Shown piece by piece: positions 1 to 44,155 of a DNA stretch of 44,155 nucleotides (within the stretch, counting starts at the first letter, position 1; the number at the start of each line of letters is the position of its first letter). Where the stretch lies: IMG/VR virus record IMGVR_UViG_3300037147_000255, positions 1 through 44,155 of that record; one strand, written 5' to 3'. The notes beneath the pieces are model-generated. The model saw only the letters and a list, made by a program, of their open reading frames with translations, was not told where the DNA came from and searched no databases. The translations under genes and the position numbers were made by a program. This DNA comes from a virus.

Positions 1-180
1 GAGCTTTGGGAAAGTTCGCACGCGGAGCTTCGGGGAAGTTCGCACGCGGTGCTTCGGGAAAGTTCGCACGCGGTGCTTTGGGAAAGTTCGCACGCGGAGC
101 TTCGGGGAAGTTCGCACGCGGTGCTTCGGGAAAGTTCGCACGCGGTGCTTTGGGAAAGTTCGCACGCGGTGCTTTGGGGA
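1..180 (+). repeat. 24-bp tandem repeat array, about 7.5 units, cut by left edge
   Basis: Seven full 24-bp units occupy 1-168 and half a unit follows to about 180. All share the core AAGTTCGCACGCG and vary mainly at GAGCTT/GTGCTT and TTGGG/TCGGG. The unit length is a multiple of three, so each unit encodes eight residues of the protein read through it (L-R/W-E/G-S-S-H-A-V/E). Units 2-4 and 5-7 repeat in the same order of variants, which suggests duplication of a 72-bp block as well as of single units. There are no unique spacers, so it is not a CRISPR array. Confidence 0.95.
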
Positions 181-690
181 GAAGCCCTTGTAAGCGCATT
201 CAGCGCCAAAGAGATTGTCGCCCACGGTTACAACGTTATTTCTCTCCGCAAATCGGCCAAGAAAACTATAAAGCTCGTCGTCGGCAAAAATGCGACACTG
301 AAAATCGTTCCTGACTTCAAGCCAACGTTCAAGGAATTCGCGCTCCGCTATCCTGTAGAAGTTAAGGGTAAGAACGCGATCATGTACAAGGCAGTTCATA
401 AGCGCGACGGGAAATACTTTTCCGATTACTCAAGCGGATTTGAGTATGAGATCGGCAAAGAAAAGACCCATGACTGCGCTCCCTCTTCTGATGGCTCGTG
501 TGCTCCCGGCCTCCATGTATCCCATAAAAGCTGGGCGAGGGGATTTGGCGGCGGATGGATTGATTTCGCCCTTCTCGAATGCGAAGTCCCGATAAAATCC
601 ATTGTGGTATCTAAGGATACCGACGGAAAGGTCCGCACGTCGAAATTAACCGTGCTCCGCGAAGTTCCCGCGAGCGAATATTGGCAATGA
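1..690 (+). CDS. Octapeptide-repeat phage protein with conserved C-terminal domain (5-prime partial)
   Basis: The frame is open from the first base, so the gene probably begins upstream of the window; the first internal ATG is at 49. Visible residues 1-60 are eight-residue repeats rich in S-S-H-A that could form a stacked beta-solenoid. The remaining 170 residues form a compact domain with the features K-D-G-K, C-A-P-G-L-H-V-S and a final K-V-R-T-S-K-L-T-V-L-R-E-V. From memory, this architecture (short repeats of SSH-V-A type capped by a DUF7666-like domain) recurs in phage early regions and has no established function. The stop codon overlaps the start of the next gene (ATGA), indicating coupling. 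Family assignment is inference. Confidence 0.72.
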   Translation, partial: ELWESSHAELRGSSHAVLRESSHAVLWESSHAELRGSSHAVLRESSHAVLWESSHAVLWGEALVSAFSAKEIVAHGYNVISLRKSAKKTIKLVVGKNATLKIVPDFKPTFKEFALRYPVEVKGKNAIMYKAVHKRDGKYFSDYSSGFEYEIGKEKTHDCAPSSDGSCAPGLHVSHKSWARGFGGGWIDFALLECEVPIKSIVVSKDTDGKVRTSKLTVLREVPASEYWQ

Positions 691-1046
691 TTACTTCACT
701 TGAACCGAACCAGGTTTTCGTGTTCGGCAGCAATCTGGGCGGCAGGCATATGGCCGGAGCCGCGTTCCAAGCAAAACACCAGTTCGGCGCGGAAGATGGC
801 ATAGGCGAAGGACTCACCGGCCAGTGCTACGCATTCCCCACCCTCGACGCCAATCTCCAAAAGCGTACCGATGAGCAACTAGGATGGAGCGTAAAAGAGT
901 TCTACCGCGTCGCCCGCGAAAACCCTTCAAGACAATTTCTTCTTACCAAAGTCGGCTGCGGGATAGCAGGGTATGACGAAGGCTACATGCGATCCCTCTT
1001 TGCCGACCACCCGACAAATGTCGTCCCGCCGGACGATTGGAAATAA
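687..1046 (+). CDS. Macro-like phage non-structural protein (A1S_2505-like)
   Basis: This 119-residue protein has the signature V-F-V-F-G-S-N-L-G-G-R-H-M-A-G-A-A near its start, then a G-x-G-x-G-x-x-G stretch, Y-A-F-P-T and V-G-C-G-I-A-G-Y. These match the A1S_2505 family of phage proteins, which resemble macro domains that bind ADP-ribose or related nucleotides. ATG 687 overlaps the TGA of the preceding gene by four bases; a TTG at 681 is the less likely alternative. A macro-like fold beside early genes could act on NAD-derived or ADP-ribose signals used in host defence, but that role is inference. Confidence 0.75.
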   Translation: MITSLEPNQVFVFGSNLGGRHMAGAAFQAKHQFGAEDGIGEGLTGQCYAFPTLDANLQKRTDEQLGWSVKEFYRVARENPSRQFLLTKVGCGIAGYDEGYMRSLFADHPTNVVPPDDWK

Positions 1047-1063
1047 ATTAACCAATAAATTCT

Positions 1064-1228
1064 ATGGACATCAGAAACATCATCGCAGAGAAACTACAGC
1101 TTTCCGTCCGCATGGAGGAAGGCGACCGTGGTCCTGAAGATAACGAAAGTTCTCGGGAGCTAGAGCCAATGTTCGGAGAAGAAACCGCGCCGCAGTCGGA
1201 GGGCGAAGAATATCGACTAGCCCACTAA
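1064..1228 (+). CDS. Small acidic hypothetical protein (54 aa)
   Basis: The ORF runs from ATG 1064 to TAA 1226-1228, between two confident genes and with only a four-base gap to the next start. The product is very acidic in its second half (many E and D residues). I recognise no family. It is supported by tight packing and the absence of another gene on either strand. Confidence 0.5.
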   Translation: MDIRNIIAEKLQLSVRMEEGDRGPEDNESSRELEPMFGEETAPQSEGEEYRLAH

Positions 1229-1232
1229 ACGG

Positions 1233-2054
1233 ATGCAGTACAAGTTCGACGAGGTTAATCACCTCCATTCGTTAGATGGGAAACCCCTCATCGGAACCTC
1301 GACCGTCGTAGGCGTTTTAGCGAAGCCTTTGACCTGGTGGGCGTCGGGCTTGGCAGTAGAAAAATTGGGATGGATTAAGAAAGCCGATTCCCGCAAAGCG
1401 ACGCCGAAAGAAATTGAGCAGAACACCGTCGTACGTCAGCAAAAAGCGTTCGAGATGTTGAAATCTTACGAGCGCATGACCGTGCCGGAGTACATCGCCC
1501 TGCTCGACAAGGCCTACCGCGCCCATGCTGACAAGCTAGAAAAATCGGCTGACAAAGGAACGGACATGCACGCGGAGCTTGAAGCCTATGTGAAAGATTG
1601 CATTGCCCACGGCGGCGCTCCCCTCGAAATAATCAGCGGCCCGAGCAACGAGGCGGTAAGAACGTTCGCAGCCTGGGCAATGGAAGAAGTCAAACGCTTC
1701 ATCGTATCCGAAGGGCATTGCTACTCGAAGGAATTATGGACGGGGGGTATTACGGATTGCATCGCCGAAAGAAAGGATGGGCAGATCGGCGTAATCGATT
1801 TCAAGAGCAGCAAAGAAGCGTACTTCTCCCAGTTCCTTCAGATCGGAGGCTATGACACCGAGGTAAGCGAAAATGGAGTCTTCGATAAAGAGGGAACCAA
1901 GCTCTGTGAGCTTGAACGGCCGATTTCCTTCTACGCGGTGTTTCCGTTCGGCATGGAGAAGCCGGAGCCGCAGTTCCACTTCGATACGGTGGGCGCGCGG
2001 AAGGGCTTCGAAGCGGCGGTGGTTCTGTACAAGCTAATCAACGCAGAAAAATAA
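1233..2054 (+). CDS. PD-(D/E)XK superfamily exonuclease (RecB/Cas4-like phage nuclease)
   Basis: The 273-residue protein shows the full nuclease core. An N-terminal G-T-S-T-V motif (21-25) and helix contain K-P-L-T-W-W-A. G-T-D-M-H-A-E-L-E lies at 109-117, the first catalytic Asp in G-I-T-D at D175, I-D-F-K at 188-191 (Asp189, Lys191), and Q203-x3-Y207 follows. This order is typical of phage exonucleases of the RecB/Cas4/YqaJ type that resect double-stranded DNA for recombination or replication. The next gene looks like an ssDNA-binding partner, so the two likely form the phage recombination module. Confidence 0.85.
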   Translation: MQYKFDEVNHLHSLDGKPLIGTSTVVGVLAKPLTWWASGLAVEKLGWIKKADSRKATPKEIEQNTVVRQQKAFEMLKSYERMTVPEYIALLDKAYRAHADKLEKSADKGTDMHAELEAYVKDCIAHGGAPLEIISGPSNEAVRTFAAWAMEEVKRFIVSEGHCYSKELWTGGITDCIAERKDGQIGVIDFKSSKEAYFSQFLQIGGYDTEVSENGVFDKEGTKLCELERPISFYAVFPFGMEKPEPQFHFDTVGARKGFEAAVVLYKLINAEK

Positions 2055-2074
2055 ACTAATCACTAATTACTAAA

Positions 2075-2530
2075 ATGGCAGATTATGACAAAAAAGAGTT
2101 CGTCGCCGGAAAGTGGGCTGACAAAGCGGAGCTTCATGAGAAGCGTGTAAGCAAAGCGAAGATCGTGAGCGAAACGAACCCGGAAACGAGCGCCTTCAAG
2201 AACGAGGATGGAAGTTCGCAAATGCAGGACGTATGCAAGGTGCAATTTGCTGGGTATCCAGAAGCCTTAAAGGTTTCTCTGAACCGGGCGACTATCAATG
2301 CATTGGTGGATGCTTACGGCCGGAGTTCAAAAGACTGGCAAGGCCATGTCCTTACGGTCGAAATTGATAAATTGCCCGGCAAAAAGTTCCCGTTGTTTCT
2401 CATTCCGGAGAACTACAAGCGGATCGAGGACGAGAATGGCTACTCTGTGATCGTGAAGAAAGATACGGGAACCGCAGCGGCCGCGCCGGCAAAAGACCCG
2501 GACTTCGACGCCGCGCCGGAAGACTTCTAA
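2075..2530 (+). CDS. Putative phage ssDNA-binding / recombination accessory protein
   Basis: The 151-residue protein starts at ATG 2075, just after the exonuclease. Its central part (Q-D-V-C-K-V-Q-F, K-V-S-L-N-R-A-T-I-N-A-L-V-D-A-Y-G, S-K-D-W-Q-G) resembles small phage proteins that sit beside RecB-like exonucleases and are thought to bind single-stranded DNA. A low-complexity Ala/Pro linker leads to an acidic tail ending D-F-D-A-A-P-E-D-F, comparable in character to the acidic C-terminal tip that SSB proteins use to recruit partners. The role is inferred from context and the tail; no OB-fold can be proven by eye. Confidence 0.6.
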   Translation: MADYDKKEFVAGKWADKAELHEKRVSKAKIVSETNPETSAFKNEDGSSQMQDVCKVQFAGYPEALKVSLNRATINALVDAYGRSSKDWQGHVLTVEIDKLPGKKFPLFLIPENYKRIEDENGYSVIVKKDTGTAAAAPAKDPDFDAAPEDF

Positions 2531-2542
2531 AACCCAACCCAA

Positions 2543-2605
2543 GGGATGTCCGGAGAATAAGCGCGGGGCAACATCCGGATACCTACGACCCGAACTTAAC
2601 ATCCC
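2543..2605 (+). promoter_or_regulatory. Intergenic inverted repeats, possible alternative hairpins
   Basis: GGGATGT (2543-2549) can pair with ACATCC at 2571-2576 or, as a full 7-bp match, with ACATCCC at 2599-2605. The two pairings exclude each other. The segment lies between the ssDNA-binding-like gene and a small HTH gene, so it could be an attenuator or leader structure. No T-run follows either hairpin. Confidence 0.3.
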
Positions 2606-2623
2606 TCCCCGCAACCTGAAAAC

Positions 2624-2818
2624 ATGAAATCCACTAATCGTAAATGCCCTATATGCAAAGGTCGCGGACGGTTGCCAAATCCTCTTCATTCCAAAGGCAG
2701 AATCGATCGCAATGATGCAATTGCGAAGGCGTTGAGAAAAGACGGTTATTCTTTCGGAGAAATCGCTGTCATGTTGGAATGTTCGCGGAATATGGCAGTC
2801 AAATACGTAAACCGATAA
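2624..2818 (+). CDS. Small zinc-knuckle plus helix-turn-helix protein (64 aa)
   Basis: Residues 8-14 read C-P-I-C-K-G-R-G, a DnaJ-type zinc knuckle half-site. The C-terminal half (D-G-Y-S-F-G-E-I-A-V-M-L-E-C-S-R-N-M-A-V-K-Y-V) has the spacing of a helix-turn-helix of the kind used by small phage regulators and terminase small subunits. A DNA-binding regulatory role is likely. The partner or target cannot be read from sequence. Confidence 0.6.
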   Translation: MKSTNRKCPICKGRGRLPNPLHSKGRIDRNDAIAKALRKDGYSFGEIAVMLECSRNMAVKYVNR

Positions 2819-2831
2819 ATCACAAACTCTC

Positions 2832-3053
2832 ATGCACGAAGACAAAAAACTGTGGGAAGTAACGTTTGTATGCGAGGACCATATGGGCGAAAACGAAGAC
2901 ACGCTCATCGTCGTCGCTCATTTCGTAAAAGAAGCGTATGACAAGGCCGTGGAGTTCCTTCGCGAGCGCGATAAAGAGGAATCGTATCAGGATGAATCGC
3001 ATTCGTGGAACATCGTCAAGGTCGAATTTCAGGGAATCATTGATCTCGAATGA
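2832..3053 (+). CDS. Hypothetical phage protein (73 aa)
   Basis: The 73-residue protein starts at ATG 2832, 13 bases after the preceding stop. It has an alternating hydrophobic/charged pattern (L-W-E-V-T-F-V, T-L-I-V-V-A, I-V-K-V-E-F) consistent with a small alpha/beta fold, with one charged helix (K-E-A-Y-D-K-A-V-E-F-L-R-E-R-D-K-E-E). Its TGA overlaps the next ATG. No family recognised. Confidence 0.6.
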   Translation: MHEDKKLWEVTFVCEDHMGENEDTLIVVAHFVKEAYDKAVEFLRERDKEESYQDESHSWNIVKVEFQGIIDLE

Positions 3054-3217
3054 CCCGCCTCACCTTCACCTATTCGGCTTTTAATTGTTGGTATCACAAA
3101 CTCTACAAAACCTGGGGAGCGACGTTGAGCCGCGCCGGAAGACAGATGATTATTTTCGACGGGCGGCATTCGTTAGAAGACCTGAAGTGGGCGATAGATT
3201 CAATATCAAAAACATGA
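3050..3217 (+). CDS. Small hypothetical protein (55 aa), coupled both sides
   Basis: ATG 3050 overlaps the TGA of the upstream gene and its own TGA (3215-3217) overlaps ATG 3214 of the next, an ATGA chain that strongly suggests a real coupled gene. The product is basic and aromatic at its N-terminus (T-Y-S-A-F-N-C-W-Y-H-K-L-Y-K-T-W). No family recognised. Confidence 0.5.
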   Translation: MTRLTFTYSAFNCWYHKLYKTWGATLSRAGRQMIIFDGRHSLEDLKWAIDSISKT

Positions 3218-3669
3218 ACCAGTCCTGTCCCAACTGCGGAGCGAACATGTCGGTCTGGGAGCATAAGCTCACGCCAGGCCTCGTGGATGCCCTGTGTGCC
3301 GCAATAGAATTCGTCCACCGCAGTAACCATAACCGATTTCACCTGCAAAAAGATTTGCCCGGCCTCTCGAAGTCTGCTTACAACAACTTCCAAAAACTAA
3401 GATTCCATGCCCTCGTGGCGAAAGTGGATGACGCGCCCGGCTATTGGCTTATTACGGCGCGTGGCGGACAGTTCCTCCGGGGCGAGATCGAAGTGCCGAG
3501 AAGCGTGAAGACGTTCCGCAACAAAGTCGTTGAGCACTCCCGCGAGCTCATACACATCAGGCATTTCAGGAATGCGATACCGTCCTTTGAGACGCGCCGG
3601 GACTTTCTCGAACAATCCGCGCCGGCATTCCCCCCCAAGCAAAACGTCGAAGCAAACCAACTTTTCTAA
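3214..3669 (+). CDS. Winged-helix-like protein with N-terminal CPNC motif
   Basis: The 151-residue protein starts at ATG 3214 (ATGA overlap), although the frame is open further upstream. It opens with C-P-N-C-G, a single Cys pair, then a helical segment with H-L-Q-K-D-L-P-G-L-S-K-S-A-Y-N-N-F-Q-K-L-R-F-H followed by Y-W-L-I-T-A-R-G-G-Q-F-L-R-G. That helix-turn-helix-wing order is what small phage winged-helix DNA-binding proteins show. It is probably an early regulator; a second Cys pair to complete a zinc site is not visible. Confidence 0.55.
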   Translation: MNQSCPNCGANMSVWEHKLTPGLVDALCAAIEFVHRSNHNRFHLQKDLPGLSKSAYNNFQKLRFHALVAKVDDAPGYWLITARGGQFLRGEIEVPRSVKTFRNKVVEHSRELIHIRHFRNAIPSFETRRDFLEQSAPAFPPKQNVEANQLF

Positions 3670-3671
3670 AA

Positions 3672-3929
3672 ATGAAACATGCAGTCAGCATCACTACTTA
3701 TTTGATAATGGCCGTACTCTTTCGGCTTTCAACTCAGGTGATTCTTTTTTCCTTGCTCGGGTATCTGTGGGCAAGCCTGATTTGGTTAGGGCCGCCGCCG
3801 TGGTTTTCCCGCTGCCCGCTCTGCAAAACCGGCGAAATAAAAACCTGGACGGCCGGAAAAGACAAGACCTACTGCACGAACCCTCGCTGCCCGCCGAAAA
3901 AACAAAAGATTGAACACGAAGTCTTATGA
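3672..3929 (+). CDS. Membrane-anchored zinc-ribbon protein (85 aa)
   Basis: Residues 5-40 are strongly hydrophobic and can form one or two transmembrane helices. They are followed by C-P-L-C at about 48 and C-T-N-P-R-C at about 68, a four-cysteine zinc ribbon that would lie in the cytoplasm or periplasm depending on orientation. The stop overlaps the next ATG (3926-3929). Function unknown. Confidence 0.6.
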   Translation: MKHAVSITTYLIMAVLFRLSTQVILFSLLGYLWASLIWLGPPPWFSRCPLCKTGEIKTWTAGKDKTYCTNPRCPPKKQKIEHEVL

Positions 3930-4300
3930 ACAACATCAAACTCACATCAGCCCAAGACGCAATCAAGCAGGCGATTGAGGGAGGGTATAACCCAAAACAG
4001 GGATGGATTGAAGTCATTGCACCAAATCACAAACCGAAGAAAAATCCTTACGGATATTCTTTATTCGAGATTCTTACCGACCCCCTTTTCTGGCAAGCAT
4101 TAGGGAAGGCGAGGGGATGGAAGAACAGTATGGTTGCTCGTAAGGAATATCTTGTTCCGATAGTGCAAGGGGACATAGGGCATCAAGAAGTAAACCATTC
4201 TCTTTCTCCGTACCCTGCTTGGTTTTGGTATGCGAGATTGTGGATGGAAACTCGCATGTCGGGCGGGGATGAAACAGAGTTGTGGGAATCACTACCGTAG
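3926..4300 (+). CDS. Conserved-looking phage hypothetical protein (124 aa)
   Basis: This is the last gene of the first plus-strand early run, with an ATGA overlap at its start. It has a helical region with D-P-L-F-W-Q-A-L-G-K-A-R-G-W and a C-terminal W-F-W-Y-A-R-L-W-M-E-T-R pattern. The F-W-Q-A-L-G-K-A-R-G-W motif is familiar to me from uncharacterised phage proteins, but I know no activity. It converges with reverse-strand genes that begin six bases after its stop. Confidence 0.6.
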   Translation: MNNIKLTSAQDAIKQAIEGGYNPKQGWIEVIAPNHKPKKNPYGYSLFEILTDPLFWQALGKARGWKNSMVARKEYLVPIVQGDIGHQEVNHSLSPYPAWFWYARLWMETRMSGGDETELWESLP

Positions 4301-4305
4301 CTGTT

Positions 4306-4638
4306 TCACGGGATACGGCACGTTATTTCTTCTTGTTCGCGCTGACACTTATAGAATCTCGAAAGTGTTTTCAACCGCCCCCAATATGTGACGCTCATCT
4401 CTCGTACCGCACCAGCGCCCATCACGCCACAATCCATCTCATCTTCTCGGATGCCAGGAGTGCCCACACACTCTAGATATTCACCCACTTCCCAGCCGTG
4501 CTTAGGATAGGTTACCAGCATATGGCTTGAGTGAGAAAACCAACCCTTTTCGTCGGCCGTGTCATACCCGCCGCCGACGACGAGGATGGCGAAGATGAGG
4601 ATTACTAAATTTCTAAACCAAACCATCAATTGCTTCAT
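4306..4638 (-). CDS. Putative secreted or membrane-anchored small Cys-containing protein
   Basis: The 110-residue reverse-strand protein has a hydrophobic N-terminal helix (residues 5-24, ending V-V-G-G-G-Y) and a downstream domain with four cysteines (E-C-V, D-C-G, K-C-Q, T-C-R). This fits a periplasmic domain tethered by an uncleaved signal anchor. It belongs to a three-gene minus-strand cluster inside plus-strand early genes, a typical position for lysogenic-conversion cargo. Function unknown. Confidence 0.5.
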   Translation of the reverse strand: MKQLMVWFRNLVILIFAILVVGGGYDTADEKGWFSHSSHMLVTYPKHGWEVGEYLECVGTPGIREDEMDCGVMGAGAVREMSVTYWGRLKTLSRFYKCQREQEEITCRIP

Positions 4639-4661
4639 TTAGCTCGCCGCAATTGTACGCC

Positions 4662-4841
4662 TCACCTCCAATTCCATTTCCGCAACTGTTTCCACGCCTG
4701 GACGAGTTGCTGGATAGCCCGTGGCCCCGGTTTCCTTTCGACCTCGCAGGCTTGGTGCGTCTCCCGGTAGAAATTCTCTACGCTCTGGGCGCTCAGAAGC
4801 GAGAGATTACGTCGGAGTTGCTCGATCTCGATTTCGCTCAT
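4662..4841 (-). CDS. Small hypothetical protein (59 aa), start uncertain
   Basis: The frame is open up to 5033, but the N-terminal part of that longer ORF overlaps the upstream membrane protein. ATG at 4841 is chosen because GAGGAGG lies directly before it, although only one or two bases away, closer than usual. An alternative start at 4889 would add M-S-R-R-S-K. The product is charged and helical (E-I-E-I-E-Q-L-R-R-N-L). No family recognised. Confidence 0.4.
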   Translation of the reverse strand: MSEIEIEQLRRNLSLLSAQSVENFYRETHQACEVERKPGPRAIQQLVQAWKQLRKWNWR

Positions 4842-4936
4842 GACCTCCTCTTTCCGGGATTCCGTTTTCGAGCGCCGGGACATGACGAAAAATGGTACCA
4901 TACAAAAGAGAATAAAAGGCGAACATCCACTTCTGC

Positions 4937-5602
4937 TCAGTCCAAACCTGTCAGGTGCTTGATTCCTTTCAGATTTGCGTAGAAAGCGAGGGATATCCCC
5001 AGGAGATAGAGCGCATAGCCTATCAAATTGCATAGCTTATAGAGTTTTTCGGCGGCGTCTCGAATCTTCACAGCTTGCGTTAGCAAATGATCCTCAAAAA
5101 CTGCGATCTCAATTTCTTGGAGCGCAAGCTCCATTATCTTTATTTTCACCAGGGCGCTATGCGACCATGCGTTACCGGCGAGCGATTTTTCAGTCTCCAG
5201 CGAAGCGGCTATGACGGTTTCTACATTCCGTCTGAGCTGCAAGAATTGTTTTCTCAGCGCTCTTGCATTCGGAGGGAATGGCTTGAGCAATCTCGCTGTC
5301 TGCTGCTCCATCTGACGTAGCTCATTGCGACGTTTCCTGAGTGCTACTACATCTTTTCTAATGACCTTAGAGAAATTATTGGTTCTCTTGGCCTGCCTCA
5401 CCAGTTGTTTGGTGTCGGGTGCCTTCAGATCGATTTCCAGTTGTGCAAGCTGGGTTTGTAAATTGGAAAGGCTTAGTTCGGTGTGACATAAGCTTTCGGC
5501 GGAAGAGATCCCATCCTGCAGCGCCTTTAGCCAATCCTTGAATATTTCCCTGAACACGAACGTGAGGACAAGGATCGTGAAGGCGATGATATTTAGCTTC
5601 AT
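4937..5602 (-). CDS. Two-TM coiled-coil membrane protein (221 aa), putative cargo
   Basis: An N-terminal hydrophobic helix (residues 3-18) is followed by about 165 residues of charged heptad-like helix rich in Q, L, R and E. A C-terminal hydrophobic segment (about 190-212, G-Y-A-L-Y-L-L-G-I-S-L-A-F-Y-A) comes last. That is a membrane protein with a long soluble helical loop. It lies on the reverse strand with its own divergent promoter candidate at 5631-5658. Possible roles include superinfection exclusion or other envelope changes in the lysogen; that is inference from position and topology. Confidence 0.55.
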   Translation of the reverse strand: MKLNIIAFTILVLTFVFREIFKDWLKALQDGISSAESLCHTELSLSNLQTQLAQLEIDLKAPDTKQLVRQAKRTNNFSKVIRKDVVALRKRRNELRQMEQQTARLLKPFPPNARALRKQFLQLRRNVETVIAASLETEKSLAGNAWSHSALVKIKIMELALQEIEIAVFEDHLLTQAVKIRDAAEKLYKLCNLIGYALYLLGISLAFYANLKGIKHLTGLD

Positions 5603-5612
5603 TTCAGGAGAC

Positions 5613-5640
5613 TTGACGGTGGCGCTCGCGATTGTACGAT
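5613..5640 (+). promoter_or_regulatory. Putative sigma-70 promoter, TTGACG-N16-TACGAT
   Basis: TTGACG at 5613-5618 and TACGAT at 5635-5640 are separated by 16 bases and lie 26 bases before ATG 5666. The same hexamers, spacer and following TTAAA recur at 6606-6633, which makes chance less likely. It overlaps a reverse-strand promoter candidate. Confidence 0.5.
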
Positions 5641-5658
5641 TAAATTAAACCCCAACAA
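5631..5658 (-). promoter_or_regulatory. Putative divergent promoter, TTGTTG-N16-TACAAT
   Basis: Read on the minus strand, TTGTTG (5658-5653) and TACAAT (5636-5631) are 16 bases apart and point at the reverse-strand membrane gene starting at 5602. Its -10 box shares two bases with the plus-strand -10 box, so the two promoters could not be occupied together. Confidence 0.4.
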
Positions 5659-5665
5659 AAGAGGA

Positions 5666-6091
5666 ATGAGAAAGACTGCCCAGACCCCATCGGCGCAGGC
5701 CAAAAAACGGATACAAGCGCTCCTAAGGGAGATCGCCATTAGAAAAGATGGCGGATGCGTCCTTCAGAACTATATCGAGGCGGGAATGTGTGGAGGGTAC
5801 GGTCCCAAATCGGGCAAGCTCATCCTCCAAGCTGAACATTTGAATACGAGAGAACGGAACATAAGCTACGGCGACATGCGGAACATCGTGTGCCTCTGCC
5901 AGCGGCACCACGGCTATTTCAAACAGCAGAATGGAGCGCTCTATTGGGATTTGATTCGGCGGCACATCGGGCCGGAACGGTGGGAATGGCTCCAAAGAGT
6001 TATCGCCGATCGCACGACCTATACCTTCACGTCACACGACTGGCTTAAGATTGAGGTGGCTTTGCGGCAGGAATTGGCCACGGTATCTTAA
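5666..6091 (+). CDS. HNH-like nuclease / NinG-type recombination protein
   Basis: The 141-residue basic protein contains G-G-C-V-L, then A-E-H-L-N-T-R-E-R-N-I-S-Y-G-D-M-R-N-I-V-C-L-C-Q-R-H-H-G-Y-F-K. The pattern H-x-N/I-T-R, D-x-R-N-V-V-C-L-C and a final His-rich helix matches the HNH/treble-clef core of NinG (Rap)-like phage recombination proteins and related single-domain HNH proteins. A role in processing recombination intermediates fits the nearby exonuclease. General endonuclease activity is the alternative. Confidence 0.65.
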   Translation: MRKTAQTPSAQAKKRIQALLREIAIRKDGGCVLQNYIEAGMCGGYGPKSGKLILQAEHLNTRERNISYGDMRNIVCLCQRHHGYFKQQNGALYWDLIRRHIGPERWEWLQRVIADRTTYTFTSHDWLKIEVALRQELATVS

Positions 6092-6260
6092 ACATTTCCT
6101 CCAACACCCGACCCTCAACCGCCGTGCCCGGTGTGAGCAAACTATAAAACTCCGGGCCGCTCATATCGTGCGGACGAAAAATCTCCCGACGTTCCGATTC
6201 ACAGGACAAATCGGCTTGCTTTCCCGTATTACGCTCAACCGTCCAGATCGTGTCCATCAT
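6045..6260 (-). CDS. Reverse-strand hypothetical protein (71 aa) with strong SD
   Basis: ATG at 6260 is preceded by AGGAGG four bases away, the best ribosome-binding site in this region and the reason for choosing this start over the longer ORF to 6281. The product (M-M-D-T-I-W-T-V-E-R, F-R-P-H-D-M-S-G-P-E-F-Y-S-L) has normal composition. Its 3-prime end overlaps the last 47 bases of the convergent HNH-like gene. No family recognised. Confidence 0.5.
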   Translation of the reverse strand: MMDTIWTVERNTGKQADLSCESERREIFRPHDMSGPEFYSLLTPGTAVEGRVLEEMFKIPWPIPAAKPPQS

Positions 6261-6368
6261 CGGCCCTCCTGGAATGTGCAAACAATTTCATACAGCTTTA
6301 CAAATCATGACAAATGCACGGAGATGTAGTACCGTTCAGAAACCCGTGCCAGGAGCGGGGTTCACGGC

Positions 6369-6560
6369 ATGTCTTCAGCGAGGTACGTTGTGAACCACGA
6401 CGAATTACAAAGTCTGCGGGAACTCCTCGAACGCGGTAGGGAACCCGCACCAAAGATAAGCATGTTCCGCAAGACCGTGCTCCTGATTAAGAGCAAATTC
6501 GCGCGGCCAAGCAAACCGCCGGTGCCCCAGCCTGAGACCAAAAAAAAGGACGCGGCCTAA
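6369..6560 (+). CDS. Small basic hypothetical protein (63 aa)
   Basis: The short plus-strand ORF has an AGGAG element at 6351-6355, about 13 bases upstream of ATG. It has an N-terminal helix (D-E-L-Q-S-L-R-E-L-L-E-R-G) and a basic, proline-rich, lysine-ended tail. No family recognised. Confidence 0.4.
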   Translation: MSSARYVVNHDELQSLRELLERGREPAPKISMFRKTVLLIKSKFARPSKPPVPQPETKKKDAA

Positions 6561-6605
6561 ACCTCAATGTCCGCGAAGCACGAGCACGACCTGAAGATCT
6601 CCTCC

Positions 6606-6633
6606 TTGACAACCGCGCCCGCTATCTTACGAT
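6606..6633 (+). promoter_or_regulatory. Putative sigma-70 promoter, TTGACA-N16-TACGAT
   Basis: A perfect -35 box (TTGACA, 6606-6611), a 16-base spacer and TACGAT (6628-6633) followed by TAAAGT lie 23 bases before ATG 6656. It has the same architecture as the site at 5613. Confidence 0.55.
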
Positions 6634-6655
6634 TAAAGTATCCCCACCACAATCC

Positions 6656-6799
6656 ATGAACAATTTTCAGCGCCTTGTCCGCTGGTGGAAACGAAAGAAC
6701 CAGGTAGTGGTGCAGGAGTTGCCGCCGCCGGCCCCGATCCGCACGCTCGCGCCCCGTAAGAGAAAACCAACCCGCACCAAACGCAAAACCGCGAAGTAA
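6656..6799 (+). CDS. Very basic small protein (47 aa)
   Basis: ATG 6656 to TAA 6797-6799 encodes a peptide with W-W-K-R-K and a C-terminus of alternating R, K, T and P residues (P-R-K-R-K-P-T-R-T-K-R-K), which could bind nucleic acid. Its ATG overlaps the TGA of a 30-codon ORF beginning at 6567, but the promoter candidate inside that short ORF makes the latter doubtful. No family recognised. Confidence 0.4.
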   Translation: MNNFQRLVRWWKRKNQVVVQELPPPAPIRTLAPRKRKPTRTKRKTAK

Positions 6800-6818
6800 A
6801 TCCCTAACCCATGCAAAT

Positions 6819-7109
6819 GTGAAACAGCGCCTCCATCACTGCCGGATGTGCGGGCTCACGATCCTCCCGGCGGACGTGTGCAACCATCCGAAGTGCCACG
6901 GTTGTTCAATCCTCCTGGAGCCGGAACTTAACGATAAGACGTTGTGCTGGTGCGGAAAGTACCACAACGCACCGTCCATCCGAGATCCCAATTTCTGCCG
7001 GATGTGCATGGGCGAGGAAGTCCCGACCGGCACACCCCGTGGCCAGCCGGTCAGAATCCAAGACGACGAAGAAGATCCCGACGAACCCGACGAACTCGAA
7101 ACAAACTAA
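6819..7109 (+). CDS. Cysteine-rich zinc-binding protein (96 aa)
   Basis: The GTG-started ORF has four cysteine clusters: C-R-M-C, C-N-H-P-K-C-H-G-C, C-W-C-G-K-Y-H and C-R-M-C. These could make two zinc sites. The C-terminus is a run of D, E and P. GTG 6819 is used because the first in-frame ATG falls inside the first Cys cluster and would disrupt it. Possibly a transcription-modifying or protein-binding early protein. Confidence 0.55.
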   Translation: MKQRLHHCRMCGLTILPADVCNHPKCHGCSILLEPELNDKTLCWCGKYHNAPSIRDPNFCRMCMGEEVPTGTPRGQPVRIQDDEEDPDEPDELETN

Positions 7110-7130
7110 TCAAAACCAATTTACAAAATC

Positions 7131-7553
7131 ATGTTGAGAGGCATTGCAAAATGGTGGGCGAAGCTCAGTTACATCTTTAGCTTGGAGACAGAGGCGGCGA
7201 AGAATGAAATTAACGGCGCGACCGCAAAACGGAACGCCGAAGAAAAGCGGAAACTCGTTTTGCAACTGAACTCGGAAGCCGACGCGATCTACGAGAACAT
7301 GAAGAAGGTTGAGAAAGAGGAAGAAGAGCGCCGCGCCGGAGAGGAATACCAGAAGTTGAGCAAGCAGGAGCAGTACGAGGACGAGCGGGCGGCGAAAAAA
7401 GAAAAAGACGACGCGCTCCAGATCATCTCGGAAAAGCGAAAGCTCGCGGACGAAGAAAGCAAACACGTTTCAGAAGCCGAACAGGTCGCCCAGGTATTGC
7501 GCGGGAGAGCGCAGGACAGCAGAAGTTTTGCGGATAAGATTCGGGAAATATGA
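7131..7553 (+). CDS. Coiled-coil hypothetical protein (140 aa)
   Basis: After a short aromatic N-terminus (W-W-A-K-L-S-Y-I-F) the protein is almost entirely charged helix rich in E, K, A and R, predicted to be coiled coil from about residue 20 to the end. The stop overlaps ATG 7550 of the next gene. The function is not recognisable. Confidence 0.55.
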   Translation: MLRGIAKWWAKLSYIFSLETEAAKNEINGATAKRNAEEKRKLVLQLNSEADAIYENMKKVEKEEEERRAGEEYQKLSKQEQYEDERAAKKEKDDALQIISEKRKLADEESKHVSEAEQVAQVLRGRAQDSRSFADKIREI

Positions 7554-7654
7554 AGATGCTGACCGAGCGCAAAACCTTCCCCTCTCATTGGAGCAAAAAG
7601 CGAATAGACCGCTATAAGCGCCGGTTCCAAAAACGATTAGCAAAACGACAATGA
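7550..7654 (+). CDS. Tiny basic coupled peptide (34 aa)
   Basis: ATGA overlaps at both ends (7550-7553 and 7651-7654) place this 34-codon ORF in an unbroken coupled chain. The peptide is very basic (K-K-R-I-D-R-Y-K-R-R-F-Q-K-R). Coupling is the main evidence; it may serve mainly to carry ribosomes to the next gene. Confidence 0.4.
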   Translation: MKMLTERKTFPSHWSKKRIDRYKRRFQKRLAKRQ

Positions 7655-7845
7655 TCGAGCGCTACACCATCAAATTCGGCCCGGCGGTGAGCCAGAAGGA
7701 GCTGGAAAAGGCCTTGCATGAGAACGACGGCATAGCTCATCCCAACCTTCACAAGATGAAGGCGCGCATAGAGGTTGTCGGGGATTTTGAGGACCTGAAG
7801 AAGATGTCGGCGTTTCTGAAGGAGCTTTCGAATCCGAACGATTAA
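7651..7845 (+). CDS. Small hypothetical protein (64 aa)
   Basis: ATG 7651 overlaps the preceding stop. The pattern Y-T-I-K-F-G-P, K-A-R-I-E-V-V-G-D-F-E-D-L-K-K-M suggests a small beta-alpha-beta domain. It ends the first plus-strand early region and overlaps the reverse-strand gene by four bases. No family recognised. Confidence 0.5.
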   Translation: MIERYTIKFGPAVSQKELEKALHENDGIAHPNLHKMKARIEVVGDFEDLKKMSAFLKELSNPND

Positions 7846-8159
7846 GGTTCAAAATCTTCCACAGATGTTATTTCGTGGCCCCCGGAGAAATAGGGTATAT
7901 CCTGCAAAACCCCGCGATGGGGTGAGCAGATGAGATACAGATTTCTCGTCGTGTCGAATAGGATGGCAATGACCGTTTCTCCCAATCGTTCAAATGGTTG
8001 GCCCACCGTTGCAGTAAAGTTTTTTCCATTGTGTCTGCCGGTCACCCGATAGATTCTGCGGTCACTCAGGGAAGCGTCCCTACTGTTGAAAGTTCTGATT
8101 GCTTCATAGGTTTCTTCGGCTTCTTTTGCATCTTCTGCGGCCGGGAGAAAGAATTTCAT
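7842..8159 (-). CDS. Conserved-looking small cytosolic protein (105 aa), cargo candidate
   Basis: The reverse-strand protein has a helical N-terminus (A-A-E-D-A-K-E-A-E-E-T-Y-E-A-I) and then beta strands (R-R-I-Y-R-V, G-K-N-F-T-A-T-V-G, V-I-A-I-L-F-D, Y-L-I-C-S-P-H-R-G-V). I recall similar short proteins from acidobacterial genomes but no function. It sits alone on the minus strand between the early genes and the terminase, a classic cargo position. Confidence 0.5.
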   Translation of the reverse strand: MKFFLPAAEDAKEAEETYEAIRTFNSRDASLSDRRIYRVTGRHNGKNFTATVGQPFERLGETVIAILFDTTRNLYLICSPHRGVLQDIPYFSGGHEITSVEDFEP

Positions 8160-8242
8160 GGGAGTAGTATACCCCCTAGGATATTTGCATATTCCGCGCC
8201 CGAAGGTAGGATTATTGGTAACACCCCACCCGCCGCATTTCC

Positions 8243-8758
8243 ATGAAGATTTCCACCGAACAAAGGCAGTATTACAAGTCCCGAATACGGAGCGTTATTG
8301 CCCAGCATCCTCAGATAAGCCAGGTAGGTTTAGCGGAGCGCCTAAAGGCCGAGGGGCTTGAACTCGACCGCAAATATCTCGGCTCCCTTTTGAACGACAT
8401 CTACGTCGAACGTTCTAAGCGCGCGAATACGTGGATGCTGAACCACGCCCTCTCAGCTTTCCAAGACGTAATGATGGAAATTTCGGCCGTCGCGTGGGAA
8501 ATCGCCAACGACCAATTCGCCCGGAAACAAGACAGGGTGATGGCACTGCGCGAGATCCGCGAGGCACATAAAGATATGTTCGAAAAACTCTTTGACGCCG
8601 GCGTGTTTGAACGCAAGCTCGGCACGTTAGACGCCACCCTCCGCAATACGCCCCTTCCCGAAGAACGGAAACAAGCAATCCGCGCCGTGTTCACAAACTG
8701 GGGATTACTAGAAGCTCCGAAGGAGGATGCCACAACAACCACTCCTCCCGCTTCCTGA
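8243..8758 (+). CDS. terS: Terminase small subunit (probable)
   Basis: This 171-residue protein lies immediately before, and overlaps by 32 bases, the large terminase. Residues 1-60 form a helix-turn-helix-like region (S-Q-V-G-L-A-E-R-L-K-A-E-G-L, D-R-K-Y-L-G-S-L-L). The middle is a long charged helix suited to ring oligomerisation, and a short Pro/Thr tail follows. Small terminase subunits recognise the packaging site and load DNA onto the large subunit. Assignment rests on position and architecture, since this family is poorly conserved. Confidence 0.7.
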   Translation: MKISTEQRQYYKSRIRSVIAQHPQISQVGLAERLKAEGLELDRKYLGSLLNDIYVERSKRANTWMLNHALSAFQDVMMEISAVAWEIANDQFARKQDRVMALREIREAHKDMFEKLFDAGVFERKLGTLDATLRNTPLPEERKQAIRAVFTNWGLLEAPKEDATTTTPPAS

Positions 8759-10172
8759 TTCCCCCTTCGACAGCTTCGAAGCGCGCAAAGAGAGCCGCAA
8801 ATCCCTCCTTGGTTTTTCGCTCGTTTACCTATCTGGATATTTCTCAGAACCTCCGGCGACATTCCACGCAGAGATGATCCATGCGCTGGAGGATGAGAAT
8901 ATCCGCCGTTTGCTCATGATCGGCTTTCGCGGCTCCGGCAAAACGAAGTTTGGCAGCTTGGCGCTTCCCTTATGGGCGGCGCTCGAATACCCGGAGAAAT
9001 ATCCTTTTATCATCCTCGTCGCGAACACGTCGCAACAGGGGTCGCTCAACCTTTTCGCCATCAAGAACGAACTGGAAAGCAATGCCCTCATCAAGCAGGA
9101 CTACGGCGAGATCACGGGCAAGGTGATCGAGGACTTCTCGCTGAAGGGAGAGGGAGATGAATGGCAGAAACAGAACATCGTCCTTTCGAACGGCGTCCGC
9201 ATCCTTGCCCGCGCCCGCAGCCAAAAGATACGCGGTATAACCCATCTCCAACACCGGCCGCGCCTCATCATCGTGGACGACCCGGAAGACGGCGAATGGG
9301 TGAGGACAAAGGAAAACCGCGACAAAACGGATAGATGGCTCCATTCCGAGATCATGCCGGGCATGGACGCGCGGAAAGGGAAGCTCGTCGTCATCGGGAA
9401 CCTTTTGCATATGGATGCTTTGCTTTCCCGCTTGCGCGCGCCCGGAACGGGATTTAAGGTCCTCGAATTCCCGCTAATAAATAAGGATGGCATATGCACC
9501 TGGCCCGCGATGTATCCCACCGAGCAATCGCTTAAGGACAAAGAGCGCGACATGGGCGCGATTGCGTGGCAGCGGGAGATGTTGCTCAAAATCGTTTCCG
9601 ATGACGAAGCGGTCATAAAGCCGGAAGACATCCACTACTACGACGAGCGGCCAATGAACGCCGTAGCAAGTATAAAAGGCCACGGGATTGACCTCGCAAT
9701 CAGCCAGAAAGAAGGCGCGGACTACACCGCAATCGTAAGCGGGGAAGTGTTCTATGTGGACAACGCGCCGAAGATATTCATCCGGCCAAACCCCTACAAC
9801 GAGCACGTTACGTTCCACAATTTCCTCCAGCATGTCAGGAACATCCCCGGCGAACTGAAGGGCGCAAACCTTTTCTTTGTGGAAGACGTGGCGTACCAGA
9901 AAGCGGCCATTCAAGAGATGGAACGGGCGATGTTGCCCGTTGTCCCCATGAAGCCTCAGGGCGACAAGCGCGCGCGGCTACAAGTCGTCGCGCCGTATAT
10001 CAAAAACGGAACCGTCCTTTTCCCGCGCACAGGGTGTGAACAGCTTTTAGGCCAGATGTTCAATTTGGGAGTGGAGAGTCATGACGATTTAGTAGACAGT
10101 TGTGCATATTTATTGCAGGGTTTGGCGAACCAAGGTCTTGAGTTGCCGAAGATTCAATGGATTGATGCGTAG
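8727..10172 (+). CDS. terL: Terminase large subunit (packaging ATPase-nuclease)
   Basis: The 481-residue protein has Walker A G-F-R-G-S-G-K-T at 66-73 and Walker B L-I-I-V-D-D-P-E-D at 180-187. The C-terminal RNase H-like nuclease contributes D322 (G-I-D-L-A), E386-D387 (F-V-E-D) and D453-D454/D457 (H-D-D-L-V-D-S). It translocates DNA into proheads and cuts concatemers. AGGAGG directly abuts ATG 8727 with no spacer, so it cannot act as a normal ribosome site. Translation is probably coupled to the overlapping small subunit; no other in-frame start is available nearby. Confidence 0.93.
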   Translation: MPQQPLLPLPDSPFDSFEARKESRKSLLGFSLVYLSGYFSEPPATFHAEMIHALEDENIRRLLMIGFRGSGKTKFGSLALPLWAALEYPEKYPFIILVANTSQQGSLNLFAIKNELESNALIKQDYGEITGKVIEDFSLKGEGDEWQKQNIVLSNGVRILARARSQKIRGITHLQHRPRLIIVDDPEDGEWVRTKENRDKTDRWLHSEIMPGMDARKGKLVVIGNLLHMDALLSRLRAPGTGFKVLEFPLINKDGICTWPAMYPTEQSLKDKERDMGAIAWQREMLLKIVSDDEAVIKPEDIHYYDERPMNAVASIKGHGIDLAISQKEGADYTAIVSGEVFYVDNAPKIFIRPNPYNEHVTFHNFLQHVRNIPGELKGANLFFVEDVAYQKAAIQEMERAMLPVVPMKPQGDKRARLQVVAPYIKNGTVLFPRTGCEQLLGQMFNLGVESHDDLVDSCAYLLQGLANQGLELPKIQWIDA

Positions 10173-10181
10173 CTTATGCAC

Positions 10182-10209
10182 ATGACTTTCGCGCGGAAAA
10201 CCTTATAGT
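10182..10209 (+). promoter_or_regulatory. Putative promoter, ATGACT-N16-TATAGT
   Basis: ATGACT (10182-10187) and TATAGT (10204-10209) with a 16-base spacer fill the short gap between the large terminase and the next start at 10220. The layout matches the candidate at 19369. It would give a second promoter for portal and head genes. Confidence 0.35.
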
Positions 10210-10219
10210 TACGATAAGC

Positions 10220-10630
10220 ATGCCTGAATCCCTCAAAGCCACCAAAGCCCGCGAGATCACAAAAGAGAGCGTCACCGAAGCAGAAACGCTTGTGGTGAAC
10301 GGCGTTTCGGTTTCTAGGCCAGCCGAGCATCCTATGCAGGCCGGTGATTTCTATTTCCGACCGACACTTACCCAGTCAATTGGCAAAACTCCCCTGTGGC
10401 GGCGAATATTTTTGCGCGAGACACGAAATCGCCACGTCTACGGCTCGGTGACGACCATCGTCATTAGCTGTCCGGCTTGCGGACTTCCCATTCTCACCAG
10501 CCCCGCGCACAAAGTGCTTCAGAGAAATCCCCTAACCATCGACCGCGAAATAGCGTGCCCCTATGCTCCCGCCGGACTTTCAGGAGCACACGCATTTTCC
10601 ATAAAGAACGGAAACATTATGTCTGCGTAA
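10220..10630 (+). CDS. Putative zinc-ribbon phage protein (136 aa) before portal
   Basis: The C-terminal half contains C-P-A-C-G-L-P followed about 30 residues later by C-P-Y and then H, a plausible zinc ribbon. The N-terminal half has K-T-P-L-W-R-R-I-F-L-R-E-T-R. The gene fills the space between terminase and portal and ends directly before the portal start. Similar short proteins occur at this place in other phages, but I know no function. Confidence 0.55.
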   Translation: MPESLKATKAREITKESVTEAETLVVNGVSVSRPAEHPMQAGDFYFRPTLTQSIGKTPLWRRIFLRETRNRHVYGSVTTIVISCPACGLPILTSPAHKVLQRNPLTIDREIACPYAPAGLSGAHAFSIKNGNIMSA

Positions 10631-12982
10631 ATGGACAACCGTTTCATCCCTACATCCAGTCTGAATGCCAAGAACAAGCCAAGCTGGCCTATTCGCGCTT
10701 TAAATTCGCTTAATCCCTTCAAATCCCGTATCGAGCCGGAAGTGTACGGCCAGGACCAGAAAATCGAGTTCAACCGCTTCGGCATCGTGAACCGCGCCGT
10801 TACGAAATCAGGACGTTCCGTATTTGGTGAGTTTAGCGAGGGAAGCCAATTCAACATCCCCGCGCCAGGCGGCGGCAGTTCAATCAACACCTCGAAAGCA
10901 TTAGCAAACAACAAAGGATTCGTCTACGCCGCCGTAAACGCAAAAGCGCGCGAAGTTATGAACATTGACTGGCGCTTGTTCGAAGTGGACGGCGAAGACC
11001 ACGAGGAACAACTCGATCACGATTTACTCGACTTGCTCGACAGCGTGAACGACAACATGACGGGGCTGGAATTTAAGTACCTGATTTCAGCCTGCCTCGA
11101 CCTTACGGGGAATGCCTATATCTGGCTCGAAGGCGTAAAAAATGACACGGACAAACCCAAAGCCCTCCATCTCATGCCGCCGGACAAGGTGCAGACGATC
11201 ATCGACCGCCGCTCGTGGCCGAACCAGTTGATCGGTTACAAGATGCGCCTGGAAAATTCGACGACCGACATGGCGTTCCAGCCATACGAGGTTGTGCATC
11301 TCCGCCTGCCGAACGCAAAGAATTTCTTCGAAGGATTAAGCCCAGTAGAAGCGGGCGCGGAATACATCGACAACGACAACTATGCGATGGAGTTCAACCG
11401 CAAATTCTTCATCAACGGCGCGCGGCCGGCAGGCTTCCTTGAAAGCGAATTTGTTTCCGAAATACAGACCGAAGTCTTAAAGATCAGCTTTGCCAACCAG
11501 CATGAAGGCATCGACAACATGAACCGCATCGGTGTCCTGCCTAAAGGTGTGAAGTGGGTGCCCACGGGTTCCAACCCAAAGGACATGGATTTCAAAAACA
11601 TGTCCGAAGATATGCGCGACCGCATTCTTTCGATGTTTGGTGTATCACGCACAATTTTAGGAACAGCGGAATCAGACACGAACCGTGCAACCGCCGAAAC
11701 GGCGGACTATGTCTTCTCGAAACGCGTTATCAAACCGCACATGACGCTCATTTGTTCATTCCTCAATGAGCGCCTCGTCCCTCGCTACGGAGATAACCTC
11801 TACATAACGTTCATTGACCCCGTGCCGGAAGATAAAGCCTTCAGGACAATTGAGATGCAGGCCGCCTCAGGCAGCCAGCCAGTGCTCACGCCGAATGAAA
11901 CCCGCGATGAGTTTATGGGAATGGGACCTGTGGAGGGCGGCGACAAGCTCTATGGCTCAACCTCATTCGCACCGCTTGGCGAACCAGAGGCAGAAACGGA
12001 CGTTGACCCCGATGCCAAACCCAACACCGAACCGTTGAAACGAGTTGCCAAATCCGTTAAAGCCGCGAACGGCCAGCGCGTCGCATTCCGTGTTGCGCGA
12101 ACGAAGCTGCATAAGCGCACTGAGATGCGGAAAAAGATGGCCGAAGGCCTTAAAGAACGAATTGCAAAAGCAGTTGAGGAAGCTGCGAAGCACGTGAGCT
12201 TCTCCACGAAAGAAAAAGATGCGGAAGTTTCAAAAGCCGTTAGCGAACGTACCTTTAAAGCCGAAGCTGAAATAAAAGAAACGATCATCAAGCTGAACGG
12301 CGAACAGAAAAAAGAAGTCCTTGCGAATCTTTCCAATGTCGTAAAAGCCATCGACCCGTCGAAACTTTTCAACATCGACAATTGGATCTCGATAACGACG
12401 AATGCTTTGACCCCGGTCATGGAAAGCTTGTTTGAGAGTGAAGGGAAAGCCGCCGCCGCTGAAATTGGCAAACCCGAACTCAACCCCATCTCTGACATCG
12501 CCGCGCGGGAAGCATTGCACGAATCCATAGCGAAGATGTCAGAGAGTTACAACCAGACGACCCTTGCCACCCTTGAAGTGAAAATCAATGACGGCCTTGC
12601 GGCAGGCGATAGCTTGGCGGATATCTCAAAAACGGTGAGTGAAATTTACGAATGGAGCGACACCTGGCGCGCGGAGAGAGTTTCGAAGACCGAAGCATTT
12701 CGCACGACGAACATGGCATTGAAGACCGCCTGGCAGCAATCCGGCGTCGTAAAGACGATCAAGTGGTACACGTCTTCGGCCGAACCGTGTCCCTTCTGTC
12801 TCGCGATGAATGGCAAGGTCATTAGCATCGACCAGAACTTCTTCAATAATGGCGACAGCTTGACGGTGGGCGAAGGCGACGACGCGAAAACGATGTCGCT
12901 CGACTACGGGGATGTCGGTTCGCCGCCTCTTCATCCCCAGTGTCAATGCGTAGCCAGGCCAGAGGAAATTTCTATTGATTAA
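10631..12982 (+). CDS. Portal protein fused to MuF-type head morphogenesis domain
   Basis: The N-terminal 450 residues are HK97-type portal: V-Y-A-A-V-N-A-K-A-R-E-V, L-T-G-N-A-Y-I-W-L-E-G, H-L-R-L-P-N-A-K, F-N-R-K-F-F-I-N-G-A-R-P, M-F-G-V-S-R-T-I-L-G. A 170-residue charged helical linker leads to a MuF/SPP1-gp7-like domain at about 620-783. That domain contains R-V-S-K-T-E-A-F-R-T-T-N, I-K-W-Y-T-S-S-A-E-P-C-P-F-C and P-P-L-H-P-Q-C-Q-C, whose Cys/His set suggests a metal site. The portal forms the DNA entry ring; MuF-domain proteins are minor head proteins, sometimes ejected. At 783 residues it is a true fusion of two usually separate genes. Confidence 0.9.
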   Translation: MDNRFIPTSSLNAKNKPSWPIRALNSLNPFKSRIEPEVYGQDQKIEFNRFGIVNRAVTKSGRSVFGEFSEGSQFNIPAPGGGSSINTSKALANNKGFVYAAVNAKAREVMNIDWRLFEVDGEDHEEQLDHDLLDLLDSVNDNMTGLEFKYLISACLDLTGNAYIWLEGVKNDTDKPKALHLMPPDKVQTIIDRRSWPNQLIGYKMRLENSTTDMAFQPYEVVHLRLPNAKNFFEGLSPVEAGAEYIDNDNYAMEFNRKFFINGARPAGFLESEFVSEIQTEVLKISFANQHEGIDNMNRIGVLPKGVKWVPTGSNPKDMDFKNMSEDMRDRILSMFGVSRTILGTAESDTNRATAETADYVFSKRVIKPHMTLICSFLNERLVPRYGDNLYITFIDPVPEDKAFRTIEMQAASGSQPVLTPNETRDEFMGMGPVEGGDKLYGSTSFAPLGEPEAETDVDPDAKPNTEPLKRVAKSVKAANGQRVAFRVARTKLHKRTEMRKKMAEGLKERIAKAVEEAAKHVSFSTKEKDAEVSKAVSERTFKAEAEIKETIIKLNGEQKKEVLANLSNVVKAIDPSKLFNIDNWISITTNALTPVMESLFESEGKAAAAEIGKPELNPISDIAAREALHESIAKMSESYNQTTLATLEVKINDGLAAGDSLADISKTVSEIYEWSDTWRAERVSKTEAFRTTNMALKTAWQQSGVVKTIKWYTSSAEPCPFCLAMNGKVISIDQNFFNNGDSLTVGEGDDAKTMSLDYGDVGSPPLHPQCQCVARPEEISID

Positions 12983-12984
12983 GC

Positions 12985-13590
12985 GTGAAAACAAATTGCG
13001 CCTATTGTGGAAAAGAGTTGGATCGCTCACCATGTCGAGCGAAGCGACGTTGTTATTGCAATCAAACTGAAGTCATGTTGTACCAGTACAAGTACGGGAT
13101 CATGGATGGCAAAAAGGTTATAGAGAATGCCCACGAAACGCTTGCTAGTAATGGCTGGAATCGTGGTGTACCTAAACCCATGCTCATGGGCGAGAATAAT
13201 CCCGCAAAGCAACCTGACGCTCGCGCCAAAATCAGCGCCGCCAAATTAGATCACAATTGGATGCGTGGCCGTACTGGGAAACTTCATCATCTCTACACAG
13301 GTGGGAAAATCTGGTGGAGGGGTGCTGACTGGGATGCCATTAAACTACGCGTTCGGCAGCGAGACGGTTTCATGTGTACTGAATGTGATATGACCGAGTG
13401 GCAACACGAACAAAAATGGGGACATCCCCTCCATGTCCACCACATAATCGCTTACCGGATTTCTCACGACAATTCCATGTCGAATCTTCAGACGCTTTGT
13501 GATTCTTGCCACGGAAAGAAAAAATCTGACGAAAACATCCTGATTGAACAGTGCCGAGAGGTGCTGGCCCTTCCTGCCGCAGCTCAGTAA
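12985..13590 (+). CDS. HNH homing endonuclease 1
   Basis: The GTG-started 201-residue protein has an N-terminal zinc finger (C-A-Y-C-G-K, then C-R-A-K-R-R-C-Y-C). A NUMOD3-like segment follows (N-P-A-K-Q-P-D-A-R-A-K-I-S-A-A-K), then a C-terminal HNH: F-M-C-T-E-C, H-V-H-H-I-I-A-Y, L-Q-T-L-C-D-S-C-H. That is a free-standing homing endonuclease architecture. It sits two bases after the portal-MuF gene and interrupts the head operon. By eye it looks more A+T-rich than its neighbours, consistent with recent arrival. Confidence 0.85.
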   Translation: MKTNCAYCGKELDRSPCRAKRRCYCNQTEVMLYQYKYGIMDGKKVIENAHETLASNGWNRGVPKPMLMGENNPAKQPDARAKISAAKLDHNWMRGRTGKLHHLYTGGKIWWRGADWDAIKLRVRQRDGFMCTECDMTEWQHEQKWGHPLHVHHIIAYRISHDNSMSNLQTLCDSCHGKKKSDENILIEQCREVLALPAAAQ

Positions 13591-13629
13591 CCCACAAGCA
13601 GCGAAAATTCCTTTTCCTATACTTCAATC

Positions 13630-14202
13630 ATGCTCGATTCCGTCCAGAACCTAGTCAAACTCAACGTATCGCAAGGGTACGACCAAAACGCAACCTCGAT
13701 CGTATTAGAAGCGGGGCAAGGCGCGGAACTCCCGGCGGCTTCGTTCAATGTGACTTGGTGGAATGCTACGGACTATGCCGACCCTTCTGATGACCCGAAC
13801 GCCGAGATCGTACGTATAACTGCCATTTCTACTGACACGTTGACCATTACCCGTGGCGCTGAGAGCGCGACCGGCGGAGGCGCGGCATCAACGAAAAATA
13901 CAGCAGGGAAGACCTACAAGATGATCCTCGGCATCACGGCCAAGATGATTACCGATATTGGTGCCAATCTCCAAAAGCCGTGGAGATTGGTTACGGTGAA
14001 TGGCACGATTAACAGCGTAAACACGGTATTTACGCTCAACGGCGCGATTACGCCATTCGACCCGAATTCGATGGACCTCAAGCTCGCCCGGCAGCCCCAG
14101 GAGCAGGGAATCGACTACACGCTTTCTGGCACGACCATCACCTATGTCGTTCCTCCGGATATTTCGCTCGCCGGCCAACCGCACACTGCCAAGTACCAGT
14201 AA
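13630..14202 (+). CDS. Phage structural protein, probable head or fibre adaptor (190 aa)
   Basis: The protein is beta-rich, with an N-terminal half containing I-V-R-I-T-A-I-S-T-D-T-L-T-I-T-R-G. The C-terminal module has V-N-G-T-I-N-S-V-N-T-V-F-T-L-N-G, G-I-D-Y-T-L-S-G-T-T-I-T-Y-V, a pattern widely seen in phage receptor-binding and virion surface proteins. It directly precedes the giant fibre gene and may connect that fibre to the virion. Confidence 0.6.
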   Translation: MLDSVQNLVKLNVSQGYDQNATSIVLEAGQGAELPAASFNVTWWNATDYADPSDDPNAEIVRITAISTDTLTITRGAESATGGGAASTKNTAGKTYKMILGITAKMITDIGANLQKPWRLVTVNGTINSVNTVFTLNGAITPFDPNSMDLKLARQPQEQGIDYTLSGTTITYVVPPDISLAGQPHTAKYQ

Positions 14203-14223
14203 TCCCCAAGCAATCAAATCCGC

Positions 14224-14239
14224 TTTAACTATAGTTAAA
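14224..14239. promoter_or_regulatory. 16-bp perfect palindrome TTTAACTATAGTTAAA
   Basis: A perfect 16-bp palindrome lies 15 bases before ATG 14254 of the fibre gene. It contains TATAGT, so it could be an operator overlapping a -10 box. No good -35 box is visible at 16-17 bases upstream. Confidence 0.45.
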
Positions 14240-14253
14240 ACAACATCCGCTAC

Positions 14254-17200
14254 ATGAAGAAGTTCCTGCTCGCCTTATCCTCTCTCCTCTTTCTCGCTTC
14301 TGCCGGGCAGTATTTAACGACGCGCGCCGCCGCCTATCCTCCGGCTTTAGGGGGGACCGGCACGTCACTTGTCCCGGCCTCAGGCACAATCCCGATTGGT
14401 ACCGGCGCGGGAATCTACACCCCCGCACTGCTCACGCCGGGCACCGATATCGTTATCAGTAATGCTTCCGGGAGCGTGACGATTGCGGTGAACGCAAACC
14501 AATTCCTTCCGTCCAGTACGGTGTATGTGGCGTCAGTGAATGGCCAGAGCGGGACGGTCACAATAACCTCATCAACCTTGGGCGTCGCAACAAACACGAT
14601 CTCGCTTTTCAATGGGAATGGGTTTACGACGACGACCATTCAAAGCGTGCTGAACTCGCTCTCAGTATCCGGCCTCTTGACCTACAACTCATCCACCGGC
14701 GTTTTAGGCTACACATCGTCTTCCCTCGCACTCGGTACGGCGTCGCATAATAGTTCTTCGGATTTTCTCGCGTCATCCACCGTCTATGTCACGACTGTGA
14801 ACGGACAATCGGGGGCGGTGACGATAAACGGTGTGGCAACGACCACTATCAACGGCACGCAGGCGGCGGTTTTCCGGATTGTGGGAGACGGCACAACCGT
14901 CACCTCAACCGTGAGCGGCGCGACGACCACATTTTCTATTCTCACTACGGGCAATTGGATCGGCACATGGCAGGGCGTGAATTCCTCAACCTTTTATCTT
15001 GCGACCAATCCGAACCATTACATCTCGTCCTCAACCGCGAGCACGCTCTACTACCCGCTGACTGGCAATCCGTCCGGCTTTCTGACATCCGCCCCGGCGA
15101 CGACCACGGTCAACGGCCAGCAGTGCGCTGCGTTCACCTTCAGCACGACAGCGACCACAAGCCCCAGTTCCGTGACGACCACGACGTGCGCGCTTTTTAT
15201 CAATCTTCTTACCTATTCGAGCGGCACGGACATCAATGTCAGCTCGAACGGAGTTATAAACTTCGTGAACACTCCGGGATATCTCACGGCGGCGGTCACC
15301 TCCGTCAACGGCAACTCGAATGCCGCGCAAACTTTCACGGGAGGCACGGGAATTTCGGTATCGAGCTCCGGCGGCAATACCACGACGACGAATACCGGCG
15401 TGACATCGTTCACGGGAGCAGGATGCGTCACGGCCGCGAATAGCACGGGCACGGTAACGCTCTCGGTGACCTGTGCGGGCAGTGGCGGCGTTGCTTCGAC
15501 GACCCCATTCACGGCAGGCAATCTCGTTGTCGTATCGTCGTCTGGCGCATTAGCAAGCATCTCAAGTTCGACCTACTATCTTTCAACAAATCCTTCAGGC
15601 TACATCACAACCTCGACCAATAATTTCGGCGGCATCACCACTTCTACCTACAACGCTTCCATAACTATTTCCACGGCTGCTCCTTTGGGCGGTGGTGGGC
15701 AACTCTCGAATAATGGGACGCTGAACCTCACTTGCGCTACCTGCATTTCCACCTCAACTTTCAACGCCACGGGAACGACGGGAAGCGGAGCGTATTTTAT
15801 AGGTTCCAGCACTTTGGCATCGACCAACATCCAATACGTCCCCGCAAACTTCGCCACGGCGGGTTGCGCGGGTTCCTCGACCGCGACCACGTTGAATGGC
15901 TGTATAAATGCAATCTATTCCTCGCAATCTGCGCTTGCGAGTACGACCAATCCCGGCGGCGTGACCATCTGGATTACGAACTCCGTTACTTCAACATGGA
16001 CGGGTGAGATCAATTTCAATATCAACGGGCTTGTTCCGTCGCTCAAATGCACAGCCGGGGTATCCCTTGTCTATACGGGAATCGGAAACGCTTACGCCGG
16101 TGACTTCAATTTCGGCAATTTCACGGGACACGTCACGAGCGATGACAGCGGATGTATTTACAAGAGCAACATCGCTGGAATATCGGCCGGACAGACCAAC
16201 CTCTCAACGACTACCGCGTGGTTGTTCGGCGGTTCGAATGGGGCGGTGGGCGTTAATTTCCACGACAACACGGTCAACGGCTTTCAAACGGCTGTGGAGG
16301 TGGGACAGAACGCCTATATGGATAGTTGGCTAAACAATTCTTTCTCTGGCGGCAACGGAGGCCAAGCCAATCGTGGTTCGGAAATCCAGATCGACACCGC
16401 CAATAATTCGGGCGAGTCACTCACGTTCGGCGGAAATCTTGTCACCGACCCCGGCAATTCCAGTTCCAGCAACTGCATCAACGTGGCTGACAATGGGGTG
16501 GAGAATCTGGAAATTACGGGAGGCGGTGCGGTTGACGATTGCCAAATCAGACTCGGTATCAGCGAGAACATTGTGAACATCGACCACATTGACATGGAAA
16601 ATGCGGCGTATGGAACGTACGGAAAATTTCCCTACATCATCGCTTCTTCTTCTGGCGCGACTGTTCTGAACGTAGATCATGTCATTTTTGCAAACGACGC
16701 CAATACGAGTGGCAACAGCCCGCCGGAATTTGTCGAGGAAGCTGTGAATTTTAGCTTCAATAACAACACGCTCGATCTCTACGGTACTGCACCCGCCATG
16801 ACGAACGCCGTGGATCACACTTTGAATCCCGGTCAAGCGGTAGAAGGAGCGTGTGCAAACTGGGTACAGAATGGCGTGGTTTCAAATATCCTTCCGCTAT
16901 CGGGAACTCCCTATCCCGCTTGCATCACCGAATACAACAATAGTTATCCTGTTTATTTGTCTACGGGAGGCAACAATGTCGGATACATCGTGAATGGCCA
17001 GCAAAACGTGGCGACCTTCGACAACAACGGCAACTGGACTTTCTTAAACAATGTGAAGGTCGGCGGCGCATTGAATGTAACGAGCACGGCGACCTTCCAA
17101 GCGGCCCTCACGCAATTGGGAGGTTCAGTGTCCCTCGCCTCAACGAGCATTACTGGTGCGGCTTCTACGACCGGAAACTTTGCCATCGGGGGAACGCTGA

Positions 17201-17580
17201 ATGTGACCGCCACTACGACCCTTCTCGGAGTGACCGAAGCATCCGGCACGCAATACTATTCGCTTTTCGCCTCAAGCAGCGCGAACGCATCCCAGACCAC
17301 GATCAATTGGAACAACAGCAACGTCCAGGAATTGAAGCTCACGACCTCGACCACCATCACGTTCACGAATACTAATCCGGGAGCTCGCTATATCCTCATG
17401 CTTTTGCAAGACGCTACCGGCTCTCGAACCGTCACCTGGCCTTCAACCGTTCAGTGGGCAGCGGGAACCGCTCCGACTTTGACGACGACCGCAAGCAAAA
17501 TGGACATCATAACGTTCGTGTGTGCTAGCGTTTCATCAACCGATTGCTACGGAGGTGCGAATCTTAACTACTCGCCGTAA
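14254..17580 (+). CDS. Giant fibre / tailspike-like protein with signal peptide (1108 aa)
   Basis: Residues 1-27 form a signal peptide (K-K-F, hydrophobic core, A-A-A site). The next 450 residues are Ser/Thr/Gly-rich beta repeats with recurring modules V-Y-V-x2-V-N-G-Q-S-G-x-V-T-I and Y-Y-L-S-T-N-P-S-G-Y-I. About 530-860 looks like a right-handed beta-helix (short strands with N-x-I-D/N-V patterns), as in tailspike depolymerases. The last 100 residues (R-Y-I-L-M-L-L-Q-D-A-T-G-S-R-T-V-T-W-P) match the C-terminal head of phage fibres. It probably binds or degrades host surface glycans. A signal peptide on a fibre and its place in the head module are unusual. Confidence 0.75.
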   Translation: MKKFLLALSSLLFLASAGQYLTTRAAAYPPALGGTGTSLVPASGTIPIGTGAGIYTPALLTPGTDIVISNASGSVTIAVNANQFLPSSTVYVASVNGQSGTVTITSSTLGVATNTISLFNGNGFTTTTIQSVLNSLSVSGLLTYNSSTGVLGYTSSSLALGTASHNSSSDFLASSTVYVTTVNGQSGAVTINGVATTTINGTQAAVFRIVGDGTTVTSTVSGATTTFSILTTGNWIGTWQGVNSSTFYLATNPNHYISSSTASTLYYPLTGNPSGFLTSAPATTTVNGQQCAAFTFSTTATTSPSSVTTTTCALFINLLTYSSGTDINVSSNGVINFVNTPGYLTAAVTSVNGNSNAAQTFTGGTGISVSSSGGNTTTTNTGVTSFTGAGCVTAANSTGTVTLSVTCAGSGGVASTTPFTAGNLVVVSSSGALASISSSTYYLSTNPSGYITTSTNNFGGITTSTYNASITISTAAPLGGGGQLSNNGTLNLTCATCISTSTFNATGTTGSGAYFIGSSTLASTNIQYVPANFATAGCAGSSTATTLNGCINAIYSSQSALASTTNPGGVTIWITNSVTSTWTGEINFNINGLVPSLKCTAGVSLVYTGIGNAYAGDFNFGNFTGHVTSDDSGCIYKSNIAGISAGQTNLSTTTAWLFGGSNGAVGVNFHDNTVNGFQTAVEVGQNAYMDSWLNNSFSGGNGGQANRGSEIQIDTANNSGESLTFGGNLVTDPGNSSSSNCINVADNGVENLEITGGGAVDDCQIRLGISENIVNIDHIDMENAAYGTYGKFPYIIASSSGATVLNVDHVIFANDANTSGNSPPEFVEEAVNFSFNNNTLDLYGTAPAMTNAVDHTLNPGQAVEGACANWVQNGVVSNILPLSGTPYPACITEYNNSYPVYLSTGGNNVGYIVNGQQNVATFDNNGNWTFLNNVKVGGALNVTSTATFQAALTQLGGSVSLASTSITGAASTTGNFAIGGTLNVTATTTLLGVTEASGTQYYSLFASSSANASQTTINWNNSNVQELKLTTSTTITFTNTNPGARYILMLLQDATGSRTVTWPSTVQWAAGTAPTLTTTASKMDIITFVCASVSSTDCYGGANLNYSP

Positions 17581-18332
17581 TGAAAAAATATCTCATCGCA
17601 ATCGGAGTTTTCATCGCACTCTGTTTTGTGCCGAAAGCGTTTGCCGCAATCACCCTGAAAAATAACTGCTCCAATACAAGTGGTGGAGCTTCGGGAACCA
17701 CACTCGGTTGTTCTTTGGGAACGGTTACGGCTGGCGACCTTATCGTCGTCATGGTGGATGGATATTCGTCTCCCACCTCAACAGCGACAATCAGCGACAA
17801 AGGAGGAGACAGTTTTACGCAGGGAACCTATGCCACTTCTTCCGGGCTGGGCATGGAGCAAACGTTCTATTCCGCAAACGTTGCTGGAGGGTCTTCATAT
17901 CAAGTGACCTCAACATGGAATCCGACTATCACCTACCGCTATATTTCCGCTTTTGAGTTCAGCGGCGCAGCTACTTCCTCCCCCCTCGATGCGACGGGAA
18001 CGTATTATGCCAATAGCAGTGCGGCGGGGCCTTATGCGACGAGCAATGGTACGACGACACAGGCGAATGACCTCATCGTGGGTATCTCGAACTGCAACGA
18101 CAGTCCCGGTGTCGTTACTCAGGGGACCGGATATACGATTTACAACACCTCTGGGGGGCAATGCGATATTTCCGAAGCATCTACCTCTGTCGGTGCGGCG
18201 GGAAGCCATAATGCTCCATTCAACATCAGCAATTCGAGCGACCATGTAGAGGCAGCCATGGAAGCGTTCAAGGCCGCGCCCGCTTCACAACCAACCTCCA
18301 CTCCCGACGCCCTATTCTTCGCGGGGGATTAA
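17580..18332 (+). CDS. Secreted fibre-associated beta protein (250 aa)
   Basis: ATG 17580 shares its A with the preceding stop codon (TAATG). Residues 1-22 are a clear signal peptide ending K-A-F-A. The rest is a beta-sandwich-like domain: G-D-L-I-V-V-M-V-D-G-Y, A-T-I-S-D-K-G-G-D-S-F, Y-I-S-A-F-E-F-S-G-A. I recall that pattern in extracellular proteins of Acidobacteriota and in phage adhesins. Coupled expression with the giant fibre suggests one function, for example a fibre subunit or a surface protein deployed in lysogens. Confidence 0.6.
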   Translation: MKKYLIAIGVFIALCFVPKAFAAITLKNNCSNTSGGASGTTLGCSLGTVTAGDLIVVMVDGYSSPTSTATISDKGGDSFTQGTYATSSGLGMEQTFYSANVAGGSSYQVTSTWNPTITYRYISAFEFSGAATSSPLDATGTYYANSSAAGPYATSNGTTTQANDLIVGISNCNDSPGVVTQGTGYTIYNTSGGQCDISEASTSVGAAGSHNAPFNISNSSDHVEAAMEAFKAAPASQPTSTPDALFFAGD

Positions 18333-18547
18333 GGTTCACGAAGCCAAGCTTCTGCCAGTAATCGCTTTTCGTGTCGCGGTTCAAGCGCTTTTATGTTAGC
18401 TGGGCGGAGCCAAAGATGTGTGCAACTATCAATAGCGGTCCTTTGCAGACACAGTTTCCCGTGTTTTGCCTTCAATGCGAAAAACTTGTGTTCCTGCTAA
18501 GCGGCATCGTGTTTGAAGCAAGCGACCCGCGTTCGTCAGGAGTCTAG

Positions 18548-19252
18548 CTAACACAAGATACGCTGGATATTCTTTATGTTGCGATGGGGAAACGCCAGGA
18601 CAAGTTGTTTTCCTTTGGGTTTGACTCCCTCGATATCGAAATTGCCGTCATCCAAGCAATATGGACTCAGATAAGGAGCTTCGATGAATGCCGGCCCATA
18701 GACTCGGTACTCAAACGATCTACTCGGTGCGGCAAAAAATGCCGCGCATTGTGAAGGCTCCAAAGCTGCATTCTTCTCAGCGTAGCGCGGATTGGCCGAC
18801 AGCGCCTTTAATTGAAGTACGTCATCGCGATCCGCATCATTCAAAACAAATTGTTCCCTGATGAGATGGATTGTCCGATCAAGTTCGGCCGAGATCTTCA
18901 TTTGGTTTAGCGCTACGTTAAAGCCATCTTCTAACTCGTCTGGATATCGCATTGTGTAGGCCTTTTCAAGAAAACGCAGGAAACCCTCGTTAAGAACCAA
19001 CGATGAGCGAATATGCTTTTTGACAGTGCCGTAAATAACGGCGATCCTATGACTCCTCGGAATGGGAAGTCCAACATTCGCGCATAGTCCCTTCAAATAT
19101 TTTTCAATCGCTGTGTTTGCCAGTCCCGATCCCTGAACGAGCATCCCCTCCAAAAGAAGGGATCGAGCAGCAAGATAATCAGCATTGCCCCATCGTATCC
19201 AGTGAAAAACCTTTATTGCATTGTGATCCGAACTAGCACATCTACCTGCCAT
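18548..19252 (-). CDS. HEPN-domain-like protein (234 aa), reverse-strand cargo
   Basis: The N-terminal 120 residues read like a HEPN helical bundle: W-G-N-A-D-Y-L-A-A-R-S-L-L-L, G-L-A-N-T-A-I-E-K-Y-L-K-G-L and I-P-R-S-H-R-I. A second domain has Y-R-V-Y-G-P-A-F-I-E-A-P and ends near an R-N-I-K-N-I-Q-R helix. The strict HEPN RNase motif R-x4-6-H is not obvious, so catalysis is doubtful. ATG 19252 is chosen for GGAGG five bases upstream. A TTG at 19333 with AGGAGG eight bases upstream is an alternative that adds 27 residues. Its place in reverse within the structural operon suggests a lysogen-expressed defence or exclusion gene. Confidence 0.55.
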   Translation of the reverse strand: MAGRCASSDHNAIKVFHWIRWGNADYLAARSLLLEGMLVQGSGLANTAIEKYLKGLCANVGLPIPRSHRIAVIYGTVKKHIRSSLVLNEGFLRFLEKAYTMRYPDELEDGFNVALNQMKISAELDRTIHLIREQFVLNDADRDDVLQLKALSANPRYAEKNAALEPSQCAAFFAAPSRSFEYRVYGPAFIEAPYLSPYCLDDGNFDIEGVKPKGKQLVLAFPHRNIKNIQRILC

Positions 19253-19368
19253 CACAACCTCCACCGTACACAAAATGAGCCTGTCTCTTACACTTAAAGT
19301 ATCACTCCCCGTGCATCTGTTCGACATCCTCAAAAGGCCGTCCTCCTAAGGAGGCATTAGATATCCCC

Positions 19369-19396
19369 ATGACCTTTTTTCCGTTCTTTCTATACT
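19369..19396 (+). promoter_or_regulatory. Putative promoter, ATGACC-N16-TATACT
   Basis: ATGACC (19369-19374), a 16-base spacer and TATACT (19391-19396) lie 14 bases before ATG 19411, the first plus-strand gene after the reverse HEPN-like gene. It would restart plus-strand transcription past the cargo gene. Confidence 0.45.
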
Positions 19397-19410
19397 GAGA
19401 ACAAAACCAA

Positions 19411-19539
19411 ATGTACGGCTTTTCTGGCTACGGCACCAATTCATACGGCTCGAAACGCGTCTCGCTCATCCCGCCGATTATTAAAAAGGCGATGCGTTAT
19501 CTGCAATTGAAATTCAAAAGCATCACCCTCGGCCTATGA
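19411..19539 (+). CDS. Small basic hypothetical protein (42 aa)
   Basis: The ORF starts just after a promoter candidate and its TGA (19537-19539) overlaps ATG 19536 of the next gene. The N-terminus is Gly/Tyr-rich (Y-G-F-S-G-Y-G) and the C-terminus basic and amphipathic. No family recognised. Confidence 0.45.
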   Translation: MYGFSGYGTNSYGSKRVSLIPPIIKKAMRYLQLKFKSITLGL

Positions 19540-19877
19540 TTATCCAACCCCAAATTGTAGGGCAGGGCGACTATGGTTACGAGCTTCCTTTTACGCTCGA
19601 AGATGGAGATGGAAATGCTGTCGATATCACCTCTGCCGCGCTTGTCCTGAACGTGCAGGACAGCCAAGACCCCTCCCAGGAGGTCTTATTTAGCGGCTCC
19701 ATGACCGTTGACAACGGCCCGGACGGGACCTGCCACTACACCGTGGCGCAGGGAAATTTTCCGAACCCCGGAACATTCATCGCCCAGATCATCGCCACAT
19801 GGTCTTCCACGGAAGTCCTCACCTGGTCAGGCGTCACCATCATCGTCGCCCCGAAGCTCCCGAAATCGAACAACTGA
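19536..19877 (+). CDS. BppU-N-like virion protein (113 aa)
   Basis: The whole protein resembles the N-terminal domain of phage baseplate upper protein BppU: G-Y-E-L-P-F-T-L-E-D-G-D-G-N-A-V-D-I-T-S-A, then a beta sandwich with C-H-Y-T-V-A-Q-G-N-F and F-I-A-Q-I-I-A-T-W. In lactococcal phages this domain anchors receptor-binding proteins to the virion. As a stand-alone domain it could act as an adaptor for the fibres encoded just upstream. Confidence 0.65.
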   Translation: MIIQPQIVGQGDYGYELPFTLEDGDGNAVDITSAALVLNVQDSQDPSQEVLFSGSMTVDNGPDGTCHYTVAQGNFPNPGTFIAQIIATWSSTEVLTWSGVTIIVAPKLPKSNN

Positions 19878-19920
19878 CTTATACACAAGCGCCTCGAACG
19901 CTCTTTGGCATAGTTAAGCC

Positions 19921-20490
19921 ATGAACAATAAATATCTTTATATCGGTTTGGCGGTTGCGCTAGTGGCTGGTTTGGTCGGAGGTATCCTCGGCGCGAAGTG
20001 GTTTGCGCCCCTTGTCGGGGGAGATTTTGCGGGAGGTGTTCTTCCCACAAACCTCGTAACCGGCAACGACGCGAACAATTACGCGTATCCGGTAGGCAGC
20101 TTGGCATGGGGAGCACCGAACGGCCTCTATATCGGCGGATTGGCAGCGAACAACGAACTTACTCAGCTCTACACGGCGACCGAGGCATACCCGGCCACCG
20201 CGTTCAACCTAGGAGCCATCACGAACGCAACCTCGGCCACGAGCACGTCGTTCAGCTTCAGCGCGCCTGGGTTTTCGGTCGGCGACGCGTGCGAGGTGAC
20301 GTACAACGGTGCGACAACCACGAGTGCCTTCGGAGCCGATGCCTTCGTCACGGCAGTAAACGGCAGCGCGGTTACGACAACGGTAACGTTCTGGAACGGT
20401 GCGGCCTCGGCAATCACCTTTAGCGTCACAAGCACCGCGACTGGAGTATCTAGCACGCTCAAGGCGACTTGTTTCCACACCGGAGTTTAG
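19921..20490 (+). CDS. N-terminally anchored beta-rich protein (189 aa)
   Basis: Residues 5-33 form a glycine-zipper-like transmembrane helix (A-L-V-A-G-L-V-G-G-I-L-G-A-K-W). The rest is a Thr/Ala/Ser-rich beta domain with F-S-V-G-D-A-C-E-V-T-Y and V-T-V-T-F-like repeats similar to small phage decoration proteins. Three of five genes from 14254 onward thus carry signal sequences or anchors. Possible roles are a virion surface protein with an export signal or a host membrane protein; the sequence does not decide. Confidence 0.5.
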   Translation: MNNKYLYIGLAVALVAGLVGGILGAKWFAPLVGGDFAGGVLPTNLVTGNDANNYAYPVGSLAWGAPNGLYIGGLAANNELTQLYTATEAYPATAFNLGAITNATSATSTSFSFSAPGFSVGDACEVTYNGATTTSAFGADAFVTAVNGSAVTTTVTFWNGAASAITFSVTSTATGVSSTLKATCFHTGV

Positions 20491-20507
20491 CGAACCACAA
20501 GGAGGTA

Positions 20508-22043
20508 ATGAATGAAATCCTCAAACAATTCTCGGAAGACGTAGCAAAACAGCTCAAAGCAAAAATCGAGAGCGCCGAATTTGCGGCTTTCATCGAGAAA
20601 GTAAAAGCCGCCGGTGACGACCGTACTTTCGAAGTCGTGATGAGCACCTCAGACGAAGACAGGCAGGGCGATGCCCTTGACCAGTCGGGATGGGATTTTA
20701 GATATTTCGACATGAACCCTGTGCTCCTTTGGGCGCACAACTATTCATCCTTCCCCATCGGCGTCATTACCGACATCGAGGTTAAGGGAAACGAAACCGT
20801 CGCCACCGGCAAATTCGCCCCGGCAGGAATGAACCCGGATGCCGACCTTGCATGCGCCCTTTATCAGGAGAAAATCCTCCGCGCCGTTTCCCCCGGCTAT
20901 ATCCAGAACGACGACGGCACGCGCGAATTGCTTGAAGTGAGCTTCTGCCCGGTTCCCGCTGGGCGTTACGCACTCTCCATGCGCCAGGTACGGAGCCTCG
21001 GCTTGTCCACCCGCGAATTGATTACAAAGGGATTCTTTTTTGAGAAGAAAGCGGATGATGATCCCAAGCTCGGCGATTCCTGCGAGGGAGACGATGGCAC
21101 GCCCGGAGTGCTCGCGAAAGACCCGAAAAATCCCGACCGCCTCATCTGCGTCCCCAACGAATCAAAATCAAACGAAACCCAAAGCAATATGAACGACGAA
21201 CTCCAGAAGAACTTAAAAGCGGAACATGAGCGGCACGGGAAAGCGGTCATGAAGTCCATTGAGGAATTCGGCGAGAAGTGCTTTGGCAAGTCAGAAAAGG
21301 CCAAAGACGATGAGGCGGCCAAAACCATCGAGGAGTTTGAACAAAAACTCGAAGCCGAACATACGGAGCATGGCGAGAAGTGCATGAAGGCCGTGGACGG
21401 CGCTTACAAGATCGACCCGGAGGAAAAGAAGTCCATAGACGAATTCAAGAAAGCTATCGAAGGCGAAAATCTTGAGCACGTTAAATGCTTCAGTAAGGCG
21501 ATTGAGGAGTTCAAAGCTGAACCGAATGAGAAAGCGCTCGACGAGTTCACGACGAAGGCTGAAGACGAACTCGCCCGGCATGAAAAGGCGCACGTGGATT
21601 TGTGCGAAAAGGAATTCGGTGAAGGCCAGGATGACGGGAAGGATGAGAAAGCAATCACTGAAAAATCCGGCCGCGCCATTTCCGCCGCTACCAAGGAAAA
21701 ACTCGATGCAGTTTCAAAATCGCTCGATGACCTCCATGACAAGCACGCAAAGGCTTTGAGCGACCTCGCGGACGAACATAAGAAGGATATTTCCAATGCA
21801 ACCGCTGCCATTAAGGCAATTGCCGAAAATGGCGACGTGGGGGAGGAAAAGCCTGGAGAAAAGGCTTCCCCGAACGCAAGGTCGAGTTCCTCAGGAGCGG
21901 CAATCAACAAGGATGTTCCGATGACAGACCTCGAAACGTACTTGTTCACCCAACGGCTCTTGAGGCAGGTCAAATCTGCGTCGGAAGACGGGCTCCGCCA
22001 AATCAAGGACGACTTGAAAACGAAGTTCCCCTCCCGCAGATAG
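20508..22043 (+). CDS. HK97-type prohead protease fused to long helical scaffold-like region
   Basis: ATG 20508 follows AAGGAGGT by one or two bases. Residues 35-165 are a prohead protease: V-V-M-S-T-S-D-E-D-R-Q-G-D, W-A-H-N with His77, A-V-S-P-G-Y-I with Ser128, and L-L-E-V-S-F-C-P-V-P-A. Residues 230-510 are almost entirely charged helix with repeated E-H-x-x-H-G/E-K-x-x-K patterns, the character of a scaffold or delta domain that templates capsid assembly and is then digested. At 511 residues it is more than twice the usual protease length. It lies directly before the major capsid gene, as expected. Confidence 0.85.
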   Translation: MNEILKQFSEDVAKQLKAKIESAEFAAFIEKVKAAGDDRTFEVVMSTSDEDRQGDALDQSGWDFRYFDMNPVLLWAHNYSSFPIGVITDIEVKGNETVATGKFAPAGMNPDADLACALYQEKILRAVSPGYIQNDDGTRELLEVSFCPVPAGRYALSMRQVRSLGLSTRELITKGFFFEKKADDDPKLGDSCEGDDGTPGVLAKDPKNPDRLICVPNESKSNETQSNMNDELQKNLKAEHERHGKAVMKSIEEFGEKCFGKSEKAKDDEAAKTIEEFEQKLEAEHTEHGEKCMKAVDGAYKIDPEEKKSIDEFKKAIEGENLEHVKCFSKAIEEFKAEPNEKALDEFTTKAEDELARHEKAHVDLCEKEFGEGQDDGKDEKAITEKSGRAISAATKEKLDAVSKSLDDLHDKHAKALSDLADEHKKDISNATAAIKAIAENGDVGEEKPGEKASPNARSSSSGAAINKDVPMTDLETYLFTQRLLRQVKSASEDGLRQIKDDLKTKFPSRR

Positions 22044-22063
22044 ACCTCAATCCATTTTTTCTA

Positions 22064-23332
22064 ATGGACCCCAAAAAACTCTCTGAAACGATTGTTAAGG
22101 AAGTCATAGACGCAAACACGAAGTCCTTCGCCGACATGATGGAAGCAGCCCTCGCCAAAACCGAGGAAGTTTCCGCCAAGACGGCGCGCGAGATGGTCGA
22201 GCGGATGTCCTTCGAACGCGCAGTGCGCGGACGGGACATCACGGGCTTGAACAGCGAGCAGAAGATGGCCTTCGCCAAACAGGTGCAGGGTGTCTTCAAG
22301 GGCGACGACCAGGCCGCGCGCATGGTGACCAAGGATTCGTCCTACGTCACCAAAGCGAACGAGGCCCTGATCGAACAGCAGGACGGCCGCGGCGGATATC
22401 TGGTAGCCCCAGAATACGCGGCAGCAATCTTGCGTATCGCGGCTTCCGTCGGAACGATCATGAAGCAGTGCCAGCAGTGGCCGATGAAGACCGATGAACT
22501 CGGTATTCCGAACTACACTGGCGCGTTCCTGACCGGCTCTTACGTCGGCGTTGACCTTCCGGGAACGGTGACAGGGCTTACCTTCGGGCAGGCCGTCCTC
22601 ATCGCAAAACTTTGGCAGCTTGCATTCACGGTCGGCAACGACCTGATGCAGGACGCCTCGGTAAACCTCGGTGATTGGCTCTTGACCATGGCTGGCGAAG
22701 CACTCGCCAACATGATCGACCAGCAAGGCTTCATCGGCGGCACGGTAACCACCGCGCCGGGACCCTTCGTCGGCATCTTGAACGTCACGGGCACGAACCT
22801 GTACTACAGCGGTAACTCAAGCACGTCCGGAAAGACCAGCATGAGCGGTTATAACGTCGTTACCGACAGCGGTAACGTTGTTGGACAACTCGAAGAATCC
22901 ATCCTTGATGGTGCAGCCTGGTACTTCCACCGCACGACATGGGCAGCCTTCCGTACCCAGCTTGCTTCGACCTCCGGCGTCCCGTATCTCTTCCTATCGG
23001 GCGCAAGCAACGAGCTCTCGGACACTCCGGGCGGCGGACCGATTAAGCCCGCAGGCGAATTGATGGGCTACCCGGTTTATACGAACCGCTGGCTTCCCGC
23101 TTACACGGGTGCCACCGTTTCCGCAAGCACGGTGTTCGGCATCTTCGGCAATATGAAGGCATGCGCGTTCGGTGACAAAGGTGATATGCGCGTCGCGCAG
23201 TTCACTTCCGGCAACTTCGGCGGCAAGGAAGTAGCGCTCGCGAACCAGACGGGCATCGTCTACCGCCATCGTCACGCGTTCGTCGTTGTGCTTCCGAAAG
23301 CCTTCGTCCTTCTCTCAACCTCGGCATCGTAG
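22064..23332 (+). CDS. Major capsid protein, HK97 fold
   Basis: The 422-residue protein has a helical N-terminal arm (1-105) of the kind removed or used in scaffolding. The HK97-fold core begins near G-G-Y-L-V-A-P-E-Y-A-A-A-I-L and continues with V-G-T-I-M-K-Q-C, W-Q-L-A-F-T-V-G-N-D-L-M-Q-D-A, P-F-V-G-I-L, W-Y-F-H-R-T-T-W, P-A-G-E-L-M-G-Y-P-V-Y-T-N and F-G-D-K-G-D-M-R. These match the E-loop, spine helix and P-domain order of siphovirus capsids. It assembles the icosahedral shell. Confidence 0.92.
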   Translation: MDPKKLSETIVKEVIDANTKSFADMMEAALAKTEEVSAKTAREMVERMSFERAVRGRDITGLNSEQKMAFAKQVQGVFKGDDQAARMVTKDSSYVTKANEALIEQQDGRGGYLVAPEYAAAILRIAASVGTIMKQCQQWPMKTDELGIPNYTGAFLTGSYVGVDLPGTVTGLTFGQAVLIAKLWQLAFTVGNDLMQDASVNLGDWLLTMAGEALANMIDQQGFIGGTVTTAPGPFVGILNVTGTNLYYSGNSSTSGKTSMSGYNVVTDSGNVVGQLEESILDGAAWYFHRTTWAAFRTQLASTSGVPYLFLSGASNELSDTPGGGPIKPAGELMGYPVYTNRWLPAYTGATVSASTVFGIFGNMKACAFGDKGDMRVAQFTSGNFGGKEVALANQTGIVYRHRHAFVVVLPKAFVLLSTSAS

Positions 23333-23417
23333 TTTCTTGATGCTTAATCCGGTCTTCGCTTTCGTCGCTTTCCTAGACGGAAGCCCGGCCGGATGAGGTT
23401 CAATAAACCGCCCGTCG

Positions 23418-23452
23418 AAATCTATACATTTGGACTCCAAATCTATACATTT
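23418..23452. repeat. Two 14-bp direct repeats AAATCTATACATTT
   Basis: Copies at 23418-23431 and 23439-23452 are identical and start 21 bp apart, two helical turns. Each is almost palindromic (AAAT-C-TATA-C-ATTT). They lie in the 172-bp gap after the capsid gene. That gap also holds a weak hairpin (ATCCGG near 23346 with CCGGAT near 23390) that may end part of the capsid transcript. Two near-palindromes on one DNA face suggest a regulator-binding site. Confidence 0.55.
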
Positions 23453-23504
23453 CGTCCCTTCCGATTAAAGTCGAGGGAAGGCAGGGGCCAATAAATCATT
23501 TGCA

Positions 23505-23960
23505 ATGCGCTTTAATCCTTACGACGACACCAAGATCGTTGGCGGCACCAGCTTGCCGGCCCAGAGCTTCACCGGCTCAACGGCCGTTGACGGCAGCAAA
23601 GTGGACACCCAGGGCGCGGACAACGCTGTCCTGTATGCGAACGGCGCGGAAGCGTCCGGTTCTCCTTCGGCAGCGACACTCGTCGTCACGCTGCAAGAGA
23701 GCGCCGACGGTTCCACGAACTGGTCGAACGCGCTCGACAACACGAATACGGTCATCGGCTTTACGCTGAACGCCGAATCCGCCGCTGCCGAGAACGTCGC
23801 CCGCATCGAAGGCCTCAACCTTAATCGGAAGCGGTATCTTCGCGCGGTCGTGACGCCCGCCTTCACCGGCGGCTCGTCCCCGGCCATCCTCGGTTTTGCC
23901 CAGATCATTCTCGGCAACAACCAGCAGGTTCCGGTCGATTACGCGACTTCGAACACTTAG
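23505..23960 (+). CDS. Capsid decoration / head fibre-like protein (151 aa)
   Basis: The beta-rich protein has L-V-V-T-L-Q-E-S-A-D-G-S-T-N-W-S-N-A, a phrase common in phage proteins of the Ig or galectin-like decoration type, and a C-terminal R-Y-L-R-A-V-V-T-P-A-F strand pair. The position right after the capsid gene fits a shell decoration protein. Start ATG 23505. Confidence 0.65.
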   Translation: MRFNPYDDTKIVGGTSLPAQSFTGSTAVDGSKVDTQGADNAVLYANGAEASGSPSAATLVVTLQESADGSTNWSNALDNTNTVIGFTLNAESAAAENVARIEGLNLNRKRYLRAVVTPAFTGGSSPAILGFAQIILGNNQQVPVDYATSNT

Positions 23961-24080
23961 TTCGACTCTCGTGCCTTCGCATTCAGGGTTGGTTGCATAC
24001 GACCAGCCCTGCAGCGAGGGAAATCCTCGGCGCAGTAGTTCTTTGAAATAGGGGATGTCGAGTCACGTCACAACAAAAAC

Positions 24081-24431
24081 ATGTCAGGAGTCACAGCGGG
24101 CGATCGCACGATCGCTCATCACGATATAGATGGTGTTCTCATTAAGTGTCTCGGTAATGGTCTCACGTCAAACGGTGGTTGCGACTTTTGCGGAATTCGT
24201 AATTGGTTAGACCGCACGCAGGATCGCCTTATCGGCAAGGTTCTCACGGTCGTAGACGCATCCGTTGTCGAACCCATTCAAAACAAAGCCATGAAGGATC
24301 TCATCAAAACCGATGTATGGGATGAGATGCGAGCTCTCGAAGAACATATCGACTGCATGCTCGCCGGCAGTTCCTTCTACGTAGATCTCAAGCTCAAGAA
24401 CGTCGATGCCAGTCCTCGAAAAGCTGGCTAA
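24081..24431 (+). CDS. Hypothetical head-region protein (116 aa)
   Basis: The ORF starts at ATG 24081 between the decoration protein and the connector. It contains C-D-F-C and isolated Cys residues (K-C-L, D-C-M) and a helical C-terminal half (M-K-D-L-I-K-T-D-V-W-D-E-M-R-A-L-E-E-H-I). No family recognised; its position suggests a structural or assembly role. Confidence 0.55.
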   Translation: MSGVTAGDRTIAHHDIDGVLIKCLGNGLTSNGGCDFCGIRNWLDRTQDRLIGKVLTVVDASVVEPIQNKAMKDLIKTDVWDEMRALEEHIDCMLAGSSFYVDLKLKNVDASPRKAG

Positions 24432-24485
24432 GTAAACTAATCCTCTCGGCTCCCCTACCTCAAAGAATTACCCCGCATTAAATCA

Positions 24486-25358
24486 ATGCCCAATCCTTCA
24501 GAACAAGCAGTCTGGTATGCGCTATCGACCGTAGCGCGCATTAAAGACCGCATCCAAATTACGGTGGGCGATTTTGATTCTGTCCTCGCGAGGATGCTCA
24601 ATTCAGTCACCGACTTCATCGAGCGCGAGTGCGGCAAATCAGGAATGGAGATGTACCCGAACGATGGGCATTTTCTCCAAAAGACGTACACGAACGAGGT
24701 GTATAGCGTCCATGGGGCGAAGCAAATTTACCTGCCGCTTCGCAATTCTCCGGTCACCTATCTCATCTGCACAGGAAATCTCACTCAAGGGTCAGCGGTC
24801 GTCGCAAACGTGACGCCTTCCGTTGGCATCGTCGCAGGGATGCCGCTTTTCAATATTCAAGGTTTGTTTCCGCAGGGAACAACCGTGGTATCCGTTTCCG
24901 GCAACAGCGTAACGATGAGCCAGCCCGCGAGCGTGACGCTTTCAGCGGCACAGTTTGAGATAAGCGGCCTCATCTCGTTCCAATGGCGTGCGGGAACTCC
25001 CAGCAATCCCAACTGGACAGCTTTTATCCAAGACCAGTTCGAGCTTGTGGAGCAAGGTCATTCCGGAATCGTCCGTGTGTACGGCGTCATACCGCGGATC
25101 TACAACAACATGCTCCGCGCCAGCTACGTCGCCGGATTCCCCTATGACTGGCAAAACGCGGGCAACAACATCGGTACGCACCAGGTTCCTGGCGATCTCA
25201 CGGACACCTGCGAGAACGTCGTCGTCAGAATATATAAACGCCGCCAGCTCGCGGGACAAGCAAGCGAAAATCTCCAGGGCGCAACCGTTTCATGGAGAAA
25301 CGACTTCGACGCTCAAGACAAGGCCGTCATCAACCATTACCGCCGCGTCGTAATCTGA
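24486..25358 (+). CDS. Head-tail connector (gp6-like adaptor) with inserted beta domain
   Basis: The N-terminal helices (V-L-A-R-M-L-N-S-V-T-D-F-I-E-R-E-C-G) and the C-terminal helices (L-T-D-T-C-E-N-V-V-V-R-I-Y-K-R-R) are typical of adaptor proteins that form the ring below the portal. Between them, residues 95-160 form a separate repeat-like beta domain (V-G-I-V-A-G-M-P-L-F, T-T-V-V-S-V-S-G-N-S-V-T-M). This makes the protein about 290 residues rather than the more common 100-200. Confidence 0.75.
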   Translation: MPNPSEQAVWYALSTVARIKDRIQITVGDFDSVLARMLNSVTDFIERECGKSGMEMYPNDGHFLQKTYTNEVYSVHGAKQIYLPLRNSPVTYLICTGNLTQGSAVVANVTPSVGIVAGMPLFNIQGLFPQGTTVVSVSGNSVTMSQPASVTLSAAQFEISGLISFQWRAGTPSNPNWTAFIQDQFELVEQGHSGIVRVYGVIPRIYNNMLRASYVAGFPYDWQNAGNNIGTHQVPGDLTDTCENVVVRIYKRRQLAGQASENLQGATVSWRNDFDAQDKAVINHYRRVVI

Positions 25359-25359
25359 C

Positions 25360-25821
25360 ATGCAATTTTCCGTAACCATACCCCAGCTCCCGGCGCTCCA
25401 GTCCGCCCTCGCCGACTATCCCGCTATTTCGCGTCCGATCATCCAGAACGCCGTTGTAGGGGCTCAGGCCATCCTTGCCAAATTCACCACTGTAGCAACG
25501 GTTCCCGTGCGCACCGGCTATCTTGTCCAAAATTGGGGATTCGATATTGGTGATCTCATGGCGCGGTGGTACCCGAAAGCGTCCTATGCTCCCTACGTTG
25601 AGTTTGGAACCGCGCCGCACATCATTAAGGCAGTGAATGCCCGCGTTCTTGCGAACGCGAAGACAGGCCAATTCTTCGGACCCGTCGTCCATCATCCGGG
25701 AACAAAAGCCAACCCTTTTATGGAAAGAATCGTCGCCGCCGCACAGCCCGAAATAACCGAACTGTTCGGTCAAGCGCTCACCAACATAACCGGCGCGATA
25801 GCCGCACAAAGTAATGCCTAG
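25360..25821 (+). CDS. HK97 gp10-like head-closure / tail component
   Basis: The 153-residue protein shows V-R-T-G-Y-L-V-Q-N-W, Y-A-P-Y-V-E-F-G-T-A-P-H and a late H-P-G-T-K-A-N-P-F-M-E-R, the conserved order of HK97 gp10-type proteins that join head and tail. It begins two bases after the connector stop and overlaps the next gene by eight bases. Confidence 0.85.
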   Translation: MQFSVTIPQLPALQSALADYPAISRPIIQNAVVGAQAILAKFTTVATVPVRTGYLVQNWGFDIGDLMARWYPKASYAPYVEFGTAPHIIKAVNARVLANAKTGQFFGPVVHHPGTKANPFMERIVAAAQPEITELFGQALTNITGAIAAQSNA

Positions 25822-26284
25822 CAACACACCCGCACAATTGCAAATGAATGCCATTATCGCGGACTTGCAGGCGCTCGTCCCAAACGTCCTAAACTGCGTG
25901 ATCGTGGATGGTATGACGAAGGTCCATCCATTAGACCGCGATTATCCGGGCTTCCCCGCGGCCGTCGTCATCCCGCCAATCCTCAAGGAATCCGCGTTTG
26001 AAGATAGCGCCAACAACCTCCGGCAATACACCTGGTACGTCATGATCGTCACCACCCCGGAAGCTATCCCCAAGACCGATCCGACGTATCTGGCAGGATT
26101 AGAGGATAACGTGTGCGCGGTCTTTGACGCAGATTGCACGTTAGGCGGTACGGCGAATGGTGCTGTCATGCCCGCAGTGGTAGAACCGCCCGGCCCGGTA
26201 AACCACAATTCCGTCACCTACGTCGTTTTCTATATTCAGTTCACGGCCCGCGTATTGGTCCCTGCTTCAGTCCAAATAAATTAA
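25814..26284 (+). CDS. Tail terminator-like protein (156 aa)
   Basis: It has an N-terminal helix (M-N-A-I-I-A-D-L-Q-A-L) followed by beta strands (G-F-P-A-A-V-V-I-P, Y-T-W-Y-V-M-I-V-T-T) and closing strands (V-T-Y-V-V-F-Y-I-Q-F-T-A-R-V). The size, fold pattern and position between gp10-like protein and tail tube match tail terminators of the gpU/gp17 type, which cap the tail before head joining. Confidence 0.7.
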   Translation: MPSNTPAQLQMNAIIADLQALVPNVLNCVIVDGMTKVHPLDRDYPGFPAAVVIPPILKESAFEDSANNLRQYTWYVMIVTTPEAIPKTDPTYLAGLEDNVCAVFDADCTLGGTANGAVMPAVVEPPGPVNHNSVTYVVFYIQFTARVLVPASVQIN

Positions 26285-26293
26285 ACACTCAAC

Positions 26294-26527
26294 ATGTTGG
26301 AAGAATCGCAAAACAAAATGATAGATGCCGGCGACCCCAAAGACGAGGTTACGTTCAAAGCTGCTTCCGGTGTCCTCTATGACTTCTTTTTCCCAGGCAG
26401 TGGCAAGTGGAAACCCGTTACCGTCCGCGCCGAATCCCGCGAAGTGGCGCAAGAACTTTGGGAAAAAAACCGCGAACCGGTAAATCAGGAGGTAAAGGAC
26501 GAAGAAAAACAAACCAATAACGAATAA
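26294..26527 (+). CDS. Small hypothetical tail-region protein (77 aa)
   Basis: This short ORF between terminator and tube has V-T-F-K-A-A-S-G-V-L-Y-D-F-F-F-P and W-K-P-V-T-V-R-A-E-S-R-E-V-A-Q-E-L-W-E. Its acidic tail is rich in E, K, Q and N. Tube-adjacent proteins of this size occur in many phages. No function assigned. Confidence 0.55.
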   Translation: MLEESQNKMIDAGDPKDEVTFKAASGVLYDFFFPGSGKWKPVTVRAESREVAQELWEKNREPVNQEVKDEEKQTNNE

Positions 26528-26532
26528 GTATC

Positions 26533-27534
26533 ATGGCAAAAGGAATTGGAAAACTATTCGCCCTTGGGCTCGCAAAAGAAGCGACCCGTGGCACAGCAAT
26601 CTCAGCAGCCACCTACTGGCTTCCCTTTGATGACCTGAGCTTCGACGAGAAATATGACAACACCATCGCAGACCAGGCGGTAGGCGTGATTGAAAACGCC
26701 ATCGCCGAATACCGGGTTAAGAATTACGCCGACGGCTCGTTCAAGGTCCCCATGCTTGACCAGAGCACCGGGCTTCTTTTCTTATCACTCCTTGGCTCGC
26801 AGGCGGTAGGAACCCACGCCGGAGAATCGGTCGTCTACGACCACACGTTCACCGTCGGGGAATCGGCGCAGCACCAATCGCTCACTCTTTTCATCCATGA
26901 CCCGCTTTCGGGGACGGATTATTCTCACGCGAACGGCGTCATCCACAAAATGGACATCGACGCTGAGCTGAAGAAGTTCGTCCAGCTTTCCTGTTCCGCC
27001 CGCGCATTCAAGGGCGTTTCACAATCATCATTCAGCCCATCCATATTGGCGGAGAACCGCTTCATCCCGCAGTACATGACGTTCAAGTACGCGACGGCCG
27101 TTGCCGGGCTTGGCGCTGCGACCGCAATCGCGCTCAAATCCATCAAGCTTACGGTTGACGAGACGATCGAAGACCAAGAGGTATTAGGAAACGTTGCCCC
27201 GGCGGATTTCCTCAACAAAGAATTCAAGGTGGAAGGCCAGCTTGAGTGCATCTACCAGAACCTCACCGACTTCAAGACTGTTTCCCTCGCGACGCCGAAC
27301 GTCGGCCAGGCGATGCTCATAGATTTGAAGAACACTGATGTCACTATTGGCAGCACGACCAATCCAGAATTGAAGATCACTCTTAATCAGGTTTACTTTT
27401 CGGAATACTCGCGGCCGATCAAAGTTAAGGACCTCGTCTACCAAACTTTGAAGTTCCGTGGCACCTATAAATTAGCAGACAGTGCGATGATAACCGTTGT
27501 CCTCACAAACACCGTGAGCGGAACGTATGCATAA
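26533..27534 (+). CDS. Major tail tube protein
   Basis: The 333-residue protein opens G-K-L-F-A-L-G-L-A-K-E-A-T-R-G-T, the usual opening of tail tube proteins in this class, followed by Y-W-L-P-F-D-D-L-S-F-D-E. Alternating strands and G-S-F-K-V-P-M-L-D-Q-S-T-G follow. The length leaves room for an added surface domain. It polymerises around the tape measure to form the DNA channel, and its position before the G/GT-type chaperones and tape measure supports the call. Confidence 0.85.
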   Translation: MAKGIGKLFALGLAKEATRGTAISAATYWLPFDDLSFDEKYDNTIADQAVGVIENAIAEYRVKNYADGSFKVPMLDQSTGLLFLSLLGSQAVGTHAGESVVYDHTFTVGESAQHQSLTLFIHDPLSGTDYSHANGVIHKMDIDAELKKFVQLSCSARAFKGVSQSSFSPSILAENRFIPQYMTFKYATAVAGLGAATAIALKSIKLTVDETIEDQEVLGNVAPADFLNKEFKVEGQLECIYQNLTDFKTVSLATPNVGQAMLIDLKNTDVTIGSTTNPELKITLNQVYFSEYSRPIKVKDLVYQTLKFRGTYKLADSAMITVVLTNTVSGTYA

Positions 27535-27562
27535 GGTCGAAAACCAACATTAACTAAGTATC

Positions 27563-27859
27563 ATGGCCGAAAGAAAAACAAAGACCGTCACCACGCCGTC
27601 CGGCGTGTCGGTCGAATTGAAGGAATACATCTCCGCCGGAGAGTTCCTTGACGTCACCGAAAGCAAGGATGCCTCGGAGATCTCAAAGAACGAACTCGCA
27701 AAGCGCCTTGTGCAGACCGCCGTCGTCTCACTGAACGGCTCGAAAGAGAACGTTCCCGCGGCGCTCCGCGAACTCCCGCTTCCAGACTATCTTTTCCTGA
27801 GCAAGGAAGTAGCGAAACTCACGAGCGCGGATTTTACGGAGGCGAAGACGAGTCTGTAG
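27563..27859 (+). CDS. Tail assembly chaperone, upstream (G-like) product
   Basis: The 98-residue protein between tube and tape measure has a beta N-terminus (T-P-S-G-V-S-V-E-L-K-E-Y-I-S-A-G-E-F) and a helical remainder. It matches the place and size of lambda gpG-type chaperones, which coat the tape measure during tail assembly. Immediately before its stop the -1 frame is open and continues for about 70 codons, as described in the next entry. Confidence 0.75.
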   Translation: MAERKTKTVTTPSGVSVELKEYISAGEFLDVTESKDASEISKNELAKRLVQTAVVSLNGSKENVPAALRELPLPDYLFLSKEVAKLTSADFTEAKTSL

Positions 27860-28050
27860 ATCACATTTGGCATTCGTTCTTCGCCTCCGGGCGGGCCTAC
27901 TTGCCCCCGAAGTTGAAAATGGTATTGCTCTGTAAAGAGATGCATTGGACATCCCGGCAATACCGTCGCGAACCGCAAGCCTTCGTTGCCGCGCTCCATT
28001 CTTTGCTCCAGAACGAAGCCGAAGCGATGAATCGCAAGGCGAAGCAGTGA
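27829..28050 (+). CDS. Probable -1 frameshift extension (GT-like chaperone)
   Basis: The -1 frame relative to the 27563 gene is open through its end and on to TGA 28048-28050. It reads G-G-E-D-E-S-V-D-H-I-W-H-S-F-F, then M-H-W-T-S-R-Q-Y-R-R-E-P-Q-A-F-V-A-A-L-H and a basic end, the usual character of a T region. No start codon with an SD lies at its head. GGATTTT at 27829-27835 (codons GAT TTT) allows an imperfect slip and is the best site seen. The fused product would be about 162 residues. Confidence 0.6.
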   Translation, partial: GFYGGEDESVDHIWHSFFASGRAYLPPKLKMVLLCKEMHWTSRQYRREPQAFVAALHSLLQNEAEAMNRKAKQ

Positions 28051-28116
28051 CCTTGCCAGATTTCCGAATGTGCGGCACTGTTAAAGGAGGTCGAAACCAA
28101 TCCTAAAATAATTCAG

Positions 28117-28254
28117 ATGGAAACATTCGCCATTCTCTTCATTTTCATCGTCTGCCCTCTTGCGCTTCTCGCTTTTATAATCGCCGCCTCTATCCACCGC
28201 GCCAAACAAAAGAGGACAATCGCCAAAGCCGCAGAGAAATACCTACACTCCTAA
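28117..28254 (+). CDS. Small membrane protein (45 aa)
   Basis: ATG 28117 to TAA 28252-28254 encodes one strongly hydrophobic helix (residues 4-27, A-I-L-F-I-F-I-V-C-P-L-A-L-L-A-F-I-I) followed by a basic tail. It sits seven bases before the tape measure start. An AAAGGAGG element lies 26 bases upstream, too far for this start. Role unknown. Confidence 0.45.
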   Translation: METFAILFIFIVCPLALLAFIIAASIHRAKQKRTIAKAAEKYLHS

Positions 28255-28261
28255 TCCCGCA

Positions 28262-30067
28262 ATGGATACCGAGCTTCAAATCCTCATATCAGCAGTCGAT
28301 GAAGCGTCGGGAACGATAGCGGAAATTAGCGACTCGGTCAGTGGCATGGCCGAAGATGTCACGACGGCGACAGATGCCGCCGGAGACAGCTTTGCCGAAT
28401 TCGGTCTCCAAGTTAACGAGACCACCGGAGAGATACAAAACGCACTGCTTACCCAAGAGCAGTCTTTTGCGTTGGCCGCCGACATAGCGACGCAGTCCTC
28501 AGAGGAGATCATCGACCTGATGGTCGAAGAGGGTATTTCCTCACAAGAGGCCGCCGCCGTCATCGCAGAATCAAATGCAACCATCGCATCTTCGGGCGAA
28601 GAGGCTGCTACCAGTTCCGCCGGCGCATACGCCGGGCTTGCCGCGATCGCTGGAATAGCCTTCCTTGCAGTAAAGGGTGCCATAGGCGATGCCGTATCAT
28701 CCGCGCAACAATGGGACGAAACATCAGCACAGGTTGTGCAAATTCTCAAAGATACTGGGTCCGCTATTCCACTGTCCCAAATCCAAGCGTATGCACAGCA
28801 GGTACAGGCAACGACCCTTTTCTCCCAGCAGGATGTGCTCGCGTCCGAAGCACTCATTTTGAGCCATACCAACTTGCAGGATTCATATGAATCCGTCACG
28901 AACATTGCCGCCGATCTCGCCACGAAGATGGGCAGCGATTTGCCGAACGCGACCCGGATGCTGACGAACGCGCTCACCGACCCTGTGGCCGGATTGAACC
29001 AGCTCATCCGCCAGGGCAACATCGACTTCCCGGCCGCCACGGTTACGATGATCCAGAACATGGCGAAGGTCGGCAATACGGCCGGAGCGGACGCCATCAT
29101 CCTGAAAACGCTTCAGGGTTCCATTGGTGGAGTGGCTACCGCAGCGGCGGGTGCCCCCGGCGCCGCCCTCACTCAGCTCAGCAATCAAATGACAGCATTA
29201 GGAACCGTCATCGGGAACGATCTTTTGCCGCTTCTCGACACCATGGCGAAAGACCTCGGACCGATCATCCAAGATGTCGCTGCTTGGGCTGAGGCGCATC
29301 CCAAATTGACTGACGCAATCGTTCTCGGCACCGTGGCGCTCACGGGACTTCTGCTCGTCATTGGTCTCCTCGGCGTCGCCATTATCACCGTCACGCCTGT
29401 TGTCGAGGCTATCGGAGTTGTGATTGCCGCGCTCAGCGGCCCTATAGGCCTCGCTATTTTAGTCGTTGGCCTTCTTGCCTACGCCATTGTCTCGAACTGG
29501 GATCTCATTAAGACCGATACCGAAACAATTTGGGACGGCATCAGCTCTTTCTTCACGACCTTCTGGAATTGGAACAAGAACCTGTTTGCCTCCTCACTGA
29601 ATGACGTGACAGCAATTTGGTCGACCGCCTGGACGGGTATGAGTAATATCCTTCAAACAATCTGGCAGGCCATCGAAAATACCTTAAAAACCGGCGTCAA
29701 TAATGTAATTTCTACCATCAATGGTTTTATAAACTCCCTCGACGCCATCCATATCAGCCTTCCTTCAATTTCAATTCCCGGGACAAAACTTTCTACGCCG
29801 GCCGTAAATCTCGGCTTCAGCATCCCTGATATCCCGATGCTCGCGGCAGGAGGATTCGTCACCCAACCCACCCTCGCCCTCATCGGCGAGGCCGGCCCGG
29901 AAGCCGTCATTCCGCTTTCCGGCGGGACAGGAGGCTATGGCGGACAACAGATCATCATCAATATAACCGGAGGGAATTATCTTGATTCGCAGGGAGCAAA
30001 CATGATCGCACAGGCACTCGCCAAGCAGGTACTTCGCGGCCTGAAAGTCACGAACTACGCACTCTGA
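28262..30067 (+). CDS. Tape measure protein
   Basis: The 601-residue protein has an N-terminal helical region rich in A, S, T, E and D, and a hydrophobic stretch near 125-145 (A-G-L-A-A-I-A-G-I-A-F-L-A-V). Long hydrophobic helices follow near 355-420 (A-L-T-G-L-L-L-V-I-G-L-L-G-V-A-I-I), and the end is rich in G-G and P-E-A-V-I-P-L (A-L-I-G-E-A-G-P-E-A-V-I-P-L-S-G-G), a hallmark of phage tape measures. At about 0.15 nm per residue it predicts a tail near 90 nm (inference). Confidence 0.9.
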   Translation: MDTELQILISAVDEASGTIAEISDSVSGMAEDVTTATDAAGDSFAEFGLQVNETTGEIQNALLTQEQSFALAADIATQSSEEIIDLMVEEGISSQEAAAVIAESNATIASSGEEAATSSAGAYAGLAAIAGIAFLAVKGAIGDAVSSAQQWDETSAQVVQILKDTGSAIPLSQIQAYAQQVQATTLFSQQDVLASEALILSHTNLQDSYESVTNIAADLATKMGSDLPNATRMLTNALTDPVAGLNQLIRQGNIDFPAATVTMIQNMAKVGNTAGADAIILKTLQGSIGGVATAAAGAPGAALTQLSNQMTALGTVIGNDLLPLLDTMAKDLGPIIQDVAAWAEAHPKLTDAIVLGTVALTGLLLVIGLLGVAIITVTPVVEAIGVVIAALSGPIGLAILVVGLLAYAIVSNWDLIKTDTETIWDGISSFFTTFWNWNKNLFASSLNDVTAIWSTAWTGMSNILQTIWQAIENTLKTGVNNVISTINGFINSLDAIHISLPSISIPGTKLSTPAVNLGFSIPDIPMLAAGGFVTQPTLALIGEAGPEAVIPLSGGTGGYGGQQIIINITGGNYLDSQGANMIAQALAKQVLRGLKVTNYAL

Positions 30068-31563
30068 TGAATCCCATAAGAATCCTCGATAACGGAACCG
30101 ACATATCTTCGAGCGTTGACTGGAAAACGATTGACTTCGTTGCACAAATCACAAAGGACGTCGGCACTGGGAAATTTAACGTCCGCCAAAATATGGCGAA
30201 TCTTAGCGGCGTCGCCGTCCCTGTCATTGGCGACATTATCGAACTTTACGATTCCACAGGCCTCATTTGGGCCGGCACTGTGACCGAAACCGAGGCCACC
30301 ATCGAAGGCCTCATGCTCACCTGGCAGATAACGTGCACCGATTGGGGATACTATTTCAACGGAGTGCTCGTCAAGAAAAACTATGCCCAGATGGACCCGC
30401 ATGACATTGTCGTTGATATCGTCGAGAACTTCGCGGCCGGGAAGGGTTTCACCACGAACCATGTCCAAGTCGGTAATTTCCTCATACCCTCAATCAAATT
30501 CAATTATCAGCAGCCCTCAAAAGCGCTCCAGTCCCTTGCGAACCTTATCGGCTGGGATTGGTACATCGACCCAAACCAGGACATCCACTTCTTTTTGGGC
30601 GATGTTGATGACGGCGTAGGAGAGGGTGGTGTCGCCCCGATTACCATAGACGCGACATCGGGCAAGATTGAATGGAACTCGCTCGATATCGATTTGAACA
30701 TCACGAACATGCAGAATTCGGTGTACGTCATAGGCGGAACGTACACCAAGACCTTCACCGCCGGAAACACGCCCGATACGTTCATGACCGACGGCGTCGC
30801 GCAATTCTTTAGCGTCTCCTACGCCTACGAAGCAAACTCCACCGCATTCGATACTGTGCCATTCACCGTCACCCTCAATGGCGATCCCCAGACCATCGGC
30901 ATCGCAAACCAAGACGACCCCGCCGACTTCCAGGTAATGTACAACGATGCGCAGCGATGGATTCAATTCACTGCCGGAGCGCCATCAAGCGGGCAGACCG
31001 TACTAGCCTATGGCAGCGCGAAAGTCCCGATCGTGGCTCATGCTTCCGACCCATCGAGCGTTGCCACCTACGGCGAATATCAGGGCGTCATCACCGATTC
31101 CAAAATTACGAGCGTTCCCGAAGCCCAACAGCGTGCCCAGGCGCAGATCCTCCAGTTCGGCCATCCGGTGTATGACGTGAAGTTCAATACCCTCGTCCCC
31201 GGCCTCGCCATCGGCCAGGCCATCACGGTCAACCTCCCCGCTTTTGGCATAGATGAGGCACTCATCATTAAACGCATCGAAGCGGTAGGCTATGCCCCCG
31301 GCGCAAACGGCCAGCTTGAATACCAGATCGAGTGCATCGGTTCCGATGTCGTGACCTTCACCGACCTCATGCAGAGCATCCTCCAGCAGGAAGCGAGCCA
31401 AACGACCGTCGACGATTCGACCGTAAACGAAAACCTCCTTCCCGAATCCGAGGAAGCCTTTGTTGCAGAAACCCTACAAACGCCAGTCGCGACCACGATG
31501 CCCTATGAACTCGGCGTCGCCGCGTCCAACCAATTCCGCCTCGGTTTCTCACGCCTCTCGTAA
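30067..31563 (+). CDS. Tail hub / distal tail-associated protein (498 aa)
   Basis: ATG 30067 shares its A with the tape measure stop codon (TGATG). The protein begins I-R-I-L-D-N-G-T-D-I-S-S-S-V-D-W, a typical opening for baseplate-hub or minor tail proteins. It continues with domains containing W-Q-I-T-C-T-D-W-G-Y-Y-F, N-L-I-G-W-D-W-Y-I-D-P-N and a late V-T-V-N-L-P-A-F-G-I-D-E. The gene position directly after the tape measure supports a distal tail structural role. Confidence 0.8.
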   Translation: MNPIRILDNGTDISSSVDWKTIDFVAQITKDVGTGKFNVRQNMANLSGVAVPVIGDIIELYDSTGLIWAGTVTETEATIEGLMLTWQITCTDWGYYFNGVLVKKNYAQMDPHDIVVDIVENFAAGKGFTTNHVQVGNFLIPSIKFNYQQPSKALQSLANLIGWDWYIDPNQDIHFFLGDVDDGVGEGGVAPITIDATSGKIEWNSLDIDLNITNMQNSVYVIGGTYTKTFTAGNTPDTFMTDGVAQFFSVSYAYEANSTAFDTVPFTVTLNGDPQTIGIANQDDPADFQVMYNDAQRWIQFTAGAPSSGQTVLAYGSAKVPIVAHASDPSSVATYGEYQGVITDSKITSVPEAQQRAQAQILQFGHPVYDVKFNTLVPGLAIGQAITVNLPAFGIDEALIIKRIEAVGYAPGANGQLEYQIECIGSDVVTFTDLMQSILQQEASQTTVDDSTVNENLLPESEEAFVAETLQTPVATTMPYELGVAASNQFRLGFSRLS

Positions 31564-31610
31564 TCCCCAAGCTAAGAACAGTCCACTTGCTAAAGTTATT
31601 GAAAACATCC

Positions 31611-32177
31611 ATGCAAGATATAAAGATTCCGGAAAACGGAGGCATCGCAGGAACCGTCATCGTACGCTCGCACCCGGCGGGAACAATCCATTTATATGAG
31701 TCGCTCGTCGAACTCGGACACCTTGATCTGGCCCGCGACCTTTTGAAAGACGGAAAAGTAGAAGTCGTCCAGAAGAACATGATCGTCTGGTCGCTCAACT
31801 GCGGGTTTGACATTTTGGTGCAGTACCTTTTGAGTGCCTATTTCGGCAGCCTGGACCTTCCGCTCGGCATCGCATGGGGAGAATTGGGGACTGGCAACAC
31901 CACGCCGGCAAATACCGATATCGCTCTCACGACCCCCACAAACCGCGCGCCAGTAAGTTACGCGGCGGATTCCCAATACAACGAGGCGCAACTCCAATTT
32001 TTCTTCCCGGACGGCTCACTCGCGAACGAAACTTACTACGAATTCGGCTCGTTCGTCGGAGGCTCATCCACTATCGGATCGGGCAATCTTTTCAACCACG
32101 CGCTGTTCTCGACACCGTATGCCAAGTCTGCGGGCGTCGACAGCACCGTGGAGATTGACTTTTCCTTCTCTAATTAG
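31611..32177 (+). CDS. Tail structural protein (188 aa)
   Basis: ATG 31611 is preferred over an upstream TTG at 31587. The protein has a helix (L-V-E-L-G-H-L-D-L-A-R-D-L-L-K), then beta-rich sequence (L-G-I-A-W-G-E-L-G-T-G-N-T-T-P, Q-L-Q-F-F-F-P-D-G-S-L) with many aromatic residues. Proteins with an I-A-W-G-x-L-G-T-G-x-x-T-P pattern occur among tail and fibre genes. Probably a tail-tip component or fibre connector. Confidence 0.6.
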   Translation: MQDIKIPENGGIAGTVIVRSHPAGTIHLYESLVELGHLDLARDLLKDGKVEVVQKNMIVWSLNCGFDILVQYLLSAYFGSLDLPLGIAWGELGTGNTTPANTDIALTTPTNRAPVSYAADSQYNEAQLQFFFPDGSLANETYYEFGSFVGGSSTIGSGNLFNHALFSTPYAKSAGVDSTVEIDFSFSN

Positions 32178-32178
32178 C

Positions 32179-32805
32179 ATGATAATTTTCTGCGCCATTT
32201 GCAAAAGACAAAAGCTCACCTACTCCAAAGGAGTTCGAACTTGTGCTCGCAAACGTTGCAAGTTTTTGTATCGAAGCAAGGAGGTATCAAGCAGAGGAGT
32301 TGAATGGAGAAAAAAGAAATCTGAAGCAGCGAAAAAAGCCGGGGTCGGCAAATGGATGAAAGGACGAACAAATCATCACAGTCAGCAAGCTCGCCAAATG
32401 TTTTCCAAGCGATGGCTCGGTTCTGGCAATCCCAGGTGGAAAGGAGGCGTTCCCCGAAGCGTAACGCATAAGAACTGGCTCGCCGCACATCCTGACCGAG
32501 TTCGACATTACAATCGCCTAGGCAAGGCCCGTAGGCGTCGTGCACCAGGAACGTACACGCTTGGCGAATGGCTTGCCTTAAAGCGCGCATATCTATTCAC
32601 GTGTCCTAATCCTATCTGCCTCAAAAGCGAGCCAGAAATAAAACTCACTCCAGATCACATTGTCCCTCTCAGTCGAGGTGGGGCCAATCGCATTTCAAAC
32701 ATTCAGCCTTTACGCCAACGCTGCAACACCAAGAAATGGGCGACCACCCAGAAATTCGACTCGACCGGAATCGTCGCCAAATTTAAATCCACTATCGCAG
32801 TATGA
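32179..32805 (+). CDS. HNH homing endonuclease 2
   Basis: The 208-residue basic protein starts one base after the preceding stop. It has an N-terminal zinc finger (C-A-I-C-K-R-Q, C-A-R-K-R-C) and an R-W-L-G-S-G-N-P-R-W-K-G-G motif of NUMOD type. The C-terminal HNH reads C-P-N-P-I-C, D-H-I-V-P-L-S-R-G-G-A-N, I-Q-P-L-R-Q-R-C-N-T-K-K. It interrupts the tail operon, yet its TGA overlaps the fibre ATG (32802), so it is now translationally coupled. That suggests long residence or an insertion that restored a junction. Confidence 0.85.
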   Translation: MIIFCAICKRQKLTYSKGVRTCARKRCKFLYRSKEVSSRGVEWRKKKSEAAKKAGVGKWMKGRTNHHSQQARQMFSKRWLGSGNPRWKGGVPRSVTHKNWLAAHPDRVRHYNRLGKARRRRAPGTYTLGEWLALKRAYLFTCPNPICLKSEPEIKLTPDHIVPLSRGGANRISNIQPLRQRCNTKKWATTQKFDSTGIVAKFKSTIAV

Positions 32806-34202
32806 AGAGCGTCAGACTTCCCAGTGGTTCCACTTATTTTGCGCATGAACACAACGCCCTTCGTTCTGATGCCGCCGCAGCCGCTTTTCTTCACGTACAC
32901 CAGCAGCTCGGAGCATTGGCGTTAGGAACTACACCCTCAAATAACCAAACAGTCACGCTCGATATAAACGGCACGAACGTTGCCTTCAATGCAGTCACGG
33001 GAAGTCCGACAAATCCCGGCGACGTGAAAGCACCAGGCACCGCGGCTGGGTTCGTAGCGAACCTTGAAGCGGCATTACAGAATCCAACCGTTTCCACATC
33101 AACCTTTATCGCGCTTTCCGCACCGAACGCCATCCTCGTGCAATATCTCGGCTGGGGACTTGCCACCGGCGGCACCACGATCACGTCATTCTCGCTTAAC
33201 ACTTCGACGTATGCACCACTCACATCCTTTTCCGTTTCTACCACGGTCACGAGCGGGACATGGACGGCGCAGACAATGCAGCTTTATATCGAACCTGGTA
33301 CCTATTACGTCGGCACCACGCGCGTCCTTTTTTTGGGCGGCAGCACTCCGACAATTACCGCGCCGTCATCCCACCCGCGCATCGACCTCGTAACCGCAGA
33401 TTCGACTGGCACCATCGCGCTTGTTACCGGAACCGAAAACGCTTCGCCGGTTACTCCGTCCTATCCCGCGAATAAGCTCGTCCTCGCCGAAATCTATAAC
33501 GTCGTGGGAGAAACGGCGCTTTACGACAACGACAACCAGCAGACAGGGCAGGGATATGTCTACAACGACGTACGTCCGGCTCTCGCGCCACCCTACATCA
33601 GCAGCGCCTCCCAGATCGCGAGTGGCATTGTCTTGCTAGATCCGGGGAGCGACGCGCAGGGCGATGTTTACTACTGGAATGGCTCAGCTCTTGCCCGTCT
33701 TCCGGCCGGAAGCGCCGGGCAGATTCTTTCGACTCAAGGGGCGAGCGCGAATCCGCAATGGATTTCGCCCTTCGGCACGAAGCTCGCGCAGACAAATACC
33801 CAAGCGACCGGGTCGCTTACGCAGAATGTCCATACTGTAGTTCAGACACTCAGCAGCATCCCCGCAGTGGGCGCAAATGCCTCTATCAGAATACGTGGCC
33901 ACTACAACGGCGGCACGAACGTGGTCATTGCCCGACTGACCATCGGCGGCGTAACTATTCAGATCGGGTCAACCAACGGTGCTTCCGACAACTACTTTGA
34001 CATCACGGTCGTGAACAGGAACTCGCAAACCACGAACGATATTTACGGGTTTAAGACCACAAGCGGAACCGTCGAATGGGCAGGCCAGGCAAGTTTCAAC
34101 GCGAACCTCTCCTCTGCCTGGACCCTCACGCTTGATCTCGACCCGACAGCCATCGGATCAACCTACACGGTCGACTTCCTTGATGTTTACCTCATCGGTT
34201 AA
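32802..34202 (+). CDS. Tail fibre protein (466 aa)
   Basis: The N-terminal region (F-A-H-E-H-N-A-L-R-S-D-A-A-A-A-A-F-L-H) is followed by beta-rich Thr/Ser domains with V-T-L-D-I-N-G-T-N-V-A-F-N-A-V. The module P-A-G-S-A-G-Q-I-L-S-T-Q-G-A-S-A-N-P-Q-W is a signature of many phage fibres. The final jelly-roll-like domain (S-I-R-I-R-G-H-Y-N-G-G-T-N-V-V-I-A) probably binds the receptor. It is the last tail gene before lysis. Confidence 0.8.
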   Translation: MKSVRLPSGSTYFAHEHNALRSDAAAAAFLHVHQQLGALALGTTPSNNQTVTLDINGTNVAFNAVTGSPTNPGDVKAPGTAAGFVANLEAALQNPTVSTSTFIALSAPNAILVQYLGWGLATGGTTITSFSLNTSTYAPLTSFSVSTTVTSGTWTAQTMQLYIEPGTYYVGTTRVLFLGGSTPTITAPSSHPRIDLVTADSTGTIALVTGTENASPVTPSYPANKLVLAEIYNVVGETALYDNDNQQTGQGYVYNDVRPALAPPYISSASQIASGIVLLDPGSDAQGDVYYWNGSALARLPAGSAGQILSTQGASANPQWISPFGTKLAQTNTQATGSLTQNVHTVVQTLSSIPAVGANASIRIRGHYNGGTNVVIARLTIGGVTIQIGSTNGASDNYFDITVVNRNSQTTNDIYGFKTTSGTVEWAGQASFNANLSSAWTLTLDLDPTAIGSTYTVDFLDVYLIG

Positions 34203-34211
34203 TCACAAACC

Positions 34212-34511
34212 ATGCCTATGGATGACGACGAAATCAAACTCCCCACACAGCCCGGCAGCCCAACCTCCGAACACGGCCAGATCATGTTTGCCATTGGCAA
34301 GATGTTCGGCCGGCTCGACGCTATTGACGCAAAGCAGGCTTATGCGAACGGAAGAACCGGAAAACTTGAAGACCGGCTGAGTTCCGTGGAGGATTGGAAG
34401 AACAAAACAGAAGGCAAGGACATCGGCATTTCGAAGCTCACGCTAGTCGTATTCAATGTCATTACCGCAATTGTGGCCGTCACCGCACTGATCCTGAAAT
34501 TCTACAAATGA
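34212..34511 (+). CDS. Single-TM lysis-associated protein, XhlA/holin-like (99 aa)
   Basis: An acidic N-terminus (M-D-D-D-E-I) precedes a short coiled coil (G-R-T-G-K-L-E-D-R-L-S-S-V-E-D-W-K-N) and one C-terminal transmembrane helix (about 75-96, L-V-V-F-N-V-I-T-A-I-V-A-V-T-A-L-I-L). This topology is shared by XhlA-type haemolysin or holin accessory proteins. It sits at the head of the lysis genes. A weak promoter-like pair (TAGACA at 34529 and CAAAAT at 34551) follows it. Confidence 0.6.
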   Translation: MPMDDDEIKLPTQPGSPTSEHGQIMFAIGKMFGRLDAIDAKQAYANGRTGKLEDRLSSVEDWKNKTEGKDIGISKLTLVVFNVITAIVAVTALILKFYK

Positions 34512-34562
34512 TGGTGCATAACTCCCCCTAGACAAAATCTGACGATATTACAAAATTTAAGC

Positions 34563-35429
34563 ATGCAAGACCCCACGAAATTAGGAGCAGTTGAGCGGCC
34601 GAAAGACAGTAGAGATATTCTCCTTGGCTCCGTTCAAGCGCCCGTTTCAATTCCTGCTTCATTTTTGCCGGATGTATCCTGGCTGGTAAGGAATTATCAG
34701 GGCGAAACCGCATTTTGCGGAGAGCACGCCGCTACCCATTTCCAAGCCATTTTGGAACATCTCAATACCCCAACAGTGGCGCAACGATACAGCCCACGCT
34801 ATGGCGCGATTAAGCTGAAAAGCCCTTCCTCGCCCGTCTACGACGGTTATGCCATTGACGCAGGAACGACGATGACCGCCATTTTCAAATGGCTCAAGCA
34901 AGTAGGCGCGGACGACTATGAGCCACTCGAAAATGACGTTACGCTTCCGCTTGCGACGTATTGCGACCCGACCGTAATCACTCCGGCGATGGACACTGAC
35001 GCTGCAAACCAAAAGATAACTACCTACGCCTTTGACGCCCTCACGTTTGCTGATTTGCAACAAGCCATTTACCAGAACAAGGCGGTAATTTTGCTCATCA
35101 AGTGTGATGATGGGTTCTGGGGAACATCGACACCGACCTTTACACAGGCGCTCTACGGACATTTCATTGTTGCCTACGGGTACGACGAAACCGGAATATG
35201 GATCATCGATTCGGCGGAACCGAACAACGAATTTGCGCTGAAGCATATCGCAACGGAATATATCAATCCATCATTCTTCTTCGAATCCGGAACTGCCGTC
35301 GATGTGCCGACGAGCGTCCAGCAGGTCATCCAAAACTCCGCGATCATCCCGACACAGAAAACCGCGCTCATCTCGCAGATCATCGCGGATATTTCCGAAG
35401 CAGTTTCCCTTATCCAGAAAGAAATCTAA
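34563..35429 (+). CDS. Papain-fold (C1-like) cysteine peptidase, candidate endolysin
   Basis: The 288-residue protein has the papain order of active-site residues: Gln46 and Cys52 in Q-G-E-T-A-F-C-G-E-H-A, His200 in Y-G-H-F-I-V-A-Y-G-Y, and Asp216 in I-W-I-I-D-S-A-E-P where papain has Asn. An N-terminal P-K-D-S-R-D propeptide-like segment and a short C-terminal helix flank the core. It lies between two small membrane proteins that look like holins, so peptidoglycan-peptide cleavage is the likely role. No signal peptide is visible, so release would need the holin. Confidence 0.75.
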   Translation: MQDPTKLGAVERPKDSRDILLGSVQAPVSIPASFLPDVSWLVRNYQGETAFCGEHAATHFQAILEHLNTPTVAQRYSPRYGAIKLKSPSSPVYDGYAIDAGTTMTAIFKWLKQVGADDYEPLENDVTLPLATYCDPTVITPAMDTDAANQKITTYAFDALTFADLQQAIYQNKAVILLIKCDDGFWGTSTPTFTQALYGHFIVAYGYDETGIWIIDSAEPNNEFALKHIATEYINPSFFFESGTAVDVPTSVQQVIQNSAIIPTQKTALISQIIADISEAVSLIQKEI

Positions 35430-35453
35430 AGGTCGCACCACTCAACCATCATC

Positions 35454-35750
35454 ATGTTTAAAAACTCAGGCGCATTCTGGAATTGGCTCGTCACATCAAG
35501 CCAAGATCCCACGCAGGTAGCGCTGACCGTTAAAGGATGGGTATCGGCAATCGTGCCGGTTGCGCTCATCGCAATCCATAATCCGAACCTCTCGTCCCTT
35601 CCGAACCAGGTCTATTCCGTCGTTGTCGCGTTCTTCGGCGTGGTCACCGCTGCCGTGACTCTCTATGGCCTCGCAAAGAAGATTTTCATCCCGTCCCCGG
35701 CTTTCACCGCCGCGGTCGCATCAGCTTCCGCCCCCAAATCCCAGCAATAA
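35454..35750 (+). CDS. Holin-like two-TM protein (98 aa)
   Basis: There are two hydrophobic helices (about 28-44, W-V-S-A-I-V-P-V-A-L-I-A-I, and about 55-76, V-Y-S-V-V-V-A-F-F-G-V-V-T-A-A-V-T-L-Y-G-L-A) and a short Ala/Ser/Pro tail. The size, topology and position right after the peptidase fit a holin. Its stop abuts the next ATG. Confidence 0.7.
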   Translation: MFKNSGAFWNWLVTSSQDPTQVALTVKGWVSAIVPVALIAIHNPNLSSLPNQVYSVVVAFFGVVTAAVTLYGLAKKIFIPSPAFTAAVASASAPKSQQ

Positions 35751-36545
35751 ATGAAACCAGCGAAATGGATCATCCTGCCCGACCTGCAGCTCCCTTTTGA
35801 AGACCACCGAACGCTTGCCGCAGTCGAAGAATTCATGAAAGACACGCAAGCATCGGATGAACCGTTCACGGGATGGCTTCAGCTTGGCGATCTGCTCGAC
35901 TTCGACGAATTGTCGAGATACCACGCAGGCGAAGAAGGTTCGGTAGCGACCGAGCTTCACGATTCGTACGAGGCAGGGAACCGTTTCCTCGACCGGCATC
36001 AGAAAATAATGAAAGCGGGCTATAAAGATGCCCGCTTTGTGCTTTTAGAAGGTAACCATGATTTTCGCGCCTATGATTGCGCCCGAAAGGACGATTACAA
36101 AAAGTTTCGTGGTTATCTCAATTACGAAAAGATGCTCAAGCTGAAAGAGCGAGGCATCAAGTGGGTTCGATCATGGAAGGATGGTGATGACTTCACCCTC
36201 GGCAAGGCCCACTTCACCCACGGTCTCTACACGAACCAATATCACGCGAAAAAGATGGTCACGAGCTGGACCGACCCAATCTATTACGGCCATACCCACG
36301 ATGTGATGGAAATGCCCCTTGTCCGGCGCGGAAAAGACAAAACCAGCGTGGGGAAAAGTCTCGGTTGCCTTTGCGATTATTCCCAAGCATATTTAAAGGG
36401 TCGCCCCACGAACTGGCAACAGGCCTTCGCCATCTTCTATGTTTTCCCGGACGGGCTTTATACCGAGCACACCATCCGAATTTTCAAACACCGCTTCCAC
36501 GCTTACGGGAAAACATACGACGGTTCAAAAATCCTCAAATACTAA
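35751..36545 (+). CDS. Calcineurin-like metallophosphoesterase
   Basis: The 264-residue protein shows the metal-site series D11-x-Q13 (usually D-x-H), G46-D47-x2-D50, G101-N-H-D104, T-H157-G and G180-H-T-H183. These bind two metal ions in the phosphoesterase family (DNA or RNA nucleases, Ap4A hydrolases, protein phosphatases). Replacement of the first-motif His by Gln is seen in some phage members (from memory). The substrate is unknown. Placement after the holin is unusual and suggests a late role such as nucleic-acid or nucleotide breakdown. Confidence 0.85.
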   Translation: MKPAKWIILPDLQLPFEDHRTLAAVEEFMKDTQASDEPFTGWLQLGDLLDFDELSRYHAGEEGSVATELHDSYEAGNRFLDRHQKIMKAGYKDARFVLLEGNHDFRAYDCARKDDYKKFRGYLNYEKMLKLKERGIKWVRSWKDGDDFTLGKAHFTHGLYTNQYHAKKMVTSWTDPIYYGHTHDVMEMPLVRRGKDKTSVGKSLGCLCDYSQAYLKGRPTNWQQAFAIFYVFPDGLYTEHTIRIFKHRFHAYGKTYDGSKILKY

Positions 36546-36553
36546 ATTCAATC

Positions 36554-36796
36554 ATGCTCTCCGAACGCGACCAACAATTCCTCGACAAACTCATGGTGAT
36601 GCACACGAAACATCTCCACGACAAGTTTATTTCGGGTTCCGAAAGTCATCCCGATCAATCGTTCCAGGATATGACCCTCGAAGAATTACTCACCGAGCTC
36701 TACCACGAAGGCATCGACATAATGCATTACGCCGGGGCCGCACTTCTCAAACTCCAAGAACCCGTGATCGAAGACCCGACCCCTTCCCACGATTGA
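36554..36796 (+). CDS. Small helical hypothetical protein (80 aa)
   Basis: ATG 36554 is chosen from a longer open frame. The protein is helical: L-S-E-R-D-Q-Q-F-L-D-K-L, M-T-L-E-E-L-L-T-E-L-Y-H-E-G-I-D-I-M-H-Y. The last helix resembles short phage proteins of unknown function. It ends just before a strong hairpin. Confidence 0.55.
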   Translation: MLSERDQQFLDKLMVMHTKHLHDKFISGSESHPDQSFQDMTLEELLTELYHEGIDIMHYAGAALLKLQEPVIEDPTPSHD

Positions 36797-36805
36797 ACGT
36801 CCGCC

Positions 36806-36834
36806 TCTGGGAGTGCTTTCGACCCACTCCCAGA
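36806..36834 (+). terminator. 10-bp perfect hairpin without T-run
   Basis: TCTGGGAGTG (36806-36815) pairs perfectly with CACTCCCAGA (36825-36834) around a nine-base loop, 10 bases after the preceding stop. It is followed by ACGGG rather than T residues, so it may protect the 3-prime end of the lysis transcript or act as an attenuator rather than a standard intrinsic terminator. Confidence 0.45.
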
Positions 36835-36937
36835 AACGGGCGCCTAATCCGACCCTTACGCCGAAGCCCAACCAGGCAACGGTAAGAGCTCGGACTTCGC
36901 GCCCCCCAGCACATTCCCAATTCAATAAGGAGGTTTT

Positions 36938-37210
36938 ATGCCGCTCTTCCCGCTCGGCCAGACCGTAGCTACGCCCGGCGCACTCGAAGCTTTCGAACAC
37001 AATTTCCAGGGACCGTCAGAATTCCTCAACCGCCACCAATCCGGCGACTGGGGCGAAGTTCCGCCGGACGACAAAAACGAAAACGAACTTTCCCTCAAAC
37101 AAGGCTTCCGGCTCCTTTCTGCCTACCACCTCAGGAACGGCACGAAAATTTGGATCATCACCGAAGCCGACCGCAGCTCAACCTGCATTTTGCTTCCCGA
37201 AGAATATTGA
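36938..37210 (+). CDS. Conserved small protein, plasmid-related type (90 aa)
   Basis: Strong SD AAGGAGG lies four bases before ATG. The protein reads G-Q-T-V-A-T-P-G-A-L-E-A-F, L-N-R-H-Q-S-G-D-W-G-E-V, L-L-S-A-Y and I-W-I-I-T-E-A-D-R-S-S-T, ending I-L-L-P-E-E-Y. I know this pattern from short proteins found widely on plasmids and phages, sometimes labelled plasmid-related protein. No activity is established to my knowledge. Confidence 0.75.
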   Translation: MPLFPLGQTVATPGALEAFEHNFQGPSEFLNRHQSGDWGEVPPDDKNENELSLKQGFRLLSAYHLRNGTKIWIITEADRSSTCILLPEEY

Positions 37211-37248
37211 AAGGAAGGACGCACGTTCTACGACAAAGGAGGTGTCAA

Positions 37249-37416
37249 ATGAAAACCTGCGCCTACTGCGGAAGACCGATAACGAATGGTGTGGTAATCA
37301 CCCTCGCAAAGAAGGCGTACCACGCCACCGAAAACGACCGTGGCGAAACTTCCGAACGCGCATGTTGGGAATTGTCCGGCTACGGCGCACTCACGTTGAT
37401 ATCGGGTGACCCATGA
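37249..37416 (+). CDS. Small CxxC protein (55 aa)
   Basis: AAAGGAGG lies six bases before ATG 37249, which fixes the start within a longer open frame. Residues 4-8 read C-A-Y-C-G, with H and C later (Y-H-A-T, A-C-W), giving a possible zinc site. The stop overlaps the next ATG. Function unknown. Confidence 0.6.
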   Translation: MKTCAYCGRPITNGVVITLAKKAYHATENDRGETSERACWELSGYGALTLISGDP

Positions 37417-37652
37417 AGATATTACTGTCTAAGCTGGAACCCTCGTTTGTTGTTCCGTGTTCCGGGATTCGCTGTGAAGCCGACCCGCTTATTATTCCAA
37501 TCTCGGAACTGAAAGAAGCCTTGCACCATAACAAGTGCAAAACGCTTCAAGAACTATGCGAACGATACTGCTGTGATTCTTGCATGGCATCGTTCGTCAT
37601 CATGATCGAAGCACCCCTTTTGCTTTTCCCGCCCGTAGCCCCACCTAGCTAA
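37413..37652 (+). CDS. Small cysteine-containing protein (79 aa)
   Basis: ATG 37413 overlaps the preceding TGA. Six cysteines occur (P-C-S, R-C-E, K-C-K, L-C-E, Y-C-C-D-S-C), most in C-x2-5-C spacing that could bind metal, and the C-terminus is hydrophobic and proline-rich. It is the last gene before the terminator. Confidence 0.55.
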   Translation: MKILLSKLEPSFVVPCSGIRCEADPLIIPISELKEALHHNKCKTLQELCERYCCDSCMASFVIMIEAPLLLFPPVAPPS

Positions 37653-37664
37653 CCACCCGTGGCA

Positions 37665-37696
37665 GCCGAGTCCACCCCAATACTCGGCATTTTTTT
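37665..37696 (+). terminator. Rho-independent terminator of the late plus-strand operon
   Basis: GCCGAGT (37665-37671) pairs with ACTCGGC (37682-37688), followed by A and seven T residues (37690-37696). It ends plus-strand transcription just before the convergent lipoprotein gene, whose stop codon lies at 37695-37697. Confidence 0.88.
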
Positions 37697-39353
37697 ATTT
37701 ATTAGGGAGAAAGTCGCACCCACTCTGCTCGCAGATGGCAACGGTAGTGCCATCCGGAGAGATCGCGAGTCCCACCCCAAGCTTTGGAGAAGTAGTCGTC
37801 AGGGAAGTTGCCACGCCGGTTGAAGGGTCAACCTTTGTGAGATGGGTGAGGATGCCATCATCGCTCGCCACTACAGCCACTCCGTGCGTTTGATCGGCGG
37901 CAAGCCTGAACGAAGATTGAGGAAGCGCTGTTGCGGCCCCTATCTCCGTCATAGTCGTCCCATCAATCCTCGCGAGCGCGAAGTTGATGGTATTGTTGGC
38001 ATTCAGGTGCGGTCCCATGACCACCACGGTGCCGACGTTTGGTGAGTTCATGTCGAAAGCTCCTACGTACCAGCCTCCGACAAAGGGGAATGCCGCCTGC
38101 AGTTGCGCTGCGGGCGTGAACTCATTCAGCTTGAGCGGTGTTCCGGGGACAGCTTGGAGCGTGCCGCCGGCAGGAATGCTCACGGTCGTGGGGTAGACGG
38201 TTGTCGCCTCACGGTCGTAAACGTACACCTCGTCGGTACCCACGCCATTCGACATGGTAAGTGACCACGATCCGGTGCCGCCCGCGATCTGGATCTGTAT
38301 GGGAGAGGTACCATTGACCTTCGAAATGTCGAAGATAAATGAACCAGTTCCAGGCTGAGTGAAACTCGCAACGCCATCTCTTGCCGCGCACCCTTGTGCG
38401 CGGGTGCTAGTTGGAACGGCACCCACATATGTCCCGTCCTGTTTGAAAACCGCAACCGCAATGGGGTTGTAGCTAACAAGCACAACGAATCCGGTTTTGT
38501 TGTCAATCGCGGCACAACTCTGGCCACCTGGCCAAGGCGTTCCGCCAGTAAATTCTCCCACAAAGGTCCCCGCCTCAACTCCGTTTGAAAACTCATACAT
38601 GGCGTACGGGTTCCCTTGCTGAAGCTGAATAAGGTAATTTGTTCCCAGCTCGTATTGCGCCGTGTTCTGGTCACCTCCGAAGGAGAACAGAAATGGATTG
38701 CCACAAACACTCTTGTCAGTCGTGCAGCTTTGGTAACTGATCCTCCGTGGCGCGAAGTGAGGAGTGTCGAAAGCTTGTCCAATCTCCACTTGCGTCGTGG
38801 CCGTCTGGTTGCCAATAGCGAGATCGGGATAGCCGGACGTTACCAGCGTAGTATTCGCAGGAAACGAACCGGCAATCTGAACATCAAGTAGCCCCATCTG
38901 ATATTCGTTGTCCCCGTGAAACATCGTCCCAGGCGCTGTCCCCTTAACTACCACCGAGGTGATCGTTGGAGTTGACGATTGAGCCGCCGTTATGGCGACC
39001 GTCGCCGAAGCGGATTTGGTTGCGTCCGCACTCGAGGTCGCAGTAACCGTCACCGTTGCCGGATTCGGCATCGCCGCAGGAGGAGTGTAGGCACAATTTG
39101 TCGAAGACGTTGCAACCGTCCCGACGGTTGCATTACCATTCACAACCCCATTAACGGAGCACGCGAACGTGGTGTTCGCAGTACCCGTCACGGTAACCGT
39201 GAAGCTTTGGGAAGATCCCCCAACTTCTACGCTTGCGGTGGTGGGTGAGATCGTGATCGTAACGACGGGAGGCGGAGTGTTTCCGCCGCTCGACCCGCTA
39301 CCACCGCCGCAACCGACGAGGATTGCAACCAAAGGAATCCATACAAGTCGCAT
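37695..39353 (-). CDS. Large surface lipoprotein with Ig-like stalk (552 aa), lysogenic cargo candidate
   Basis: ATG 39353 is chosen for GGAGGT four bases upstream and because it gives an 18-residue lipoprotein leader with lipobox L-V-G-C at Cys15, followed by a Gly/Ser linker. Residues 30-125 form a bacterial Ig-like domain (V-T-I-T-I-S-P-T-T-A-S-V-E-V-G-G, F-A-C-S-V-N-G-V-V-N-G-N). The remaining 420 residues contain strand-turn repeats with V-V-A-S-D-D-G and A-I-S-P-D-G-T-T-V-A-I, possibly a beta-propeller. It is exposed on the cell surface if expressed. The style is strongly acidobacterial. It could alter surface receptors of the lysogen or be host-derived cargo; no phage function is known. 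Confidence 0.7.
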   Translation of the reverse strand: MRLVWIPLVAILVGCGGGSGSSGGNTPPPVVTITISPTTASVEVGGSSQSFTVTVTGTANTTFACSVNGVVNGNATVGTVATSSTNCAYTPPAAMPNPATVTVTATSSADATKSASATVAITAAQSSTPTITSVVVKGTAPGTMFHGDNEYQMGLLDVQIAGSFPANTTLVTSGYPDLAIGNQTATTQVEIGQAFDTPHFAPRRISYQSCTTDKSVCGNPFLFSFGGDQNTAQYELGTNYLIQLQQGNPYAMYEFSNGVEAGTFVGEFTGGTPWPGGQSCAAIDNKTGFVVLVSYNPIAVAVFKQDGTYVGAVPTSTRAQGCAARDGVASFTQPGTGSFIFDISKVNGTSPIQIQIAGGTGSWSLTMSNGVGTDEVYVYDREATTVYPTTVSIPAGGTLQAVPGTPLKLNEFTPAAQLQAAFPFVGGWYVGAFDMNSPNVGTVVVMGPHLNANNTINFALARIDGTTMTEIGAATALPQSSFRLAADQTHGVAVVASDDGILTHLTKVDPSTGVATSLTTTSPKLGVGLAISPDGTTVAICEQSGCDFLPNK

Positions 39354-39444
39354 ATGCACCTCCATATTCCAGGGGCCGTTCGGACAATTCATAGGTTCCC
39401 TGGGGGGAAGGGCGAACCGCGCCGCAACATCTTAACAGAGAAGA

Positions 39445-39458
39445 CCACTATACAGTGG
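39445..39458. promoter_or_regulatory. Operator-like palindrome CCACTATACAGTGG
   Basis: Five-base arms CCACT/AGTGG flank ATAC, 51 bases before the Xre gene start and about 90 bases from the start of the divergent lipoprotein gene. An overlapping CAGT-GGA-ACTG follows. The position between divergent genes fits autoregulation by the Xre protein. Confidence 0.45.
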
Positions 39459-39508
39459 AACTGTTTAATGTGTAGACGGGGAATAAACTCCTCCCCATCA
39501 TTCAGGAT

Positions 39509-39730
39509 GTGGGAACTTTAGACCCTCAGAAGATTTTTGGCAAGAGATTGAAGGAGTTGCGCACCGCTCGCGGTGTTTCCCAGGAAAAATTGGCTGAGAT
39601 GGCCGGCGTTCACCGGAATTTCGTGGGGCTTGCCGAGCGCGGCGAGCAAAACATTTCACTCCTCAACCTTACGAAACTCGCCCACGCCCTCAAAATCCGC
39701 CCCGCAGAGCTTATTAAAGACATCCCTTGA
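39509..39730 (+). CDS. Xre-family HTH transcriptional regulator (73 aa)
   Basis: The GTG-started protein is a complete lambda-repressor-type HTH: F-G-K-R-L-K-E-L-R, V-S-Q-E-K-L-A-E-M-A-G-V-H-R-N-F-V-G-L-A-E-R-G and L-N-L-T-K-L-A-H-A-L-K-I-R-P-A-E-L. It has no C-terminal peptidase or dimerisation domain. ATG 39507 runs into a stop, so GTG 39509 is used. It may be the lysogeny repressor or a local controller of the flanking lipoprotein. An intrinsic terminator follows at 39853. Confidence 0.8.
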   Translation: MGTLDPQKIFGKRLKELRTARGVSQEKLAEMAGVHRNFVGLAERGEQNISLLNLTKLAHALKIRPAELIKDIP

Positions 39731-40455
39731 CCCCAGGAAAAGCCCAAACCAGTGTTGCTCCGCGAACGTGGTCAATATTGAACAGAACCCCGAGGGGCTT
39801 GCTGCTAGCCTCCTCAACGATAACTGTTTTTCATTTTTTCTCCTTTTGCCCTGCCGGGGGGCTCCAAAAATCCCGGCCTTTTTTTATCCCCAAACTCAAC
39901 TTGCCTTCCCGCGCCGGATTGCTACCCTTAAAGAGCGTCCGCGATCACAACTTCATATTGTTGGCATGAAATTACGACCCTTCATGCCGGACATCTTTCA
40001 TTTGTTTATCCTTTTTAAGTTATCCCTGTTAAATCCTTTATCGCGGGCGCACAGGGAATCCCCAGTCTCTTTTCCCCGCTTTCGGCGAAACGTGCGAAGT
40101 TCGCACTTCCTTAATTGGATAGCCCGGCTTCGTCCGTTCGTGCCTGTTATCTGCTGGCAGGAGCGGCGAGGAAAGCAGATTCGGAAGTTCGTTAGAAACT
40201 GTGCGGCCGCTACTGCCAAAAAATAACGATGCTGGGAACGCTTGAATGTAGCTAATCCTGACGTTCCCCTAAGAATACTCCCCGTGGATAGATGCGGTTG
40301 TCGTTGACCAACGGGCGACGCGACGAAGGAGAAATACCTTGTACCGCGCCAAAAACTCTATCGCACAGTTTCTAGCGAGTTTCCCAAAGTCGCAAACCAA
40401 AATCTCCGACCATAAGCGGAGAAGCGCGAATTAGCGCGGCGGGCACTCCCGCATA
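39731..40455. other. Gene-free 0.7-kb region with strong secondary structure, ncRNA candidate
   Basis: No convincing gene is seen on either strand; the 217-codon plus-strand ORF across the Xre gene is a shadow. Beyond the terminator at 39853 there is a 17-nt inverted pair with one mismatch (40189-40205 and 40362-40378). Inside it lie GGGAACG/CGTTCCC (40234-40240/40262-40268) and CGTT-GACC-AACG (40302-40313). Three small hairpins follow in a row: CTCCG/CGGAG near 40404-40420, GCGC/GCGC near 40424-40437 and GCGGG/CCCGC near 40438-40452. This nested layout suggests a structured RNA or regulatory leader for the lysozyme-like gene. I could not match it to a known RNA family. Confidence 0.5.
39853..39885 (+). 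terminator. Rho-independent terminator downstream of Xre gene
   Basis: GCCGGG (39853-39858) pairs with CCCGGC (39872-39877), followed by C and seven T residues. The loop is 13 bases. It probably ends the Xre transcript. Confidence 0.8.
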
Positions 40456-40941
40456 ATTATCAAAAAATACCTTGCCCTTGTCGTTTATCTCTCTTTATTG
40501 TTTGGTAGGGTAGTCCAGCAAATTCCCCCGCAAACCGTGCTTATTAAGCCTGCGGAGGCTTCGAATGCAGAAGTCGCGTCTAATGCTCAAATTTCGCCCG
40601 GAATCGGCCTTTTACCGCGCGTTACCAACTCCCTCGTCCCCTATTCCGCCGCCCAAATAGACCAAATGCTTGCCGGGACCCAACATCCGGCGATTTTGAA
40701 AACCCTCATGAAGTGCGAAAGCCAGGACACGGATGTCGTACGCCCCGATTCGAACGGCCTCGAAAGCTATGGATTGCTCCAATTCAACGGTACTTCGACC
40801 TGGAACGAGTTTGCCCCGCTCGCGGGAGTATCTTCCACACCTGTAAATCCGACAGCCGCAATAAAGGTCGCAGATTGGATGATCTCGCACGGCTACCTTG
40901 CCCGATGGACGTGCGCAAAACTAACGGGGCTCATCAAATAA
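40456..40941 (+). CDS. Lysozyme-like (lytic transglycosylase fold) protein, non-standard start
   Basis: The frame has no ATG, GTG or TTG until TTG 40498, which falls inside a hydrophobic leader (Y-L-A-L-V-V-Y-L-S-L-L-F). A full leader requires starting near ATA 40453 or ATT 40456, both followed by I-K-K-Y. The mature part has the lysozyme-like pattern I-L-K-T-L-M-K-C-E-S-Q-D, with the probable catalytic Glu, D-S-N-G-L-E-S-Y-G-L-L-Q-F-N and S-T-W-N-E-F, then P-T-A-A-I-K-V-A-D-W-M-I. It probably cleaves peptidoglycan glycan. It is separated from the main lysis genes and precedes a secreted glycosidase by one base. The start is uncertain. Confidence 0.65.
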   Translation: MIKKYLALVVYLSLLFGRVVQQIPPQTVLIKPAEASNAEVASNAQISPGIGLLPRVTNSLVPYSAAQIDQMLAGTQHPAILKTLMKCESQDTDVVRPDSNGLESYGLLQFNGTSTWNEFAPLAGVSSTPVNPTAAIKVADWMISHGYLARWTCAKLTGLIK

Positions 40942-40942
40942 C

Positions 40943-41812
40943 ATGAAAAAAACCATCCCGTTCTCAGTTCTGCTGTTCCTCTCGCTCGTTTCGACTGCCT
41001 TCGCGCGCGACTACCGTGAATCGTACCGGCACGCGCACACGCCCGCGCCACAACCCGTAGCCCCTTCCACGCCACCGGTTCAGATAACAACTCAACCAAT
41101 TGGGTCAAGCACGCAAAATGGTTTGCAGTTCGGTTTCTTTGAGGCCCCGGCGGGTGTTTCCGCCCCGTGGACGATGGCATTCACTGACGGCGCTTTCCCT
41201 TCCTTTTCCGGCAATGCGGTTATCTTTATGGAACCGCCATACGACGATGCTCAGATTGTGGCAGGCGATTTTGATTCACAGCTTCGAAGTTTTGCTCAGG
41301 CGGCTTTCGAACATTCCGGGACCGTAATCCTTCCCTTAGGAGAAGAAGTGAATTGCGATAATTCAGACCCCTGGGGCGGCGCGTACAAAGGGAACACCGT
41401 AGCTTCCACGATCGCCGCCTTCCAGCATGAAGCCACGCTCGCCCGCGAATACGACCCAAACATCTTGATAGCTTTCTCCACGAACAACGGCTCTTGCTAT
41501 GGCGAGGCCCCGGCCACGAGTTTCTATCCTGGTGCGGCGTATGTAAATATCGTAGGCGATGACGGTTTTGATTTCGGCGGCCAGAATTGGGCGCAGGTTT
41601 TCGACAGTTCATTAACCTCCCTCGCCGCGCTCGGAAAGCCGATGTGGATTTTGAGCGAAGGAATTATCCCGACCGACAATCAGAGCCAATTCATCTCCGA
41701 CACCTTTTTGGGAGCCAAGACGTACAACTTGCAAGGAGTTCTCTACTTCAACGGTCCCGGATGGACACTTTCTTCCGCCGTGCTCTCAACCCTCAAAACT
41801 CTGATGCAATAA
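40943..41812 (+). CDS. Secreted GH26-like glycoside hydrolase
   Basis: The 289-residue protein has a signal peptide (1-21, ending T-A-F-A) and a Pro-rich linker (32-48). The (beta/alpha)8-type domain contains I-L-P-L-G-E-E-V-N (putative acid/base Glu135), Y-P-G-A-A-Y-V-N-I-V-G-D-D-G-F-D and W-I-L-S-E-G (putative nucleophile Glu239). These match the layout of family 26 hydrolases (beta-mannanases and related enzymes). Export in a lysogen would let it act on extracellular polysaccharide, or it may help phage release through biofilm; both are inference. Confidence 0.7.
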   Translation: MKKTIPFSVLLFLSLVSTAFARDYRESYRHAHTPAPQPVAPSTPPVQITTQPIGSSTQNGLQFGFFEAPAGVSAPWTMAFTDGAFPSFSGNAVIFMEPPYDDAQIVAGDFDSQLRSFAQAAFEHSGTVILPLGEEVNCDNSDPWGGAYKGNTVASTIAAFQHEATLAREYDPNILIAFSTNNGSCYGEAPATSFYPGAAYVNIVGDDGFDFGGQNWAQVFDSSLTSLAALGKPMWILSEGIIPTDNQSQFISDTFLGAKTYNLQGVLYFNGPGWTLSSAVLSTLKTLMQ

Positions 41813-41820
41813 AGAAACAA

Positions 41821-41839
41821 TCCTCTCCCGACAAGCGGA
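41821..41839 (+). repeat. Direct repeat copy 1 (19 bp) flanking HNH 3
   Basis: TCCTCTCCCGACAAGCGGA begins eight bases after the GH26-like stop. It differs at one position from copy 2 at 42325-42343. It folds as CCG-ACAAG-CGG with a further partial stem to AGGAG. Confidence 0.75.
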
Positions 41840-41850
41840 AGGAGCTGTAT

Positions 41851-42273
41851 TTATGTCCAATGATTAGCCCTATCTTTCAGGGTTTTTAACCTATGACAAT
41901 TCGGACAAAGCACCTGTAGGTTAGGGAGGTCGCTTTCGTGAACCCTACTATCAAACCGTCTAGGATTTCGTTTTATGGGCTTTATATGGTCCAGGTCAAA
42001 AAACCCACCGACCTCACTCTTCATTTTGCAGTTGTTACATTGACTTCCAAGTCGTCGCACCAATTGTCGCTTTAAGGAATATTTATCAAATCTTCGTCGC
42101 CGCTCTTCCTCTGAGAGTCCTCTCCTAGGAGAATTATTGAGACACGACCTACATGCATATCCCAATCCATTCTTCTTCCCACGATCCCTCCTAAACGTTT
42201 CCACGCTAAGTACCTTGATTTCTCTGCAATTTCGACACCGCCTTAACCCCTGTTTTATTAACTGCTCTCCCAT
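41851..42273 (-). CDS. HNH homing endonuclease 3
   Basis: The 140-residue reverse-strand protein has two N-terminal CxxC pairs (C-R-N-C, C-R-S-C). The HNH core reads C-N-N-C, F-F-D-L-D-H-I-K-P-I, N-L-Q-V-L-C-P-N-C-H. It lies alone between 19-bp direct repeats and is visibly more A+T-rich than its neighbours. It is transcribed against the GH26-like gene. It looks like a mobile insertion in this accessory end. Confidence 0.85.
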   Translation of the reverse strand: MGEQLIKQGLRRCRNCREIKVLSVETFRRDRGKKNGLGYACRSCLNNSPRRGLSEEERRRRFDKYSLKRQLVRRLGSQCNNCKMKSEVGGFFDLDHIKPIKRNPRRFDSRVHESDLPNLQVLCPNCHRLKTLKDRANHWT

Positions 42274-42324
42274 TTACTATTGTGATGTTAGTTACTATTA
42301 GTTACTATAATCATATTAAAACGT

Positions 42325-42343
42325 TCCTCACCCGACAAGCGGA
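42325..42343 (+). repeat. Direct repeat copy 2 (19 bp) flanking HNH 3
   Basis: TCCTCACCCGACAAGCGGA matches copy 1 at 18 of 19 bases. Here it sits inside a larger hairpin, ACGTTCC (42321-42327) with GGAACGT (42346-42352). A degenerate third version (CCTAGCCCGACAA) occurs at 42573-42585. Confidence 0.75.
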
Positions 42344-42559
42344 TGGGAACGTCTTAACCATAAGCTCGCAACCGACAACATCGTGCCTTTTTCGAGGAAT
42401 ACACTCGAAAACAAGGGTTGCCTTGAAGTAGCCGCCGGACTGGTTGAATCATGACACCCTGAGTTATCCCCAGCTGTAACACTTGCGCCTTCCTGTACGT
42501 TTTATATGCTGATAGGGAAGTAAGCCTTTGGCTTCACTCAATTTCAAAAGGAGTGGAGG

Positions 42560-42635
42560 GCAAAACCCCCCGCCTAGCCCGACAAAGGGCATCTCTAGAA
42601 ATAGAGCTTTTGAATGGGCTGGGGGTTTTGCTTTA
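42560..42635. terminator. Long GC-rich hairpin with GAAA-tetraloop sub-stem
   Basis: GCAAAACCCCC (42560-42570) pairs perfectly with GGGGGTTTTGC (42621-42631), and AGCCC (42576-42580) with GGGCT (42616-42620). The apex contains CTCTA-GAAA-TAGAG (42593-42606). TTTAT follows, so it could terminate plus-strand transcripts, or it could be a stable structured RNA. Confidence 0.55.
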
Positions 42636-42737
42636 TCACCATCGCCGGACGGCACAACACAATTCAATCGCAGGGAAGATGCTACCCCATCGTTCCTAGT
42701 TAAGTGCGATCATCTCTGGCGGACTAAAAAAGGGGGA

Positions 42738-42766
42738 GGTTCGAGAATTTCTTAATTCTCGGAACC
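42738..42766. promoter_or_regulatory. 12-bp hairpin with one bulge
   Basis: GGTTCGAGAATT (42738-42749) pairs with AATTCTC-G-GAACC (42754-42766), with a single bulged G and a TCTT loop. It lies between the larger hairpin and the zinc-finger gene. No T-run follows. Function unknown; it could be a protein-binding site near the integrase. Confidence 0.5.
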
Positions 42767-42872
42767 GAGGAGAGGAATTCTTAACCCTCTTAACTTCAAA
42801 GCCACGTTCTTTACCCTCTTAAAAAAAAAGGTTTAGAATTGGCGTCGATTTTGCTTGCGAAGGAATTGTGCA

Positions 42873-43094
42873 ATGAGGGTTACGAATCAAAAGGAACAAT
42901 TCGAGCAAAATACAACGCTTCGCCAAAGATTCCTGGCAACTGCCCCGAATTGCCGCAAGTGCAATAAGAAAATGGTTGATCGAATGGGACCTTCGGGGCC
43001 ATTCTGGACCTGTCAGAATTTCCCAAATTGCGAGGTTATGGCGAGCTTCTCCCCCCAATCGAAGGCCCGATATAAAGATTTGGGCAGTTCTTAA
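42873..43094 (+). CDS. Topoisomerase-type zinc-finger protein (73 aa)
   Basis: ATG 42873 follows AAGGA by eight bases and is preferred to TTG 42855. Residues 27-60 have the zf-C4 topoisomerase pattern C-R-K-C-N-K-K-M, G-P-S-G-P-F-W-T-C and F-P-N-C. Such fingers bind single-stranded DNA at the end of type IA topoisomerases. As a stand-alone protein convergent with, and overlapping by four bases, the integrase gene, it might assist recombination, which is inference. Confidence 0.7.
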   Translation: MRVTNQKEQFEQNTTLRQRFLATAPNCRKCNKKMVDRMGPSGPFWTCQNFPNCEVMASFSPQSKARYKDLGSS

Positions 43095-44155
43095 ACCCAC
43101 GTCCTCTTCACCGATTCTTCCAGTGCTAATTGCCTACTGTGGACCCAAGGGGCATAGTGCATTTGCGTAGTCCGAATATTTTGATGGCCCAGCAATATTG
43201 AAACCGTTTCAAGCGAAACTCCGCGCTCCAACAGCGAAACTGCAAAACTGTCCCGGAGCTGATGGGAGTGACCACCGGGAATTCCGGCGATCACAAACAC
43301 TTTCTTCAAACGGTCTTGCCATTCCGTGATCCCGCTTTTGAGCTTCCCAATTCCAGTCCAAAAATAATATTCCTTCTTCTCGTCGCATTCCCGCAACGCC
43401 TCAATAACCACTTCTGGTAAAGGAACGACGACCGGATGACCTGTCTTTGCCTGATAGAGAAACAGCCGCCCGCCCGAACCTATTGCCTCTCGCTTCAAAC
43501 TAACCGCATCCGAGATCCGCAATCCTGAGTACCGCATGAGGAGTATCAGCGCCTTCAATTTCTTCTCACTTCCACGAGGCATTTTAGGATGCGTTTCTCT
43601 CACGTTCTCAGCCGCTGCCAAAATCTTTTTCATCTGCTCTTTGGTATAAGGGAGCGTCGGCACAAACCGCACCACGGGCAATTTGATCGTCTTTGCGGGG
43701 TTCTTTTCTATCCATCCAGAATCGACGCAAAACCTAAAAAAGCTCCGCAGCATTTCCAACCGCTTTTGCATGGTGATAGGTGCTAGCTTCCACCCTTCAC
43801 GGATTTTCCGAACGTCATCGACCTTTACCGAGCGCAACGGCAGATCGCCCAATTCGCTTCCAAGCTCCAACATCACGTTCGTATATTTCGAGATCATTCC
43901 CGTGCTCAACTCCCGGCCTTTCCCGTCCGCCAAGAATCGCTCGCACGCTACCTCGACCGTCACCGCATCCTCCGGCCCTTCCACCTCCCACTCCCGGACC
44001 AAACGTTGCGCCGCTTCCCAGTTCGTCAGATCGAGAGATTTGCGCATAGCCACGTCCCGAAGCACACCCTGCACCCAAATCGGGCAGAAACAGCCCTTAT
44101 AGCGCCGCGAGCGGTGCTTGCAAGATGATTTGTGGCGGCGGTAAATGGTGAGCAC
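43091..44155 (-). CDS. int: Tyrosine site-specific integrase
   Basis: The 354-residue protein starts with GTG at the very edge of the window (MLTIYRRH), so an upstream start cannot be excluded. It has an N-terminal C12-x-H14 and C22-x-C24 metal-like motif and a SAM-like core-binding domain (about 65-155). A complete catalytic set follows: Arg213 (Y-S-G-L-R), Lys237 (A-K-T-G), H298-x-L-R301, His324 (L-L-G-H-Q) and Tyr334 (M-H-Y). It catalyses integration and excision at att sites. The N-terminus resembles integrases of Acidobacteriota. Confidence 0.93.
   Translation of the reverse strand: MLTIYRRHKSSCKHRSRRYKGCFCPIWVQGVLRDVAMRKSLDLTNWEAAQRLVREWEVEGPEDAVTVEVACERFLADGKGRELSTGMISKYTNVMLELGSELGDLPLRSVKVDDVRKIREGWKLAPITMQKRLEMLRSFFRFCVDSGWIEKNPAKTIKLPVVRFVPTLPYTKEQMKKILAAAENVRETHPKMPRGSEKKLKALILLMRYSGLRISDAVSLKREAIGSGGRLFLYQAKTGHPVVVPLPEVVIEALRECDEKKEYYFWTGIGKLKSGITEWQDRLKKVFVIAGIPGGHSHQLRDSFAVSLLERGVSLETVSILLGHQNIRTTQMHYAPWVHSRQLALEESVKRTWV

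Follow-up and report, generated by a model that had tools for sequence, protein, structure and literature searches.

We describe a block of late genes, located between the portal and presumed protease genes of a temperate siphovirus, whose main product is a large fibre that is almost certainly exported, because it carries a signal peptide and because the cysteines of the mature part are even in number and locally paired in 32/32 fibres of this kind. The assembly of tailed phages is generally held to take place entirely within the cytoplasm, and we know of no tailed phage whose spikes are assembled outside it. We infer that such late-exported fibres mature outside the cytoplasm and then join the virion at lysis, a reading whose chances we judge to be about evenly balanced.

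Organization and conservation of the block

The window (the whole stretch of DNA analyzed, 44,155 bases, an IMG/VR virus record) contains a late operon for the large terminase, portal, presumed protease, HK97-type capsid, tail tube, tape measure and hub, and carries an integrase gene at its right end (43091-44155; PF00589). Family matches flank the block, namely the portal with a fused Mu-F-like extension (10631-12982; PF04860) and the capsid (22064-23332; PF05065), and the protease (20508-22043), which is without a family match at the curated cut-off, was assigned by position. An earlier note on this DNA had placed a 6-kb block between portal and protease, comprising a 1108-residue fibre, a second signal-peptide protein, an adaptor and a membrane-anchored beta protein, and the open reading frames were all found in these places. 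Its inventory left out three further genes, i.e., an HNH gene (12985-13590) next to the portal, the gene that follows it, and an antisense HEPN-domain gene.

The gene after the HNH gene encodes a non-exported, fibre-base-like protein of 190 aa (sm190; 13630-14202, plus strand), which matches the N-terminal parts of PHROG tail-fibre families (E down to 4.8e-7) and has 0-1 cysteine across 22 homologues. It is followed by the gene for the exported fibre (14254-17580, plus strand; 1108 aa, with 16 cysteines in 8 local pairs) and by that for the second signal-peptide protein (SP2; 17580-18332, plus strand; 250 aa, 4 mature cysteines). Even cysteine numbers were found in 15/16 SP2 proteins, and the exported SP2 proteins of two relatives (L042 and L045) match the LamG lectin domain in Pfam. 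A scan of viral contigs with SP2 returned the same phage only.

The HEPN gene (18548-19333, minus strand; PF05168, E 1e-7) is a passenger between SP2 and the next conserved gene, with relatives in L008 and L010 (37-40%). Antisense genes of other kinds were observed in L035, and passenger or defence genes seem to insert preferentially in this interval. Downstream of it, a conserved non-exported protein of 113 aa (ad113; 19536-19877, plus strand) has mostly one cysteine in a 25-sequence alignment and matches phrog_1084 weakly (E=0.027); a PDB profile search returned no BppU among the matches of this protein, which the earlier note had called a BppU-like adaptor. The last gene of the block (tm189; 19921-20490, plus strand) encodes the membrane-anchored protein, in which the model places an N-terminal helix at residues 4-27 and a beta domain after it. 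Based on a 27-sequence alignment, tm189 has a GDFxGG motif and one conserved cysteine pair, and its complete homologues contain 2 or 4 cysteines. No confident match was obtained for tm189 in a fold search.

The palindrome that had been counted as part of the block is present just ahead of the fibre gene (14224-14239, unstranded; a perfect 16-bp palindrome, TTTAACTATAGTTAAA) and is one of two of this kind in the window. It is degenerate in the nearest relative (L008), and therefore not a conserved part of the block; we rejected it as a regulatory part, and it is probably incidental.

Outside the block, the left end of the window (1-690) is a short-period repeat of GCTTCGGGAAAGTTCGCACGCG-like units that reads as a repetitive open reading frame. 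Near the integrase gene and on the opposite strand, positions 37695-39392 (minus strand) encode a 565-aa protein that starts with the lipoprotein-type signal MEVHMRLVWIPLVAILVGCGGG and is without a Pfam or PHROG match, a candidate lysogenic-conversion lipoprotein. A 289-aa protein with the signal peptide MKKTIPFSVLLFLSLVSTAFA (40943-41812, plus strand) is without a Pfam match.

The window genes were mapped onto 57 related contigs obtained from a capsid search. The order was constant: portal, sometimes HNH, sm190, signal-peptide fibre, often a second signal-peptide protein, sometimes antisense passengers, ad113, tm189, protease and capsid. A signal-peptide fibre follows sm190 in every relative with sm190 and a readable interval, and was found in 23 relatives and the window (n=24), with lengths of 464-1684 residues. 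Two more distant relatives (L056 and L061; portal 41-43%) have a different signal-peptide fibre in the same place. A signal-peptide fibre adjoined by an SP2 homologue (31% over the full length) was also found in the otherwise unrelated phage G020. Most relatives contain the block. In the distant relatives from Patescibacteria MAGs, the portal leads directly to the protease, or the intervening genes are without a signal peptide, and the block is therefore best read as an insertion. These results agree with the proposal that the block is a unit inserted in the head module, and the co-occurrence search in other phages that had been suggested supports one system.

The location of the fibre is not fixed to the head module. 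L010 and L053 have no head-slot fibre and carry a signal-peptide fibre at the tail-fibre slot instead, and L012 has an additional one there. At the tail-fibre slot of G008 and G009 there are LamG-like proteins without a signal peptide, and similar proteins occupy the head slot of G010 (LamG assigned by eye in these three). In L105 (2970-5909), the sm190 domain is fused to a non-exported spike body of 979 aa that has modules related to those of the exported fibres, and a signal-peptide fibre is encoded after it. Besides, a non-exported fibre-like gene (32802-34202 in the window) is kept in all relatives examined. A cluster in the unrelated phage L112 (597-7632) comprises two signal-peptide proteins, a phrog_1084 protein (E 3.7e-13) and a signal-peptide fibre. 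Among named phages, no close relative was found for the fibre base or for the N-terminus of the tail-slot fibre, and the capsid search gave 24% matches only.

In 11/22 loci there is a 4-base overlap between the sm190 stop and the start of the fibre gene, and no gap exceeds 51 bases; promoter-like sites in the block were at chance level in a consensus scan. It is well supported that expression of the block is tied to the portal operon.

Signal peptides and paired cysteines

Signal peptides and cleavage sites were called with home-made rules. Applied from the starts of 25 late open reading frames of the window, the rule gave a score only for the fibre, SP2, tm189 and one HNH false positive. The signal peptide of the fibre is predicted at residues 1-27 (14254-14334, plus strand) with cleavage at AAA^YPP, based on these rules and an alignment of 22 homologues; the open reading frame starts MKKFLLALSSLLFLASAGQYLTTRAAA^YPP, and that of SP2 starts MKKYLIAIGVFIALCFVPKAFA^AIT. 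The fibre has a basic start, a hydrophobic core and an A-x-A-type site that are conserved in relatives: across the 22 homologues, the basic start and the site, which lies just ahead of a conserved PYPxGxGGTGT segment, are kept and the hydrophobic part diverges in sequence. The prediction that fibre and SP2 carry cleavable-type Sec signal peptides is well supported. No description of signal peptides on such fibres was found in the literature searched, of which the coverage was incomplete.

The mature part of the fibre fits an oxidizing compartment. Mature cysteines are even in number in 24/24 head-slot fibres, in which three odd totals are due to one cysteine inside the signal peptide, and in all 32 signal-peptide fibres when tail-slot and other ones are included (30 non-redundant), although these counts come from relatives and hence are not independent samples. 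Pairing is local, with a median of 17 residues within pairs and 103.5 between them in the 32 fibres; in the window fibre, the pairs are 291/312, 391/407, 494/497, 538/550, 599/634, 741/763, 867/890 and 1090/1098. Mixed or odd counts were observed in the portal, hub, protease, ad113 and the non-exported fibre 32802-34202. Fibres with a GGTGT trunk in unrelated phages have 0-1 cysteine and no signal peptide, with the exception of that of L112, which has a signal peptide and 6 cysteines. The fused, non-exported spike of L105 has 18 cysteines without a signal peptide, and its pairing is less clean.

These sequence patterns strongly support that the fibre is exported and folded with disulfides outside the cytoplasm, in line with the export claimed earlier. 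Alternatively, the hydrophobic N-termini might escape processing altogether and act as anchors in the virion or as assembly signals, considering that the proteins are similar to virion fibres and that their genes lie among virion genes. We consider this very improbable, since the basic, hydrophobic and A-x-A regions are conserved despite sequence divergence, and since even, locally paired cysteines, as counted over the mature part alone, are hard to explain without export and cleavage.

Host and counterparts in cultured phages

Among integrated relatives, L063 is the nearest to the window (capsid 68%, portal 62%, terminase 85%). Its contig, of 232 kb, belongs to a MAG with the title Acidobacterium sp., and L063 adjoins a tRNA-Met and an integrase gene there. 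A repeat of the final 23 bases of the tRNA-Met is found 52 kb away, the G+C content shifts from about 0.62 to 0.56, and the integrase beside L063 is 41.5% identical to that of the window. This 52-kb prophage (G001:C67, about 116-168 kb) contains the full block. No further integrated copies were found among 396 (phylum) and 398 (family) Acidobacteriota genomes. The host of the window phage is probably acidobacterial and diderm. Patescibacteria were also considered as host and rejected, since the relatives there are distant (capsid 46-50%) and have no such block, and since it is an Acidobacterium MAG that harbours the closest integrated copy.

The Tunturi phages are presented as the earliest acidobacterial phages to be reported as isolates (PMC11924767). 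Tunturi 1 and 2 are plaque-forming, and in both of them gp12, gp13, gp14 and gp17 all begin with signal peptides by the home-made rule. The products gp12, gp13 and gp14 are annotated as tail spike or pectin lyase, and by size and annotation these four are the candidates for the main spikes. Their mature cysteines number 20 (gp12), 10 (gp13), 20 (gp14) and 32 or 34 (gp17), mostly in local pairs; gp16 has a signal peptide and one mature cysteine. In Tunturi 1 (L129:10371-23028), signal peptides are present on 5/6 consecutive genes of the structural module, and 3/41 other genes passed the rule, one of them lipoprotein-like. Signal peptides are not mentioned in the parts of the Tunturi paper that were searched (PMC11924767). 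As in the block of the window, the genes are consecutive and late, with signal peptides and even, locally paired cysteines, whereas Tunturi 1 and 2 are podophages and differ in virion type and gene order; named-phage searches found no sequence relation to the window fibre, nor was one expected. Neither Tunturi 3 nor the tail genes tested in Tunturi 4 have signal peptides, and since Tunturi 3 infects the same host strain, the trait is not forced by the host.

These observations bear on the possibility, raised in the earlier note alongside a hypothetical attachment of the fibres to heads, that lysogens display the proteins. Under this reading, a prophage-made adhesin or lysogenic-conversion factor would be shown on the host cell. 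The integrase, the integrated relative with the whole block and the signal peptides would fit such a role, for which there is a precedent in PblB, a tail protein of streptococcal prophages with an adhesin role and, in one pneumococcal form, a putative signal peptide (PMC4508584). PblB resembles the window fibre in being an adhesive, tail-type phage protein, differs from it in host and gene place, and reportedly reaches the surface after induction and lysis of some cells. Display by lysogens seems improbable to us, however, given the location in a late head operon with coupled starts, the chance level of promoter-like sites, the absence of a lipobox or obvious surface anchor in the fibre, and the occurrence of similar proteins both at the tail-fibre slot of relatives and in the plaque-forming Tunturi 1 and 2.

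Fibre fold and possible assembly at lysis

Residues 501-1108 of the window fibre were modeled together with ten relatives, with a mean pLDDT of 64-90 for most blocks, and part of the fibre is predicted to be a tailspike-like beta-helix, at about residues 525-930. The top Foldseek match was the Klebsiella K2-2 spike (E 1.5e-4), and VIA-align gave Z of about 25-30 to inulin fructotransferases, the PfbA adhesin, the Sf6 tailspike and other spikes. Residues 956-1101 form a C-terminal tail-fibre domain that matches phrog_9017 and phrog_24774. The tailspike-like beta-helix is a fold that binds or cuts polysaccharide, but the shared fold does not show the activity of the fibre. The Sf6 tailspike, the K2-2 spike and phi29 gp12 have in common with the window fibre the fold predicted for about 400 residues, with VIA-align Z of about 25-28, and a hypervariable body; they differ from it in that the window fibre has a signal peptide, paired cysteines and a head-module location, and identity is only 8-12%. 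In Caulobacter phage phiCbK, gp76 is a head filament candidate encoded nearer to the head than to the tail genes (PMC3556154). It is, like the window fibre, a large fibre candidate near head genes, and unlike it much larger and glycine-rich, with no signal peptide mentioned in the part of that paper seen (PMC3556154).

The C-terminal part of the fibre is variable. L027 and L030 share 100% in the capsid, 99% in the portal, 95% in sm190 and 98% in the first 120 residues of the fibre, and the window shares 95% with L008 in the capsid, while the remainder of the fibre falls to 36% and 28%, respectively, about the global-alignment level of unrelated Ser/Thr-rich sequences. An exchange of C-terminal parts between otherwise near-identical phages is thus well supported, and the assignment as fibre or tailspike draws on domain sequence or fold and on a structural-module location with such an exchangeable part.

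We propose that the block serves as a cassette, expressed late, for phage fibres that are exported. Folding of these fibres would take place in the periplasm or outside, with heads and tails being assembled in the cytoplasm meanwhile, and fibre and particle would meet at lysis. The N-terminus of the mature fibre might then dock on a virion base formed by neighbouring non-exported proteins, i.e., sm190 and perhaps ad113, or a tail protein in the tail-slot versions, with tm189 as a possible membrane-held partner, and the fibre would serve the virion in recognition of the host surface. Several results favour this proposal: the signal peptide on every fibre after sm190; the parity and pairing of cysteines, versus mixed parity in other structural proteins and 0-1 cysteine in unrelated trunk fibres; the overlap of the fibre gene with that of sm190, the likeness of sm190 to tail-fibre N-termini and the base-spike fusion in L105; the tail-slot signal-peptide fibres of L010, L012 and L053; the hypervariable body beside conserved neighbours, with its tailspike-like fold; and the signal peptides on all main spike candidates of the plaque-forming Tunturi 1 and 2. 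The proposal is weakened by the many cysteines of the fused L105 spike, which has no signal peptide; the product of 32802-34202, which could be the receptor binder of the virion, and the missing precedent among tailed phages known to us also count against it.

The separate non-exported fibre gene in all relatives examined is more easily accommodated if the exported beta-helix and lectin-like proteins act in trans, being released before or at lysis without becoming virion parts. By stripping or masking polysaccharide of the surface, such secreted late factors might keep progeny from becoming stuck to the dying cell and its debris, or might exclude rival phages. This role agrees with the signal peptides and the pairing of cysteines, with the LamG lectin domains of some SP2 proteins and with a fold common to secreted polysaccharide lyases and inulin fructotransferases. 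We nevertheless find a role in trans, the main rival of our proposal, rather unlikely, considering that the genes sit among virion genes, that the base domain is fused to a spike body in L105, that the same kind of gene occurs at the tail-fibre slot, that signal peptides are present on every main spike candidate of Tunturi 1, and that the exported fibres share no binding modules with the phage's own non-exported fibre. The last result also led us to reject receptor masking through shared modules.

A broader reading is somewhat doubtful, though plausible: in some tailed phages, especially those of Acidobacteriota, virion assembly may follow a split route, in which the spike body passes through Sec, folds with disulfides outside and is fitted to the finished particle at lysis. 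If true, tailed phages would have a step of virion assembly that takes place outside the cytoplasm.

Overall, the trait is conserved across a clade of uncultured soil phages, probably of Acidobacteriota, and is paralleled in a cultured acidobacterial phage. Conserved spikes that have both secretion signals and paired cysteines imply one of two things, a late assembly step not known so far or a class of surface enzymes secreted by phages. Either would matter for host range and for the biology of phages in a phylum that is dominant in soil.
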